This document shows positions 1 to 64,000 of a DNA stretch of 64,000 bases, in pieces. The notes under the pieces were generated by a model that worked only from the letters and a program-made list of their open reading frames with translations, made no database searches and was not told the DNA's origin. This DNA is from Thereva unica (lineage: Eukaryota; Arthropoda; Insecta; Diptera; Therevidae): the NCBI GenBank assembly GCA_949987705.1, contig CATLJY010000023.1:27921-91920 (forward strand), given 5' to 3'. The translations under genes and the position numbers were made by a program. Within the stretch, counting starts at the first letter, position 1, and the number at the start of each line of letters is the position of its first letter.

Positions 1-1100
1 AGAGATGCACTGTCAAAATTTCAGCCCTATAGCTCCAACGGTTTGGATAAACCCCATTTCACCCCCTTAGGGAATGAATTTCGAAAAATCGCTTTTTAGT
101 GGATGTAAACGTCATTATAGGGATGCACTGTCAAACTTTCAGCCCTATAGCTCCAGCGGTTTGGGTAAACCCGCTTAGGGGATGAATTTCGAAAAATCGC
201 TTCTTAGTGGATGTCCACGCCATTATAGGGATGCCCTGTCAAAATTTCAGCCCTATAGCTCCAACGGTTTGGATAAACCCCATTTCACCCCCTTAGGGGA
301 TGAATTTCGAAAAATCGCTTCTTAGTGGATGTCCACGCCATTATAGGGATGCACTGTCAAAATTTAAGCCCTATAGCTACAACGGTTTGGATAAACCCCA
401 TTTCACCCCCTTAGGGGATGAATTTCGAAAAATCGCTTTTTAGTGGATGTAAACGTCATTATAGGGATGCACTGTCAAAATTTCAGCCCTATAGCTCTAG
501 CGGTTTGGGTAAACCCCATTTCACCCCCTTAGGGGATGAATTTCGAAAAATCGCTTCTTAGTGGATGTCCACGCCATTATAGGGATGCACTGTCAAAATT
601 TCAGCCCTATAGCTCCAACGGTTTGGATAAACCCCATTTCACCCCCTTAGGGGATGAATTTCGAAAAATCGCTTCTTAGTGGATGTCCACGCCATTATAG
701 GGATGCACTGTCAAAATTTCAGCCCTATAGCTCCAACGGTTTGGATAAACCCCATTTCACCCCCTTAGGGGATGAATTTCGAAAAATCGCTTCTTAGTGG
801 ATGTCCACGCCATTATAGGGATGCACTGTCAAAATTTCAGCCCTATAGCTCCAACGGTTTGGATAAACCCCATTTCACCCCCTTAGGGGATGAATTTCGA
901 AAAATCGCTTCTTAGTGGATGTCCACGCCATTATAGGGATGCACTGTCCAAATTTCAGCCCTATAGCTCCAGCGGTTTGGATAAACCCCATTTCACCCCC
1001 TTAGGGGATGAATTTCGAAAAATCGCTTGTTAGCGGATGTCCACGCCATTATAGGGATGCACAGTCAAAATTTCAGCCCTTTAGCTCTAGCGGTTTAAGT
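1..1100. repeat. 118-bp satellite array, about nine copies
   Basis: A unit of about 118 bases recurs head to tail. Each copy runs through atagggatgcactgtcaaaa, a segment on a cccccttagggg core, a cgaaaaatcgcttcttag segment and a gtggatgtccacgccatt end. Copies differ by a few bases, and the second copy lacks about 14 bases around 170. The array is cut by the window start and ends near 1090, where it runs directly into the interspersed-repeat tail described next. No coding potential seen. Confidence 0.95.
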
Positions 1101-1293
1101 TGTGCGTTGTCTGTCAGTCAGTTACTTTTTATACAATAGAAAAAAATCCCCTTGCAACTTATTGAACCCCATTTCTCCCCCTTCAACCCTTTTGTTCTCC
1201 ATAAAAAGTAGCCTATGTCCGTCTCCAAGGTCTAAACTATGTCTGTTGCAAATTTCATCAAAATCGGTTTAGTGGTTTAGGCGTGAAAGCGTA

Positions 1294-1350
<57 letters not shown>

Positions 1351-1385
1351 GTTACTTTCGCATTTATAATATTAGTAAGGATTAT
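1101..1385 (+). repeat. Interspersed-repeat tail with (GACA)n microsatellite
   Basis: After the satellite comes a unique-looking stretch, then a block ending in gtttaggcgtgaaagcgtaa, a GACA tetranucleotide run (about 1296-1350) and a terminal block gcatttataatattagtaag. The same terminal block, slightly changed, closes the repeats at 51516, 52497, 54500 and 55607, so it is the conserved 3' end of one repeat superfamily in this genome. I cannot assign the family with certainty; microsatellite-bearing, non-autonomous elements of this kind are common in insects. Confidence 0.75.
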
Positions 1386-1389
1386 ATTC

Positions 1390-2195
1390 GAACCATTATA
1401 GTATCCTTAAAGAGCTAAAATTTGATAAATTTGTTCGTCTGCTTTAATTGTAATATTTTGTTTTGTCATAAAATCATATGCGAATTCTAATTCACTGGGG
1501 CTAAGAGTTTGTTTTGATATTACATTAAGTTTAGCAAGAGTAATAGCTGCGGAAATTTCCTGAAGATGATTAGTTCATATTTCTATATTGAAATTTGTCT
1601 GATAAATATTCTGCAAATGCTCAAACGCTTTATTCTCGGAACGGATTCTCTGTGATATTGATGTTTGATATTCATAAAGATAATTTTGTATAATTTGTTG
1701 TTGGTCATTAATGTGGTTGGTTATGTTATTGAACCGTTCTAACATTTTATTATTTAGAAAAGTTTGTTTTGTCAGTCCATCTTTAAGAGTTTGTTGGTTA
1801 AATTGTAGTCCTTCAATTGCTTCGTTTATTTGTATTGCATCGTTTTCGTCCAAGTTTCCAGTAATAAATTTGATTACACTTCCTAAACCGTTTATCAGGC
1901 CCCTTTCTACTATTTCTACGTTTTGGGGATAGTGTCAAAAACTTGTGCTCTAATTCTTTAAATTTTAGATAAGTTATTTCTATTAATATTCTTAGATTGC
2001 TATCATTACTATTTTTTATTATTTCAACGGATTTTCCGAATATTTCTATGTTTTTACTGTATTCTGTTAGATTGACTATTAGTATTAATTTGGAGTGAGA
2101 TTCTATAAGTTTTCCTGATCCAAATTTCATTGATAATAAACCCTGACTATTCGATAGGTCCTGGATGATCTCTATCCGTTGGCATGATATTATTC
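1390..2195 (-). pseudogene. env: Errantivirus env remnant (frameshifted)
   Basis: Two minus-strand frames (1813-2130 and 1575-1853) together read like the F-type fusion protein (Env) of insect errantiviruses: a basic cleavage-site region, then a hydrophobic glycine-rich stretch followed by an Asn-rich helical region. The frame changes at about 1850, just after the basic site, so the gene is broken. No intact C-terminal membrane anchor is visible. It lies downstream, on the same strand, of the integrase remnant at 2200-2960, as expected for env after pol. It is more decayed than the Env at 4506-5873. Family assignment is from residue pattern only. Confidence 0.7.
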
Positions 2196-2199
2196 TGAA

Positions 2200-2960
2200 A
2201 TTTAAGTTTATTTTTTAGTTTATTCTTATGTGCTTTCCTATGATTAGGGGAAACTACAACTACTTTGCGATTAGATACTACTTTTAATTCCTTAGCTCTA
2301 GGAATCATTTTATTTCTTCTATTATTATATTCGTATACTATTTCATTTTGTTCGAAATCTCGTGGTGGTTCACGTTTTTTATTTAGATTATCAATTATCG
2401 ATTTATTACGGTTTTCTATTTTTGATTTAATTTTATCAAATAAATTCGTTTGTTATTCATGAAGTTTATTTAAATAATCGTGTTCCGTTTCATTAATAAT
2501 CCTATTAAATTTATATGTGACATTAGCTCATAAAACGTTAAATTAGTTACTGAATGGATTGCATTATTATATGTTATAAGTGCTTCATTTAACATATCTT
2601 TTGATATTAACTTTTTATCCTTATAATAAATTATTCTCTAGATTTCAGTGAACGTCGAGTGAAATCTTTCAGCTATTGAGTTACCTGTTGAGTTTTGAAG
2701 GGTAGTAATATGTATTCGAATTGAATATTGGTCGCAAAAGTCCTTAAAAAGATTAGATTTGAATTCATCAGCAGCAACAGCATCAACAGCACCACATATC
2801 AATTTCTTAGGGATGCCATGTTGTGAAAAGAATTCTCTTTTCTAGGTATGCTTACACTATTTCTTGCAGGTAAAATATATGCTGAGGCAAATTTTGAAAA
2901 TTTGTCTATTATTGTTAGAATATTTTCATTGTGAATATTATATATTAATATATTGTCATA
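2200..2960 (-). pseudogene. Errantivirus integrase remnant
   Basis: Minus-strand translation shows scattered integrase pieces: a core segment near 2900 resembling the IDKFSKF motif, the RFHST-type segment around the third acidic residue near 2665, and a basic C-terminal tail down to about 2200. Stops (for example near 2640 and 2525) and frameshifts separate them. The catalytic-core start and zinc-binding part are absent because the RTE-like LINE begins at about 2963. This is the 3' part of an old errantivirus pol and is collinear with the env remnant beside it. Confidence 0.7.
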
Positions 2961-2962
2961 AT

Positions 2963-4137
2963 GTAATACATTACACCAAGCGATTCATGAATTAATTGTG
3001 CAAGTATGGGAGCAGGAAGTGATGCCAGAAGACTGGAGAAAAGGCATCCTCTGTCCAGTACACAAAAAAGGAGATATCACAGCGTGCACGAATTATCGCG
3101 GTATAACGTTGTTGAGTACCGTGTATAAGATATTCTCCGCTATCCTACAAAACAGGATGGCCCCATACGCCAGAAACATCATAGGCCATTACCAGTGTGG
3201 CTTCAGCCCAGGCAAATCAACGACTGATCAGATTTTCACCTTGAGGCAGGCTATGGATAGACTTTAAAGCCGACTATGATAGCATAGCCAGGGTAGAACT
3301 CTACAAAGCCATGAGAGAATTCGGCATCCCCAACAAACTGACAAGACTATGTAGGCTGACCATGATCAATGTGTCAAGCCAAGTAAAGGTATCCGGAACA
3401 CTGTCCAGACCAATCAACATCTATAATGGACTCCGACAAGGGGACGGTCTGGCCTGCCCCCTTTTCAACCTGGCGTTGGAGAAAGTGATCCGAGATTCGG
3501 GCGTGACATCAAGGGGTACAATCCTCCACAAGTCCACCCAATTACTGGCTTACGCAGACGACATTGACATCATTGGAAGAACAACAACAGCTGTACAAGA
3601 AGCTTTCACTCAGATTGAGCAAGCGGCAGGAAATATGGGACTGCACATTAACGAAAGCAAAACAAAGTACATGGTGGCCTCGTCTGGAAGAACACCTAAC
3701 ATTGGTCCCACAATCAAGGTAGCGGAACACGAGTTTGACGTGGTAAAATCATTTACCTACCTTGGGTCATTAGTAGCAGCCGATAATAGCATGGAACCAG
3801 AAATACGCGCACGACTGCTAAAAGCCAACAAAGCCTACTATAGTCTGTCAAGGCTCTTCAAATCCAAATATCTAACCATAACGTCTAAACTTTTACTATA
3901 TAAGACGATGGTCTTACCCGTTCTCACATATGCATCCGAAACGTGGGTGCTTAGCAAAAAGCACTCAAACCTCTTGGGCGTGTTTGAGAGGAAAATACTT
4001 CGGAGGATTGTTGGCCCCGTATGTGAGGAAGGACGATTCCGGAGACTCTACAATGACGAGATCTACGAGCGCTATCGCGACATAGATGTTGTGAAGAAAA
4101 TAAAGCTAGTTACGTGGTTGAGCGGGGTGGACCGTAA
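2963..4137 (+). pseudogene. RTE-like LINE reverse transcriptase, 5'-truncated with internal deletion
   Basis: Two same-strand frames (to 3267, and 3311-4228) carry non-LTR reverse transcriptase: an NYRGITLLS motif, a GFSPGKST motif, the DFKADYDS acidic motif at about 3264-3290, a GLRQGD motif and the catalytic AYADDIDIIG at about 3550, then the long thumb/C-terminal region. The endonuclease is missing (5' truncation). Between the finger motif (RQAMDR) and the DFKADYDS motif roughly 20-30 codons are missing and the frame changes, so this copy is dead. Similarity runs out near 4137, where errantivirus LTR sequence begins. The clade is judged from motif style (RTE/BovB-like); a neighbouring LINE clade is possible. 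Confidence 0.8.
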
Positions 4138-4139
4138 AA

Positions 4140-4460
4140 AAAATAAAATGCTTGCAAATCACTTCAAGCAAGAAAAACAACACAATACTTTAAGTTTAAA
4201 CAAAATTTTATTTAATTGCGGGTTTTAAAAATGAACATTCCCGTGAGGCGTCGCGATTAGAACTCAGAGGCAGGGACAAGTCATGTACACTCGTTAGTTA
4301 TCTTTTTATGCCGAATCAGCGTCTGGCTTTTCAGAACTGGAAATGAATTTTCGCACGCCTTGCCAGGCGGAGTCATATTTCTTATATGTAGGAATTTTGG
4401 AGTCCGGTTCCGATTTATACATTTTGGAGTCCGGTTCCGAATTATACATAACGTCTCCCC
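4140..4460 (-). repeat. Errantivirus 3' LTR (approximate limits)
   Basis: On the minus strand a purine run (caaaggggggagacg, near 4455-4470) just after the env stop fits a polypurine tract, so the LTR should start at about 4455 and run to about 4140, where LINE sequence begins. It includes a direct repeat of about 29 bases containing ggagtccggttccga (near 4400 and 4428). No matching 5' LTR is visible to the right of gag, so the boundaries are estimates. Confidence 0.6.
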
Positions 4461-4505
4461 CCTTTGACATAGGATCCTCCTGGATCATATTTTGTATCTT
4501 AATTT

Positions 4506-5873
4506 TTAAATTTTTCTAAATTTATTTTTATTAAAATAAACTAATAATATAAATATTGTAATTAACAGCAATGAAAATAGGCTTACATTAGCGCCATATG
4601 TAACATTTTTATGCATTTGGAGTTCCTTAATCTTATTAATGTTCTTGGTATTGTGCAATATAATATTATCTAAGGTGAGCTTTTCAGTGAAATTTTTAAA
4701 TTCTTTATTTACAGGATAATAAAGTCTATCTTGAAATTTTTCTTCTTCGCTAGAAAAATAATGATCTAAAATTTTTATTGTACAATTATTAAAGTGCATT
4801 AGTATATTTCCTGATAGAATTAGTTTTCTGTTGTCACAATTTTGGCTAATATTTATTTGATTGGCATTCTTTATTACAATAGTCTCCTTATCTAATTCAA
4901 TTATTTCTGTATTTGTATTTTTAACTAAATTGCAATTTTCTTTATATATGCAATGTTTGCTTACAGTTAGTTCATTTAAAGTTTTATAATTTTCATATTT
5001 ATAAATAGTATCATTGATATGGAATACAATTTCTGAAGGATAATCGATTTCTTTTTGTTGACTATTAGGTATAGGCAAGATTACTTTTAATTGTACCATT
5101 AAAAATTCTCTAGGAAGTTTAATTGCAAAAATTAGTAAATCATGTCCTGATTTTGCCAATCCAACTTTAATATACTCTAGTTTTTCTAAATTTATTTCAT
5201 ATTTTTTAATTTCCTGGTCTGTAAGAAGACTAGGATGTAAGATTCCGAATTTGGCGGAAACAACATTGTCTTGCAAGTTTTCTATTTTATTTTTAAGAAT
5301 TTGAATTTTAAAAATTTGGTCATAATATATATTTTCGATCAATGTATTGCTTGAAAGGTTATTTATTCTGTTCAATATACTGTCTCTATCTCTTTTGGCT
5401 ATGTTTTTTAGTTGTTTAAATGTTTCGTTAAAATTTTCGTTAATGTCAATTTGTTGATTAATAGCTTCTATTACGTTATGGTTGTTCGAATCTAAAGCGT
5501 TTAAATGTTTGTCAATGTCACGTCGGTCTTCTTCATCCATGGTACCAAAGAGCCATTTTTGGGCGGTTCCCACTACATTAATTAAACCTCGTCGTCGCCT
5601 TATTGGTGGAATAAGTGTCTGAACTATGTTTTCTAAATGTCTTAGTTCTGTAAGTATTAACTCTTTACGCTGTCCGTCTAATTTAGCTGCGTTAGTTTTA
5701 AAATCGTGGATAACGTTTAGAATTTCCTTGGTATTGATAACATGAATAATTATATTTGTTTTAGATACTATTTGGACTTTATTTAATCGAATTTCAGTAA
5801 ACCCTGCTTGTTCTTCCATATTGTAAACGTTTAACCATCCTTGGACTGGTGTGGTTACGGTAAACATAATCAA
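4506..5873 (-). CDS. env: Errantivirus envelope fusion protein, open reading frame intact
   Basis: About 455 codons. Visible parts: a basic RRRR cleavage site at residues 92-95, a hydrophobic glycine-containing stretch right after it (about 96-113) fitting a fusion peptide, a long coiled-coil-like Asn/Leu-rich region, several N-x-S/T sites, and one C-terminal membrane segment (about residues 430-447) with a short basic tail. This is the layout of the baculovirus F-like Env of errantiviruses, which sits in the membrane and mediates fusion. The listed start is a TTG; the first ATG is residue 3. Hydrophobic codons extend upstream to a likely splice acceptor, so the N-terminal signal peptide is probably completed by splicing. 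No internal stop is seen, unlike gag and the front of pol. Confidence 0.85.
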   Translation of the reverse strand: MIMFTVTTPVQGWLNVYNMEEQAGFTEIRLNKVQIVSKTNIIIHVINTKEILNVIHDFKTNAAKLDGQRKELILTELRHLENIVQTLIPPIRRRRGLINVVGTAQKWLFGTMDEEDRRDIDKHLNALDSNNHNVIEAINQQIDINENFNETFKQLKNIAKRDRDSILNRINNLSSNTLIENIYYDQIFKIQILKNKIENLQDNVVSAKFGILHPSLLTDQEIKKYEINLEKLEYIKVGLAKSGHDLLIFAIKLPREFLMVQLKVILPIPNSQQKEIDYPSEIVFHINDTIYKYENYKTLNELTVSKHCIYKENCNLVKNTNTEIIELDKETIVIKNANQINISQNCDNRKLILSGNILMHFNNCTIKILDHYFSSEEEKFQDRLYYPVNKEFKNFTEKLTLDNIILHNTKNINKIKELQMHKNVTYGANVSLFSLLLITIFILLVYFNKNKFRKI

Positions 5874-5887
5874 AAGTGCTGCGAAAA

Positions 5888-5910
5888 GCTGTAAATAATG
5901 TAAATAATAA
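5888..5910 (-). promoter_or_regulatory. Candidate 3' splice site for env mRNA
   Basis: Minus strand reads a T/A-rich tract ending tttacag directly before codons for a hydrophobic run (LFAALLIMFTV) that leads in frame into Env. Errantivirus env is known to be made from a spliced subgenomic RNA. An acceptor here would give Env a signal peptide and a start codon from an upstream exon. The site is inferred by eye; the donor is not identified. Confidence 0.45.
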
Positions 5911-5947
5911 AGTTTGTATGTTAAAGAAATCGCGTTTATATTCGCTT

Positions 5948-7756
5948 TTACGTTAGTTTTGCTTGTACTATGTCTAAAATCATTTTTTCGCGGAAATAAG
6001 GCATGTCGCCTTGGGTAAATACGGGTTTGCTATTTCTGGAGATGTATTTGGCGACCATACAGCTGAAAACGCCGCAATCACTCCCATTAGTTTGCTTTGG
6101 TGTATCATTTACATTTTCTTTAACGAATGACTTTGTGTCAAACGTTCCGTTTTGTTTATCCATATATTCTTCTTTTAGATAGTTTTCTAAAGCGTTCAAC
6201 ACTTCCGTATTTGGATTTCCCATAGAATCGTAATACTTGATAGATTTATTTCTGAAGTCAATTACTGCCATACACCAATGTACGCCATTAACATGTACTG
6301 GGATCAAAATTATGTCATATGCGAAAATATTAACTTTTCGTGTCCATCTGCGGATTGTACTGAAGCCTGATTTTAAAAGAATTGGCGCAAAGAAAGTGTT
6401 CATTACATATACTTTAGGCAAATCGGTGGGTGTATTTTGTTCGCTTCGCTCCATTAGTAAGTTTAAATAAAAATTAATAATATTGTCATTGAGCCATTTA
6501 CCTTCCTTTAGGGTGTTAATGTCCTGTCGGGTTATATTCAGATTGAATTTGCTCACTTGAACTTCGTCCTGTGGTCCGTCATATAATGCTTTATTGATAA
6601 CTAATTTTTCACTTTCCGTAATAATTTTATCATTTTCTTTACTTATATATAATTCTTTATTAATAATTAATTTCTCACTTTCTGTGATCACTTTATCCTT
6701 TTCTTTGCTTTGGTCTGCATAATTCGGTTTCCTTTTTATATTTATGGGATGTACATTTTTTAATTTCGCCTCTCGGTATTTTGGTAGGTGCTTTAATCTG
6801 GCTGCTTTATAGTTTTTGATAAAGCCTGTTGTTCTGATTTCTTGATAGTCTTCCCTGTTTTCGTTGCGTTTCTGCAGGTATTTATCTTTAAATTCCTTCA
6901 AGTTCTTTCGGATCTGATCGAAATCTACCTTATGAAATTGTACTTCTGCAGGTGTACATTTTATAGTTGAATGGAAACGATTGTTGTAACTATTAACGGC
7001 TTGTTGTAGAATCCGTCGTGCTGAATGTTTATTTTCGGTTAGAATTATTGTTCTAAATATTTCGACTAACGTGCTGTGTAGTCTCTCGATATCGGCTAAT
7101 CCTGTGTGACTATGCGCTTTAGTGAGATGTAATATGACGTCTTTTTCCTGTAAAAATTCTTTAATATGGATTCCATAGAATTCGTTTCCTCCAACGATTT
7201 TCGCTGGTTTACCCAGTTTTGCGAAATGGTCTTCCAGTTGCTCAATAATTGTTAAATGGTTTCTATCGGTCAAGTAATATACCGCTGCAAATTTCGAAAA
7301 TTTATCAATTACGGTTAGGAAACTGTGTTTCATAATCGTATAAATGTCCATGTGCACGATTTGGTTGATGTCAGTAGCCGTTTCTGTGTATTTAAATTTA
7401 GGTTTAATCGGGTGTCGGTCATATTTGACCTTTTGGCAGACATCACATTGGCTAATTACGACTGTAATCAATTCTAATAGCTTTGGAAAATAAATTTTGT
7501 TTTTAATAGCATTAAACGTTTCCTGGATTCCGGAATGTAAACTTTCTTGAACATGGTAGAAGGAGATTTGTTTGACGGCTTCAGTTTCTGTTTCAATGTC
7601 TTGGGCATTGAATGAACATCTTAAAAATCTTATGCTGTTGTCGTTAGAGAACATTTCTCTTATTTTCTGTTGTACCACATTGTATTTACTGTCTTCGAGT
7701 TCTGTATAAATCCCAATTCTTCCCTTTTTTATATATCTCCTGAGTATATCGGACAA
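5948..7756 (-). CDS. Errantivirus integrase fused to a SENP/Ulp1-like SUMO protease
   Basis: 602 codons, C-terminal part of Pol, so no start of its own is expected (first codon is TTG). Residues 68-107 form the HHCC zinc module (H68, H74, C104, C107). The integrase core has D137 and E224, but GGNEF at 189-193 puts Gly190 where the second catalytic Asp is expected. Residues about 270-350 are the basic C-terminal part. Residues 352-394 are a linker with an imperfect 21-residue duplication (ITESEKLIINK, ITESEKLVINK). Residues about 405-602 match the catalytic domain of SENP1-type deSUMOylases: WLNDNIINFY, RWTRKVNIF, H493 (VHWC), D510 (YYDSMG), Q555 and C561 (NGSDCGVF), MPYFR near the end. All catalytic residues of the C48 peptidase are present. 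Host capture is inferred. Confidence 0.88.
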   Translation of the reverse strand: MSDILRRYIKKGRIGIYTELEDSKYNVVQQKIREMFSNDNSIRFLRCSFNAQDIETETEAVKQISFYHVQESLHSGIQETFNAIKNKIYFPKLLELITVVISQCDVCQKVKYDRHPIKPKFKYTETATDINQIVHMDIYTIMKHSFLTVIDKFSKFAAVYYLTDRNHLTIIEQLEDHFAKLGKPAKIVGGNEFYGIHIKEFLQEKDVILHLTKAHSHTGLADIERLHSTLVEIFRTIILTENKHSARRILQQAVNSYNNRFHSTIKCTPAEVQFHKVDFDQIRKNLKEFKDKYLQKRNENREDYQEIRTTGFIKNYKAARLKHLPKYREAKLKNVHPINIKRKPNYADQSKEKDKVITESEKLIINKELYISKENDKIITESEKLVINKALYDGPQDEVQVSKFNLNITRQDINTLKEGKWLNDNIINFYLNLLMERSEQNTPTDLPKVYVMNTFFAPILLKSGFSTIRRWTRKVNIFAYDIILIPVHVNGVHWCMAVIDFRNKSIKYYDSMGNPNTEVLNALENYLKEEYMDKQNGTFDTKSFVKENVNDTPKQTNGSDCGVFSCMVAKYISRNSKPVFTQGDMPYFREKMILDIVQAKLT

Positions 7757-7978
7757 ATTATCAAAATCATGTTCTTATATATATATATTTTTATTTTACC
7801 ATGAATAGCCTCAAATTCTTTCGTTTTATTATTAGTAAGGATTAGTTGTGTTTTATATTTGTTAACTATTTCTTCCTTGATCGGAATATAATCGAGTAAT
7901 TCTTCTTCTGCTGAATGCTTAGTCGCCATAGTTTGTTCATCATCTTCTATGTTACACAAAATTCCTAAGTCTGAAAAT
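7729..7978 (-). pseudogene. Errantivirus pol linker between RNase H and integrase
   Basis: An acidic frame containing HSAEEELLDYIPI, typical of the errantivirus segment joining RNase H to integrase. It overlaps the start of the integrase frame but is in a different frame, with the change near an AT microsatellite-like run at about 7775-7790, so Pol is interrupted here. Upstream coding continues to about 7978, where the inserted Gypsy LTR starts. The matching upstream piece is the RNase H fragment at 13876-14299. Confidence 0.7.
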
Positions 7979-7983
7979 GTGTT

Positions 7984-8357
7984 TGTACGATCATCAGTTT
8001 TGTAGTCGCCTTTATGGCGAAGTTTACGAAATAAATGGAAACACTGCCTTTAGTTTCACTTATTGTAATTTATTGTTTACACTTCACTTTTTCAATCACA
8101 ATTTTCTTATTTCTTATAAATCAATAAAATTGCACTTTGCATATACATATACGTATTAGAATTTCGCGACGGCTTCTTTTAAAGGTTCGATCTAGTCGTG
8201 CACGAGGAGAAAAGGAAGATGCCGGAAATGTGGCTAGATCGCTGAACTTTGGAGTTCAGTGATCGAGGGAGTGTTCGGACTGATCGTTTTGATCGTGCCG
8301 GAAGTTGTTGTGTGACATTGCGTAAAGTTTGGTAATTAAACTTTACGCGGTCACTAC
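7984..8357 (-). repeat. Gypsy B 3' LTR
   Basis: On the minus strand it starts tgtagtgaccgcgtaaag and ends gatcgtac(a), about 374 bases. It contains a hairpin near 8322-8348 (gcgtaaagttt / aaactttacgc). Its first 19 or so bases recur as the outer right end of the element at 13857-13875; the rest of the LTR is not found on the right side. Confidence 0.75.
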
Positions 8358-8373
8358 ATACTCCCCCCCCAGC
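8358..8373 (-). promoter_or_regulatory. Gypsy B polypurine tract
   Basis: Minus strand ctgggggggggagta lies directly before the LTR start, between the pol stop and the LTR, the normal place and composition of the plus-strand primer. Confidence 0.75.
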
Positions 8374-8379
8374 GTAGCG

Positions 8380-11300
8380 TTAACGAAATGTTACCGCTTT
8401 AGACGGCTTAGCTTCGTTGTCGCGGTCGCAACCGAAGGCTGGCTTTAGCCTGTCAATGGATATTGACTTGGTTGTGCCGTTCAATTTGACAACGAAGTGT
8501 TTTCGTAATCGTTTGATTACTTCATATGGGCCCTCATATGGAGGTTCGAAAGGTTTTCGAACTCTGTCGACTCGTATGAAAACGTAGTCAGCGTTCTCCA
8601 GGGCTTCTGGCACGTAGACATCCTTTTGGACGGGTTGCCGAGGATGTGTTGCCTTAATGTTCTGCATGTGAGAACGAAGGCGAGAGAGGAATTCTGATTC
8701 TTCAATTGGATTCTCATCCGTTGGGATAGAAATCGAATTGGGAAGTCTCAGATTCTGACCGTATACGAGCTCGGCTGGTGAGCATTGTAAGTCGGTCTTA
8801 ATTGCCGTGCGTATGCCTAACATGACAAAGGGCAAGTCTTCACTCCAATGAGTAGTGTTGTGCCTTGCCATTAAGGCTGCTTTAAGTTGCCTGTGGAACC
8901 GTTCAACCATCCCGTTTGCCTGCGGATGGTAGGCGGTAGTCCGAATTCGATGAGTGCCGAGTAATTTGGCAACTTCATTGAACAGTTTCGATTCGAACTG
9001 CGTACCTTGATCGGTTGTGATCTCAAGAGGTACGCCGAATCGTGGGACAAATTCAGTGACGAATATTCTTGCCACTGTTGAAGCTGAGATATCCCGAATT
9101 GGGTATGCTTCAGGCCATCGCGTGAATCTATCGACTATCGTTAAGATATAAGAGTATCCACGAGATGGGGGTAGTGGTCCCACTATATCCATATGGATAT
9201 GGTCAAATCTATTATTTGGAAGTTTGAAAGCCTCCAATGGAGATTTGGTATGCCGTGAAACTTTGGACTTTTGGCAACCTAGGCATGATCGAGACCACTC
9301 ATTGCAGTCTTTATTGATCGATGGCCAGAAGTATTTCTTGGTAACGGCTCGTCTCGTAGCACGAATACCAGGATGAGAGAGACTATGTTCGGAGTTGAAC
9401 GCTAGTCTGCGTAAGGAAGTGGGTATGTAAGGCTTAGGAATGCCTGTACTAGTCTCACACCACACCTGATGGGCGGTAAATGGTATTGGTGTGAGAATTA
9501 GTTTTACCCGTGAGCCGTTGCTGGGGTGCTCTTGAAGAGACTTCAACTCTGTGTCACCTTGTTGAGCCTGAGCCAGTGTAGGCAGGTCGAAGGTGGCCGA
9601 GTCGACGTTGTCGATTGCTAGTGAGCGTGACAAGTAGTCTGCGACAACGTTTTGTTTACCCGACACATGTCTGATGTCTGTGGTAAACTGAGAGATTAGA
9701 CCCAAGTGTCTGGTCTGTCGAGGGGATCGTTCGGTCTTTGTGTGAAGGGCGCGAACCAGTGGTTTGTGATCAGTATAGACCACGAAATTGCGTCCTTCAA
9801 CGAAATAACGGAAGTGTTTGATCGCTGCATAGATTGCGAGAAGTTCGCGATCGAATGCAGAGTACTTCCGTTCTGTTGGTGACAGCTTTTTGGAATAAAA
9901 AGCTAGAGGTTGCCACCGATGACCGTTGAATTGTTCCAAAACGCCTCCGATTGCATAATCAGAGGCGTCAGTCGTAAGACTGTATTTTGCATCCTCGATT
10001 GGATGGTTCAGCAGAGTTGCTTCAGCCATCGAGGTTTTCACCTTGAGGAATGCCGCCTGACATTCTGCTGGCCAGTCAAAAACTTTATTGGCACGTGAGC
10101 GGTTGAGAAGGTCTCTCAAATGCTCGTTTATCGGCACCAACTGTTCAGCCAATTTTGGGATAAATCGGTGATAGAAATTCACCATTCCCAAAAACTTCTG
10201 GATCGATTTGACAGAAGTTGGAGGTGCGAGATCAACGATAGCCTGAACCCGATCGGAGGATGGAAGTATTCCATCCTTTGTGATGCGGTGGCTTAGAAAC
10301 TTAATCTCTGTTGCACCAAAAACGCATTTCTCTAGCTTAATAGTTAAACCGAAGCTATCGAGGCGTTTAAAGAGCTCTTCAAGGTGAACGATATGCTCAT
10401 CCTCGGTTTTACTGGCGATAAGTATATCGTCCAAGTATACATAAACGAAGTCGAGATCTCTCGTAACTTCATTTATGAACCTTTGAAAGGTTTGGGCTGC
10501 ATTTCGTAAGCCGAATGGCATACGTGTAAACTCATATAGGCCGAATGGCGTAATGAGTGCAGTCTTATGCACGTCTTCTGGGGCGATTGGTATGTGATGG
10601 TATGCACGTACCAAGTCAACCTTTGAAAATATTGTGCAACCGTGAAGATTCACGGAGAAGTTCTGTATGTGCGGGATTGGATATCTATCCGGCACAGTGA
10701 CAGCATTAAGGCGACGGTAGTCGCCGCATGGCCTCCAATCATGTAAGTCCCGTTTAGGGACCAGATGAAGCGGAGATGCTGCGGGGGACGACGAAGGTCG
10801 ACAAATCCCCAATTGGACCGTATGGTCGAACTCTAACTTTGCCACCTTCAGTTTCTCCGGATGGAGTCGCCGAGCGGTGACAAATGGTAATTGCCCTTTA
10901 GTTACAATGTGGTGTTGCACATTGTGTTTAACCGGAAGGTTAAAATTGGGCGGTTTTGTTAACGAAGCGTACTTCGTTAATAGCTCTTTGTATATGCCAA
11001 TAACTCGGCATGGAAATGTTTCGGGGTTGTAGTCGACGGTAGCGCACACGTTAATGCGAAACTTCGTGCGCTTGTCGACTAAATGCCGATATTCAAAATC
11101 GACGGACAATTTGAACTTCGTTAAGAAGTCCGCCCCGAGAATGGCTTTAGTGGTGTCGGCTATAATAAAGTTGTAAACATATCGTCGGCGTAAGCCGAGT
11201 TCAAGTTCAAGCAACTTAGTGCCGAAAGTTCGGATCAGTGATCCGTTGGCCGCGTACAGAAGGACGTTCGGGCTACCGTTATGGGCCGGGAACGCCTTGG

Positions 11301-11418
11301 CGGGAACAATTGAAACGTCCGAGCCCGAATCAATCAGAAAGTCTATCCGATTGTTGGTGTCACGGACGAATAAACGATATGAGCGGCCGGTTATATGCTC
11401 GCTCGAATCGATCCCCAA
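8380..11418 (-). CDS. pol: Gypsy B Pol polyprotein, open
   Basis: 1012 codons, complete domain order. Aspartic protease at the N-terminus ([13 protein letters not shown], near residue 27); RT with [24 protein letters not shown] and catalytic [11 protein letters not shown]; RNase H with [24 protein letters not shown] and YTDHKPL; integrase with a zinc module (H-x3-H, C-x2-C in CLGCQKSK), [18 protein letters not shown] and [15 protein letters not shown], so D, D and E are all present. No internal stop. The first codon is not ATG (TTG), so Pol is probably made by frameshift or readthrough from gag. Style and gene order fit the CsRn1/Kabuki clade of Ty3/Gypsy. It looks capable of enzyme activity, but the element's 5' LTR is nearly gone, so it should be unable to transcribe normally. 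Confidence 0.92.
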
Positions 11419-11424
11419 CTTTAG

Positions 11425-12294
11425 TTTTTTTTAGGGGTGGTGGCCTTTTTCTTCGCCGGTTTGGCTTGACCACCACCGAAACTGCAGGGGGCTTTGCAGG
11501 TGCGGGCTTCATTACCGTAACGGTAATGGAAGTAGCAGAGGCTACCCCGCAGTTTGTTGGCCCCTTGTGGCCGAGGGTTGTCGGGAGCCGCCCTGCCGAT
11601 TGGCAGGTGTTCGGCTTCTTGGGCTGCGCTGGTTTCGGTCCAGCCTGTCCAGCCGAACTGTCAGCCTATTGATAGCGCTTTGCAGCGCCACCAATGTGGG
11701 TTCCGCTGTGGCAGGTGTTGCGCGGACGGCGGAAGCGTATGAGGCGCCTCCGTGTGGAAGCACCTCCCAAACTTTGTCCGCTACGGCGGCTAGCGCGGGT
11801 AACGACTGGTCAGCAGCGGTGGCCAATGCGACCTGAATGGCCTGTGGAAGCCTACGCTCCCACAGGTTCCGGATCAGGTCGTCGTTGACTGCTGCCGATC
11901 CTCCGGCTAGTGCCTTAAGAGCCTGGAGGAACTCAGAAGGTTTTCGGTCTCCAGGCTCTTGAACTGACAGCAACTGCTCGAGACGGCGCTTCTCCGAAGT
12001 GCCGTACTTCTCGAGCAGATACTGTTTGACTTCCTCGTATGAGGACTCAGAATAATCTACGGTGCTTAGCCGCATTGCCGTTACCGCCTCTTCAGGCAAT
12101 GCGGCCATGACATTGTAGACCTTAGACGAATCTGACCTGCAGCCCGCTATTTTAAACATAACGTCTGCCTGGTAGAACCAGGAAGCGGGTTGGTGTACCC
12201 AGAACTTCGGGATATCTAGTTTCGTCAGTTTGACGGCACCGACTTCCGAAGTTCCGGGTTTTGACTCTTCCGTGCGTGGAACGTCTTGTTCCAT
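11425..12294 (-). pseudogene. gag: Gypsy B Gag with frameshift before the zinc knuckle
   Basis: ATG at 12294. The 250-codon frame carries a CsRn1-type capsid (IPKFWVHQPASWF, YNVMAALPEEA, KPSEFLQALK, LWERRLPQAIQVAL). It stops at about 11542, but the CCHC-like segment (CYFHYRYGNEARTCKAPCSF) follows in another frame at about 11475-11535, ending KKKATTPKK near 11430. So a frameshift near 11545 separates capsid from nucleocapsid, unless recoding is used. Pol follows at 11418. Confidence 0.8.
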
Positions 12295-12535
12295 ATGGCT
12301 TTCTTCTACGTTTGATATTTTTGTAATTTCAAAACGAATCGGCGTAAAACAAAAGAAATTAAATCACGAACCAGAAAACTGTTAGGTTTATATATTTATA
12401 TATATGTATATATATATATTTGTATATATACTCGTATGTATGTATATGTATATGTGAAAAGTGTGTAAATTATATAAAGCCAAGAAAATGTATTCTATAA
12501 TGTGCTTACGTTGTATATATGTATGTTTTCTATAA
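12295..12535. other. Gypsy B leader remnant, AT-rich
   Basis: This should hold the primer-binding site and 5' LTR edge, but no TGGTGACCCC-like site nor LTR match is seen. There is a TA-rich run at about 12390-12450. Nothing else recognised. Confidence 0.5.
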
Positions 12536-13596
12536 TCTTATATATTAATAGGCAAACAAAAAGTTTGTACACGCTAAGGCTTTTTTGTTCGTGGACCGAT
12601 TTCGTTTAAATTTTCAGAAAATGTTCTTTTAATGGCATAGTTTTGTAATAAGGAATTTCAACGAAATCGATTCACGAATAAAAAAGTTATAGCGATTTTA
12701 ATTTTTCGGATTTTAAAAAGCCGTTGGAAAATTTGAATTTTTTGTGAGCATCAACGTAGAGCTGAGTAGCCTACGATTGACACAAATGCCGTTTCAGTGA
12801 AGCGAATGAGAAACAGAGAAAAACAAGCGTTTGTGTGGATTTTTGGCGGCATAACTGACATAAAAAAACTCGGCCACTTTGTGCGTGCATTTTTTTATAC
12901 TCTTTTGTGTATAGTATTATTGAGTTGTATTGTGTAAGGGGCTGCCGTTCGTTTTTTGGCGAATGCCTTTAGAAATTTTAATTGATTCATTGCACCTTTA
13001 GAAATTTTGACTGATTCTTTTAAATGTGCTTTGAATGTTATTCCGGTTAATTTTGATTCGTTTTCGTGTGGTTCTTTTAATATGAGTTGTCATTTTTGTC
13101 GTGCCAAACATTTTCTGACTGAAGTAACTTTACGTAATACTGAGGCATTTTCTTTGTGTTGTCATAAAGGCAAAGTTAATCTACCTCCACTTTCTCAAAA
13201 TTACTTTTTCAATAATTTTTTTGAAGGATTAACTTCGAATGAAAGTGGTATTAAAAGTCGTTCTAAAATTTTTTTTGCAAATATTCGTTCGTATAATGCT
13301 GCCTTTGCAATGATTAGCTCTGAGTGTAATTTGTCAAATGACACTGTAAATGGCATTTATCATTTTACCACATAGCCAAGCAAGACGTCATGGATGCGAT
13401 TAAAAAAATCCTGGGAAATTTTAGATGCTCTGGAGCGACAATGGAAATGTTTCATAGTAATTAAAAATTCGCCATTGCGAATAATTTTTTTTTTTTAAAT
13501 AAAAATATTTAAATTGAATTTAAATTCGAACAAATCGAGAATTTTATATATTTATTGGTTTTGTGACCGAATTTCGGTAACGGGGATCCCAACTAG
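12536..13596 (+). mobile_element. Short Helitron with a Rep N-terminal fragment
   Basis: Starts TCTTATATATTAATAGGC after an A and ends CTAG before a T (13593-13597), with a short palindrome (ggggatccc) just upstream of the end. A|TC...CTAG|T with a 3' hairpin is the Helitron signature. It contains a Helitron-type open frame (13007-13375). At 1.06 kb it cannot encode a helicase, so it is non-autonomous. It lies where the Gypsy B 5' LTR should be. Ends are by eye; the frame is the stronger evidence. Confidence 0.6.
13007..13375 (+). pseudogene. Helitron helicase-like N-terminal fragment
   Basis: 122 codons; the first ATG-led part starts at MSCHFCRAKHF (about 13081). It shows the N-terminal Helitron zinc module: CHFC, then FSLCCHKGKVNLPPL, then a FFANIRSYNAAFAM segment. 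These are the features just before the Rep nuclease domain in autonomous Helitrons. The HUH nuclease motif and the helicase are missing; the frame ends at a stop in sequence with no further match. A captured or truncated remnant. Confidence 0.8.
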
Positions 13597-13875
13597 TAAT
13601 ATATTTAAACAGAATAAATGTATTTTAATGTATGTAAAACGAGAATTATGTATTATATGTATATATGTGAAAAATTTTTTTATATGTGATAAATAATTCT
13701 TATCTATATACGTGCCACGTCCAACAATATATTTTTAGAGAAAAACTTCAAATTAGTGTATTTTTAAGTTATATAACCAAAAATCTAGTATATAGAAAAA
13801 AAACTTAAAAATATGTCTATATGTAGGTATATATGAAAATAAAAAAAAAAAAAATACTTTACGCGGTCACTACAG
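13597..13875. other. AT-rich DNA ending in 19 bases of Gypsy B LTR
   Basis: No gene. Low-complexity A/T sequence ends in a run of 14 A and then actttacgcggtcactaca, the outer LTR end of Gypsy B. Possibly degraded 5' LTR or filler left after rearrangement. Confidence 0.5.
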
Positions 13876-14299
13876 TTTCTTTGACTAAAAGTTCCACATT
13901 TCCTTTTTCGGATTTAATGCGGCTCAAAAAATCAGCAACTTTATTTTCACGGCCTTTGAGATAATCTATTTCAAATTGATACTCACCGAGTTTCAGAAGC
14001 CACCGTTGATGCCGAGGTGATAAATCTCTACCTCGATATTTGGCTTGTAAATACTTAATGGGTTGGTGATCGGTAAAGATTTTAAATTTGTTGCCATACA
14101 GATATGGTCTAAAATAATTGACAGACCACATGATGGCTAAAAATTCCTTATCCGTCGCGGAATAATTTTGTTCGTGGCAATTTAGGGTACGAGATGCGAA
14201 GCAAATAGGGTGTCCATCTTGTGACAAGACGGAGCCTATTGCGAAGTTTGAGGCATCTGTTGTTAATTGGAATTGCCGGGTAAAATCTGGGAATCTAAG
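13876..14299 (-). pseudogene. Errantivirus RNase H fragment
   Basis: Minus frame with TTDASNFAIGSVLSQ, DKEFLAIMW, FTDHQPI and the ENKVADFLSRI end of the connection/RNase H domain. The frame is cut at 14299 by the BEL insertion; its upstream part continues at 22639 to 22711. Downstream it is cut at 13876 by Gypsy B, and coding resumes at 7978. The open frame as a whole reads a few codons into the Gypsy LTR. The acidic residues of RNase H seen here are intact. Confidence 0.85.
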
Positions 14300-15592
14300 T
14301 GTTAAATGCAAACTGAAGAGTTTAGGAATAGAAATTAAACGCGTCAGTTAACAACCAAGTTTTCTTTATTTATGAAAAAAATGTTAAATATATAAAACAA
14401 ATTTAATATAATTTTATATACTTATGCTACTGGACTTTGAAATATAAGCATACAGCGCCACTATAACCTAATTGGCATATGTGTGACACAATCACTTAAT
14501 ATTTGTCTAAGTCCTTATTAACGTTTGAAGTTCTTGCAAATCTTTGAGCATATATAACTTCAATTACTATTTAGCATATAGAAGTTTGATCACTCAATTC
14601 GTTTGCTGCTACCACGCGACTGGTCATGAGTGCTGTTGGTGCTCGGATTTTATAGCCAGGAAAGCAACGGTCCAAATTCAAACACCAATATTCTTACTAT
14701 TTTTATTCAAAATGGCCACATATATTTTTATCAATGTATTTTTGAAAATATATGTATCTCGTTCTTTTTATCCTTTTTGTTTTCTTTCTCTTTCACTCTT
14801 ACTACCTTTTATGAAAAAATTTTATTTATCTTAATATCTTTTTACACATAAAATATTTTGCCTTTCTGGTCACACCATTGAATTCCTCTTTAAATTTTAC
14901 TGTGGTTTCATGTATCACACCATGACAATACGTAAAGTTTGATTTTGACGTTTGTCGCCGGTGTTTTTATCGCGAAGTCGCGCGCGTATAATTTCGCGTA
15001 AAAAGTGCGTTTTACGTGTTTTCCAGTTGTCTTAAGGTAAGTAAAAGCCTTTGCGCAAGGTTTTTAGTGTTTATGCTGTGTGTTGGTGTTATATGTGCAT
15101 GTGAACTATGTGTTTTTTGCTTGTTTCAATGTTTGTCCATAAAAGGTAGGTTATGTGTTATTCTATGTTTTTCATTTAATATTTCACCTGGAAGTTTAGT
15201 TTATTTTCATGTTAATTCACAGGTGAAATATTATTTAATATACTTTCCATTGTTTCACTGCGCTAGTGTTTAATTTATGTTAATTGTGTTGATTTTTGCT
15301 TTGTTTACATTTTTATGTACTTGTTGTTGTTGTTTTTATGTCATTTTGATATTTGTTATTGGAGTAGAAATTCCTTGACTTCTTGTGGAATTTCTACTTA
15401 TATGTAAATAAATTCAATATTATTTAATTAAATAATTAATTTTTCTTGTACATTTTTAGATTTGGCCGAATAATTTGGAGTTTCTGGATACAACCCGATA
15501 GGTATATTTTTTTGTTTTTAATTTTATAATAATTCAATTTCTTTTTAAGTATTTGTGTTTTGGTTTTTGTTTTTTAGGTTTGGGGTCAAACA
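14300..15592 (-). repeat. BEL 3' LTR
   Basis: On the minus strand begins tgtttgaccccaaacc and ends gcatttaaca (TG...CA). Nearly identical to 21346-22638. Confidence 0.95.
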
Positions 15593-15610
15593 TTCTCCTC
15601 CCCCTTGAAC
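15593..15610 (-). promoter_or_regulatory. BEL polypurine tract
   Basis: Minus strand caagggggaggagaa abuts the 3' LTR start, the expected primer for plus-strand synthesis. About 400 bases without features separate it from the gag-pol stop at 16009. Confidence 0.8.
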
Positions 15611-16008
15611 GGTCACGTTCAACATAGACCTTAGTTTCGCTGATGTGTTTGTCGACCATAAGAAGTTCCAAGTTGTCTGTGTGACGCCTGTTGATTATTG
15701 TTAGTGAACGTACGGCTGGACTGCAAGCGTCTTCTTTTGTTGTGGGTTGCTGATACTATGACCTGCCTGTGATATCTCTGGTAGCGGCGTAGTTGGAAAA
15801 AACACACTGGAAAACTCTGGTGTCATATTTCCAAGAAAGGGCTGCCAGGTGGTAGCAGTAAACCGTCTTTTGCCGCGGCTAGATCTCCTCAGTGTATTGG
15901 TATTGATCTATCTACAAAGAATTGATTAGTTTGAGGATAGTTATTAGACAGGTTATTGGACAAAGGACAACAAACAACACATTTAGCATGAAGATGATTG
16001 TTATTCCA

Positions 16009-19000
16009 TCATGGAGTCAAGGTGTCATCTGGAGGCGTCAGTTGGTCTATAGGCAAGCGACAGATTTTGGTGACTGGCCTTAGAAAGGTATTGTGAGCCG
16101 TTCGGACTTGCACTACTCGTATCAGACCATCTTGTCCCGGGAATGTTTTTTCGACAGTGCCTAGAGGCCATCTCAGTGGTGGCAAGTTTTCTTGCTTGAT
16201 GAGAACAATGTCGCCAACTTGGATATTACGTTGTTCCTTGTGCCACTTCTGCCTTTGCTGGAGTTGGTTTAAGTAATCCTTGGTCCACTTATCCCAGAAT
16301 CCTTTAACTGTTTGTTGGATTTGTTTCCAACGGCGTGAGAGAGATACATTTTCGTCAGGACTTGGCTCTGGTATGGCGTTGAGTGCATGTCCAATTAAAA
16401 AATGCCCAGGCGTAAGTACGAATGGATCATCTGGGTCATTTCTAACGTAGCACAGTGGACGTGAATTTAGGCAAGCTTCAATTTGCGTAAGTATTGTGGT
16501 ATATTCTTCGAACGTGTAAACTGAATTTCCTATTGCTCTGCGTAAATGATGTTTGACGGACTTTACACCGGCTTCCCAAAGACCGCCGAAGTGTGGGGCG
16601 GCGGGTGGATTGAAGTGCCATGTAACTTGCTTCGATGTAAAGAAATGCGCAGCTTCTGGAGTAGCTTCTTTTATGGCTTGTTTGAGGTCTTTGTCGAGCA
16701 CGAGCTTTGCTCCTACAAAATTCGTACCACAGTCGGAATAGATATTAGCACATAGACCTCTTCTAGAAATGAACCTCTTCAGAGCGGCGATGAATGCGGC
16801 TGTTGATAAGTCTGACACTAGTTCAATATGTACCGCCTTGGTTGTGAGGCAAATTATAACACAAATGTATGCCTTTTGTAGTTTTGCGTTTCTAATCGTG
16901 GACGTTTTCATTGTGATGGGTCCAGCGTAGTCAATGCCAATATTTGTGAACGGTTTGGCTATGGTGACCCTGGGTGCAGGTAAGTGTCCCATCAGTTGTG
17001 TCATCGTTTCGCCGCGATGTCTTGCACAGGTAATGCATTTATGAATACGATTAGTTATACAACGTCGAGCATCTAAAATCCAATATTTTTGGCGTAACGT
17101 GGTTAGTACGAGAGATGTTCCACCGTGAAGTGTTCCTAGATGTGTTTGGTCAATTATCATGTGTGTGACAGTGTGCTGTTGAGGTAAAATAACTGGGTGT
17201 TTCGCATTGTATGACATCGTTGTGTTATTCAGTCTCCCGCCTACTCGAATCAGCCTATCCTCGCCCATGAAAGGAGTTAACTTAAGTAACCGGCTACTGT
17301 GTGGTAGTGGTTTTTTACTTAGCAGATTGGTGTATTCAACTGGAAATTCTGATTGTTGAATTAAGCGCAAAATTGTATTTTCTGCTTCTTGCCATTCAAT
17401 TGCGGAGAGATAATTAAGCCTTTTACATTTGGAATGCTTGCAGTTATACGTGAACCTCAGGATTAGAGCGACGATGCGAACGAGTCGCGTTATTGTTGAA
17501 TAGCGCAGCCACAAGTTGTCCTTTGATTGCACAAAAAAGGAAGTTATGGTTGGGTTTTTTGCTTCCAACTTGGTCTGCCCGTTGATTTCTCGAACTTTAG
17601 GCCATTCATCTTGTCTTTTAGTCAACCAACTTGGGCCGTGCCACCAAAGCTGACTGTTGACCACTTTGGAGGCTGGCACTCCTCTAGATGCCAGATCTGC
17701 TGGATTATCATTTGTTGTAACATGTCGCCATTGATCGTAGCGTATGACTTCTTGGATTTCAACTACGCGATTTGCGACATACGTTTTCCACTTGGATGGA
17801 TGTTCTTTGACCCATTGTAGTGCTATAGTGGAGTCCGTCCATGCGAAGGTTGGAATGTGCTGCAGCTGCATGTCTTCAAGAGTCGTTTTTATTAATCTGG
17901 CCAAAATTACGGCTGCGTTTAGTTCCAATCGAGGGATTGTGGTCGGTTTGGTAGGTGCTACTCGTGTTTTTGACGTGAGGATTCTCGAAGAGATTTCCCC
18001 GTCGCTGGACTCGACTCGTAGGTACAAAACGGCAGCGTAAGCTTTGACTGAAGCGTCGCAAAACCCATGTAGTTGCATGTTTGCGTTATTAGAATATCCA
18101 ATCCATCTGGGAATTTGAAGAGCTTCTATGGTCCTTAAGTCCTGTTTGAACGTACTCCATTGACGTTCTATATGACTGGAGACTTGCTGATCCCATGAGG
18201 ATCCTGTAATCCATAGGGATTGCATTAAAATCTTTGCGATGATGAGAACGGGTGATAACCATCCTAATGGATCATACAAGGATGCTATGTCTGACAGAAT
18301 GTTTCGTTTCGTTGTAAGATTATGCTCCCGGATTGATGTAACTACAAAAGTGAAGTAATCAGGCCCTGGATGCCAGCGAATGCCAAGTGTTTTTATGACA
18401 TCGGTTGTAGTAAGCATCAAAGTTGTCTTTAACTCTCGGTGTTCCAGTGGCACATCTTCTAGTAATGCAGGATCGTTGCTCGTCCACTTTCGTAATAGAA
18501 AACCACCTGCCTTTGTTATGTTGATCAGTTCCCGTTGTAGTATTTTTGCCTCTTTGATGTCATCAGCGCCAGTTAGCAAGTCATCCACGTAAAAGTTTTT
18601 AAGGATCGCCTTGGATGCTAATGGCCAGGTTTTCTTTTCGTCTACTGCTAGTTGCTGCAGTGTTCGGATAGCTAAATACGGTGCACATGCTGTGCCGAAT
18701 GTCACTGTTTTTAGCTTGTAATCCTGTGGTAGATGTGTTTGAGGATGCTGCCATATGATCCTCTGGTATGTTTGATGGTCCGGATGCACTTCTATCATCC
18801 GATACATTTTCTCTATGTCAGCATTCATAGCGATTTTGTATTTCCTCCAGTTAAGCAAGGTTGCGAAAAGTTTAGGCTGCAGTGTGGGTCCTATTAGAAG
18901 TTGTTCATTGAGGGATTTTCCATTTGATGTTTTGGCGGAGGCGTCGAAAACCACTCTCAATTTAGTTGTAGTGCTTTCTTTAAATACTGCGTGGTGAGGA

Positions 19001-21258
19001 ATATAGTAATGATTTTCCTCGTTGCTGGGGGGATCCACTGCTTCCATATGCCCAAGATCAATATATTCATTTAGGCATTTACTATAATCTTCCTTGAGTT
19101 GAGGATTCTTACTAAGTTGTCGTTGCAAGGACAAGAACCGACTCATAGCTTGTGGCCTGGATTGTCCTAACGTTGGTTTGTTGTTGTCCACAAATGGAAG
19201 TGTGACTTGGTAACGTCCGTTTGGCTTACGAACGTGCGTTTCATTGAAGATCTGCTGGCAGGTCTCATCTTGTTTTGTGAGAAGCTGCTTTGGAGGTAAT
19301 TCTTCAATCTCCCAAAAACGTTTGAGTTGCTCATCTAGATTTATATCTGCTGCACTTGCTGTGAAAGCTACTGTTTGATTTTCAAACGTGTTTGCTGTTG
19401 GCCCAATAATAATCCATCCGAATAATGTTTTGATGGCTATGGGTGCTGTGTCTGGTCCTCGTCGGATACCTTCTTGCACGATTTTGGCATATATTCGTGC
19501 TCCCAATAATGCGTCGATAGTTCCAGGTTTACAAAATCTTGGATCTGCTAATGGTAAATCTTTGAGATGTTTCCACTCTTTCCCTTGGACTACTTTTGTT
19601 GGAAGAGGATCCGTAATCGTGTTGAGGACTAGGAAGTCGTCTGCTATTGACATCCTATTATTGCTGCGTGGTTTTAGTGTGAGTCTTACGTATTTATTTG
19701 ATGTTGCTGCTGGGCTTGTGTTTATGCCTACGATTGATACAGCTGTACTCGTTGGGTTTGCACCCAGCTGCCTGCATGCAGCTTCTGTGATAAACGATGA
19801 CTCCGAGCCAGGGTCTACGAGACATCGCAATGTTCTTTTCTTGCCATGTTGCGTATGAGCAATTACCACTGCTGTTGATAACAGCGCATGATGGTTTTTC
19901 ATGGCCAAGAAATTTTGGATTGTTGCTGCATCGCTGCTATTTGAGGGCGACTCTGTGGTTGTTGAAGACTGCTGTGGTATGGTGTCTTCTTCGTTGCGGA
20001 CTTTCTCGTGAAATCCTGTGGATCCAGTTTTTTCTTGCTTGGAATCGTTGTGCAGTGTGGTATGATGCTTTCCGTCACATTTTCTACATCGATATTTGCT
20101 GGTACAATCATTGGTGTTGTGATAGCTGGAGAGACAATTTAGGCAACGGCCAGCTGTTTCTAGTACCTTGCGTTTGGCAGTAGTATTCATTGCATGATAT
20201 TTCTTGCAAGTAGCAATGAAGTGCCTGGCGTGACAAGCTGGACAATTACCTTGTTTCTTCACATGATGTGTATATGTAGTCCTCAATGTGTTGTTGGGCT
20301 TGGGTTGAGCCGTAGGTTTGGATTCAATGATGTCTGCAATGGATTCCAAGACCCTTAATCTTGTGTTCAAGAAGGACTGGAACTTGGTAAAGGTAGGTAG
20401 AGCTTGAGTGTTTCCTTGTTCTTCCTCCCATAACCGTAATGTCATGAATGGTAACCTTTGGACCAGCAAATATATCAAAATAGCGTCCCATGAGCTGGTG
20501 TCGACATCCAGACTCTTGAGTTGCTGTAGGCATTCGGATGTAGTGTCAATTAAAACCTTCATTCCCTTTGCTGTCTCAGTAGAGAGCTTGGGTATGCTCA
20601 TAAAGGTTTTAATTTGATGATTTACAAGAACTCTTTTATTTTCGTAGCGCTCTTTTAGCTTTGACCAGGCTGGCTCGTAGTCTTCATTGGTTGTTGGCAC
20701 GTGCTTCAGTAGAGTTTCTGCTTCCCCAACTAGGCATTCCTTCAAGTAGTGCAATTTTTGCACAGGTGCTAATTTGGGGTTACTATGTACCAGGGAGATG
20801 AAGATGTCATGGAAGGAACGCCACATGTCGTAATTGCCATTGTATTTTGGCAGGCTGATCCTAGGAAGTTGGATATCATGTTGCGTCCCAGTTTGTTGCA
20901 GTCCTGGTGTTTTAGTGTTTGGAGCGATGACTGATCCTGACGAAGTGGTTGGTGCCTGTCTTTGCAATCCATCCATCAATTCACCCATATATTCGGCGTA
21001 TTTGATCTCCGATTCACTATAGTGATCGAGAGCCAAATATTCCACGGGAATTTCTGGAGGATCTGCGAGTGCTGCTTTATTTAAGGCGAAGTCATTATCG
21101 CGGAACTCTTCCCACAATATTTTCAAGTCGGCGATTCTGGATTCGTAAAATCCATATGTGCGCTTTACTAAGGAAGTTTTTTTTCCATTTTCGATGAATT
21201 TGCTCAATCGATTTCGTAGCACTTGTTGTGTCTGGCACAATTGTTGTATTGTCGTCAT
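16009..21258 (-). CDS. BEL/Pao Gag-Pol polyprotein, intact
   Basis: 1749 codons from ATG at 21258. Order: helical N-terminus; DUF1759-type Gag (about residues 130-300, LPRISLPKYNGNYDMW); zinc-binding region (about 338-400, CPAC, CLNC, CRKC); DUF1758-type aspartic protease (LVDPGSESSFI, near 480); Pao RT (RVVFDASAKTSNGKSLNE, then catalytic FYVDDLLTGAD); RNase H-like domain (GFCDASVKAYAAVLY, AWTDSTIALQW); integrase with an HHCC module and DDE core (GIDYAGPI, YSDCGTNFVG, FGGLWEAGVKSVK); DUF5641-type C-terminus (VGDIVLIKQENLPPLRWPLG). No stop or frameshift, and catalytic motifs are in place. Single-frame Gag-Pol is usual in this family. With near-identical LTRs this copy may be mobile. Confidence 0.96.
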   Translation of the reverse strand: MTTIQQLCQTQQVLRNRLSKFIENGKKTSLVKRTYGFYESRIADLKILWEEFRDNDFALNKAALADPPEIPVEYLALDHYSESEIKYAEYMGELMDGLQRQAPTTSSGSVIAPNTKTPGLQQTGTQHDIQLPRISLPKYNGNYDMWRSFHDIFISLVHSNPKLAPVQKLHYLKECLVGEAETLLKHVPTTNEDYEPAWSKLKERYENKRVLVNHQIKTFMSIPKLSTETAKGMKVLIDTTSECLQQLKSLDVDTSSWDAILIYLLVQRLPFMTLRLWEEEQGNTQALPTFTKFQSFLNTRLRVLESIADIIESKPTAQPKPNNTLRTTYTHHVKKQGNCPACHARHFIATCKKYHAMNTTAKRKVLETAGRCLNCLSSYHNTNDCTSKYRCRKCDGKHHTTLHNDSKQEKTGSTGFHEKVRNEEDTIPQQSSTTTESPSNSSDAATIQNFLAMKNHHALLSTAVVIAHTQHGKKRTLRCLVDPGSESSFITEAACRQLGANPTSTAVSIVGINTSPAATSNKYVRLTLKPRSNNRMSIADDFLVLNTITDPLPTKVVQGKEWKHLKDLPLADPRFCKPGTIDALLGARIYAKIVQEGIRRGPDTAPIAIKTLFGWIIIGPTANTFENQTVAFTASAADINLDEQLKRFWEIEELPPKQLLTKQDETCQQIFNETHVRKPNGRYQVTLPFVDNNKPTLGQSRPQAMSRFLSLQRQLSKNPQLKEDYSKCLNEYIDLGHMEAVDPPSNEENHYYIPHHAVFKESTTTKLRVVFDASAKTSNGKSLNEQLLIGPTLQPKLFATLLNWRKYKIAMNADIEKMYRMIEVHPDHQTYQRIIWQHPQTHLPQDYKLKTVTFGTACAPYLAIRTLQQLAVDEKKTWPLASKAILKNFYVDDLLTGADDIKEAKILQRELINITKAGGFLLRKWTSNDPALLEDVPLEHRELKTTLMLTTTDVIKTLGIRWHPGPDYFTFVVTSIREHNLTTKRNILSDIASLYDPLGWLSPVLIIAKILMQSLWITGSSWDQQVSSHIERQWSTFKQDLRTIEALQIPRWIGYSNNANMQLHGFCDASVKAYAAVLYLRVESSDGEISSRILTSKTRVAPTKPTTIPRLELNAAVILARLIKTTLEDMQLQHIPTFAWTDSTIALQWVKEHPSKWKTYVANRVVEIQEVIRYDQWRHVTTNDNPADLASRGVPASKVVNSQLWWHGPSWLTKRQDEWPKVREINGQTKLEAKNPTITSFFVQSKDNLWLRYSTITRLVRIVALILRFTYNCKHSKCKRLNYLSAIEWQEAENTILRLIQQSEFPVEYTNLLSKKPLPHSSRLLKLTPFMGEDRLIRVGGRLNNTTMSYNAKHPVILPQQHTVTHMIIDQTHLGTLHGGTSLVLTTLRQKYWILDARRCITNRIHKCITCARHRGETMTQLMGHLPAPRVTIAKPFTNIGIDYAGPITMKTSTIRNAKLQKAYICVIICLTTKAVHIELVSDLSTAAFIAALKRFISRRGLCANIYSDCGTNFVGAKLVLDKDLKQAIKEATPEAAHFFTSKQVTWHFNPPAAPHFGGLWEAGVKSVKHHLRRAIGNSVYTFEEYTTILTQIEACLNSRPLCYVRNDPDDPFVLTPGHFLIGHALNAIPEPSPDENVSLSRRWKQIQQTVKGFWDKWTKDYLNQLQQRQKWHKEQRNIQVGDIVLIKQENLPPLRWPLGTVEKTFPGQDGLIRVVQVRTAHNTFLRPVTKICRLPIDQLTPPDDTLTP

Positions 21259-21324
21259 GTTGAAAATCTGAAACTACTCGAACACCGAAACTATAAAGCG
21301 AACTTGATTGTGCTGCACGCGTAT

Positions 21325-21342
21325 TCCTGGATGGAACCACCA
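21325..21342 (-). promoter_or_regulatory. BEL primer-binding site
   Basis: Minus strand TGGTGGTTCCATCCAGG starts three bases after the 5' LTR end, starting with the TGG complementary to a tRNA 3' CCA. Which tRNA primes is not determined. Confidence 0.7.
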
Positions 21343-21345
21343 AAA

Positions 21346-22638
21346 TGTTAAATGCAAACTGAAGAGTTTAGGAATAGAAATTAAACGCGTCAGTTAACAA
21401 CCAAGTTTTCTTTATTTATGAAAAAAATGTTAAATATATAAAACAAATTTAATATAATTTTATATACTTATGCTACTGGACTTTGAAATATAAGCATACA
21501 GCGCCACTATAACCTAATTGGCATATGTGTGACACAATCACTTAATATTTGTCTAAGTCCTTATTAACGTTTGAAGTTCTTGCAAATCTTTGAGCATATA
21601 TAACTTCAATTACTATTTAGCATATAGAAGTTTGATCACTCAATTCGTTTGCTGCTACCACGCGACTGGTCATGAGTGCTGTTGGTGCTCGGATTTTATA
21701 GCCAGGAAAGCAACGGTCCAAATTCAAACACCAATATTCTTACTATTTTTATTCAAAATGGCCACATATATTTTTATCAATGTATTTTTGAAAATATATG
21801 TATCTCGTTCTTTTTATCCTTTTTGTTTTCTTTCTCTTTCACTCTTACTACCTTTTATGAAAAAATTTTATTTATCTTAATATCTTTTTACACATAAAAT
21901 ATTTTGCCTTTCTGGTCACACTATTGAATTCCTCTTTAAATTTTACTGTGGTTTCATGTATCACACCATGACAATACGTAAAGTTTGATTTTGACGTTTG
22001 TCGCCGGTGTTTTTATCGCGAAGTCGCGCGCGTATAATTTCGCGTAAAAAGTGCGTTTTACGTGTGTTCCAGTTGTCTTAAGGTAAGTAAAAGCCTTTGC
22101 GCAAGGTTTTTAGTGTTTATGCTGTGTGTTGGTGTTATATGTGCATGTGAACTATGTGTTTTTTGCTTGTTTCAATGTTTGTCCATAAAAGGTAGGTTAT
22201 GTGTTATTCTATGTTTTTCATTTAATATTTCACCTGGAAGTTTAGTTTATTTTCATGTTAATTCACAGGTGAAATATTATTTAATATACTTTCCATTGTT
22301 TCACTGCGCTAGTGTTTAATTTATGTTAATTGTGTTGATTTTTGCTTTGTTTACATTTTTATGTACTTGTTGTTGTTGTTTTTATGTCATTTTGATATTT
22401 GTTATTGGAGTAGAAATTCCTTGACTTATTGTGGAATTTCTACTTATATGTAAATAAATTCAATATTATTTAATTAAATAATTAATTTTTCTTGTACATT
22501 TTTAGATTTGGCCGAATAATTTGGAGTTTCTGGATACAACCCGATAGGTATATTTTTTTGTTTTTAATTTTATAATAATTCAATTTCTTTTTAGGTATTT
22601 GTGTTTTGGTTTTTGTTTTTTAGGTTTGGGGTCAAACA
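21346..22638 (-). repeat. BEL 5' LTR
   Basis: 1,293 bp, TG...CA on the minus strand, about 99.7% identical to 14300-15592 by eye. Followed on the right by target duplicate ctaag. Confidence 0.95.
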
Positions 22639-23917
22639 CTAAGTATGGGATGGGATGTAATTAGACTTTTGAGTTTTTCAAATGCATTTATGAAATTTGG
22701 ATCATTTGTGTTTATTCTACTGTCTTTTTCAGATATTTGGTAATAGGCTGAGCAACTTTAGCGTAATCTTTCACGAATTTTCGGTAAAAACCAGTAAGAC
22801 CTAAGAAACTCTTGATTTCTTTTACAGTTCTTGGTATTTCCAGATTCTTTATCACACTAATTTTCTCAGGGCTCGGCTTTATTCCGTCCTTAGTTATTAC
22901 ATGTCCTAAAAATGGGGTTTCTTTTTCTAAAAATCTACATTTGTCTATCTGAATTTTTAGTTTGTGCTGACCTAAGGTTTTAAAGATTTCCGAGATAGCT
23001 TTGACGTGTTCCTGAAGGGATGTACTAAATATTAGGACGTCGTCAAGGTATACAACGCAGGTTTTATTTATGAAATCCCTCAAGACATCATTCATAAGCC
23101 TTTGGAACGTCGCTGGGGCGTTCTTCAGGCCAAATGGCATCCTATTGTATTCATAAAGTCCGTGTGGGGTGATGAATGCCGTCTTCTTCCTGTCCTCCTC
23201 TCTTATTAGGATTTGGTGATAACCTTTCGCCAAATCGATTGTTGAGAAATACTGGGCTCGGCCTAGTTTATCTAGGATGGCATAAATGTTGGGCAGTGGG
23301 AACTTATCGTCCACTGTTACCTCATTTAATCTTCGGTAGTCAATGACTATCCGAAATTTTTTCTCAGCAGAATTATCGCTCTTTTTCGGCACTACAATTA
23401 ATGGGCTGGAATACTTGGAGTTACTTTTGCGTATTATTCCTTGTTGTTCCATATCCGCAATCTGTCGCCTAACTTCTTGCTCATGTTTGGGCGGGTACCT
23501 GTAAAGTTTTGCGTTTATTTGGTTTTCCGTGGTCGTGATGATTTCATGTTGAATGCTTGGAGTGCTAGTCAACTTATCACCTTCTTTAAAAAATAAATAT
23601 TCGAACTTTTTAACTAATTCGACAACTGCCTGGTATTCGTCAGGGTTTAAATGATTGAGTTGGAGACGTTTTAAATAATCATTTTCTACCGGTTCCAGTG
23701 AACACACCTGGTCCATTGGATGAGATTTATTTAAAAATGGTAATATTTGGCCGTTGAGAGAAATGTGTTGGTACTTAATATTAACGTCGGTTTTTAGTTT
23801 ATTTAATAGATCCATACCGATAAGGAATTGATAACTTCGTTTAACTAGGTTTCTAACCTTCCAACGAATAATAGCTCCTGGTGGAAGCTTAAACTCCTCT
23901 GGGGGTGGTGTATGCAC
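22639..23917 (-). pseudogene. Errantivirus reverse transcriptase, nearly intact
   Basis: The open part 22712-23917 (401 codons) has the linker after protease, then [43 protein letters not shown], the catalytic VVYLDDVLIFS, and the FLGHVITKDGIKP thumb start, ending in the connection domain (FLGLTGFYRKFVKDYA). A one-base frameshift at about 22712 moves the rest (to 22639) into another frame, and BEL then interrupts it. Upstream, protease coding (23918-24120) is also in another frame, so Pol is broken at least twice here while the RT core is complete. Confidence 0.88.
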
Positions 23918-24120
23918 TTCGTAATTTAACCGTAACCGTGGTGAACTTTAATGGCTTTATTTTAATTTTAAAGAAATTAGGTAATTTAGCATCAATAATG
24001 CTAAACGAAGATCCTGTATCGATTAGGGCCGTATATTTTACGCCATTGATGGTGATGTGGATTTGTGGTAATTCGTCCGAGGCTAGTTTAGAAAAAACTT
24101 TTCTGCTTCTTCTGACATCC
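23918..24120 (-). pseudogene. Errantivirus protease
   Basis: Minus-strand frame contains IHITINGVKYTALIDTGSSF, the retroviral aspartic protease active site (D-T-G-S). It lies just before RT in a shifted frame, and is cut at 24120 by the 3.5-kb insertion. Its Gag-side continuation is at 27653. Confidence 0.75.
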
Positions 24121-24159
24121 CAACTGTAACTGTCTGAGGATTACTATGTGCCAGGGCAC

Positions 24160-24600
24160 GAAGAGAGAAAACTGCCATAAAGGCCAAGAAAGACCATCAT
24201 TACAAAATAAAAACGGGGAAGGGATCAAACAGAAGGTGGCTTGGACGGTTCGACCTCCGGGAGGGTATCGCAACGAAATGCATCCGTAGCACCGGTTGTC
24301 GGCACGACTTGCGCTGCGCAAACTGGCTCGCCGGATGGGGTGGGGTCCGCGGTACGGGGATGCAAGAATAGGGTTACAGTTACACTTAGAGAAAACTCGT
24401 GCCTATATAAATAAGAAAAGCGATAAGGGTGGAGAAAACCGTAACGGGCTAACGAGAGGGTGCACAGGAGAAGAAAGGAAGTGGTCATTGATCATGGTCC
24501 GGGGCTACTTCATATGGATCGAAAAAGAAAAAAATTTAGTAGGGCGACAATTGCCTGGGGGGGGACATCCTTAAGCCTCGGGGGGACCACACGATGGGGG
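24160..24600. other. GC-rich block in the long insertion
   Basis: A GC-rich stretch with a ccatccggcgagcc segment (minus strand) lies near the end of the insertion. A similar block with cctccggcgagc is near the end of 48920-50743. No gene. This may be the transcribed leader region of a long LTR. Confidence 0.4.
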
Positions 24601-25299
24601 GAGCACTCACTCCATTATTGATTTAAAATTTCCATTCAACTAATTTTTTTGTGTGCCATCAGAATTCATATATATATAACTCAATCAAGAATCGAGTAAC
24701 TTTCAATAGATGGTGACTACTTTCATCATTTGACACTGTATTAGCAAATGAAAATTAGCGCGGATACAACAAATTTAACGGACGATTTTCTACACCTACC
24801 GGTAGGCCTAAGTACACAATACTTGACAGCAATATCTTCAATAATTAAAAGTTATACCAATAATATCTATGTCTCACCCAAAAGGAGAAAAGAAAACAAA
24901 GAAAAACGGCTATCAATTATTTAGCATACACGTTTAGTAAGAAAAGAGAACCGACTTCTTAATATGTTCTATATACTCACGAGAGAGATTATTTAATTCA
25001 TCAAATCATTTGAAAAAAAAATTTTAGATATTCCACGTTGCTTTAATTCACGAAAAAAAAGAAATTTAGAGTCGTCGAGTTGCCAAAAAAAAAAACAAGT
25101 GTATACAACTTCCTAATACATCCGATACATTCCGAACGAAACCATTGCCTTCATAGAAAAATTTTTGGTCAGCATTATTTTGCCTCAATTTGTATTTATT
25201 CAAACAACAAAAAAACCTTTTTTTTTATACCTTCATATTACTTATGTATTTGCAAAATAAATGAGTGGCTTACCTGCCTTCTAAGATAAAATATTATAT

Positions 25300-26020
25300 C
25301 GTTCCGTCTCGTTACCTTTATTCTTATTTAAACTCCACCCGGTCGGTTTCCTTTTCCTCCGTTTTAATAACTGAAGAATTTCAATAATACTAATAACGCA
25401 CTATATTATCAACCATATTTGCTGAAAATTAAAGTTAGTATCATATACCCTGGCCGTTTAGCCAACGGTATTTAACAATCCATAAATATATTATAAATGC
25501 CTAAAATTCAATGAAACCTGTAAATTTTATATATATATGTATATATTTAATTGCTGAAAAAAAATTTATTAATATTACTTATCCGTCTTGCTAACGGAAT
25601 ATTCAATAATTCACTTTATTAATAATATCAAATTCCAAATTCATTCTTTAAGACTTATATTTTTAACTGCTGAAAAAAAAAGAATTTCATAAGAAATACT
25701 TAACCGATTTGCCAACGGCATCATCAACACTTCTTTATGCTCCCCAAAAGAATTTTGTACACGTTAAACTTTAATTATCAATTCTCATGGAGAGAGAAAA
25801 AAAAATCGAACGAATTTTTCTCAGCCGTTTCGCTACTCGGAAAAACTTCATAATTCACGTTGTTTTACTTAACCCAAAATTTAATCATACTCTTTTTCTT
25901 CTTTATACACTGTTATTAGCGGAGCAAAAGTTTATTCTATTCAATTTAGTTTACCGTTTCGCCAACGGTACATTCTATGACCCGTTTTCGTCAAGAAGAA
26001 AATTTCGGTTTTTATTATAT
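25300..26020. repeat. Diverged tandem repeat with ccg-ttt-gcc-aacgg palindromic motif
   Basis: A short imperfect palindrome (ccgtttcgccaacggta and variants) recurs near 25452, 25586, 25704, 25825 and 25953, each about 120-135 bases apart, often with tgctgaaaa and an A-run before it. This looks like an old tandem array inside the long insertion. Confidence 0.6.
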
Positions 26021-26153
26021 TGCTAATCACTATTCATTAAACGCCCCAATTTTCTTCTTTCGATTTCTTTAAAAAAAAATTTTATGCTTAAGCCTATATA
26101 TTTTCTTCAAATCCTTGACAATATTCTTATTGGTTACCTGTTAAGTTGACTTA

Positions 26154-26469
26154 TGGGCCGTCCACACTATGCGGACTTCAATCCCACGCGCTTTTCGCTA
26201 TACGTCCTCAGCCAAAAGCGCGCATGAGCTTTAAATCGTGAGCAAATTGAGAAAACAAATCAATTTTCATATGAAAGGCCGTACGCGTTTCTGAAAAGCC
26301 CGTATTGTGTGGACGTAAAATGTACCTTTTTAAGCACAGCCTTTTGTCCGTGCCGTTTGGTCGTGCTGCCTTTACCATTAAAAATATCACAAAAAAAGCC
26401 ATTAAACTCTATATGAAAAAAAGAGGCAAAAGCGCGTATCACCTAAGACCGCGTAGTGTGGACGCACCA
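26154..26469. mobile_element. PIF/Harbinger-like MITE
   Basis: Inverted ends TGGGCCGTCCACACTATGCGG and CCGCGTAGTGTGGACGCACCA (about 20 bases, few mismatches) with TTA on both sides (26151-26153, 26470-26472). A 3-bp TTA duplication suggests PIF/Harbinger. 316 bp, no transposase. It sits in the long insertion and so is younger than it. Confidence 0.7.
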
Positions 26470-27640
26470 TTACGGTTTCCTTTCCCGTTTTCTTTTGTGT
26501 CCATGTTCCCGGACTCCATGCAGCTTTAACACCTTAAATACCTCTTTTCCCCGAACTCAGGGCTCGAAATCCTGTCTTTTATCTGCCTCCTTATTAGAAT
26601 CTTGGAAAAATCACCTCAGCACTTAATTTTTTTTTTTTACTATTAAAAAAACTTTTTTTTTTTTCGCCAGCACTCAACATGTGCTATTTTATCGCCGATC
26701 TGCTTCACTTTTTCGTCCAAATCTTACTCACTCCGCTTTCCAAAACTGACTGCCTTCAGCCGTTCGGGGCAACGTTACTCTTCCCCCGCCTCTTGACTTG
26801 CATTTTTCGTCGTGCTTGCGGGCAGCGTTGCCACTCTCCCACACTTGTCCCATTTCCGCCTAGTTTCACCTATTAGAACTTTTATCCCATTTTATTTGTT
26901 TTTAGTACATATTCCTTTCCGATTTAATTCGGCGATTTAATTTAACCCATTCCCTCACTGGACACGCATACTTGTAGAACCTACTCTTGTTTTAATTGAT
27001 TTTGTACATATGGTGGTTAAATGTGTTTGGTAACAACGCTGATCGCAGAGCTACGGGTATTTTGGCTGCGTTCATGCCCAAGTCCCTTTAGCTAAGTTAG
27101 GCATATTAGCTACGGCATAAACAGCCATTCCTTAACTGCTTTTGAGCTTTAGCAAAAATGCAACACAACTCAATATTAACAAAAGCTTTGCAAATGAATG
27201 CCGAAAACGAATTTTATAAGTAGATATTGATATGGGACACAGGTATTGAAGCAAGAAAAGAATTTCTGATTATTGTTTGTTAAAGAAGGGAATATCGGAA
27301 AATTTTATGATTATTGTCGCAATTTTAGGGCTGGGAGATGCCATGCCACGGACGGTGCTAAGTTATCAGCGACAGTACAACAGGGCTGAAGTAATTTGGG
27401 CCTAAATGCGTTTATGCCAGATTGAAATTGCTTGTTTGGTGGAAAAGACGGTTGGGGCGACATCGGATGAATAAGTAGGTCGTTTTTCTTGGGTCTTCAG
27501 GTGGGTCTTGAGGACTAATAGATTAATTTTTGAATTTGTCAGAACTGATTCGAAATTTGAGTGTCGCCCCTCGTAGTTTAAGCTTTAGTAACATGCGGCT
27601 TCGGGGTTTCTTTCTAACACCTTATAGTGCTTCAGGGTGA
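26470..27640. other. Rest of long insertion, no gene
   Basis: AT-rich with homopolymer runs at 26627-26665. No credible frame or RNA gene seen. Confidence 0.5.
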
Positions 27641-27652
27641 CCGTTACACAAC

Positions 27653-28864
27653 CTGGTTTAATTCAGCATCACCGGTTACCCTTTTGTATCTACTTTCGTT
27701 TGGAATATGTTTTGAGTTGTAGTTTTTCTGAGAAAATTGACTTCGATTATTACTGAGGGGTTGGACGTTGTCCACTTCCATAGATGTGGTCGGATCTCGC
27801 CGCGAGAAGGAATGACCTCTAAAGTTACCTTGTGTAAAATTGGGTTTGAATTGACCGGAGTTATAATTGTTGGGACTATATTGATTTTTTGAATAATAAA
27901 AACGTCTTTGGTCTGTATTAACATTTTGTGAGCGGTGGTTTCCGGAGTTTTGTCTATAATTGTTGTGGTAAGTCTGTCTAGTCTGTTGTTTAAATTGTCC
28001 TGAATTTTGTCTGTTATTATAATTTGGACTTTCATTTCTATTTTTAAAATTTTCGACAACTCTACTTGAAGTTAAAAACTTTGATTTTTTAAACTCATCC
28101 CTAATGCACGCATCTTCAAAACGCCTTTCACGCATTACCTTGATGATTTCTAAAATATTAGTCATTTGATAGATTTTATCTAAAAGCACTCCTTGAGACA
28201 TTTCTTTTGCTGTATTTGCAAGGAGTGAATCAACATTACTTAAATCTATGCACGTATTATTTTTATAAGCTCATCTGTTTTAAATTTAATTTTTTGTAAT
28301 TCTATAGCTAACTCACTTACTGTTTTTACTTTTAATCCGCTAATTCTCCGATAGATTTCCGCCGGTTCGACGTCGGGTTTATAACGCAGCTTCAATGTTG
28401 CTTTTATCATCTCCCAGTTGTCTGGTTCCCTAATGTTTATTACTGCGTCCTTGGCTTCGCCTTGAATCTTCTCGAGAAAAATCATCCTGGTTGTATCCTT
28501 TCGTAGTTGTGGGTCCACAATTGCGTTGGGGAAAACTTCCATGCTCGTGATGAAGGAATTTATTGAAACATCACCTCGTCCCGTATATGTACTCATGTGC
28601 CTGAGTTCCTTTAAAACCATCTGCCTAGGATCGGCTACATTTCTTACATTGAGTTCCTGTATTGCAGCTGCTAGTCTTCCGATTGGTTCTTGATTTTGAT
28701 TTTGATTTGCAACTAATTGTTGCACCGCCACGCTAATTGGGCAATTTCCTCCTCACGTTCCCTTAGTTTCCTTTGAAGTTCACTAATTTGGTCCTCCATT
28801 TCGTGGCTCACTATGTTTCTGCTAGAGTTGAACAGCGATTCCCTCCTTCGCCTTCTTTCGGACA
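27653..28864 (-). pseudogene. gag: Errantivirus gag with two frameshifts
   Basis: ATG at about 28864 (MSERRRRRESLF) opens a coiled-coil-like segment (EMEDQISELQRKLREREEE). A one-base shift near 28735 leads to the main part (28246-28731) with ELRHMSTYTGRGDVS and WEMIKATLKLRY, the errantivirus capsid style. A second break near 28201-28246 leads to the Asn/Gln/Arg-rich C-terminus (27653-28201), which replaces zinc knuckles in this group. The 3' end is cut by the 3.5-kb insertion at 27652. Role: particle formation. The frame breaks make it non-functional as it stands. Confidence 0.82.
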
Positions 28865-29530
28865 TGCACCACTTTACACTTTTATATTAACGTTTTTAAT
28901 TTGTTTTGTTTTAGTACAAGATCAGGAGCAACCTCACTACCTCGTTGTGACGTTTTTAGGCCTTGTTGTCACTCTTGTTTAGCACTCGCACTTATTTATT
29001 TTAACCTTTTTTTAATTACGCGGCAATTTAGGTTTTACTTCTTCTCGAATTTACCTAATATCGACGCGTATTTCGGTTTATTCTTTCCGAACGTTACCGA
29101 TAAAAATTAAAAAAACGTAAGTTTTCGCGAGTTCAAAGTTTCAAAGTTCTATTTTTGAATCTTTTTTTATTATAAACGGAAGGCTTTGTAAATTAGTTAA
29201 TCGAAAAAATTAGCAATAGAACGTTGCGCGTTTTCGAGAAAATGTCATTTAAAAAATCCCCTACAAAAAAATACACACTACCACAAATTTTAAGCCCTTT
29301 ATCATAAACCAATGAACTTATAATATAATACAAAATTAAAGAAGAATCAAAATACCTTGCTTGATCACCGACATAACACACTTCCGCAGATTTCATCGTT
29401 AAACGTTAGAAATTAATGTTTTTATATCGCGCATAAACTGGTATTCCTTTTTCGCAGAAGTATTATTTTCCCTAAACTATGAACTTTATGCTCATGCGCT
29501 CGCTGACTCATAGCAGTCAGCGACTTAATA
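28865..29530. other. Errantivirus leader and old flank, no gene
   Basis: Expected to hold the errantivirus leader and 5' LTR, but nothing here resembles the 3' LTR at 4140-4460 and no primer-binding site is evident. A palindrome-like gctgactcatagcagtcagc lies at about 29502-29521. Confidence 0.45.
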
Positions 29531-29533
29531 TTT

Positions 29534-31130
29534 TTACACGTGATCTGATACATTATTACAACTACGATGATACAATTTTTTTTTGAAAAATTTCCACATT
29601 TTGAAAATTGAGTTTTGAGCAGAACCTTCTATGAGCGGGCCCCACTGTGCGCCGAAGGGAGTAATAATGTGTCCAAGGAATGCAACTTCTTTGCGGAGAA
29701 ATTCCGATTTATCAAGCTGAATTTTTAAATTGGCTTGACGTAATTTATTAAATACTTTAGATAGGTTTTCCAAATGTTCTTGTAAGGATGTTAAGAACAG
29801 TATAATGTCATCCATATAGCCAAGGCAAACTTTTCCTTGTAATTCTCTTAATACATTATCCATTACTCTTTGGAATGTCGAGGGCGCATTTTTTAAACCG
29901 AATGGCATGCGTACGAATTCGTAATGCCCATTGTCGATAGTGAAAGCTGTTTTCTCGATATCTCTAGGATCAACTTCAATCTGATGAAATCCTGAGGCTA
30001 AATCGAGGGTTGTAAAGTACATACATTTACCAAGCGTGTCAAGTATTTCAGTTATATTCGGGATGGGGTACCGATCGTCTATGGTTTTTTCATTGACTTT
30101 CCTGTAGTCTACGACGAGTCTCCATTTTTGTTTTCCTGAAGCGTCTTGTTTTTTCGGAACGATCCAGATCGGACTACTCCTTGGAGAGTAACTAGGTTTA
30201 ATAATTCCTTGGTTTAATAAATCTTTAATTTGAGATTTAACTTCGGATTTATGAATTTCGGGGTATCTATACGACTTAGCGTATATTGGAATATCGGCTG
30301 TAGTTTTAATGCGAGGTTTGACAGCATTTGTGAACGTAAGTATTTGACCATTATAAAATATGTCATCGAAATTTCTACAGAGTTTAAGAAGGGACCCCTT
30401 CTCTTCGTTGTTTAAATGTTATGTTCTTAGAGCTTTAGTTATATCACAGGTTTCTAAGGAATCTCTTTGGCTGACAAGTTTAACGTTACAATTATTAACT
30501 TCGTTGAAACCAATGATTTTTCCGACTTTTAGAGGTTGTTCACTACAAGATTTTTGGTCATGGGGGGAAGATTTGTAACTTCTACTAAACTGTACCAATT
30601 GTTAGACTGGTAAATACCTTCGGATACTACTAAATAATTATTAATTTTTGTAGGTTTAAGGAAAATTTCTCCTTCTTCAATGCCTACAGGCAACCTAGCT
30701 ATAATTTTTGAATTAGAAAGGACAGTATAAACTGCTGACGCAAAATTTGGTTAAAATAAGAGTTTTATTCTTGCATTGTCCATTTCCAGGACTTCGTCTT
30801 TAAGGTTTACTTTAATTCCTAAATCTTTCATTGTTTTCAGGCCAATTAGACCATCAAAATAGTTATGGAATATAAATATTAGAAATTTCATATCGTTTTT
30901 TATATTAAATTCCTTAAATGCAGGGAAACTTTTTTGTTTCTCTACTAGGTGTGTATTAAAAACGGTTATAATTTTGACGGAGTTTATAGTTTCATGATGG
31001 CGAGGATTTACAAATTTTGTGTTAAAAAAATTCAAAGAAGCACCAGTACCGACGAGGAATTTAAGAGGACGGCCAAAAGGTGATGATACGTGCACTGATA
31101 GAAACATTGTCTTGATTCCAGCAATTCCAT
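29534..31130 (-). pseudogene. Old errantivirus protease and RT remnant
   Basis: Right part (30751-31107): protease-like frame where the active-site Asp is lost (FLVGTGASLNFF, expected D-T-G). Left part (about 29640-30230): RT with [45 protein letters not shown] and FLGHIIT, then similarity stops. Stops and frame changes lie between (30230-30750). It is a different, older errantivirus from the one at 4140-28900, because RT and protease occur in both. Same strand as the integrase/env remnants at 1390-2960, which supply the missing 3' half. Confidence 0.82.
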
Positions 31131-31617
31131 AGTCTTCGTTTCGTTGTCTTGAGTAGAAACATTTTTCAGTCTTAACATAAGAATGCTTGTATTTCTTCGC
31201 TCAATACTTATACTTTTCGACCAAGATATGTCTTTTTCGAAATAAGATTTTTTAAGTTTTTACTCAAGAAACTAAATATTTTTCATTCAAAACAAAATTT
31301 GTATTAAATAAAGACACGATGAAGTTTTAATTCGAGAATATTTATTGAGGCAATTCACTATTTTATTACCTTGAGTTGCTTAAATTAAAACTAGTAGGAT
31401 GTTGTGCCTAGAGACTAGCCACTAATTACGCTTTTTCATGGTATTCTTTCTGTTGAATAACTCTTCAGACTGGATGACCATAAAAAATCAAGAAAATATT
31501 TTGTCACTTTTAATTACATAAGTAAATATTTATATTCTCCTGAGTATCATTATTAAATAATATAATTTAGTGATAGATTCAAAAAATGTTGCACCGAAGT
31601 AAAAAAAAATATATTTC
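31131..31617. other. No gene seen
   Basis: AT-rich sequence between the errantivirus remnant and the tRNA-like segment. No open frame or repeat I can support. Confidence 0.5.
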
Positions 31618-31692
31618 AGCACGGCCGGCCGAGGATTGAACTTGGTTCCGCGGGGTAGGATTCCAGCGCCTTAGCTCTAGGCTACCGATTAT
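31618..31692 (-). repeat. tRNA-like sequence, probably SINE head
   Basis: Minus strand shows an A-box-like GGTAGCCTAGAGCTAAGGCG and, about 30 bases on, a B-box-like AAGTTCAATCCTC, the internal RNA polymerase III promoter layout. A clean cloverleaf with a CCA-ready acceptor stem is not apparent, so a tRNA-derived SINE or decayed tRNA is more likely than a working tRNA. Flanks are AT-rich. Confidence 0.5.
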
Positions 31693-32453
31693 GTACTTTA
31701 TTAGAAATCTCTTTTTTGTTGTTAAAGATACTTCCGGTTTGAATTTACAGACCGTTTTCTCAGTTTTATTTCTCTTCTTCAAAAGCTACAATTTGAGATA
31801 TGGTCCAAGTCTGTAGCGACAGTACTTTCAGAGATGAAATAAGGTCACAGACGGACAGACGAACAGACGGACAGAGCCTCTGCATAAGCTTTTTTGTTTG
31901 AAAGAGCTAAAAATGAGTATATCTCAAACCAAGAATTTTTTTTCTTACTTCTAGTTTTGAGGGTGTACGGGTCAAACGGATCTCGGATTCGGATTCAGCG
32001 CGTCAAAATACATAAAGATAAGTGGGTCTGGTAAAAAGTACAGTCCACTTTTTTTTGTGTGCCGGTGAATTAATAATAGGCAAATTAAAATTGAAAATAA
32101 CTAAGTCGATATGTTTAAGTGTCCGCGCGATATCGTGCAGGTACAAAAATCTCTTACGCAGCTTAAACAAAAAACTGCTCGATCGAATTTTATGAAAACC
32201 TTTTCAGATCATATTTCGGTAATACGCTTCGAACGACACCTCAACGAAGTCGATATCAGTTTTGGTTCGCGCGATATCGTGCAGGAAAAATTGACCACAT
32301 ACGTACGCGCGCACACACACATACTTCCTCCCAATTTTTTGCTTAAAATGCTCCTGGGACCTTGAAAGATGAAAATACGTCGAAAATTTATATTTCGATT
32401 TTCGGACCGATTACAATAACTTCCTATGCTGGGAAGTTAATGAATACATACAT
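31693..32453. other. Non-coding, small repeats
   Basis: Contains a short run of acagacgga-type tetranucleotide repeats at about 31851-31876 and a direct repeat cgcgcgatatcgtgcagg (32125 and 32268). No gene supported. Confidence 0.5.
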
Positions 32454-33505
32454 TCCATTCAAAACGCGCGTTATGGTGTTCCAAAATAACACCGTTAAGA
32501 AAATCGAAGCCTACACGTTTCTAGGGTCGCTGATCACGAAAATCGAGGTCCCGCGGTCCTAAAACATGGGCGTCACCCCTAAAAATGCAAAAACACCCCT
32601 TTTTAGGGTGGTTTCGCGATTATTTCAATAATAATGAAAACGAATGCGATGAAATGCACTTTTTTAATATTTATTTGCGAAGATGGTTGATTTATACTAA
32701 ATTAAGGCGAACTTAATGGCAAGGGGTGATCCTAAGGGGTTGAAACCACCCCTAAATCGGCCAAAAATGGCAAAAATTGTAAAAAAAAAATTTCCAAGTT
32801 CATGCTTCAAATTCGATTGTGGGCGTACTGTCAGGCAAAAATAAATTATTTTCAACCCTTAAGGGGTTAAAACTACCCCTACTATAATAAAAACAACTTT
32901 ATATAAAAAAAATTGCAAAGAATTTTTTGTTTGCTTTTTGTTTGAAATTTGGTTCAAAAGGTATTATCAGCAAAAAAATTAATTTTTTCAACTCTTAAGG
33001 GGGTAAAACTACCCCTACATTAAAATTGTAATGAAATATTTCTCAATATATTTTTTATTTTTTTTCTCTTTAGGGGTGGTTTAACCTCTGTATAAAGGGG
33101 TTTATAGTGAAATTTTCCAAATGTTTTAATGATTAAAAATGGAAAATAAAATTTAAATACAAAACAATAAATTTTAATTTGTTATTTTTGCCATTTTTGG
33201 CCGATTTAGGGGTAGTTTCAACATTTTAGGACTACCCCTTATCATAAAGTTCGCCTTAATATAGTACAAATCAACCACCTTGGCAAATAAATATTAAAAA
33301 AAGTGCATTTCATTGCATTCGTTTTCATTATTATTGAAATAATCGTGAAAACCCCCTAAAAAGGGGTGTTTTTGCATTTTTAGGGGTGACGCCCATGTTT
33401 TAGGACCGCGGGACCCAGATCGTGATCAGCGACCCCAAAAACCTTTAGGGTTCGATTTTCTTGACGGTGTTATTTTGGAACACCTCCCCCCGCGTTTTGA
33501 ATGGA
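32454..33505. mobile_element. Fold-back element with about 330-bp inverted arms
   Basis: Left arm 32454 to about 32790 (tccattcaaaacgcg, cctaaaacatgggcgtcacc) is repeated inverted at about 33170-33505 (ggtgacgcccatgttttagg, cgcgttttgaatgga). Arms are about 90% alike by eye. The middle has further repeats of a ggggttaaaactacccct type. No transposase. Such long arms could make a cruciform or a long double-stranded RNA. No clear target duplication seen. Confidence 0.85.
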
Positions 33506-33795
33506 CTAATAGTACATAGTTCACAGGAAATACGTAGTACATAGTACACAGTACATATAGTCGGGTTGATGCAATAGTCACGAAGCTGAATTTTTTGCTA
33601 TTTTAAGCATTGTGCAAATATGTAAAAAAAGTCATATTATATTCAGCCCAAGTCACGGATCTAAATTTTTATGGGAATTTACTGTATTCAATTTGAATTT
33701 TTTCAGAACATAGTACGTAATATGCAGAATATTGCATATAGTACGTTATAATTATAGATAATATATATGTAATACATAGTAAATAATATAACATA
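33506..33795. other. AT-rich flank with agtacata repeats
   Basis: Short imperfect repeats of agtacatag around 33509-33560 and again near 33710-33780. No gene. Confidence 0.5.
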
Positions 33796-34434
33796 CCAGT
33801 AGGGAATGGAAGTACTGGAAAAACTACTTCTACAGAAGCAGTTCAGTACTTCCACCCAGTACAAAAAAGGCATTACATTAACACGGCGATGGCCTAGGCT
33901 GGAAAGTACTTCTTTTTCCCTTCCATAGAATGGGTTGAAGAAGTACTTACTCCACATTTCATTTAGCAGTACTTCCACGCAGTACAAAAAAAAAACATTA
34001 CATAACAAGAAGATGGCGTAGGCGGGGAAGTACTTCCCTTTTCCCTTCCTTAGAATGTGTTTTGGAAGTACTTACATTTATTATTAAACTCATAATACAA
34101 AGTTATTATATTGTAATTTAGTTGGGGTAGGCGTGAAGGGGTGGGATAGCTTGAAGTAAAATTAAGCGATTTATATTTATGTCATAAACATAAATTCAAA
34201 TAATATGTTTATACATTAAAGATAAAAATACATAATGGCTGAGATAACTGAGATGATTAACAAAGAAAACGACCAGATACGAAGTTTTTCAACACGCTTT
34301 TGCGCGAAATCGAACTCTTGGTCACCAAACCCATTCTCGTCTGCATTACTCATAAATCATTACAGAAAACACTAAATAAAGAAGTACTTCCAAATCGACT
34401 TCCCAGAGTAAATACGTGCGATTTTCCCTACCGG
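33796..34434. mobile_element. MITE-like element, hAT-like ends, internal duplication
   Basis: Ends CCAGTAGGGAA and TTCCCTACCGG form an 11-base inverted repeat with one mismatch. Inside, a unit of about 130 bases (gcagtacttccacccagtac ... gaagtacttac) is present twice, at about 33838 and 33968. No transposase and no clear target duplication, so the class is uncertain. Confidence 0.55.
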
Positions 34435-34734
34435 GATACTACCTCAGATATGTACAAGTAAAATACAGATGTCCGTCGAATAGGCGAAACGCCGAAACGT
34501 GTTGAAAGCGATTAATCCAAGCAAAATATTTATGTAAATATTGCAGTAATTTAGCTGGCTAGAGCATGGCAACTTTTAGTCGAGTTCCAGCAACAGACAG
34601 CAGCGATGGTGACACGCGAACTTTGTTGCCCACCCGTTTCTGGGTACTTGTGCCTATGCATCTGTCTAGAGCATGGAAACTTTTAGTTGAGCTCCACTTA
34701 CAAACAGCATAGTATAATTCTATGGCTGTGTTCC

Positions 34735-34874
34735 CAAATAGAACCCAGTATACGGTCCAGAGCTAATGACGTCTTAAATTGAACCCGATTCTGTATATTT
34801 TCAATACCAATTGCTTGCAATTTAAGACGTCATAAGCACTGGCCGGTATGCTGGGTTCTATTTCGGAACACAGC
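34735..34874. mobile_element. 140-bp MITE with 5-bp target duplication
   Basis: Ends GCTGTGTTCC and GGAACACAGC are perfect, and complementarity runs on for about 55 bases, giving a nearly complete hairpin. ctatg flanks both sides (34730-34734, 34875-34879). The homologous right arm at about 35545 has one ctatg and no insert, an internal empty site. Confidence 0.85.
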
Positions 34875-35224
34875 CTATGTGAGTGAGGCAAAATAGCCCG
34901 CGCTTGGTGGGAGGGATTGGGTTTGAATGTTGCAATGCAGAAGCTGCTCTCAGCATTCATTTCATATTCTCGCAATGCAGACGCCGCTCTCAAAATTCAT
35001 GTCATATTCTCGCACATCATGGCTGCTGTCTGTTGCTGGACCTCGACTAAAAGTGCCCCAGATATGTAAGAAAAATTTGGTCGAGCTCCAGCAACAGACA
35101 GCAGCGATGGTGTGCGAGAGGATGAAATGAATGCTGAGAGCGGGGTCTGCATTGCGAAAATATGAAATGAATGTGTGTTAGAATATAACAGTTGGCCACA
35201 GCTTGCGACGCGAAAACGAAAATC

Positions 35225-35352
35225 TATCCACACAGGCCCTCGACTGGAATCCGCAAGGAGTCTGTCGCGCAAAATAGAGTCCGCTGGAGGGCAACTGTTT
35301 CAGCCCTATGTCCCATAAGGGATTAAAGGAGCGCAATGATGATGATGATAAG
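35225..35352 (+). repeat. LINE 3'-end fragment with (ATG)n tail
   Basis: Codes in one frame for LDWNPQG and a late segment ending SHKGLKERN, followed by a gatgatgatgat tail. This resembles the extreme 3' end of RTE-like or related LINEs that end in short simple repeats. About 125 bp only. Confidence 0.45.
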
Positions 35353-35560
35353 AATATGACATGGATTTTGAGAGCGGCGTCTGCATTGCAGGAATATGAA
35401 ATGAATGTGTGTGAGAATATGACATGCATTTTGAGAGCGGCATCTGCATTGCGAGAATATGAAATGAATGCTGAGAGCAGCTTCTGCATTGCAACATTCA
35501 AACCCAATCCCTCCCACCAAGCGCGGGCTATTTTACTTCGCACACCATAGAATTGTATAG

Positions 35561-37983
35561 ATTTTTTCAAACCCCGTGACACAAAGAATTTGAACAGTTC
35601 TGCGGACCTCGTTGCCAAATTTTATAAATATTTTTCTATCATTTCCCCTCTTTTTCGTTAAAACGGCAACAAACGCAGAAAAAACTCAACAAAATAATTT
35701 GGGAAGGGATGCGCGCACGCCGAATGAATAAAGTTAATTTATCTTTATATGTGCTAAATATATGTAAATACATGTAAAACCCCTGCTCACCCAAGCCAGT
35801 TTATTCATCATAATAAGCATAATTTTACTATAATTATGCGAAATATTTCCCATCCCTAAATTTAAAATAATTAAAAAAAAAATACTGAAAAAAAAATTCT
35901 TTTGAATACATGAACTTTTTCATTCATAAAACGAGGTTTCTCCGCAGTCCCTAGCAGCACAACCTCCCCAAGCAGAAGCACGAGTTAAAAGATTTAATTA
36001 TATTATAAAAAAAAATTAAAAAACAAATTTATTTGGAACGACAGGATTAAATCTACTTCAAACCAAAGATACATCGAGACTGAATCTTAAAAGTAACTTA
36101 AGATCTAAGATTCTACTTGCGCAATTTGTGTGTGGGATAATTCTGTGGAATTTTGATATGGGAAATTTTGTTTTACCCCTGACGAAAAAGTGTCAATCAT
36201 CGCTAAATAAGCTATCACTTCAAAAACTGTAATCTTGCGTTTTCAATCAAAAGTTTTACACCAATATGAAACAATAAAATTAAACTGTTTTCAGCTAGAA
36301 ACTAAAATAAATTGATACATTCATTACCAGCTAATTTTCTTATTGTATTCAATTATTGGGCATAATTAGACTGGTCACCTATACGGCCTGACTTTAATAA
36401 TATCTATCCTCGCAAGGATCTGGCATATTTGTTGCTGAGTTATCTTTTGGACATTCTATAAAAGCCCTAATACTAATGATGAATACAAAATATGGTTTGT
36501 TGCAATTTTCAACAACACCCAACAATCAATATTTCATTCAAGTTTCCTTTTTAGATTATATGCAACCATTAAGGTGGGGTTCACATAATTGTTGAACTAA
36601 TTTTCCGGGTGGACAAGTATCAATTAGATCAAATAATGTCCTGGTAATTTTCACATTTGTAAGCCCCCTTTGACTCTTATGCATTAAATTCGAATTGTAT
36701 ACGACTGACTGTGTCACGTCCAATTGATAATGATGCTCGATTTGAACTCAAAGCAATCGATTAATTTATATAGATTTATTATATGTGTTCCATTGCCAGT
36801 AAGGATTAATAACGCTGAACGATGAACGATGTAGGCTTTAATTCATTTTATGAATATTTAAACAGGATTACGGTGTGAACTGCGTAACAAGTGCCTATAT
36901 TTGACATTAACCCATGGTTGTATTTTGTGAGTTGTTTATAGAAAAGTAATCCCTGCGATACCGATGGATGTATAAGCCATGAAATAGAACCTAGAACTAA
37001 ATCTATTTCCAAGTAAATAAACACCTTTAGGTAACATTGTATAACTTTTTGTTACAGTGCGTACTTCTATACAAAACATTTCAAGCAACTCAAAACTAAG
37101 TCCTGCCTTTTCATAGAAAGGGTCATTTTTGAAAGGTTTATCCCAAACGAAAAACAAATCAATAGAAAAACATTTGAAGGTCCTGGGTTTTTAGATATTT
37201 CAAGGGATAACACAAATGATCTCTAAAGGTTAATAAGCGTGCAATAGGTTAACAAAGAACGATTTATCAGATAAGAAGTTTATCTGAGTTCTATGTATAA
37301 GAAAACGGAACCTTTTGTGATGTTATACAACAGAGCTTTCTGCTTGCTTTAAGGTTTACATTGTAACCCTTTCCGTATGGCAAAAATAAGAATGAATAGG
37401 AAAGTCAATAAAAGTAAAATGGATTACAAAAATAATCATATATTGAAGGAATGGGCTGGGTTTTTTCTGTAAAAATAGATTTTAATCTTGCGATATAACC
37501 AAAGGCGATTGTTGAAAATACCTGTAGACAAAATTTGAAGGAAACTTATAAAATTTTCAAAGGTTTTTAGTAGTTTAGGTGGAAATTAGAAGTTAACCTT
37601 AACACAAAACTGTTGGCGCAATAAAGGATAACATGAATGTTGAATCTATCCAACTGATATGGCAAATAATCGTTGAGTACTGGAAATTAGGTCAATGGAT
37701 AAGGGATTAATGGTGGAGAATCGTGAACAGCGATATTCTTGGCTCGTGATTACCTCTGCATTCATTTTGTTTAACTGGTTACTACTTTAGTTAAATAGTT
37801 TTTATGTTTAAAATAAATTTTAGAAAAAATATTTTAGACTGTTTATAGCTCAGAAGACCCTCTGTGCTACCAGTTCGTCATGTTTAACGTGTTATGTGAA
37901 AATCTGGGTTATTAATCATCCTTTGGACTATCAGTCTGTCATTATCATTGGAGTCATGGTGCAATGTTTGGTAGTAAACCTAA
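35561..37983. other. 2.4 kb without recognisable feature
   Basis: AT-rich, short frames only, none with a recognisable domain or splice pattern. No tandem repeat or inverted ends that I can support. Confidence 0.5.
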
Positions 37984-38146
37984 TCCCACCAAAAAAACAT
38001 TACAAATGTGAGCGCGGAAATTATTTATTAGGACAGTTTAAAACACACTTATTACAAAAAGAAGTGATATGGATTAGTCAAAATGAATCGTTTATAGCAT
38101 GAAATAATTAAACACGTGCATTTACGAACGAATTCCGTGCGGCTCA

Positions 38147-40052
38147 CAGTGGGCTAGATTCTAAAAAAAGTGGACAAAAATCCAAACAATTTTTTTTTAA
38201 ATGCCCTTTTCTAGGAATTATTTTATAGAGGGGGATCCGCTGGACGTTTTTCCGAAAAATGGGGCGGGTAGCTTTAAAGCCTGCGGATCTGAGGCATTCC
38301 GAAGTTAGATACTTTGGACATATCTGCATTTGCGTGTCTTCACCGCGAAAAACACTTCCTACGTTAAATCCCAATAACTTTATATCTAAGTGTGTAATAT
38401 TAATTAAGTTCAATGGAGAGTGATCCTGAAGGTATGTAGCCATTTTTTATGTGTTTTACCGTTATTAAATAATAATACATGCTATTGTAAGAGAATGATC
38501 AATAACCACGAAAAAAAATTATTATTTTTTTTAAAATAATTAGCCTTAAATTGTAAAAATAGGTTATTGCCCACTACCGCCCGGCTTAGTTTTAACGCGA
38601 TTCTGTAGGAAATTCTTTATAATAATGAGAATTCGAAAGATTTGGGTGCCAAAACTTGCCAATTCATATTTTGTACGGCGTGAATAGCTACCGTGGGTGC
38701 TTTCGTGAAAAAACGTTAAACCTCGTACGTAGTGTTACCATGTGAAAAATTCGGAAAAATGTATGAAAATTTAATTTATTACATTTAATTAACGCTTGGT
38801 GAAATGTCTGAAGACGCCCAGGAGGCGCGTAACAAAGATATTAAAAAATATCGTGAGCATTTTGCTAGAAAAACTTCTAGACAAGGAAATATGAAGGATG
38901 TATTCAATCGTCTTCTCGACACATCCGACCCTTATATTTCGAGCATGTGCCGGAAATACCCTAAATGTAATAAGAGTTTGTCTGGCGAAGCTTTGAGGTT
39001 GCTTCATCCCAGTAGGACCGGTAAGCTTACAGAAGTACTGAAATCAGCACTTACTGGTAAGGGGAAGGCCTTACCACACCCCTTACATAAGTGCTTATTT
39101 TTACACACGATGTCATAGGAGGTAAGGCCTTACTTTAGTACTTACCTTAGAGTACTTATAGGACTGCTCATATGTAAGGGGTATAGTAAGGCAGCAAATG
39201 GAACATTGAAAAAAGAAATATTCATGGGCGCCTGTGGATATGTGATCCGGTATAGACAAGCTTTTATTTTTTTCATCTTTTACAAATGCCTTTTTTTCCA
39301 AGCCTGAGAGTGGCTTTACCTAAGCAGTCCCCCAACTAAATTCTCCACTTCTCCAAAGCTGCTTGTCCTCCGTATAGAATGAGAGCCGGGCTATTGAGTA
39401 TGCTAATGTCGCATTTTATGTCGACGAATATAATTGCCCGTTTTCTTTTTTTCTATAAAATTTATGAAAACTCCAGGAAATCTCCCTTGAGTCATCGGGC
39501 AGATTCTCACTTGTTTGGGTATAATTCTGGACAACGCCTTACCATCTGCCTTCTCTTGTAATGGGGTTTGTAAGGGCTCATCTAGCACCAAGAAAATAAG
39601 GGGTACCCCATACCAGATGAGTACTTATTTCAGTGCTCCATCGGTAAGGCCTTCCTGGAATTCCTACTGGGATACATCCGACATAGAGACCAGCTGGGAC
39701 TTAAATAAAGCAATCGTACCATCTGAGTCCGCTAGTAGCGACGAAGGCTCCGATTAAGGAATTATATTTAATGTATATACGTAAAGTTTATTTTAAAGTA
39801 ATTAATTTTAATTAAAAATAAAAATAAAAAAAAAATTAAAAATAAACCATTTGCCTTTTACAATTTTTTTGTTCTCAGAATATGCGAGTCTTTGTAAAAT
39901 CCGTCCACCATATTGAATCCGCCATTTTGTTTTTGATAGTTTTAATAACGGATTTGTGATCAGCGATGTGAAACACCCATGTAACCAAAATTTCGAATGT
40001 ATAAGACAACGCATTATATTTTTGTCCGCTTTTTTCCTAATCTAGCCCACTG
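38147..40052. mobile_element. 1.9-kb element with 9-bp target duplication
   Basis: Ends CAGTGGGCTAGATT and AATCTAGCCCACTG extend to an inverted repeat of about 34 bases. tgcggctca flanks both sides exactly (38138-38146, 40053-40061). Nine bases would fit Mutator-like elements; eight plus a chance match would fit hAT. No full transposase; internal coding pieces are listed separately. Confidence 0.8.
38804..39757 (+). pseudogene. Unrecognised coding pieces inside the 1.9-kb element
   Basis: From ATG 38804 about 72 codons look protein-like (charged helix, then CRKYPKCNKSLSGEALRLLHPS), after which a ggtaag/cttacc-rich non-coding stretch begins at about 39020. Near 39645-39757 another frame ends in an acidic serine tail (SESASSDEGSD) before a stop at 39755. 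The two could be the ends of one short gene interrupted by an insertion of about 620 bases. I do not recognise the protein. It may be a captured host fragment or an element-encoded accessory protein. Confidence 0.35.
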
Positions 40053-40424
40053 TGCGGCTCAACTATAGTATTTCTAATAATAATTTGTTACATTTCGAAG
40101 GACTGCTAAGATTGATGCTATACAACGAACTCGCCAGCCAACTTTTTCACGGTTAATAATACATTATTGAGTTTACAAAAAAATTGGCAGTTGTAAAATT
40201 CTTTTGAATTCGTTCGTAAATGCACGTGTTTAATTATCTCATGCTATTACCGTTCATCTTGACTAATCCATATCACTTCTTTTTGTAATAAGAGTGTGTT
40301 TTAAACTGTCCTAATAAATAATTTCCGCGCCCACGAACTTCTAGGGGAGGTGTAATGTTTTTTTTTTTGTGGGATATCACTCTTTTTTGTTTTAATACTA
40401 AATGTTAATTAGAAGTTGAATATA

Positions 40425-40525
40425 CTATATCGCTTATTGTGTTCTACTTATGATATTCTTTCATTTAATACCCATGTCGAGGGGTATGTGAAGAAAATGG
40501 TAGTCCCCCCTCTTGTTCAGAATTA
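40425..40525. repeat. Single monomer of the 128-bp satellite
   Basis: Matches the arrays at 45230-45986 and 60673-61225 (actatatcgcttattgtgtt, gaagaaaatggtagtc). Isolated copy. Confidence 0.8.
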
Positions 40526-40529
40526 GCAA

Positions 40530-41389
40530 TTTAATTTCTGACTCAATAAAAAGGTGCCGGAAGGGTATGATTCAATTGAAAGATAACTTTTTCCAATAAT
40601 CAAATTACTATTTATTTGCAATCAATTATTAGATTTTCTCAAATATAAATTCAATAAAATTCAACCATAGATTTCCAAATTGCCAAAATTATTTCAATTC
40701 CATCTTAAATTCGTTATTAATTCGTGATTTATTACTTTAATTTCGTAAATTGCTCTTTATTTGTTTTGTAAATAAGAATTACCAAAATATTGCTTGCTCT
40801 GGTAGCTTAAATGGATAACGCCACCTATCTGTCAGATGACGATTGATGTTTCGCCTGATGTGTTCTGCAATTAGATCAGCCAGGAATAACCTTTGTGGTG
40901 CTGCACTCCGGTTTCGTTCTTGGAAATCGCTTGGGATTTGCTTGCTGCTTGCCGCACTGGTTGCTGCTTGCTGCCCTGGTTGCTGCTTACTGAACTGCTT
41001 TGCCTGGTTTCTTTGCAATTTCGTCCCTCTGTGGTTGGTTAGCTGAAATCAATTCTGATGATTAAGTTGCTGATGTATTAAAGACTTCAAAGCTGTCTTT
41101 AATTCGGGCTTTACTGGGAAAATACCTCAATTCTGTCTTTCCAGAATGCTAAGTTCGATACTTGAGCTTTGAAATTGCTTTATTGCTAAAACCTCAAAGC
41201 AGATTTTACCTTCTAGTTCAAGACTCTAGAAAGATTAAAAGCAATCAAACAAAAAAACTTATAACACATAAAAACTTAAAAACAAATTAATAAACCACAA
41301 AATAATACCATAAATCAAAAACAAACAATAACATAAAAAAAAAAATAATTATAAAACATAAACAAAAAACCAAGCAAAGGCCACCAACA
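40530..41389. other. No supported gene; simple ttgctgcttgctgcc repeats
   Basis: Contains a short repeat of a ggttgctgcttgctgccct type at about 40940-41000 and A-rich sequence upstream of the LINE. The 5' end of the LINE may lie in its right part. Confidence 0.45.
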
Positions 41390-44300
41390 ACAACAACAAT
41401 AACCGAAGGACCGACGGACAACACGTAAGTTTCTTCCACCCGCTTCCCGCGCTTCCTGCCGGTCGCTCCGGCGCTGCAGCCTTAATCGGTCAGCTGATGG
41501 GAGCCGTCTTGTTTTAGCAGGCATAACACTGCAACAAGGCTACTCCCGTTAGCTCCGATGGATGCATCGCCGGTGCGGCCGGCTACAAATGAGGTCATGG
41601 ACCTCACGCTAAACAGTCCCCAAAGTGACAATGATTTTATAATCAATTTTTGTAACATTCGGGGACTGAATGCGAACTTCCTGGCCGTTACGTGCGAGTT
41701 ACTCCTCCATACCCCTGCTATTTTCGCACTGAGTGAAACCCAAGTGTTACCAGATCTTGATTTAGATCGATTTCAGGTGACAGGGTATAATTTAGTGCAC
41801 AACTTTTCCGCCCATAGGGGATTAGCCATTTATATTAGGAATGACGTGGCCTTTCAGAAGGTGTACAGTAGTACATCCTCGGATTTTAATCATCTTTGGA
41901 TTAAAATAATTATCCATAGCCACGTCATATTTTTCTGTTTTTTATATAGGAGTCCTAATATTAGTAATGAGGCCACCACCTCAGCTTTCGATGCTATTTC
42001 TGAACAGATTTCCGGATTTTTATTTTCCCACCCGGAAAGCGAAATCATTGTTGCGGGTGATTTCAACGTTCACAATGTACATTGGCTAAATTACTCAAAT
42101 TGCACCAGTGTTCCTGGCAAAGACGCCGAGCTCTTTGCGAGCCTCAACAACTTGCACCAACTTGTCAAATGTCCGACGAGAGTCCCTGATATTCCAGGTC
42201 AAGGAGCCCATCTCCTTGACCTGTTTCTTACTTCCCACCCGACGCGGTACTCCATCAAAGTTAGCTCACCCCTTGGCAACTCGGACCATAAACTAATTAG
42301 CGCTTATTTCCCATATCCATCCTCGACCACAACCACCACAGCTCCTAAAAGAACTGTGTGGCACTATGGGAAAGCCAACTGGTTGGGTCTTATTCGCTTC
42401 TTCCAGGCCACTGACTGGGATTTGTGTTTCCGTAGTGCCAATGCGAACTATGCGGCCCTCTGTGTCACTAAAATTATTCGAGCGGGTATGCGCTTGTTCA
42501 TCCCTCACTCTACCAAATCTGTGAAGCCTAGGCCAAACAAATGGTTCAATGGGGAATGTATGAACGCAATCAAAGCTAAAGAAGCCGCCTATAGAGCATA
42601 CAGACGTTCGCCTAATGAGCCACTTCGTCGTGAGTACGTCAGACTTAGAAACTCCTGTAACTCCATCATCAGGAAAGTCAAATCATCATTTGATGATAGA
42701 TTGAGAAGTAAGATTCTTAACTCCACTACAGGCAGCAAAAACTTCTGGTCCTTGGTAACTGCCATCAAGAAGAATTTTACTTCCTCCTCAACACCTCCTT
42801 TTATTCACAACAAGGAAGTGATAACAGAAAGCAAACCCAAGGCCGACCTATTAGCTTCTCTGTTCGCCGCAAATTCTTCTTTACCCGATGCTGCTATTTC
42901 ACCCCCCACTCTCGAGAATACCACCCACTCAATGGACGGAGTTCACTTCAGGACTCGCGAGGTGTTTAGGTGTCTCAAAGAACTCGACGCCAACAAATCC
43001 ACTGGTCCCGACAAAATCCCCCCTATGGTACTTAAAAAATGTGCCTCACCTTTGGCTAAACCTCTGCGCAAACTTTTTGCCCTGTCTTACTTCTCCGGAG
43101 TGTATCCCGACTCTTGGAAACTAGCTCATGTTCAGCCAATCCCAAAAAAAGGTGAAGCCAGCGACCCCTTAAACTACCGCCCAATAGCAATTACTTCTGT
43201 TCTCTCCAAAATCATGGAGACAATAATCAATAAAAGGCTGATGAAATATCTAGAATCCAACCAAATTATACACGACAGGCAATACGGCTTCAGATCTAAA
43301 CGGTCTACTGGCGATCTGCTTGTGTGTTTAACCGAGCGTATCAACCAAAGCATTCACAGCTTTGGTGAGTCTAGCCTAGTTGCTCTAGATATATCAAAGG
43401 CTTTTGACAGAGTATGGCACCCAGCTCTGTTGAATAAACTCCAAGCTATTGGTATACACTTAGTTCTAAGGAACTGGATTAAGAGCTTTCTTTCATGCCG
43501 TTCAATCAAGGTAGTATTGGATGGCGTCGAATCCAACCCCCACGCCATTTCGGCCGGAGTTCCCCAGGGGTCAATTCTTTCACCCGCACTTTTTCTAATC
43601 TTCATTAATGATCTGCTCTCAATCCCCTCCAACCCACTTCACTGCTTCGCTGATGACGGTACTCTGAATTTCTCTTACTCCTTCGACAATATAAGACAAG
43701 CACGTGCCAGACCTTGTCTTTACCACCGTCAACTGATGTCGGCTTCGATCAACCGGGATATCGAATCGATTCTTCATTGGGGCGAAATGAACCGCGTCGA
43801 ATTCAATGCCACAAAAACGAAGCACTGTCTGATCTCCAACAAAAATTGTACCGACCTTCCTCCTGTCTCGGTGGATGGAGAGAATCTAACGGCTGACTCA
43901 ACTCTCAACATCCTAGGGGTAACTTTAACGGAGCATCTGCGATGGAACGATCACATATTCCAAATCGCCAAACAAGCCTCCCAATGCCTTGGATTTCTCA
44001 AGAGATGCAAGTTCCTCCTCCAGCCAGCCGCATTGGCTACAATATACAAATCCTACATTCGGCCGCGCCTCGAATACAACTCACATATCTGGGCAGGCGC
44101 CCCAAAAACCACCTTGGCTTGTCTCGACAAGGTGCAAAATCGTGCCCTCAAACTCATTGGTGATGGCCCCTTTCGCGCCTCCATAGACACCTTGAGCCAC
44201 CGTAGGAATGTAGCAGCCCTCTCCATACTTTATCGCTATTACCATGGCGACTGTTCCACCGAAATTCAGGACCTCCTGCCTGCACGGCAATACTTTTCCC

Positions 44301-44650
44301 ACAACACAAGACTAGCCCGCTCGGCTCACCCCCATACCCTACAGCCCCCTCGTTCACGCACAATACGGTTCAGAAGTTCGTTTATGAATAGAACAACTCG
44401 ATTGTGGAATGATCTCCCGCAGTCGGTATTTCCGAACTCGTACAACATCTTAGAGTTCAAACGTGAGGTTCATCGTCATTTTCTTCTACACCCTCCAGAC
44501 CCCCTCTAACCTTTCCTATTCTCCTCTATTCTTCAAACCAAGCTACTACTAGACATTGCACCATGAACTGAACGACATGACGGACTGGTAGTACAAAGGG
44601 TTACACCTAAGCTTGGTTTTTTCATATAAAAAAAAAAAAAAAAAAAAAAT
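41390..44650 (+). mobile_element. Jockey/CR1-like LINE, probably near full length
   Basis: GC-richer leader from about 41390, one long ORF2 (41558-44509), a 3' UTR of about 120 bases and a poly-A run at 44628-44649. No upstream ORF1 is seen, so either it is 5'-truncated before ORF1 or belongs to a one-ORF family. No certain target duplication. The 5' limit is uncertain. Confidence 0.8.
41558..44509 (+). CDS. LINE ORF2: endonuclease and reverse transcriptase, intact
   Basis: 983 codons from ATG. Apurinic-type endonuclease at about residues 28-260: NFCNIRGLNANF, ALSETQV, VAGDFNVHNVHW and the late GNSDHKLIS, all catalytic motifs visible. RT at about 480-770: LDANKSTGPDKIPPMVLK, NYRPIAITSVLSKIME, YGFRSKRSTGDLL, LDISKAFDRVWH, GVPQGSILSPALFLIFINDL and catalytic CFADDGTLNFSY. 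A C-terminal region ends with SSFMNRTTRLWNDLP, shared by jockey/CR1-group LINEs. No stop or frameshift. It copies its own RNA at nicked target DNA. Good candidate for a recently active copy; exact clade not settled. Confidence 0.93.
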   Translation: MDASPVRPATNEVMDLTLNSPQSDNDFIINFCNIRGLNANFLAVTCELLLHTPAIFALSETQVLPDLDLDRFQVTGYNLVHNFSAHRGLAIYIRNDVAFQKVYSSTSSDFNHLWIKIIIHSHVIFFCFLYRSPNISNEATTSAFDAISEQISGFLFSHPESEIIVAGDFNVHNVHWLNYSNCTSVPGKDAELFASLNNLHQLVKCPTRVPDIPGQGAHLLDLFLTSHPTRYSIKVSSPLGNSDHKLISAYFPYPSSTTTTTAPKRTVWHYGKANWLGLIRFFQATDWDLCFRSANANYAALCVTKIIRAGMRLFIPHSTKSVKPRPNKWFNGECMNAIKAKEAAYRAYRRSPNEPLRREYVRLRNSCNSIIRKVKSSFDDRLRSKILNSTTGSKNFWSLVTAIKKNFTSSSTPPFIHNKEVITESKPKADLLASLFAANSSLPDAAISPPTLENTTHSMDGVHFRTREVFRCLKELDANKSTGPDKIPPMVLKKCASPLAKPLRKLFALSYFSGVYPDSWKLAHVQPIPKKGEASDPLNYRPIAITSVLSKIMETIINKRLMKYLESNQIIHDRQYGFRSKRSTGDLLVCLTERINQSIHSFGESSLVALDISKAFDRVWHPALLNKLQAIGIHLVLRNWIKSFLSCRSIKVVLDGVESNPHAISAGVPQGSILSPALFLIFINDLLSIPSNPLHCFADDGTLNFSYSFDNIRQARARPCLYHRQLMSASINRDIESILHWGEMNRVEFNATKTKHCLISNKNCTDLPPVSVDGENLTADSTLNILGVTLTEHLRWNDHIFQIAKQASQCLGFLKRCKFLLQPAALATIYKSYIRPRLEYNSHIWAGAPKTTLACLDKVQNRALKLIGDGPFRASIDTLSHRRNVAALSILYRYYHGDCSTEIQDLLPARQYFSHNTRLARSAHPHTLQPPRSRTIRFRSSFMNRTTRLWNDLPQSVFPNSYNILEFKREVHRHFLLHPPDPL

Positions 44651-44782
44651 CTGATTTAACGCCGTCGGTATTTATTTTCTATGCGAATAATAGCTGCGGC
44701 TAGCCTTTGGTAGCGGGCTTCGTTCTCGAAGTATTTTAATCCTATTTTAGTTTATTTACTAATTTTAGTTTATATTTTTCAG

Positions 44783-45139
44783 ATTTTAGTGGGGGATGGA
44801 CGAGGAGGAGACCGCGATTATTATATTGGGGTTGACAGGTGAGTATTTTTTGTGGAACATGTTTGTAATTTTTATTAATCTTTTTTTGTTTACAGAATGT
44901 CGATTTGCCGACGGCTTTTGGCTGTATTCTGGGATGGATTTTCTGGTGGGTTTTTGGTTTTTCATCCTTGTTGGTTCGAAAAAAGGTAAGAACTTGTATA
45001 TTTAGAATTTATATTTAACTAATTCTTTTCTATTTTCAGGTGTGAATTTGTTGTTGTTTTTTTGTAGTGATGTCCTTTAACTTGTGTGTTTGTTTTGTAT
45101 TTTTGTGTATTTATATAGTTTGTTTGTTTATTTAATAAA
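44783..45139 (+). CDS. Candidate three-exon small gene with 54-57-bp introns
   Basis: Exon a 44783-44838 (acceptor tttttcag before it, donor acag|gtgagt), exon b 44896-44985 (acceptor gtttacag, donor aaaaag|gtaaga), exon c from 45040 (acceptor ctattttcag), polyadenylation signal AATAAA at 45134. From ATG 44796 the spliced frame is 57 codons, with a hydrophobic segment (FLVGFWFFILVG) and stop at 45078. A second frame is also open through all three exons, so the coding frame is not settled and a non-coding RNA or the 3' end of a larger gene is possible; an acceptor before exon a implies an upstream exon, perhaps displaced by the LINE. Protein not recognised. Confidence 0.45.
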
Positions 45140-45229
45140 GTGACAGAAAAAGAAAAATTGGTGTTTTATTTATTTAATTTCTTTCTTATTTGATTGTTTT
45201 TCAGTGTGGCCGGAACACTCTTGAGATGA

Positions 45230-45986
45230 CCGCCATGGATCTAACCATATATTGAGTATACAACATCGCTTGTTGTTTTCTACTTATAATATCCATTCAT
45301 GGGTATCAATGTCGAGGGGGTTGTGAAGAAAATGGTAATCCGGCCTCTTGAAATGACCGCCGTGGATCTATTGATATATTGAGTATACTGTATCGCTTAT
45401 TGTGTTCTACTTATGATATGTTTTCATTTGATACCCATGTCGTGAGATATGTGAAGAAAATGGTAATCCGCCCTCTTGAGATGTGTTCTATATCGCTTTT
45501 TGTGTTCTATTTATGGGACCTTCCATTTCATACCCATGTCGAGGGGTATGTGAAGAAAATGGTAATCCGCCCTCTTGAGATGACCGCCGTGGATCTAACC
45601 ATATATTGAGTATACTATATCGCTTATAGTATTCTAGTTATTATACCCTTTTAATTGATACCCATGTCGGGGGGGTGGCGAAGAAATGGTAGTCCACCTT
45701 CTTGAGACGGCTGCCATGGATTTTACGACATAGCTTATTGTATTCTACTTATCATACCCTTTCATTTGATACCTACATATGTATGTCGAGGGGGTGAGAA
45801 AAAAATGGTAATGCGTCCTCTTGAGATGGCCGTGGTGGATCTAACCATATATTGAGTATACTATATTACTTATTGTATTCTACTTATAATTCCCTTTCAT
45901 TTGGTACACATCTCGAGGGGCTTGTGAAGAAAATGGTAATCCGCCCTCTTGAGATGATCGCAATGGATCTAACTATATATTGAGTA
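45230..45986. repeat. 128-bp satellite array, left of Gypsy C
   Basis: About six diverged monomers, each with tatactatatcgcttattgt, tttcatttgatacccatgtc and gaagaaaatggtaatccgcc. The array continues at 60673 after Gypsy C, which inserted inside it. Confidence 0.92.
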
Positions 45987-46227
45987 TGTGGCGGTAACGA
46001 TCGAGCATCTGATCGCCAAAAGACTCCAAAAGTCCATGGAAGATCGTGCCGTTATCAGACTGAAATATTAACATGAAACATTATCAGAGATCAGCAGTCT
46101 CGTCTCGATCGTTGCCGGCTCCTCACCCGAGAGTTTGCAGAGCCAATAAAACACAGAAAAAACAGTAACGTTTTGTTTTTATTAAAACCGATAAATCGCG
46201 GTAAATTAGTGACCGCGTGTATCCACA
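45987..46227 (+). repeat. Gypsy C 5' LTR
   Basis: 241 bp, TG...CA, includes aataaaa near 46145, a possible polyadenylation signal. Confidence 0.95.
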
Positions 46228-46228
46228 G

Positions 46229-46243
46229 TGGTGACCCCGAACG
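46229..46243 (+). promoter_or_regulatory. Gypsy C primer-binding site
   Basis: TGGTGACCCCGAACG lies one base after the LTR. CsRn1-group elements are known to use a tRNA-Trp primer site of this form (TGGTGACCCCG...), in agreement with the pol type. Confidence 0.8.
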
Positions 46244-47676
46244 ATTATTAATGATCACTTTTTTACAATCGTTACCAGTGTACACGATTTTTGGACGGTG
46301 AAAGACGGCAGAAGTGAAAACCGGGTTGCACCGAAATGCTTTTTGATCATTCATGTGACAACAAGGTGACTATTTGTGTAAAGGAACAGTTGCACTTAAC
46401 GGTGGTGTTGTTTTATACTGCTCCTAGCGGTCTTGGTTTTTCCGTTTTTCGCGGTGAACATTATTTTTCCGCGTGTTCTTATTAGCGGGTGCACGTGGGG
46501 ATACAAAATCATCAGATGGTGCACGGCCTGAAGCCGCACAGCTAAGAAAAAAACATCAAACAATAAAATACAGCAAGGAAATCAAAAAAGAACGAAATAT
46601 TGGTAGAAAACAACTGCAAGGAAATTGTCACACCTGCTGAAGACTTGGATTCACGTGGATTAGAAAGGCCCCGAGGTAACCAACGAACAAGGCGCATCGC
46701 CAGGAGATCGCTATGAAGCAGCAAAGGAACAACGCAACTAGCGCTAAGTTAAGTTTAATTTTAGTTTATCAATTTATACACAAGAAAGTGCAAAAATTAT
46801 AGAAATCTTTTTAATTATTTTAGGAAAAATTGAAAGAAATGTAACGGAAATGTCGGAACTAAACAAGCTTACGGATGTGTGATACGCAATAAAGAGAAAA
46901 ACAAATAGTGGGTTATACGTAAAACCGTAAGTAATTAGAAATAAGGTGGTTGAAATTGAATTAAAGTAACGGGTATAAGTAAAAATAATTTATATGAAAA
47001 ATAACTGTTGTTTTATATAAAACGGGTTTCATCTCTCTCCGGAACGTGCAAACAATAAACTGTTACATTTGTATATTGATAATGGACATTGGAGATAATG
47101 GATTGGATTTTTTTGGCGGATGAATTCAGTAATAGAGAATAATGAAACAGAATTTAAATAAATTTTTATAGGAATAAGGCTCTAGAATTAAGAACAAATT
47201 ATTTGAAGAAATAAATATATTTTTCCCTGGTAAGAAGATTGAAGATTAATCTTAAGTAACATATTTAACCGCAAGTAATATATATAACGGGTACTCGTAC
47301 ATAGTACATATATGATACACGATTACAGGCAAAATAGGGCGGAACACGATAGAATTGCCAGACTTTGGACAAAAAGAGGTGCAACGTGATTTGCTTACCG
47401 TCATCTTTAATTTTTTTTGCTAAAATTTACAATTATAATTAGCCTACGTATATATTAAACACTAATCTAAAAAAACGAATAAATCTAAATAAATCGGACG
47501 TTGAATGAATTAAAAACGTGTGCGAAAAGAAAAAAAGGAAAATAAATTACAAATGCTTTCTCAAGTGACAACCAGGATATCACAAATAGTCGATAAATTA
47601 CCGTATGCGTGACGACGGAAAATAACTAAAAAGTGGGCATAGATATAAACATTAGCCAGATAGACGGGTTTTCTGT
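46244..47676 (+). other. Gypsy C leader, first part
   Basis: 1.4 kb of AT-rich leader between primer site and the duplicated block; no long frame. Resumes at 55608-55859 before gag. Unusually long for this group. Confidence 0.6.
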
Positions 47677-48125
47677 TGTCTATATCTTTCATTTGTATAT
47701 AAAGGGAACATAAACCAGTGGCAGTATTAACAGTACATTGAAAGTATTATAGTTATTATAATTACCATTACTATTATCGTTATTACTATTATTACTATTA
47801 CTATTATTATGGATAATGTTATTATTATTATTAGTATTAAGACCGTACTGAATTAATATTTGGTACGCCAATACGTATTTGAAAGCTAATATGTATTTGA
47901 AAGCTAAGTTTATTTCTTATACTTTGGAAGCACCTGGCTTAGAGGAAATATCAAATACTGCAGTGCTACACAAAATTCGTGAGTGGCTAGAACTTTCCTT
48001 AATCCTTACGGCAGAAGTTAAAGAGAATATCTAGGACGTATAACTAATAAAGGGAAAATACCTTAACCGATTACATACGCCTTCAGTAGCGCAGTGATTT
48101 TAATTTTTTTTCCAAAGTATATTAT

Positions 48126-51100
48126 TACTAGCTGGAACCCGGTGCGCCTCGCTGCACAAATAAGCCAATAGTATGGCGTGCGCCAAAACAATTGGGAATC
48201 TCAAAATCGATGGGCACTGAGAGTCTCAAATCCCGGGATGCAAGTACATTCGTAAAGAAAAGTGTAACTCCGTTCGTTTAAAAACCCAAATCACTTGCTC
48301 ATTTATATCCCTAATCACAATTCAGCGGTCTCACTGCCACTCTTGTCGTGGTCAGATGCTATGAGGGAGTGTTTTTGCCCGTAAATGAATTTCGAAGAAG
48401 AAATTACAATGCACGTCCGCTTGAACTTTATCCATACACGAAATTTTAATGGGTGTGAAATTGTCAGTTCGCCGCCTGTGTTTATATTTCCAATTCTTTT
48501 GGTACGCGCTATAGCTTCCGTTTATTTTGCAGTTGAGGTCATAAGAATTTTAATATACAGTAGGAGCCATTTTCGTATTTTTGATTCCGAATAATATCGA
48601 TGCTATCGATTGAAATTTCGCTATTTGAAACGACCAAAAGTTGGTTTTTTCAATACTGTTCCATAGATGTGATGCTTTCAAGCATGCATCCGTTCAGCTC
48701 ATTTGCAGGCTTTGATCGAAGTATACCAGGCAAAGTTGAGCAAGTAGTGTCAGAGCGCCTACCATGGATTAGGTTTTCCTCGGAAATCTTGAAAAGCCCT
48801 GTCATGCGCTTCGACCTATTTTTTATAGGCCATGGTGCATTCGCTCCAAAATAATAATTTTGCACGGATGTGGCAATACGGGAGTTTTTACTGATGTTAC
48901 ATGTAGGTGTTTCTCTCTGTGTAACGGTCGGAATTATTATTTATTTGGGTGGGGAAATTTATTTTGGAAATCACCTTGTAGGTAATGGGAAATTTATTGT
49001 AAATCACTTTGTAGGAAAAGGAAAAATTTTAAACGAGGTATGCGAGAAAAAAAAAATAATTGGATCAGTCAGGAAAAAATTGGGAAATCAGTTAGGAAGT
49101 CAGTCCGGAAAGGAAAAAAAGTATGTAATTTTTCCACAAAGGATTTGTAAAAGTTGGAAAAAAACAATTATTAAGAAAGGCAGTTTTGGTAATTTTGAAT
49201 AAGGGGATTCGTTGATTGGTATACTCCGGGTAAAAGGAAGTTTTTGGACGGCGATTCCTTATTATGCACATTAATTTTGGATCCGGTGCTGAGCATATGT
49301 AATTGCGGCTTATGAAGTTGAAGAGAGTATCCACGAAGCTGAAATTTTGCATGGGCGTGTTCCAGCTAGGATATCCAGAGTCCCAGAGTGTACTGTTGCA
49401 GACCTAAACTAGTGTTTGGAAGTGGACTGTCGTCCTGGTGCAAGGCGAACAACACATGAAGATATAAATAATATAAATCTTAGTAGCTGCAGATTTTTGG
49501 GTAGTAGGAGGAGATCTGGATTAATTCTTTCTTGTCCCTTGGGCCAATGCCCCGAAATACCGTTCATAGACGAGGAACAATTCTGAAGATTTTTTTTGAG
49601 ACATATTAGGTGCTGGAGAAGAGCAACGGTGGCTCATTTTGGTTGTTAGTGGTATCAGAGGCGTTCCAGAGGTAAAAAATGCAGTCCTTGACCGACAGCA
49701 GCTAATTACTAAAACAACGGTCGCAGCCATTTTTCAGCAAGGTTTTTCGGATGGTATTACTAGTAAGAGGTTTCTGATTATATTTTTCGTGAGTACGAAC
49801 CTTATGAAATAAGTAATTATACATTAAATATAAATAATACAAAACAAAACGCAACAAAAGAAAAACAAAAATACACAAAATAAAATAAAATATTCGTACA
49901 TTCTTTAATTTAGCACTATACCATAATTTTTTAGCGCAGTTCATATTAATTTTTTTTTTAATCTTAATCGCATTATTTTGTCAGTTTGTTTGCTCATTTG
50001 GTGAAAATAGTTTTTCTTGTTATTTCCGGGACAATTGTTTCCCGTATCTTGAACACAATAATTGTGATATCATTTGTAAGAAACTAATCGTATTGGTACC
50101 AAAGCGACGCGTTTCCATATCTAGTATCGACCGGATGTATCTGGGCAGTTACTATTGTAAAATACAATTTTTTTTTGAAATTGAATACGTGGATGTAGTT
50201 GTATCTGACAATGATTCGAGTTCATTGCCTTTATTATCATTGAATATTGATTTTTAACTCCTGTTGTTCTTGTATTGATGTATGTACCTGAAATAAACAA
50301 AGAATTTGTAATGGTTGTAATGATGAACGTAATGTGCTAGATTTCTTCTTTTTTGAATGGTTGGGGCGGATGGCGTTTCTTTTTCAGGAGTCTTAGGTAG
50401 TGCCTTTCCTGGTCAGCTGGTGGTTATCCATACCACGAGTTGGCACGGGACCGCACTACAGTGACACGGTTCAGGCGATGCCCGAAGGATGGAGTCGGAA
50501 GATGAGTGTTATAGTCACAGGTAAGTGGTGAACCAACCGCGGTAAGGCCCGGCCACACACCCCACGACCCCTCCGGCGAGCTAGACAACTCCGTGTGGCC
50601 GGCGTAGGAGTTCCGGATTTTCTTTTTATTTCTTATGTATGGTGTTGGCTCCTTGGCCATGCTCTTCCGGGGCTTGTGGCTAAGGGGGTAACACCTCGCA
50701 TAAGTGGCGCCCACTATTTATATCGCGCCATTATGCTGGTACATCTGGTTCAAATTCAATAGGAACTTGGGTGCTCAATACACTAAACATCCACCATCAA
50801 GTAGCGTTGATGCAATTCCCGATGATGTCACACTTCACACTATGAATGGAGACAGTTAATACGTTCAATAAGCAACGTTTGGCAACATTGGGCGAACTTT
50901 TCAAACATTTAACGGCATGATAAAGAGTAATTTTTCCGTAAGAAATATGAAAAAAAATATGTCCCATGCAAAATTATTGTATGTTGAAAAATCAAGCACC
51001 TTGAAATCTATGCAAATTTCCAGGTACCATAGCTCAAAAAGAAAAAGCGACGAACATCTGATTATTGAATTTGTCGTCTTTTTGGTTTCGAGACCTTTCA

Positions 51101-52497
51101 TTTAAGCCATACATTGCTAAAATCAGGCACATGCAGCCGAAGTTACTTCAATCCAAGTTCAGAGAACCGCGTCCTTCGCGATAAATCTGATTTTTTCAAC
51201 AAAATTGTACGGCAACTATCCGTAAATAAACTCCGATCGATCTGAAACTTTGGAAATCGTATTTTTTTCGGAAAAAAACCAAAACAAAATGGATCTGACT
51301 TCTTTAGCAGAAATTTGAAGAGTACCTCCCATACAAAAGTTTCGGATTTTTCTATATCAGTACACTACAGCTACCCGAAGGTTTCGAGATAGCCTATATG
51401 TTATTCTGAAGTATGACCTATATTATTGTAAAGTTTCATTAAAATCTATTCAGTAGTTTTTGCTTGAAAGAGTAACAAACATCCATACAAACATTCGCGT
51501 TTATAATATTAGTAAGATAGCCTATAGCAAAAAACCTGTGTGCGTTGCAAGGCTTTTAAATAAATAAAAAAATTATGTGTGCGTTGTACGCGGTAGGAAA
51601 AAAAAACAATAAATCTGGAAAAAAATTCCCTCTTCCCAATCTTATCGGTGATTCAATTAGAACAGCGTTATGTATTCAAGTAGATGCATCTAAACATGTA
51701 ACTTCTCGGTGAATTGGAATTTTAACTTTCTCTTTTCGGTTAGCCGTTACACTGCTCCCTTCTTACTCAGTATTCGTCCCGAACACAGCTTCCTCCAGGT
51801 CCCGTTTTTTCCGATCGAACTTTTTGGAAGCGATAGATGACATCGTTTAACCTCGTGATGACAATGTAGGGGCGCACAAATTTGCAAACTTCGACTCTTT
51901 CTACCGTTTTTACTGTTTCTATACTGGTTAGAGGGAATTTTAGAAATTTACTACATTTCAGAATGTGGCTTGGGAAAATTCGTGCGTCATATTGGACCCG
52001 CAATTTTGAATTTATAAGCTTTGATCATAAATTCGTTGTTTGCAACCTTAGAAACCCCTAGATATTCACTTTCATTGGAATCGGAATACAATTGGAAAAA
52101 TTCGTCCGCCATTTTGAATTTATAAGTTTTGATCATAAATTCGTTATTTGCAACCTTAAAATCCGCCAGATTTCGATTTTCATTGGAATCGGAACACAAT
52201 TGGCAAATTCGTCGGCCATATTGGCACGGCCATTTTGAATTTATAAGTTTTGACCACAAATTCGTTATTAGCGACCTTAAAAACCTCTATATACCAACTT
52301 TCATTGAAATCGGAACACAATTTGCGTGGCCATTTTGAGTTTTCGGCGGCCATGTTGAATTTTTTTATAAATTATAGCCTATATGTTATTCTGATATATG
52401 AGCTATATTATTGTAAAGTTTCATTAAAATCCATTCAGTAGTTTTTGCGTGAAAGAGTAACAAACATACATACAAACATTCACGTTTATAATATTAG
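48126..52497 (+). repeat. Interspersed repeat, two tail-bearing units
   Basis: Begins tactagctgg and ends with gtttataatattagtaag at 51516; a second unit 51517-52497 ends the same way. The terminal block is the one seen at 1385. In 51990-52340 (and 54995-55450) a 107-120-base subrepeat (ttataagttttgatcataaa, tcattggaatcggaa) is tandem. Family not named; likely non-autonomous. Confidence 0.75.
48920..50743 (+). mobile_element. 1,824-bp LTR-like insertion with 4-bp target duplication
   Basis: Copy 2 of the duplication runs tctctctg-gttcaaattc without a break; copy 1 has this insertion, flanked by tctg (48916-48919, 50744-50747). Ends TGTAACGGTC and GCTGGTACA (TG...CA). Near the right end is a GC-rich block and tggcgcccac. 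No protein frame. Best read as a solo LTR, related at its first ten bases to the 3.5-kb insertion at 24125. Confidence 0.85.
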
Positions 52498-55400
52498 TGT
52501 CTATATCTTTCATTTGTATATAAAGGGAACATAAACCAGTGGCAGTATTAACAGTACATTGAAAGTATTATAGTTATTATAATTACCATTACTATTATCG
52601 TTATTACTATTATTACTATTATTATGGATAATGTTATTATTATTATTAGTATTAAGACCGTACTGAATTAATATTTGGTACGCCAATACGTATTTGAAAG
52701 CTAATATGTATTTGAAAGCTAAGTTTATTTCTTATACTTTGGAAGCACCTGGCTTAGAGGAAATATCAAATACTGCAGTGCTACACAAAATTCGTGAGTG
52801 GCTAGAACTTTCCTTAATCCTTACGGCAGAAGTTAAAGAGAATATCTAGGACGTATAACTAATAAAGGGAAAATACCTTAACCCGATTACATACGCCTTC
52901 AGTAGCGCAGTGATTTTAATTTTTTTTCCAAAGTATATTATTACTAGCTGGAACCCGGTGCGCCTCGCTGCACAAATAAGCCAATAGTATGGCGTGCGCC
53001 AAAACAATTGGGAATCTCAAAATCGATGGGCACTGAGAGTCTCAAATCCCGGGATGCAAGTACATTCGTAAAGAAAAGTGTAACTCCGTTCGTTTAAAAA
53101 CCCAAATCACTTGCTCATTTATATCCCTAATCACAATTCAGCGGTCTCACTGCCACTCTTGTCGTGGTCAGATGCTATGAGGGAGTGTTTTTGCCCGTAA
53201 ATGAATTTCGAAGAAGAAATTACAATGCACGTCCGCTTGAACTTTATCCATACACGAAATTTTAATGGGTGTGAAATTGTCAGTTCGCCGCCTGTGTTTA
53301 TATTTCCAATTCTTTTGGTACGCGCTATAGCTTCCGTTTATTTTGCAGTTGAGGTCATAAGAATTTTAATATACAGTAGGAGCCATTTTCGTATTTTTGA
53401 TTCCGAATAATATCGATGCTATCGATTGAAATTTCGCTATTTGAAACGACCAAAAGTTGGTTTTTTTCAATACTGTTCCATAGATGTGATGCTTTCAAGC
53501 ATGCATCCGTTCAGCTCATTTGCAGGCTTTGATCGAAGTATACCAGGCAAAGTTGAGCAAGTAGTGTCAGAGCGCCTACCATGGATTAGGTTTTCCTCGG
53601 AAATCTTGAAAAGCCCTGTCATGCGCTTCGACCTATTTTTTATAGGCCATGGTGCATTCGCTCCAAAATAATAATTTTGCACGGATGTGGCAATACGGGA
53701 GTTTTTACTGATGTTACATGTAGGTGTTTCTCTCTGGTTCAAATTCAATAGGAACTTGGGTGCTCAATACACTAAACATCCACCATCAAGTAGCGTTGAT
53801 GCAATTCCCGATGATGTCACACTTCACACTATGAATGGAGACAGTTAATACGTTCAATAAGCAACGTTTGGCAACATTGGGCGAACTTTTCAAACATTTA
53901 ACGGCATGATAAAGAGTAATTTTTCCGTAAGAAATATGAAAAAAAATATGTCCCATGCAAAATTATTGTATGTTGAAAAATCAAGCACCTTGAAATCTAT
54001 GCAAATTTCCAGGTACCATAGCTCAAAAAGAAAAAGCGACGAACATCTGATTATTGAATTTGTCGTCTTTTTGGTTTCGAGACCTTTCATTTAAGCCATA
54101 CATTGCTAAAATCAGGCACATGCAGCCGAAGTTACTTCAATCCAAGTTCAGAGAACCGCGTCCTTCGCGATAAATCTGATTTTTTCAACAAAATTGTACG
54201 GCAACTATCCGTAAATAAACTCCGATCGATCTGAAACTTTGGAAATCGTATTTTTTTCGGAAAAAAACCAAAACAAAATGGATCTGACTTCTTTAGCAGA
54301 AATTTGAAGAGTACCTCCCATACAAAAGTTTCGGATTTTTCTATATCAGTACACTACAGCTACCCGAAGGTTTCGAGATAGCCTATATGTTATTCTGAAG
54401 TATGACCTATATTATTGTAAAGTTTCATTAAAATCTATTCAGTAGTTTTTGCTTGAAAGAGTAACAAACATCCATACAAACATTCGCGTTTATAATATTA
54501 GTAAGATAGCCTATAGCAAAAAACCTGTGTGCGTTGCAAGGCTTTTAAATAAATAAAAAAATTATGTGTGCGTTGTACGCGGTAGGAAAAAAAAACAATA
54601 AATCTGGAAAAAAATTCCCTCTTCCCAATCTTATCGGTGATTCAATTAGAACAGCGTTATGTATTCAAGTAGATGCATCTAAACATGTAACTTCTCGGTG
54701 AATTGGAATTTTAACTTTCTCTTTTCGGTTAGCCGTTACACTGCTCCCTTCTTACTCAGTATTCGTCCCGAACACAGCTTCCTCCAGGTCCCGTTTTTTC
54801 CGATCGAACTTTTTGGAAGCGATAGATGACATCGTTTAACCTCGTGATGACAATGTAGGGGCGCACAAATTTGCAAACTTCGACTCTTTCTACCGTTTTT
54901 ACTGTTTCTATACTGGTTAGAGGGAATTTTAGAAGTTTACTACATTTCAGAATGTGGCTTGGGAAAATTCGTGCGTCATATTGGACCCGCAATTTTGAAT
55001 TTATAAGCTTTCATCATAAATTCGTTGTTGGCCCTAAAAGCCCACAGATACCGATTTTCATTGCAATCGGAATACAATTGGAAAAATTCGTCGGCCATAT
55101 TGGCGCGGCCATTTTGAATTTATAAGTTTTGATCATAAATTCGTTATTTGCAACCTTAGAAACCCCTAGATATTCACTTTCATTGGAATCGGAATACAAT
55201 TGGAAAAATTCGTCCGCCATTTTGAATTTATAAGTTTTGATCATAAATTCGTTATTTGCAACCTTAAAATCCGCCAGATTTCGATTTTCATTGGAATCGG
55301 AACACAATTGGCAAATTCGTCGGCCATATTGGCACGGCCATTTTGAATTTATAAGTTTTGACCACAAATTCGTTATTAGCGACCTTAAAAACCTCTATAT

Positions 55401-55607
55401 ACCAACTTTCATTGAAATCGGAACACAATTTGCGTGGCCATTTTGAGTTTTCGGCGGCCATGTTGAATTTTTTTATAAATTATAGCCTATATGTTATTCT
55501 GATATATGAGCTATATTATTGTAAAGTTTCATTAAAATCCATTCAGTAGTTTTTGCGTGAAAGAGTAACAAACATACATACAAACATTCACGTTTATAAT
55601 ATTAGTA
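52498..55607 (+). repeat. Leader duplication, copy 2
   Basis: Head-to-tail with copy 1, almost identical base for base outside the solo insertion and the subrepeat difference near 55020-55140, where copy 2 has one more unit. Serves as the uninterrupted reference for the insertion at 48920. Confidence 0.93.
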
Positions 55608-55859
55608 AGATTAGTAGTCGTATTATCTTTCGCAATTCTTACCCAACACGTGAACGTGACTGATAGGAAATATCTTGTCGGTAATTATAATAAAATATAA
55701 TAAGGTCACTTGGGGAATTCATTCAAGCGGTGAGACGGAACAGTTATTTTCTTCTGTAAAGAAAACAAGTTCGTGCCAGCCGGCACCGTCTGGAAAAGGG
55801 TGCCGCGCCCACTAGCACTGAACACAATCCGAACTGCAGGAAGAGATACGGATTGGAAG

Positions 55860-56672
55860 ATGGAGAACGACGAAGAGAGAGACACCGGAAACCAAGTGGG
55901 CACTCGAAACGAGGAAGTTTCGCATATTTCGCTCAAAACTCCACCATTTTGGGAGGAGTCACCGGAAATATGGTTCGCGCAAATGGAGGCACAGTTCAGC
56001 ACGTGCGGTATCTCAACTGATACAACCAAATTTAACCACGTTGTGGGTGCTATAGACGGAAGGGTCCTGCAACAGGTCAGGGATGCAGTACTTAATCCCC
56101 CGGAATTGGACAAATATGGGAATCTGAAGAGGTGCCTATTGAAAAGGTACTCAGATTCCGACGAAGCCAAAATCTCCAAGCTTTTAAACGAGGTGGCTTT
56201 AGGGGACAAAAAACCCTCACAGCTGTTAAATGAGATGCGGCACCTCGGAGGCCATAGCACCACAGACTCCTTGCTCCGATCGTTATGGATGAACAGATTA
56301 CCAGTTCAAGTCCGGGCGATCCTGTCAGCAAGCAAGGACAACCTAGAGGCATTGGCATCCATGGCCGACAAAATTGTTGAGGTCAGTGATTTCAGCAGTG
56401 TAGCTGAGGTGAGTAAAATATCATCAGGCTCAACTTCACAAATAGCGGCATTAGAAGAAAAGGTAAACGGACTAGCTAAAGCCATTTCATCCATGCAGAT
56501 CGGAAGGTCTAGATTCCGGCAACGCCGGGACCGGTCAAGGGAACCTAGTCGAAGCAGACCACGAGATTTAATTTGCTATTACCACCGGAGATTTGGAGAC
56601 AACGCAACAAAGTGTAGAAGACCATGCGGTTACAAAAAAGGAATGTCGTCGGGAAACGGGACGACCACCTAG
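55860..56672 (+). CDS. gag: Gypsy C Gag
   Basis: ATG at 55860 (MENDEERDTGNQ); the frame is open from 55773. 270 codons: CsRn1-type capsid (PPFWEESPEIWFAQMEAQF, FNHVVGAIDG, GDKKPSQLLNEMRHL, LWMNRLPVQVRAIL), an Arg/Ser-rich stretch and an atypical zinc-knuckle-like CYYHRRFGDNATKCRRPCGY at the end. Open throughout. Overlaps the pol frame by about 48 bases, so Pol is probably made by frameshifting. Role: particle assembly and RNA packaging. Confidence 0.9.
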   Translation: MENDEERDTGNQVGTRNEEVSHISLKTPPFWEESPEIWFAQMEAQFSTCGISTDTTKFNHVVGAIDGRVLQQVRDAVLNPPELDKYGNLKRCLLKRYSDSDEAKISKLLNEVALGDKKPSQLLNEMRHLGGHSTTDSLLRSLWMNRLPVQVRAILSASKDNLEALASMADKIVEVSDFSSVAEVSKISSGSTSQIAALEEKVNGLAKAISSMQIGRSRFRQRRDRSREPSRSRPRDLICYYHRRFGDNATKCRRPCGYKKGMSSGNGTTT

Positions 56673-59600
56673 TCAGCGAAGCGACGTTAGGTGGTGCGAA
56701 ATGTAAGCGCCTCTTCATTCGCGACGAGCTCACCGGAATAAGGTTCCTAATAGATTCGGGATCAGACGTCTCGGTAATTCCACCAGACTTAAAGGATCGA
56801 AGCAATGCACATTCTAATCACCAACTATTCGCCGCAAACGGAACACCAATCCAAACGTACGGAAACAAGCGTATCACGCTGAACTTAGGACTTCGCCGAC
56901 AGTTCGCATGGACATTCATCATCGCCCAGACAACTAGCCCAATCATCGGCGCTGACTTCCTGGACCAGTTCGGGTTGCTGATAGACATTAAAGGCGCCAG
57001 ACTAATCGACAAGCTTACGAACTTCTCCGTAGCAGGTGTGGTCAAATACATAAAAGAGGAAAGAATCACAATGGTGGACGCGGACAACCCATTCGCAGAT
57101 CTGCTAAGAGAATTCGTCGATATTACAAGACCGTCACCAACCCCACAAAAAACCTGATCACCGACAGCAGTTACCCACTATATAGAGACCAAGGGACCAC
57201 CGATATTCGCGAAGCCCCGAAGACTGTCACCGGATAAGCTAGAAATCGCGAAAGCAGAGTTTGAATATTTACTACAAATGGGGATATGCAAACCTTCGAA
57301 GAGCAATTGGTCCAGTCCTCTCCACTTAGTGCGGAAACCCGATGGAGGATGGCGCCCTTGCGGCGACTACCGACGCTTGAACGCGGTAACGATTCCCGAT
57401 CGATACCCGATTCCCTTTGTTCAAGATTTCTCGACAGTATGCCACAGCAAAAAAATTTTTTCATCGATTGACCTCCACAAGGCGTATCACCAGATACCGA
57501 TTGAACCAGCACACACGCCTAAGACGGCAATAACTACACCCTTCGGACTTTATGAATTCAATTTCATGACATTCGGGCTATGCAACGCGGGACAGACCTT
57601 ACAACGCTTTATGCACGAGATCCTGAGAGGTCGGGAATACATTTTCTCTTACGTCGATGATGTGTGTGTGGCATCAGCCACCATGGAAGAGCATCGAGCG
57701 CACCTCCGCGATGTGTTCTCAATTTTTCGAAAACACGGCTTGACAATAAACGTGTCAAAGTGTCAGTTGGGCAAGGAAGAGGTAAAGTTTTTGGGACATG
57801 CGGTGAATAAAGACGGTATACGACCACTTGAGGAAAAAGTGCTTGTCGTGAAGAAATACGAACTCCCAAAAGTGGCAAAGGATTTAAAGCGATTCTTGGC
57901 TTTAATTACATTTTACCAGAGGTTCATACCTCATGCGGTAGAAAACCAGATGACACTCCGTAAAATGATAGTGGGAAATAAGAAAAATGACACCACAAGA
58001 ATACAGTGGACACCGGAGGCCATGGCTGCCTTTGAAGCGTGCAAGAAAGACTTAGCGAAGCTACGTTACTGGCGCATCCTGCACCTGAAGCCGAACTTGC
58101 TCTACAAGTCGACGCCTCAGAAAAAGCCGTGGGAGCAGCCTTGCATCAAATCAGTGGAAATTGTCTCAGCCCACTCGCGTTCTTTTTAAAGAAACTCTCA
58201 ACGGCGGAACAAAAGTATAGTACTTACGACAGGGAGTTGTTGGCCATCTATCAAGCAGTCAGGCAGTTTCGAAATCTGTTAGAGGGAAGAACGTTCCATA
58301 TATTAACCGACCATAAGCCATTGATCTTTGCGTTCCGGCAGACGGCAGACAACAATTCACCTCGGCGGACTCGGCAACTCAGCTATATAAGCCAGTTCAC
58401 GACCGATATTCGACACGTAGCAGGTAAGGAAAATATCGTGGCCGACACGTTATCACGGGTCGAAGCTACGGCGACCAAGCTAAATCCCATGGACTACCGA
58501 CAACTAGCGAAGCAGCAAACATTGGATCCGGGCCTTCAAGAGGTTATAAAAAACCCCGAAAAGTCTTCCATGGACATTAAACATTTAGCATTTCCGGACC
58601 ATGACGTGGCTGTATATTGCGACGTATCGCAAGGTCGCGTACGCCCCTTGGTACCGGAGGACATGAGACTGAATATCTTGCGAACAATGCACAACCTTTC
58701 ACATCCAGGCGTTCGAGGCACAACGAAGTTAGTCAGTGAGAGATTCGTCTGGCCAAGTCTTCGAAAGGATTGTGCCACATTCGTTAAGACCTGCGTTCCG
58801 TGCCAGAAGTCCAAGGTCCAACGACACACAAAGACCCCATTAAACCGGTACGCGCCGCCAACCGAACGATTTGCCCATATCAATATCGACATTATCGGTC
58901 CATTACCCCCGTCAAAAGGATATCGGTACTGCCTGACCTGCATCGACCGCTTTACCCGATGGCCTGAGGCCATACTAATGTCGGATATAACGGCCGAGAC
59001 AGTTGCCCGCCACTTCCTGGAGGGTTGGATAGCGAAATACGGCGTACCTGTAAGAGTAACGACGGATTTGGGGAGGCAATTCGAGTCATCATTATTCCGG
59101 GAGCTGACAACGTGGTTAGGGACCGACCATTTGAGAACTACCCCGTATCATCCCCAAGCAAATGGGTTGGTGGAGCGATGGCATCGGACCTTGAAGGCGG
59201 CGATAATGTGTCGAAAGGAAAGCAGCTGGACGGACACTCTGCCAACAATCCTTTTAGGATTAAGATCTACCTTCAAACCAGATCTCCAGGCAACTCCCGC
59301 CGAAATGGTATACGGTACAACTACACTCCGCCTACCCGGAGAATTTCTCGCGGAGCCTTCGAAGAAATACGTCCAGTCAGAGTTCGTAAGGGAACTCCGC
59401 CGAACAATGCACAGCGTTAAACCGACCACCACCGCACTCCACGCCGAGACCCCCGTTTTCATCCCAGGAGAGTTGCACAAATGTTCGCACGTATTCGTGA
59501 GGAATGATGCAGTGCGACCACCGCTGCAGACACCATTTGACGGACCCTATAAGGTGATCCAGCGCAGGGACAAGTATTTCAAAGTGGAAGCAAAAGGAAG

Positions 59601-59781
59601 ACGGGTTAAAATTTCGTTGGACAGACTCAAACCAGCGTTCTCAATAGCAGGAGACCCAGAGGAAATGTCAAAATCAAGACAGTCAGAGCAAAACCAAGCG
59701 AAAGTTCAACCAGCTCACAAAGAGGTGTCAACCCGATATGGAAGGCGAGTCCGGTTTACGACGAGGACAGCACAGATTTAG
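56624..59781 (+). pseudogene. pol: Gypsy C Pol with one stop and one frameshift
   Basis: Protease ([14 protein letters not shown]) in 56624-57157, then TGA at 57155-57157; the same frame continues through RT ([20 protein letters not shown], catalytic YVDDVCVAS) to about 58040. A one-base loss near tgcaagaaagac (58041) moves the remainder to another frame, 58039-59781: RNase H ([33 protein letters not shown]), integrase zinc module (C-x2-C in CVPCQKSK), DIIGPLPP, TTDLGRQFES and PQANGLVERWHRTLK. All catalytic residues remain, so apart from the TGA and the single-base shift Pol is whole. Either recent decay, sequencing error, or a copy helped by relatives. Confidence 0.9.
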
Positions 59782-60097
59782 CTATCCAGAGGGACATCAG
59801 CACAACCCAGGATGACGGATTTCGCAAGTCTCGCCGAGGCAGGCTAAGTTATGACATTCGAAACCTTACAAGAGCACAAAGTTGTACGCGCGCACCGCAA
59901 GAGAGATGAAACTCGCTAGTAGTTCGTATTCAGTTAAATTAAGAAGACAGAAGTTTCAACACCCTTATGGTAAACGGCTAACATCTGCTTGCTTGCTTAG
60001 TCCCGGCAGAAGCCGTATCTTGCTCACCCACAATGTTTCATTGATATACATACATTTGCACTTAAATTTTACATACATATTATACATATCCATTAAC

Positions 60098-60167
<70 letters not shown>

Positions 60168-60420
60168 CTTGTAATATTGTATTATATTTGAAAATGTACA
60201 ATTAAGAAAGTATTTACCCCTTAGGTTTTAAGTATCATGGAAAAAAGTTAACTAATCATTAACATAAGTCGAACAAAATTTTAATTTTTCAAATTGTAAT
60301 TATAGAAAAATATTGTTAATTATAGGTTGGTAGTACAGAATTTTAACTTCTAAGTCACAAAATATTTTCCCTCTCGTTTCGAAGAAATGTAAAGTAAGAG
60401 TATAAAATTTTGTATACGTA
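59782..60420 (+). other. Gypsy C 3' untranslated region with (TA)n
   Basis: No domain. A TA dinucleotide run of about 64 bases lies at 60102-60165. Confidence 0.8.
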
Positions 60421-60431
60421 GGGGGGAGTGA
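60421..60431 (+). promoter_or_regulatory. Gypsy C polypurine tract
   Basis: ggggggagtga directly before the 3' LTR. Confidence 0.85.
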
Positions 60432-60672
60432 TGTGGCGGTAACGATCGAGCATCTGATCGCCAAAAGACTCCAAAAGTCCATGGAAGATCGTGCCGTTAT
60501 CACACTGAAATATTAACATGAAACATTATCAGAGATCAGCAGTCTCGTCTCGATCGTTGCCGGCTCCTCACCCGAGAGTTTGCAGAGCCAATAAAACACA
60601 GAAAAAACAGTAACGTTTTGTTTTTATTAAAACCGATAAATCGCGGTAAATTAGTGACCGCGTGTATCCACA
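60432..60672 (+). repeat. Gypsy C 3' LTR
   Basis: 241 bp, one mismatch with the 5' LTR, followed by target duplicate agta. Confidence 0.95.
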
Positions 60673-61225
60673 AGTATACTATATCGCATATGATATTCTA
60701 CTTATGATACCCTTTCAATGGATACCCATGTCGAGGGGATGGTGAAGAAATGGTAATCCACCCTCTTGAACCACCGCGGTGGATCTAACGACATAGCTTA
60801 TTGTATTCTACTTATCATACGTTTTCATTTGGTACGCATGTCGAGTGGGTGGTGAAGAAAATGGTAATGCGTCCTCTTGAGATGGCCGCGGCGCATCTAA
60901 CTATTTAGTGAGTATACTATATTGTTTATTGTATTCTACTTATTATTCCCTTTCATTTGATACCCATTTCGAGGGGGTTGTGAAGAAAATGGTAATCCGC
61001 CCTCTTGAGATGTATTCTAAATCGCTTTTTGTGTTCTATTTATGGTACCTTTCATTTCATACCCATATCGAAGGGTATGTGAAGAAAATGGTAATCCGCC
61101 CTCTTGAGATGACCGTCGTGGATCCAACCATATATTGAGTATACTATATCGCTTATGGTATTCTACTTATTATACCCTTGTCGGGGGGTGGTGAAGAAAT
61201 GGTAATCCGCCCTTTTGAGACGCGT
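60673..61225. repeat. 128-bp satellite array, right of Gypsy C
   Basis: About four diverged monomers continuing the array interrupted at 45986; the first monomer is the other half of the one cut by the insertion. Confidence 0.92.
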
Positions 61226-64000
61226 ACCAACCAGTTTAATATGAACGCTTTTGGTTAATCATCGAAATGATAGAGGAAGCTATCTGACATCAACAGTGCT
61301 GGATTCGACTAACTTGTAACGAATATGTCATATTTTTAGAAATAAATTACAATTACTTACTCGTTGTAGTAATCAGTATTTCAAAATTTTACTGTACATC
61401 TGTACAATGCACTACATTTTTTTATAGTACATAACGCAATCAGACACTATAGTTGTGACTAACCACTTTTATATGAACACATTTTGTTAATCATCTAATG
61501 CCATATGGCATCAATAGTGCGAGTAAACATTTTTCGACTAACGAGTAGCACCATCTCGTTTACTGAGCAATTTGAATAACTTATAACGCCATCTGATAGA
61601 ATAATTTTGAGTACCCACTTTTTTAGACTGAAGGAGAAAAAAAAAGTTTGTTTCGAAATGTAAAAAATGTAAAAATAAAGAAAACGAAGAATGATAGGAA
61701 AAAACTCATGGAATAATAAATTATTTATATTGCGGTTATCGGTTACAAATGACAAATTAATTATATTGCTTATAAAAAGGTGATAAATCGCATAATTTTA
61801 TAAAAAAAACACCTTGTTTTCCATGTTTAGGCGTAAATAAGGCTTTAGCTGTTTGCCTTACGAACTTAGCAAACTACCGCTTTCCTTGATATGAAGGATA
61901 GAGGAGGATAGGATAAGTTAGTCGATTGGCGGTGCTTGAGTAGATGTTGATGGACCTTACCTTTGAACTCTGATGCAGAGCCGCCTTAATGATCTGGAGA
62001 CATCTAGGCAGAACCTGTAGTGCGTCAATTATTCTTCACAGTTGAAAAAGAACTGGGCCCTAATGGACATAAAAAATGAAAAACATGTTTTTAGAACAGT
62101 ATCCTATCAGACATCCGTTTTTCAACCGGCTTCAGACATCGTCATTATTTCTAATATATTCCCTTAAAATAGAGAGAAACCTCTTTAATGAATAGCCAGC
62201 TTGTTTATTAATAAGGACAATACTCGCGTAATAAAAAGTACATACTGTGATATAGACTTGGAGACAACATCACAGAAAATTCGGCCACATGCCCTGGACA
62301 TTGCCCAAGTCATTCTAACTTGTCATACTCAAAAATATAGCTACATTAACCTAGAACATCACACCAAGCGAGGCAATACAGGTTATTTAAGTTTGGCTTT
62401 ATTTTTATTAACTATGGCCAAATTTCACAAGGGTGAAAGAAAATTATGATTTAAAAGTCAGAACCTATAATTTTTTTGCCATTGGACAAGATTTTATATG
62501 TTGGCAATGTCCAAAATTCGGCCAAAATAAACTGTAGATGCATTTTTCCATCCTCTATGGATTGCAACTAGTTCCAACCGGTTATCTCATTTCCATCACT
62601 TCGAGCCATGAAATGGGGTTGAGCTGCAGGCCTAACTGATCGGTAATCAGCCCAGAACGTTGAATTAAAATGTTTATAGGGTAGGAATACAGAAGGGCTC
62701 AATGGCTCATATACGTAGGCTTTGTTCCTCGATTCTTGCAAAACAACTTTGTGAATTTAGAGTCCAGTCGCCAATGACGAAAAGATCGTTGTTTAACAAA
62801 GTTTTCATCATTCTACGATTGGATGGTACTGTGCACTAAGTGAAAACGAAAGAATTGGTCTTTTATAAATTTGAAATATTTATTCGTTCATTATTACTGA
62901 GGTAAAAAGAAGTTCGCACCACTACTTGGCTAAAATCGTAACTTCTTGCCAAGCTTTTTACATAGCTTGAAATAACTCGAATTGTAAACATATACCTATA
63001 TATTTGAAAAATAATAATTTCTATGATAATTATTAGAGTTTCACGAGATGCAACACTAGTGTTGCAACTCTCGCACTGTCGCATGCGAGACAAGACAACA
63101 CGCGAGACAACAGCTTCTGCCCCATGGCGCGATTAGCGCGACAGTAAAAAATTCCTATTCTCGTCGAGACAACACTATCGAATGCGAGACTGTCGCGCTC
63201 TCGCTCGATATCGCGGGATTTCCCCGTTGGTTAATTTTTTCCCCAGATCGTTGCGGGATTTCCCGATTCTATAGAAAGTAGAGTTTTATATATTCGTCGG
63301 TAATATATTAATTATGAGCTGGACAACCATTTATGAGCTGTTTCGCCCAATTTGACGCAAAATATAATCGCGACGCGTTGTTCTTGATTTCGTTTTTCCA
63401 TTTTCGTGACGAACACCACGAACACAAGTTTACTCAACACGACAGAGCAGACGAACTAAACAAGCTAGAGCGATGGCAAATATATCAATGGAGAGGAGAA
63501 GGATGCCGAGAGAAAGGAAAGGGAATTTCAAGGGTTACCACAATCGCGGCAATATAATCAGTCTCATTACTTAATTGTCACACCTCGTACGTTTTCTGCG
63601 CGTAGATTTTGATGATCCCGGATCACACGGCACTGGTAATACTCGTACAAAAAAGTGCATATTAATGCGAGGCGAACAAATCACTGTAACGTTTGTTTAT
63701 AAACCATGCTCGATTTTTCACTTGTAAGTACTACAACTTTTGCGACATTACTGAGTGAGGCGACTTAATTACTAGTCATAAATAGTGTCGCTCATCAAAA
63801 TATCCGTGTCTATTTTGAAGTATCAAAGAGCAGCCAGCAGGTAAATGTCATGATTATCATTAATCTCAGAACATTTTCTATTTGCTATGTTCAGGAGAGT
63901 AGTACTGAATTTTGAGTTTTCCGATTGCTACCTCATATTTTGTTTTAAATGGTTTTTTCAATCTGTCCCTAAATGAGTGATCATTGGATTTGTGGATTCT
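61226..64000. other. No recognisable gene
   Basis: Contains a diverged pair of blocks (tatgaacgcttttggttaatc near 61242, tatgaacacattttgttaatc near 61472), and near 63050-63210 a cluster of gcgagac/gtcgcgc words that could fold. Short frames at 62201-62449 and 63333-63557 have no recognisable domain or splice context. Confidence 0.5.

What the first reader, a model, noticed from the sequence alone, without database searches (positions are those of the whole stretch)
5948..7756. Errantivirus Pol carrying an apparently complete SENP/Ulp1-type SUMO protease
One open frame joins an errantivirus integrase (residues 68-350) to about 200 residues with the whole C48 peptidase pattern: H493, D510, Q555, C561, plus WLNDNIINFY and MPYFR. 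It sits between integrase and env. Ulp1-like proteases are known in some DNA transposons (for example certain plant Mutator-like elements), but I know of no env-bearing Ty3/Gypsy element with one. It could strip SUMO from capsid or integrase, or counter SUMO-dependent piRNA silencing of TEs. Sequence shows the fusion; function is inference.
Basis: partly seen in the sequence, partly recalled or inferred. Interest (0 to 1): 0.93.

Follow-up and report, generated by a model that had tools for sequence, protein, structure and literature searches.

The report
Insect retroviruses carrying stolen SUMO protease
A group of retrovirus-like elements in fly genomes has joined a copy of the fly's own SUMO-removing enzyme to the end of its integrase, and appears to have done so twice on separate occasions, which suggests that these elements gain by interfering with the host's SUMO system.

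Summary
Confirmed, and wider than reported. On the minus strand (7774..5948) one frame joins an errantivirus integrase to a complete SENP1-type domain (Pfam C48 E 6e-45; AlphaFold pLDDT 96, TM 0.95 to human SENP1), overlapping a Baculo_F-type env. The window copy is broken (nested insertions, frameshift), but its unnamed 910 Mb genome holds 78 matches to the protease in about five families. Fourteen near-complete ones lie in uninterrupted frames of 1200-1617 aa; three of four copies tried gave LTR pairs, 99.4-99.7% identical. Five database proteins (three Hermetia illucens, two of unnamed source) show the fusion. Trees point to two captures: the window family with the five database proteins, and families B-E, which are sister to this fly's own SENP1 gene (100/99), lack its intron and ride a distant integrase. 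One viral clade is rejected (p-AU 0.007; 0.044 in a smaller tree). Catalytic H, Q and C stand in 53 of 53 readable loci; dN/dS among B-E is 0.08-0.21. The protease is synonymously younger than its flanks, so the cassette probably moved between lineages. DeSUMOylating activity is likely; the target is inferred (SUMO-dependent silencing favoured). My searches showed no errantivirus with Ulp1; Ginger1 DNA transposons are the nearest precedent.

The parts
5948..7774 (-). Open frame of 608 aa: C-terminal part of an errantivirus Pol (integrase) fused to a SENP1/Ulp1-type peptidase C48
7421..7561 (-). Integrase zinc-binding H2C2 (residues 72-118)
   Evidence: Pfam PF17921 E 6.3e-8
7112..7366 (-). Integrase core, rve-like (residues 137-221); below the Pfam cut-off in this copy, while homologues align over the whole integrase
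6623..6712 (-). Linker between integrase and protease (residues 355-384), with an imperfect internal duplication (KxxDKxITESEKLxINKxLY twice, the second copy running into the protease domain)
   Evidence: sequence
5951..6622 (-). SENP1-like domain (residues 385-608; Pfam match 426-602)
6278..6280 (-). Catalytic His499
6227..6229 (-). Catalytic Asp516
6092..6094 (-). Gln561 (oxyanion-hole role recalled)
6074..6076 (-). Catalytic Cys567
4506..6029 (-). Env frame (507 aa), Baculo_F-type fusion protein, overlapping the end of Pol in another frame
4105..4452 (-). 3' LTR of the same element (91% to the LTR of copy C893)
7775..8000 (-). Pol upstream of the frameshift (RNase H-integrase spacer and start of integrase)
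   Evidence: 98.7% to copy L002 over the block 8000..4437
13873..14347 (-). RNase H of the same element, cut off from integrase by another Gypsy element
22712..24124 (-). PR/RT region assigned to the same family (93% to L058 over 269 bases at 24124..23867; RT frame 23947..22712 read by eye)
28265..29133 (-). Gag region assigned to the same family (98% to copy C893, L071)

Best explanation
This is the integrase-protease-env part of a degraded copy of an errantivirus (env-bearing Ty3/Gypsy endogenous retrovirus) whose Pol ends in a catalytic domain taken from a host SENP1 messenger RNA. Shown: the in-frame fusion, the intact active-site residues, relatives with LTRs, gag-position frames, pol and env, recent copies, and purifying selection on the protease in families B-E. 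Well supported by trees: two separate origins (window family plus Hermetia; families B-E of this fly). Likely (about 0.85): the domain is an active SUMO isopeptidase, because fold, H-Q-C residues and the tunnel tryptophans (role recalled) are kept in G000 families and in five database proteins. Likely (about 0.6): it works while tethered to integrase, since it is the C-terminal extension of integrase in the same frame. It would then be packaged with Pol and carried with the pre-integration complex to chromatin. Inferred target, the one I commit to (about 0.4): it removes SUMO from host silencing factors at the incoming or new provirus (the Panoramix / Su(var)2-10 / SetDB1 branch of piRNA-guided silencing and other SUMO-dependent corepressors). 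That would buy time for expression before heterochromatin forms.
For: Fusion and domains. Fold: pLDDT 96.0; PDB SENP1 TM 0.95, SENP2 TM 0.96. Genome copies: 78 matches, the window's own, the host gene and one remote frame included; 14 near-complete ones without an inner stop lie in frames of 1200 aa or more. 43 of 56 fetched loci show an integrase match, 47 of 56 an env match. LTR pairs in three of four copies tried: 344 bp with 1 mismatch, 340 with 2, 375 with 1. Gag-position frames in B and C, PR motif in A and C, Baculo_F env in B and C. Other records: P0001, P0022, P0045 of Hermetia illucens; P0236 and P0240 with RVT_1, RNase H, H2C2 and C48 in one chain. Two captures. Host intron of 102 bp (GT..AG) absent from viral copies. 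H 53/53, Q 53/53, C 53/53, D 51/53 readable loci; HW and DCG in 34 of 34 clean full-length copies. dN/dS 0.08-0.21 over 10 family pairs. Null: 2 of 1000 random mutants at the same divergence stay stop-free. SUMO in fly piRNA silencing: PMC13195609 (passages), PMC7272611 (passages).
Against: No biochemical test and no substrate evidence; the silencing target is inference from Drosophila. P0045 has Asn for the catalytic Asp, as does L044, and L043 has Tyr, so some members may be weak or dead. In the random null 30% keep both H and C, so residue conservation in a single pair of families is weak evidence. Many dS values are near saturation, and between the window family and the rest they mostly cannot be estimated, so selection there could be measured only between near-identical copies. 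13 of 56 loci have no integrase match and 9 of 56 no env match nearby. The window copy is broken. Expression is unknown.
Confidence: 0.75

Rival explanations
1. The protease serves the element's own proteins: it keeps Gag, integrase or partners of Env free of SUMO so that they stay stable, assemble or integrate.
For: It is fused to integrase. A review reports that SUMOylation of LEDGF, a cofactor of HIV-1 integrase, matters for integration and cites work on integrase SUMOylation (PMC10144533, passages and reference titles). The fusion position is the same in both captures.
Against: 98 of 107 integrases in the tree do without it. No SUMO site was tested in Gag or integrase of these elements.
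Confidence: 0.3
2. One capture, with later divergence and many losses, instead of two.
For: Same position after integrase. Support for the capture-1 clade is good but not maximal (95/98 with 4 rows, 93/99 with 6 rows), and the first tree left the viral rows unresolved. The first AU test was borderline, p 0.044.
Against: Families B-E are sister to this genome's own SENP1 at 100/99, and one viral clade is rejected with p 0.007 when P0236 and P0240 are added. The integrase backbones are far apart with many protease-free lineages between. The groups were named after a tree had been seen, so the p-values are optimistic.
Confidence: 0.1
3. The protease domain is a passenger: host sequence carried along without function.
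For: Transduplicated host fragments are known in transposable elements; the window copy is dead.
Against: Purifying selection (dN/dS 0.08-0.21), active site kept, recurrence at the same place, uninterrupted frames.
Confidence: 0.04
4. It is a Ginger1-like DNA transposon (Gypsy-type integrase plus Ulp1), not a retroelement.
For: Same domain order, integrase then Ulp1 (PMC2836005, passages).
Against: RT, RNase H, PR motif, gag-position frames, env and LTR pairs are present in the sampled elements.
Confidence: 0.01
5. The domain replaced or helps the retroviral aspartic protease in polyprotein maturation.
For: It is a protease inside Pol.
Against: The DTG/DSG-type retroviral protease motif is still there in families A and C, and the fold is that of SENP1/2, which are SUMO proteases by established knowledge.
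Confidence: 0.03

Closest known systems
Errantivirus / insect endogenous retroviruses (Metaviridae, gypsy-17.6-ZAM group; group names recalled)
   Same: LTR-gag-PR-RT-RH-IN, Baculo_F-type env overlapping the end of pol
   Different: In 113 of 113 relatives without C48 that I extracted, 43 residues or fewer follow the integrase (contig truncation not checked one by one). Here about 220 residues of SENP1 follow.
Ginger1 DNA transposons (Hydra and others)
   Same: Gypsy-like integrase with a C-terminal Ulp1 domain (PMC2836005, passages)
   Different: DNA transposons with terminal inverted repeats; here an endogenous retrovirus with RT, env and LTRs and a fly-type SENP1 domain
NeSL and Utopia-1_TSP non-LTR retrotransposons (nematodes)
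   Same: Retroelements with an Ulp1-like protease domain (PMC4640811, passages)
   Different: Domain at the N-terminus; non-LTR elements
KIU/VANDAL Mutator-like elements of plants
   Same: Captured Ulp1 in a transposable element; the review links VANC proteins of such elements with loss of silencing (PMC13317346, passages)
   Different: DNA transposons of plants; the role of the Ulp1 part is called unknown there too
LTR retrotransposons of bdelloid rotifers with captured ORF3
   Same: LTR elements that captured enzymes, shared between lineages (PMC5408684, passages)
   Different: Separate ORF3 (esterase, exonuclease), not a fusion to integrase, not a SUMO protease
SENP1/Ulp1 of flies
   Same: Catalytic domain 62% (window) and 73-79% (representatives of B-E) identical to this fly's own gene
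   Different: The host gene has an intron within the captured stretch (just upstream of the Pfam-defined core), and its homologue P0092 has a long N-terminal part; the viral copies have neither

Membership tests
Errantivirus (env-bearing Ty3/Gypsy) | LTR pair | tested here: met
   344, 340 and 375 bp pairs in one copy each of families C, B and A; a fourth copy (family A, C5:67226775) gave none in the pieces fetched; in the window only the 3' LTR was found
Errantivirus (env-bearing Ty3/Gypsy) | Pol order PR-RT-RNase H-integrase | tested here: met
   RT to integrase in P0236 and P0240; PR motif by eye in L058 and L060; H2C2 and rve in L016 and L026
Errantivirus (env-bearing Ty3/Gypsy) | env of Baculo_F type | tested here: met
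   window, L016, L026; P0045 matches the Gypsy env profile just below its cut-off
Errantivirus (env-bearing Ty3/Gypsy) | primer binding site and target-site preference | not tested
   not examined
Peptidase C48 (SENP/Ulp1) | Profile match above the curated cut-off | tested here: met
   154.1 bits against 20.7
Peptidase C48 (SENP/Ulp1) | Catalytic His-Asp-Cys with Gln | tested here: met
   window H499 D516 Q561 C567; H, Q and C in 53 of 53 and D in 51 of 53 readable loci
Peptidase C48 (SENP/Ulp1) | SENP fold | tested here: met
   pLDDT 96.0, TM 0.95-0.96 to SENP1 and SENP2
Peptidase C48 (SENP/Ulp1) | Cleaves SUMO | not testable with these tools
   needs an enzyme assay
Ginger1 DNA transposon | Integrase-type transposase without RT, gag, env or LTRs | tested here: not met
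   RT, env and direct LTR repeats present; terminal inverted repeats were not searched for

The most novel reading that the evidence does not exclude
Fly endogenous retroviruses have at least twice stolen the SUMO protease of their host and attached it to integrase as a targeted anti-silencing enzyme that erases SUMO at the integration site. The cassette is traded between retroviral lineages, so SUMO-dependent transposon silencing and viral deSUMOylation are in an arms race.
Probability: 0.4. Interest if true: 0.95.

Novelty: new variant of a known kind. Interest (0 to 1): 0.86.

Why it matters
SUMO is a central signal in piRNA-guided and other heterochromatic silencing of transposons in flies, and none of my literature searches (open-licence papers only, capped listings, not aimed at antagonists in general) showed an LTR element that encodes its own SUMO protease. 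A SUMO protease captured twice and kept under selection by env-bearing elements, which are clients of piRNA silencing, makes the idea of counter-silencing by SUMO removal directly testable with one purified domain and one reporter cell line. It also shows how a host enzyme can be recruited onto an integrase and apparently moved between retroviral backbones. Public annotation files one such Pol as a host 'ubiquitin-like-specific protease 1' of Hermetia illucens (P0001), so gene counts of SENP in such flies may be inflated.

Tried and rejected
Chance insertion, assembly join: rejected. Ginger1 transposon: rejected. Host is Hermetia illucens itself: judged unlikely, because no G000 locus with a full-length match exceeds 60% identity to the protease of P0001, P0022 or P0045 (loci to L056; short pieces go higher, such as 71% over 58 residues in L053 and 94% over 16 in L052).

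Viral collection IMG/VR: 3 stretches matched a pattern, none was a relative. The first protease tree (75 rows) was spoiled by very distant rows (P0088, P0089 and others) and left the viral rows unresolved. I rebuilt it with 39 rows (one search stopped on a grouping error after the tree) and 41 rows: of 71 other rows 24 were kept, chosen by hand, the host gene L020 was added, and of 34 clean full-length copies near copies over 97% identical were dropped. The integrase tree leaves out P0022 (too short). Not every copy supports the full architecture: 13 of 56 loci lack an integrase match and 9 of 56 an env match nearby. A single clade for the integrases of families B-E was not rejected (p 0.33), so one backbone acquisition plus losses is possible there. 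The lower synonymous divergence of the protease might partly reflect codon constraint; the control pair L039-L021 (0.409 against 0.431) argues against it, and pair L016-L030 is not significant. The number of database fusions (five) is a lower bound: score or list only part (120 of 543 listed; 120 of 186).

While checking this report I found that one frame listed as 1475 aa (C1:150838957, L029) has a stop inside the protease, and that the 1617-aa frame (L006) runs on past the protease for about 290 residues (env lies there in the same frame); the count of uninterrupted frames is therefore 14, not 15.

I wanted to count protease-free relatives of the window family in the same genome; the search did not complete.

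Full report
What is there. The 608-aa frame on the minus strand (7774..5948) starts inside an errantivirus integrase and ends in a complete peptidase C48 domain; the env frame (6029..4506) overlaps its end in another frame. Pfam: Peptidase_C48 6.2e-45, Integrase_H2C2 6.3e-8, rve 2.6e-4 (below cut-off); env Baculo_F 1.3e-8. PDB sequence search: SENP1 6e-65, SENP2 2.8e-58. The predicted fold (pLDDT 96.0, pTM 0.92, 37 aligned rows) matches SENP1 at TM 0.95 and SENP2 at TM 0.96. His499, Asp516, Gln561 and Cys567 are present.

State of the window copy. The element is broken. A different Gypsy element lies between integrase and RNase H (about 8050-13872), a long BEL/Pao-like frame lies at 16009-21273 (label recalled), RT sits at about 24124..22712 and gag at 29133..28265. 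Only the 3' LTR (4452..4105) was recognised, and there is a frameshift just upstream of the reported frame. So the window shows the junction but is not an active element.

The junction is not private. In the genome of the window (910 Mb, 930 contigs, unnamed) the protease domain has 78 six-frame matches. They include the window itself, the host SENP1 gene (C4:105918649), a remote Ulp1-like frame (C2:93052760) and several split pieces, so 78 is not a copy number. I hold 56 loci around them: 43 show an integrase match and 47 an env match. I sorted them by eye into five families. A is the window family (12 loci, L001-L012). In B, C, D and E the stretches that align to the window's integrase are 27-41% identical, to its env 21-28%, while the longer protease matches are 54-62% identical (short pieces vary more). 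Fourteen near-complete protease matches without an inner stop lie in frames of 1200 aa or more (5 in A, 3 in B, 4 in C, 2 in D). A fifteenth (L029) has a stop inside the protease, and the longest frame (L006, 1617 aa) runs on past the protease into env sequence. LTR pairs were found in three of four copies tried: C 344 bp with 1 mismatch, B 340 bp with 2, A 375 bp with 1; the fourth, a copy of A split by another element, gave none in the pieces fetched. These insertions look recent; no neutral rate for this fly was measured. Frames of 459 and 506 aa in gag position (no profile run) and a retroviral protease motif were seen, Baculo_F env and C48 above the Pfam cut-offs.

Other records. Hermetia illucens proteins P0001 (integrase + C48, 58% over the whole frame, named 'ubiquitin-like-specific protease 1'), P0022 (end of integrase + C48) and P0045 (C48 + Gypsy-type env in one model) carry the same junction or its two halves. 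Two proteins of unnamed source ('lgn', which I take for Logan contigs, recalled), P0236 (1254 aa) and P0240 (1212 aa), hold RVT_1, RNase H, H2C2 and C48 in one chain.

Two captures. In a tree of 41 protease domains, the window, three Hermetia rows and the two lgn rows form one group (93/99; 95/98 without the lgn rows). Ten representatives of families B-E form another (100/97) that is sister to this genome's own SENP1 gene (100/99); holding all viral rows together costs 23 log units, p-AU 0.007. In the earlier 39-row tree the same test gave 12 log units, p 0.044; a first tree with very distant rows resolved nothing. I named the groups after seeing a first tree and chose the 24 host rows by hand, so the p-values are somewhat optimistic. 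The integrase tree agrees: capture-1 rows (98/94 for three rows; SH-aLRT 89 for four rows) sit among protease-free elements, and five capture-2 rows sit in a distant clade, again among protease-free elements (107 rows, 98 of them protease-free). Of 113 protease-free relatives extracted, none has more than 43 residues after the integrase; I did not check each for truncation by a contig end. Inside capture 2 the two integrase lineages were not sisters, but one clade was not rejected (p 0.33).

Capture was through mRNA. The host gene has a 102-bp GT..AG intron in this stretch (after GDE of YRGPGDE); viral copies read straight across it. Families C and E seem to keep traces of the host segment upstream of the catalytic domain (for example EENARK...EFPELT in E); this is a by-eye remark.

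Selection. Among one representative each of B, C and E and two of D, dN/dS of the protease is 0.08-0.21 in 10 of 10 pairs, and 0.05-0.08 against the host gene in the 4 of 5 pairs where dS could be estimated, with dS of 1.8-2.5 there. For the integrase it is 0.05-0.08 in the 4 of 10 pairs that are not saturated. Within families, pairs range from 0.05 to 0.69 on few changes. In 1000 random mutants at the same nucleotide divergence 2 stay free of stops, and 30% keep both H and C. Catalytic H, Q and C are present in 53 of 53 readable loci, D in 51 of 53 (N in L044, Y in L043); of the 54 non-host loci, L052 and L053 each cover only part. HW and DCG stand in 34 of 34 clean full-length copies and in all five database proteins; YYD is YYN in P0045. 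Between window family and the rest synonymous sites are saturated in 5 of 6 comparisons.

A travelling cassette. Between families the protease is synonymously younger than both neighbours: for B against C the synonymous difference is 0.54 in the protease, 0.84 in integrase and 0.73 in env, and the protease is below env in 6 of 6 pairs compared (E has only part of env). Over 10 family pairs the integrase-minus-protease difference is above zero with its 95% interval in 8; it includes zero for L016-L030 and for L039-L021, where both values are about 0.4. The simplest reading is that the protease moved between elements by recombination after capture; codon constraint is not fully excluded.

Mechanism. 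Because the domain is the C-terminal end of integrase, it should be packaged with Pol and reach chromatin with the pre-integration complex (inference). [quoted passage not shown] I therefore favour local removal of SUMO from silencing factors (about 0.4), then action on viral proteins such as integrase or Gag (about 0.3; PMC10144533, passages). Plant KIU elements are a loose parallel (PMC13317346, passages).

Literature. 'Errantivirus' with 'Ulp1' gave 0 papers; 'Peptidase C48' combinations 0; 'errantivirus' with 'SUMO' 6, none on a viral protease judging by titles and abstract openings. Broader searches listed no env-bearing LTR element with Ulp1, but the lists are capped: 25 of 72 papers, 1 of 1, 12 of 295. 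Only open-licence papers are searched. A study of insect endogenous retroviruses (PMC12992720) has no occurrence of SUMO or Hermetia in its main text.

Noticed in passing
window 8050-13872 (-): A different Gypsy element with an uninterrupted 1016-aa Pol frame (8380-11430) and a frame with DUF7041 in gag position (11542-12363), inserted into the errantivirus between RNase H and integrase.
   Followed up: partly
window 16009-21273 (-): Uninterrupted 1754-aa frame that looks like a BEL/Pao Gag-Pol (label recalled, no profile run).
   Followed up: no
window 41498-44509 (+): Uninterrupted 1003-aa frame with endonuclease- and RT-like text, apparently a non-LTR retrotransposon (label recalled).
   Followed up: no
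window 51-1176: Tandem array with a 118-base period: eight overlapping 300-base registers, 68-100% alike.
   Followed up: no
window 1575-2452 (-): Pieces that read like a second, different errantivirus env (by eye, no profile run).
   Followed up: no
L033 (G000:C280:33003-38187): Two protease domains about 1.5 kb apart, each followed by env-like sequence: a local duplication of the protease-env start.
   Followed up: no
L036 (G000:C1:141252548-141256210): An errantiviral protease downstream of unrelated Glu/Arg-rich coding-like sequence in one 581-aa frame; possibly a chimeric element or gene.
   Followed up: no
L054 (G000:C2:93051260-93054829): A remote Ulp1-like domain (26% identity) in a 1567-aa open frame with no integrase or env match within the locus.
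   Followed up: no
P0001, Hermetia illucens: Public annotation names a retroviral integrase-protease frame as a ubiquitin-like-specific protease 1.
   Followed up: yes
window 6623-6712 and its continuation (-): Internal duplication in the linker between integrase and protease, in the window and in L002.
   Followed up: no
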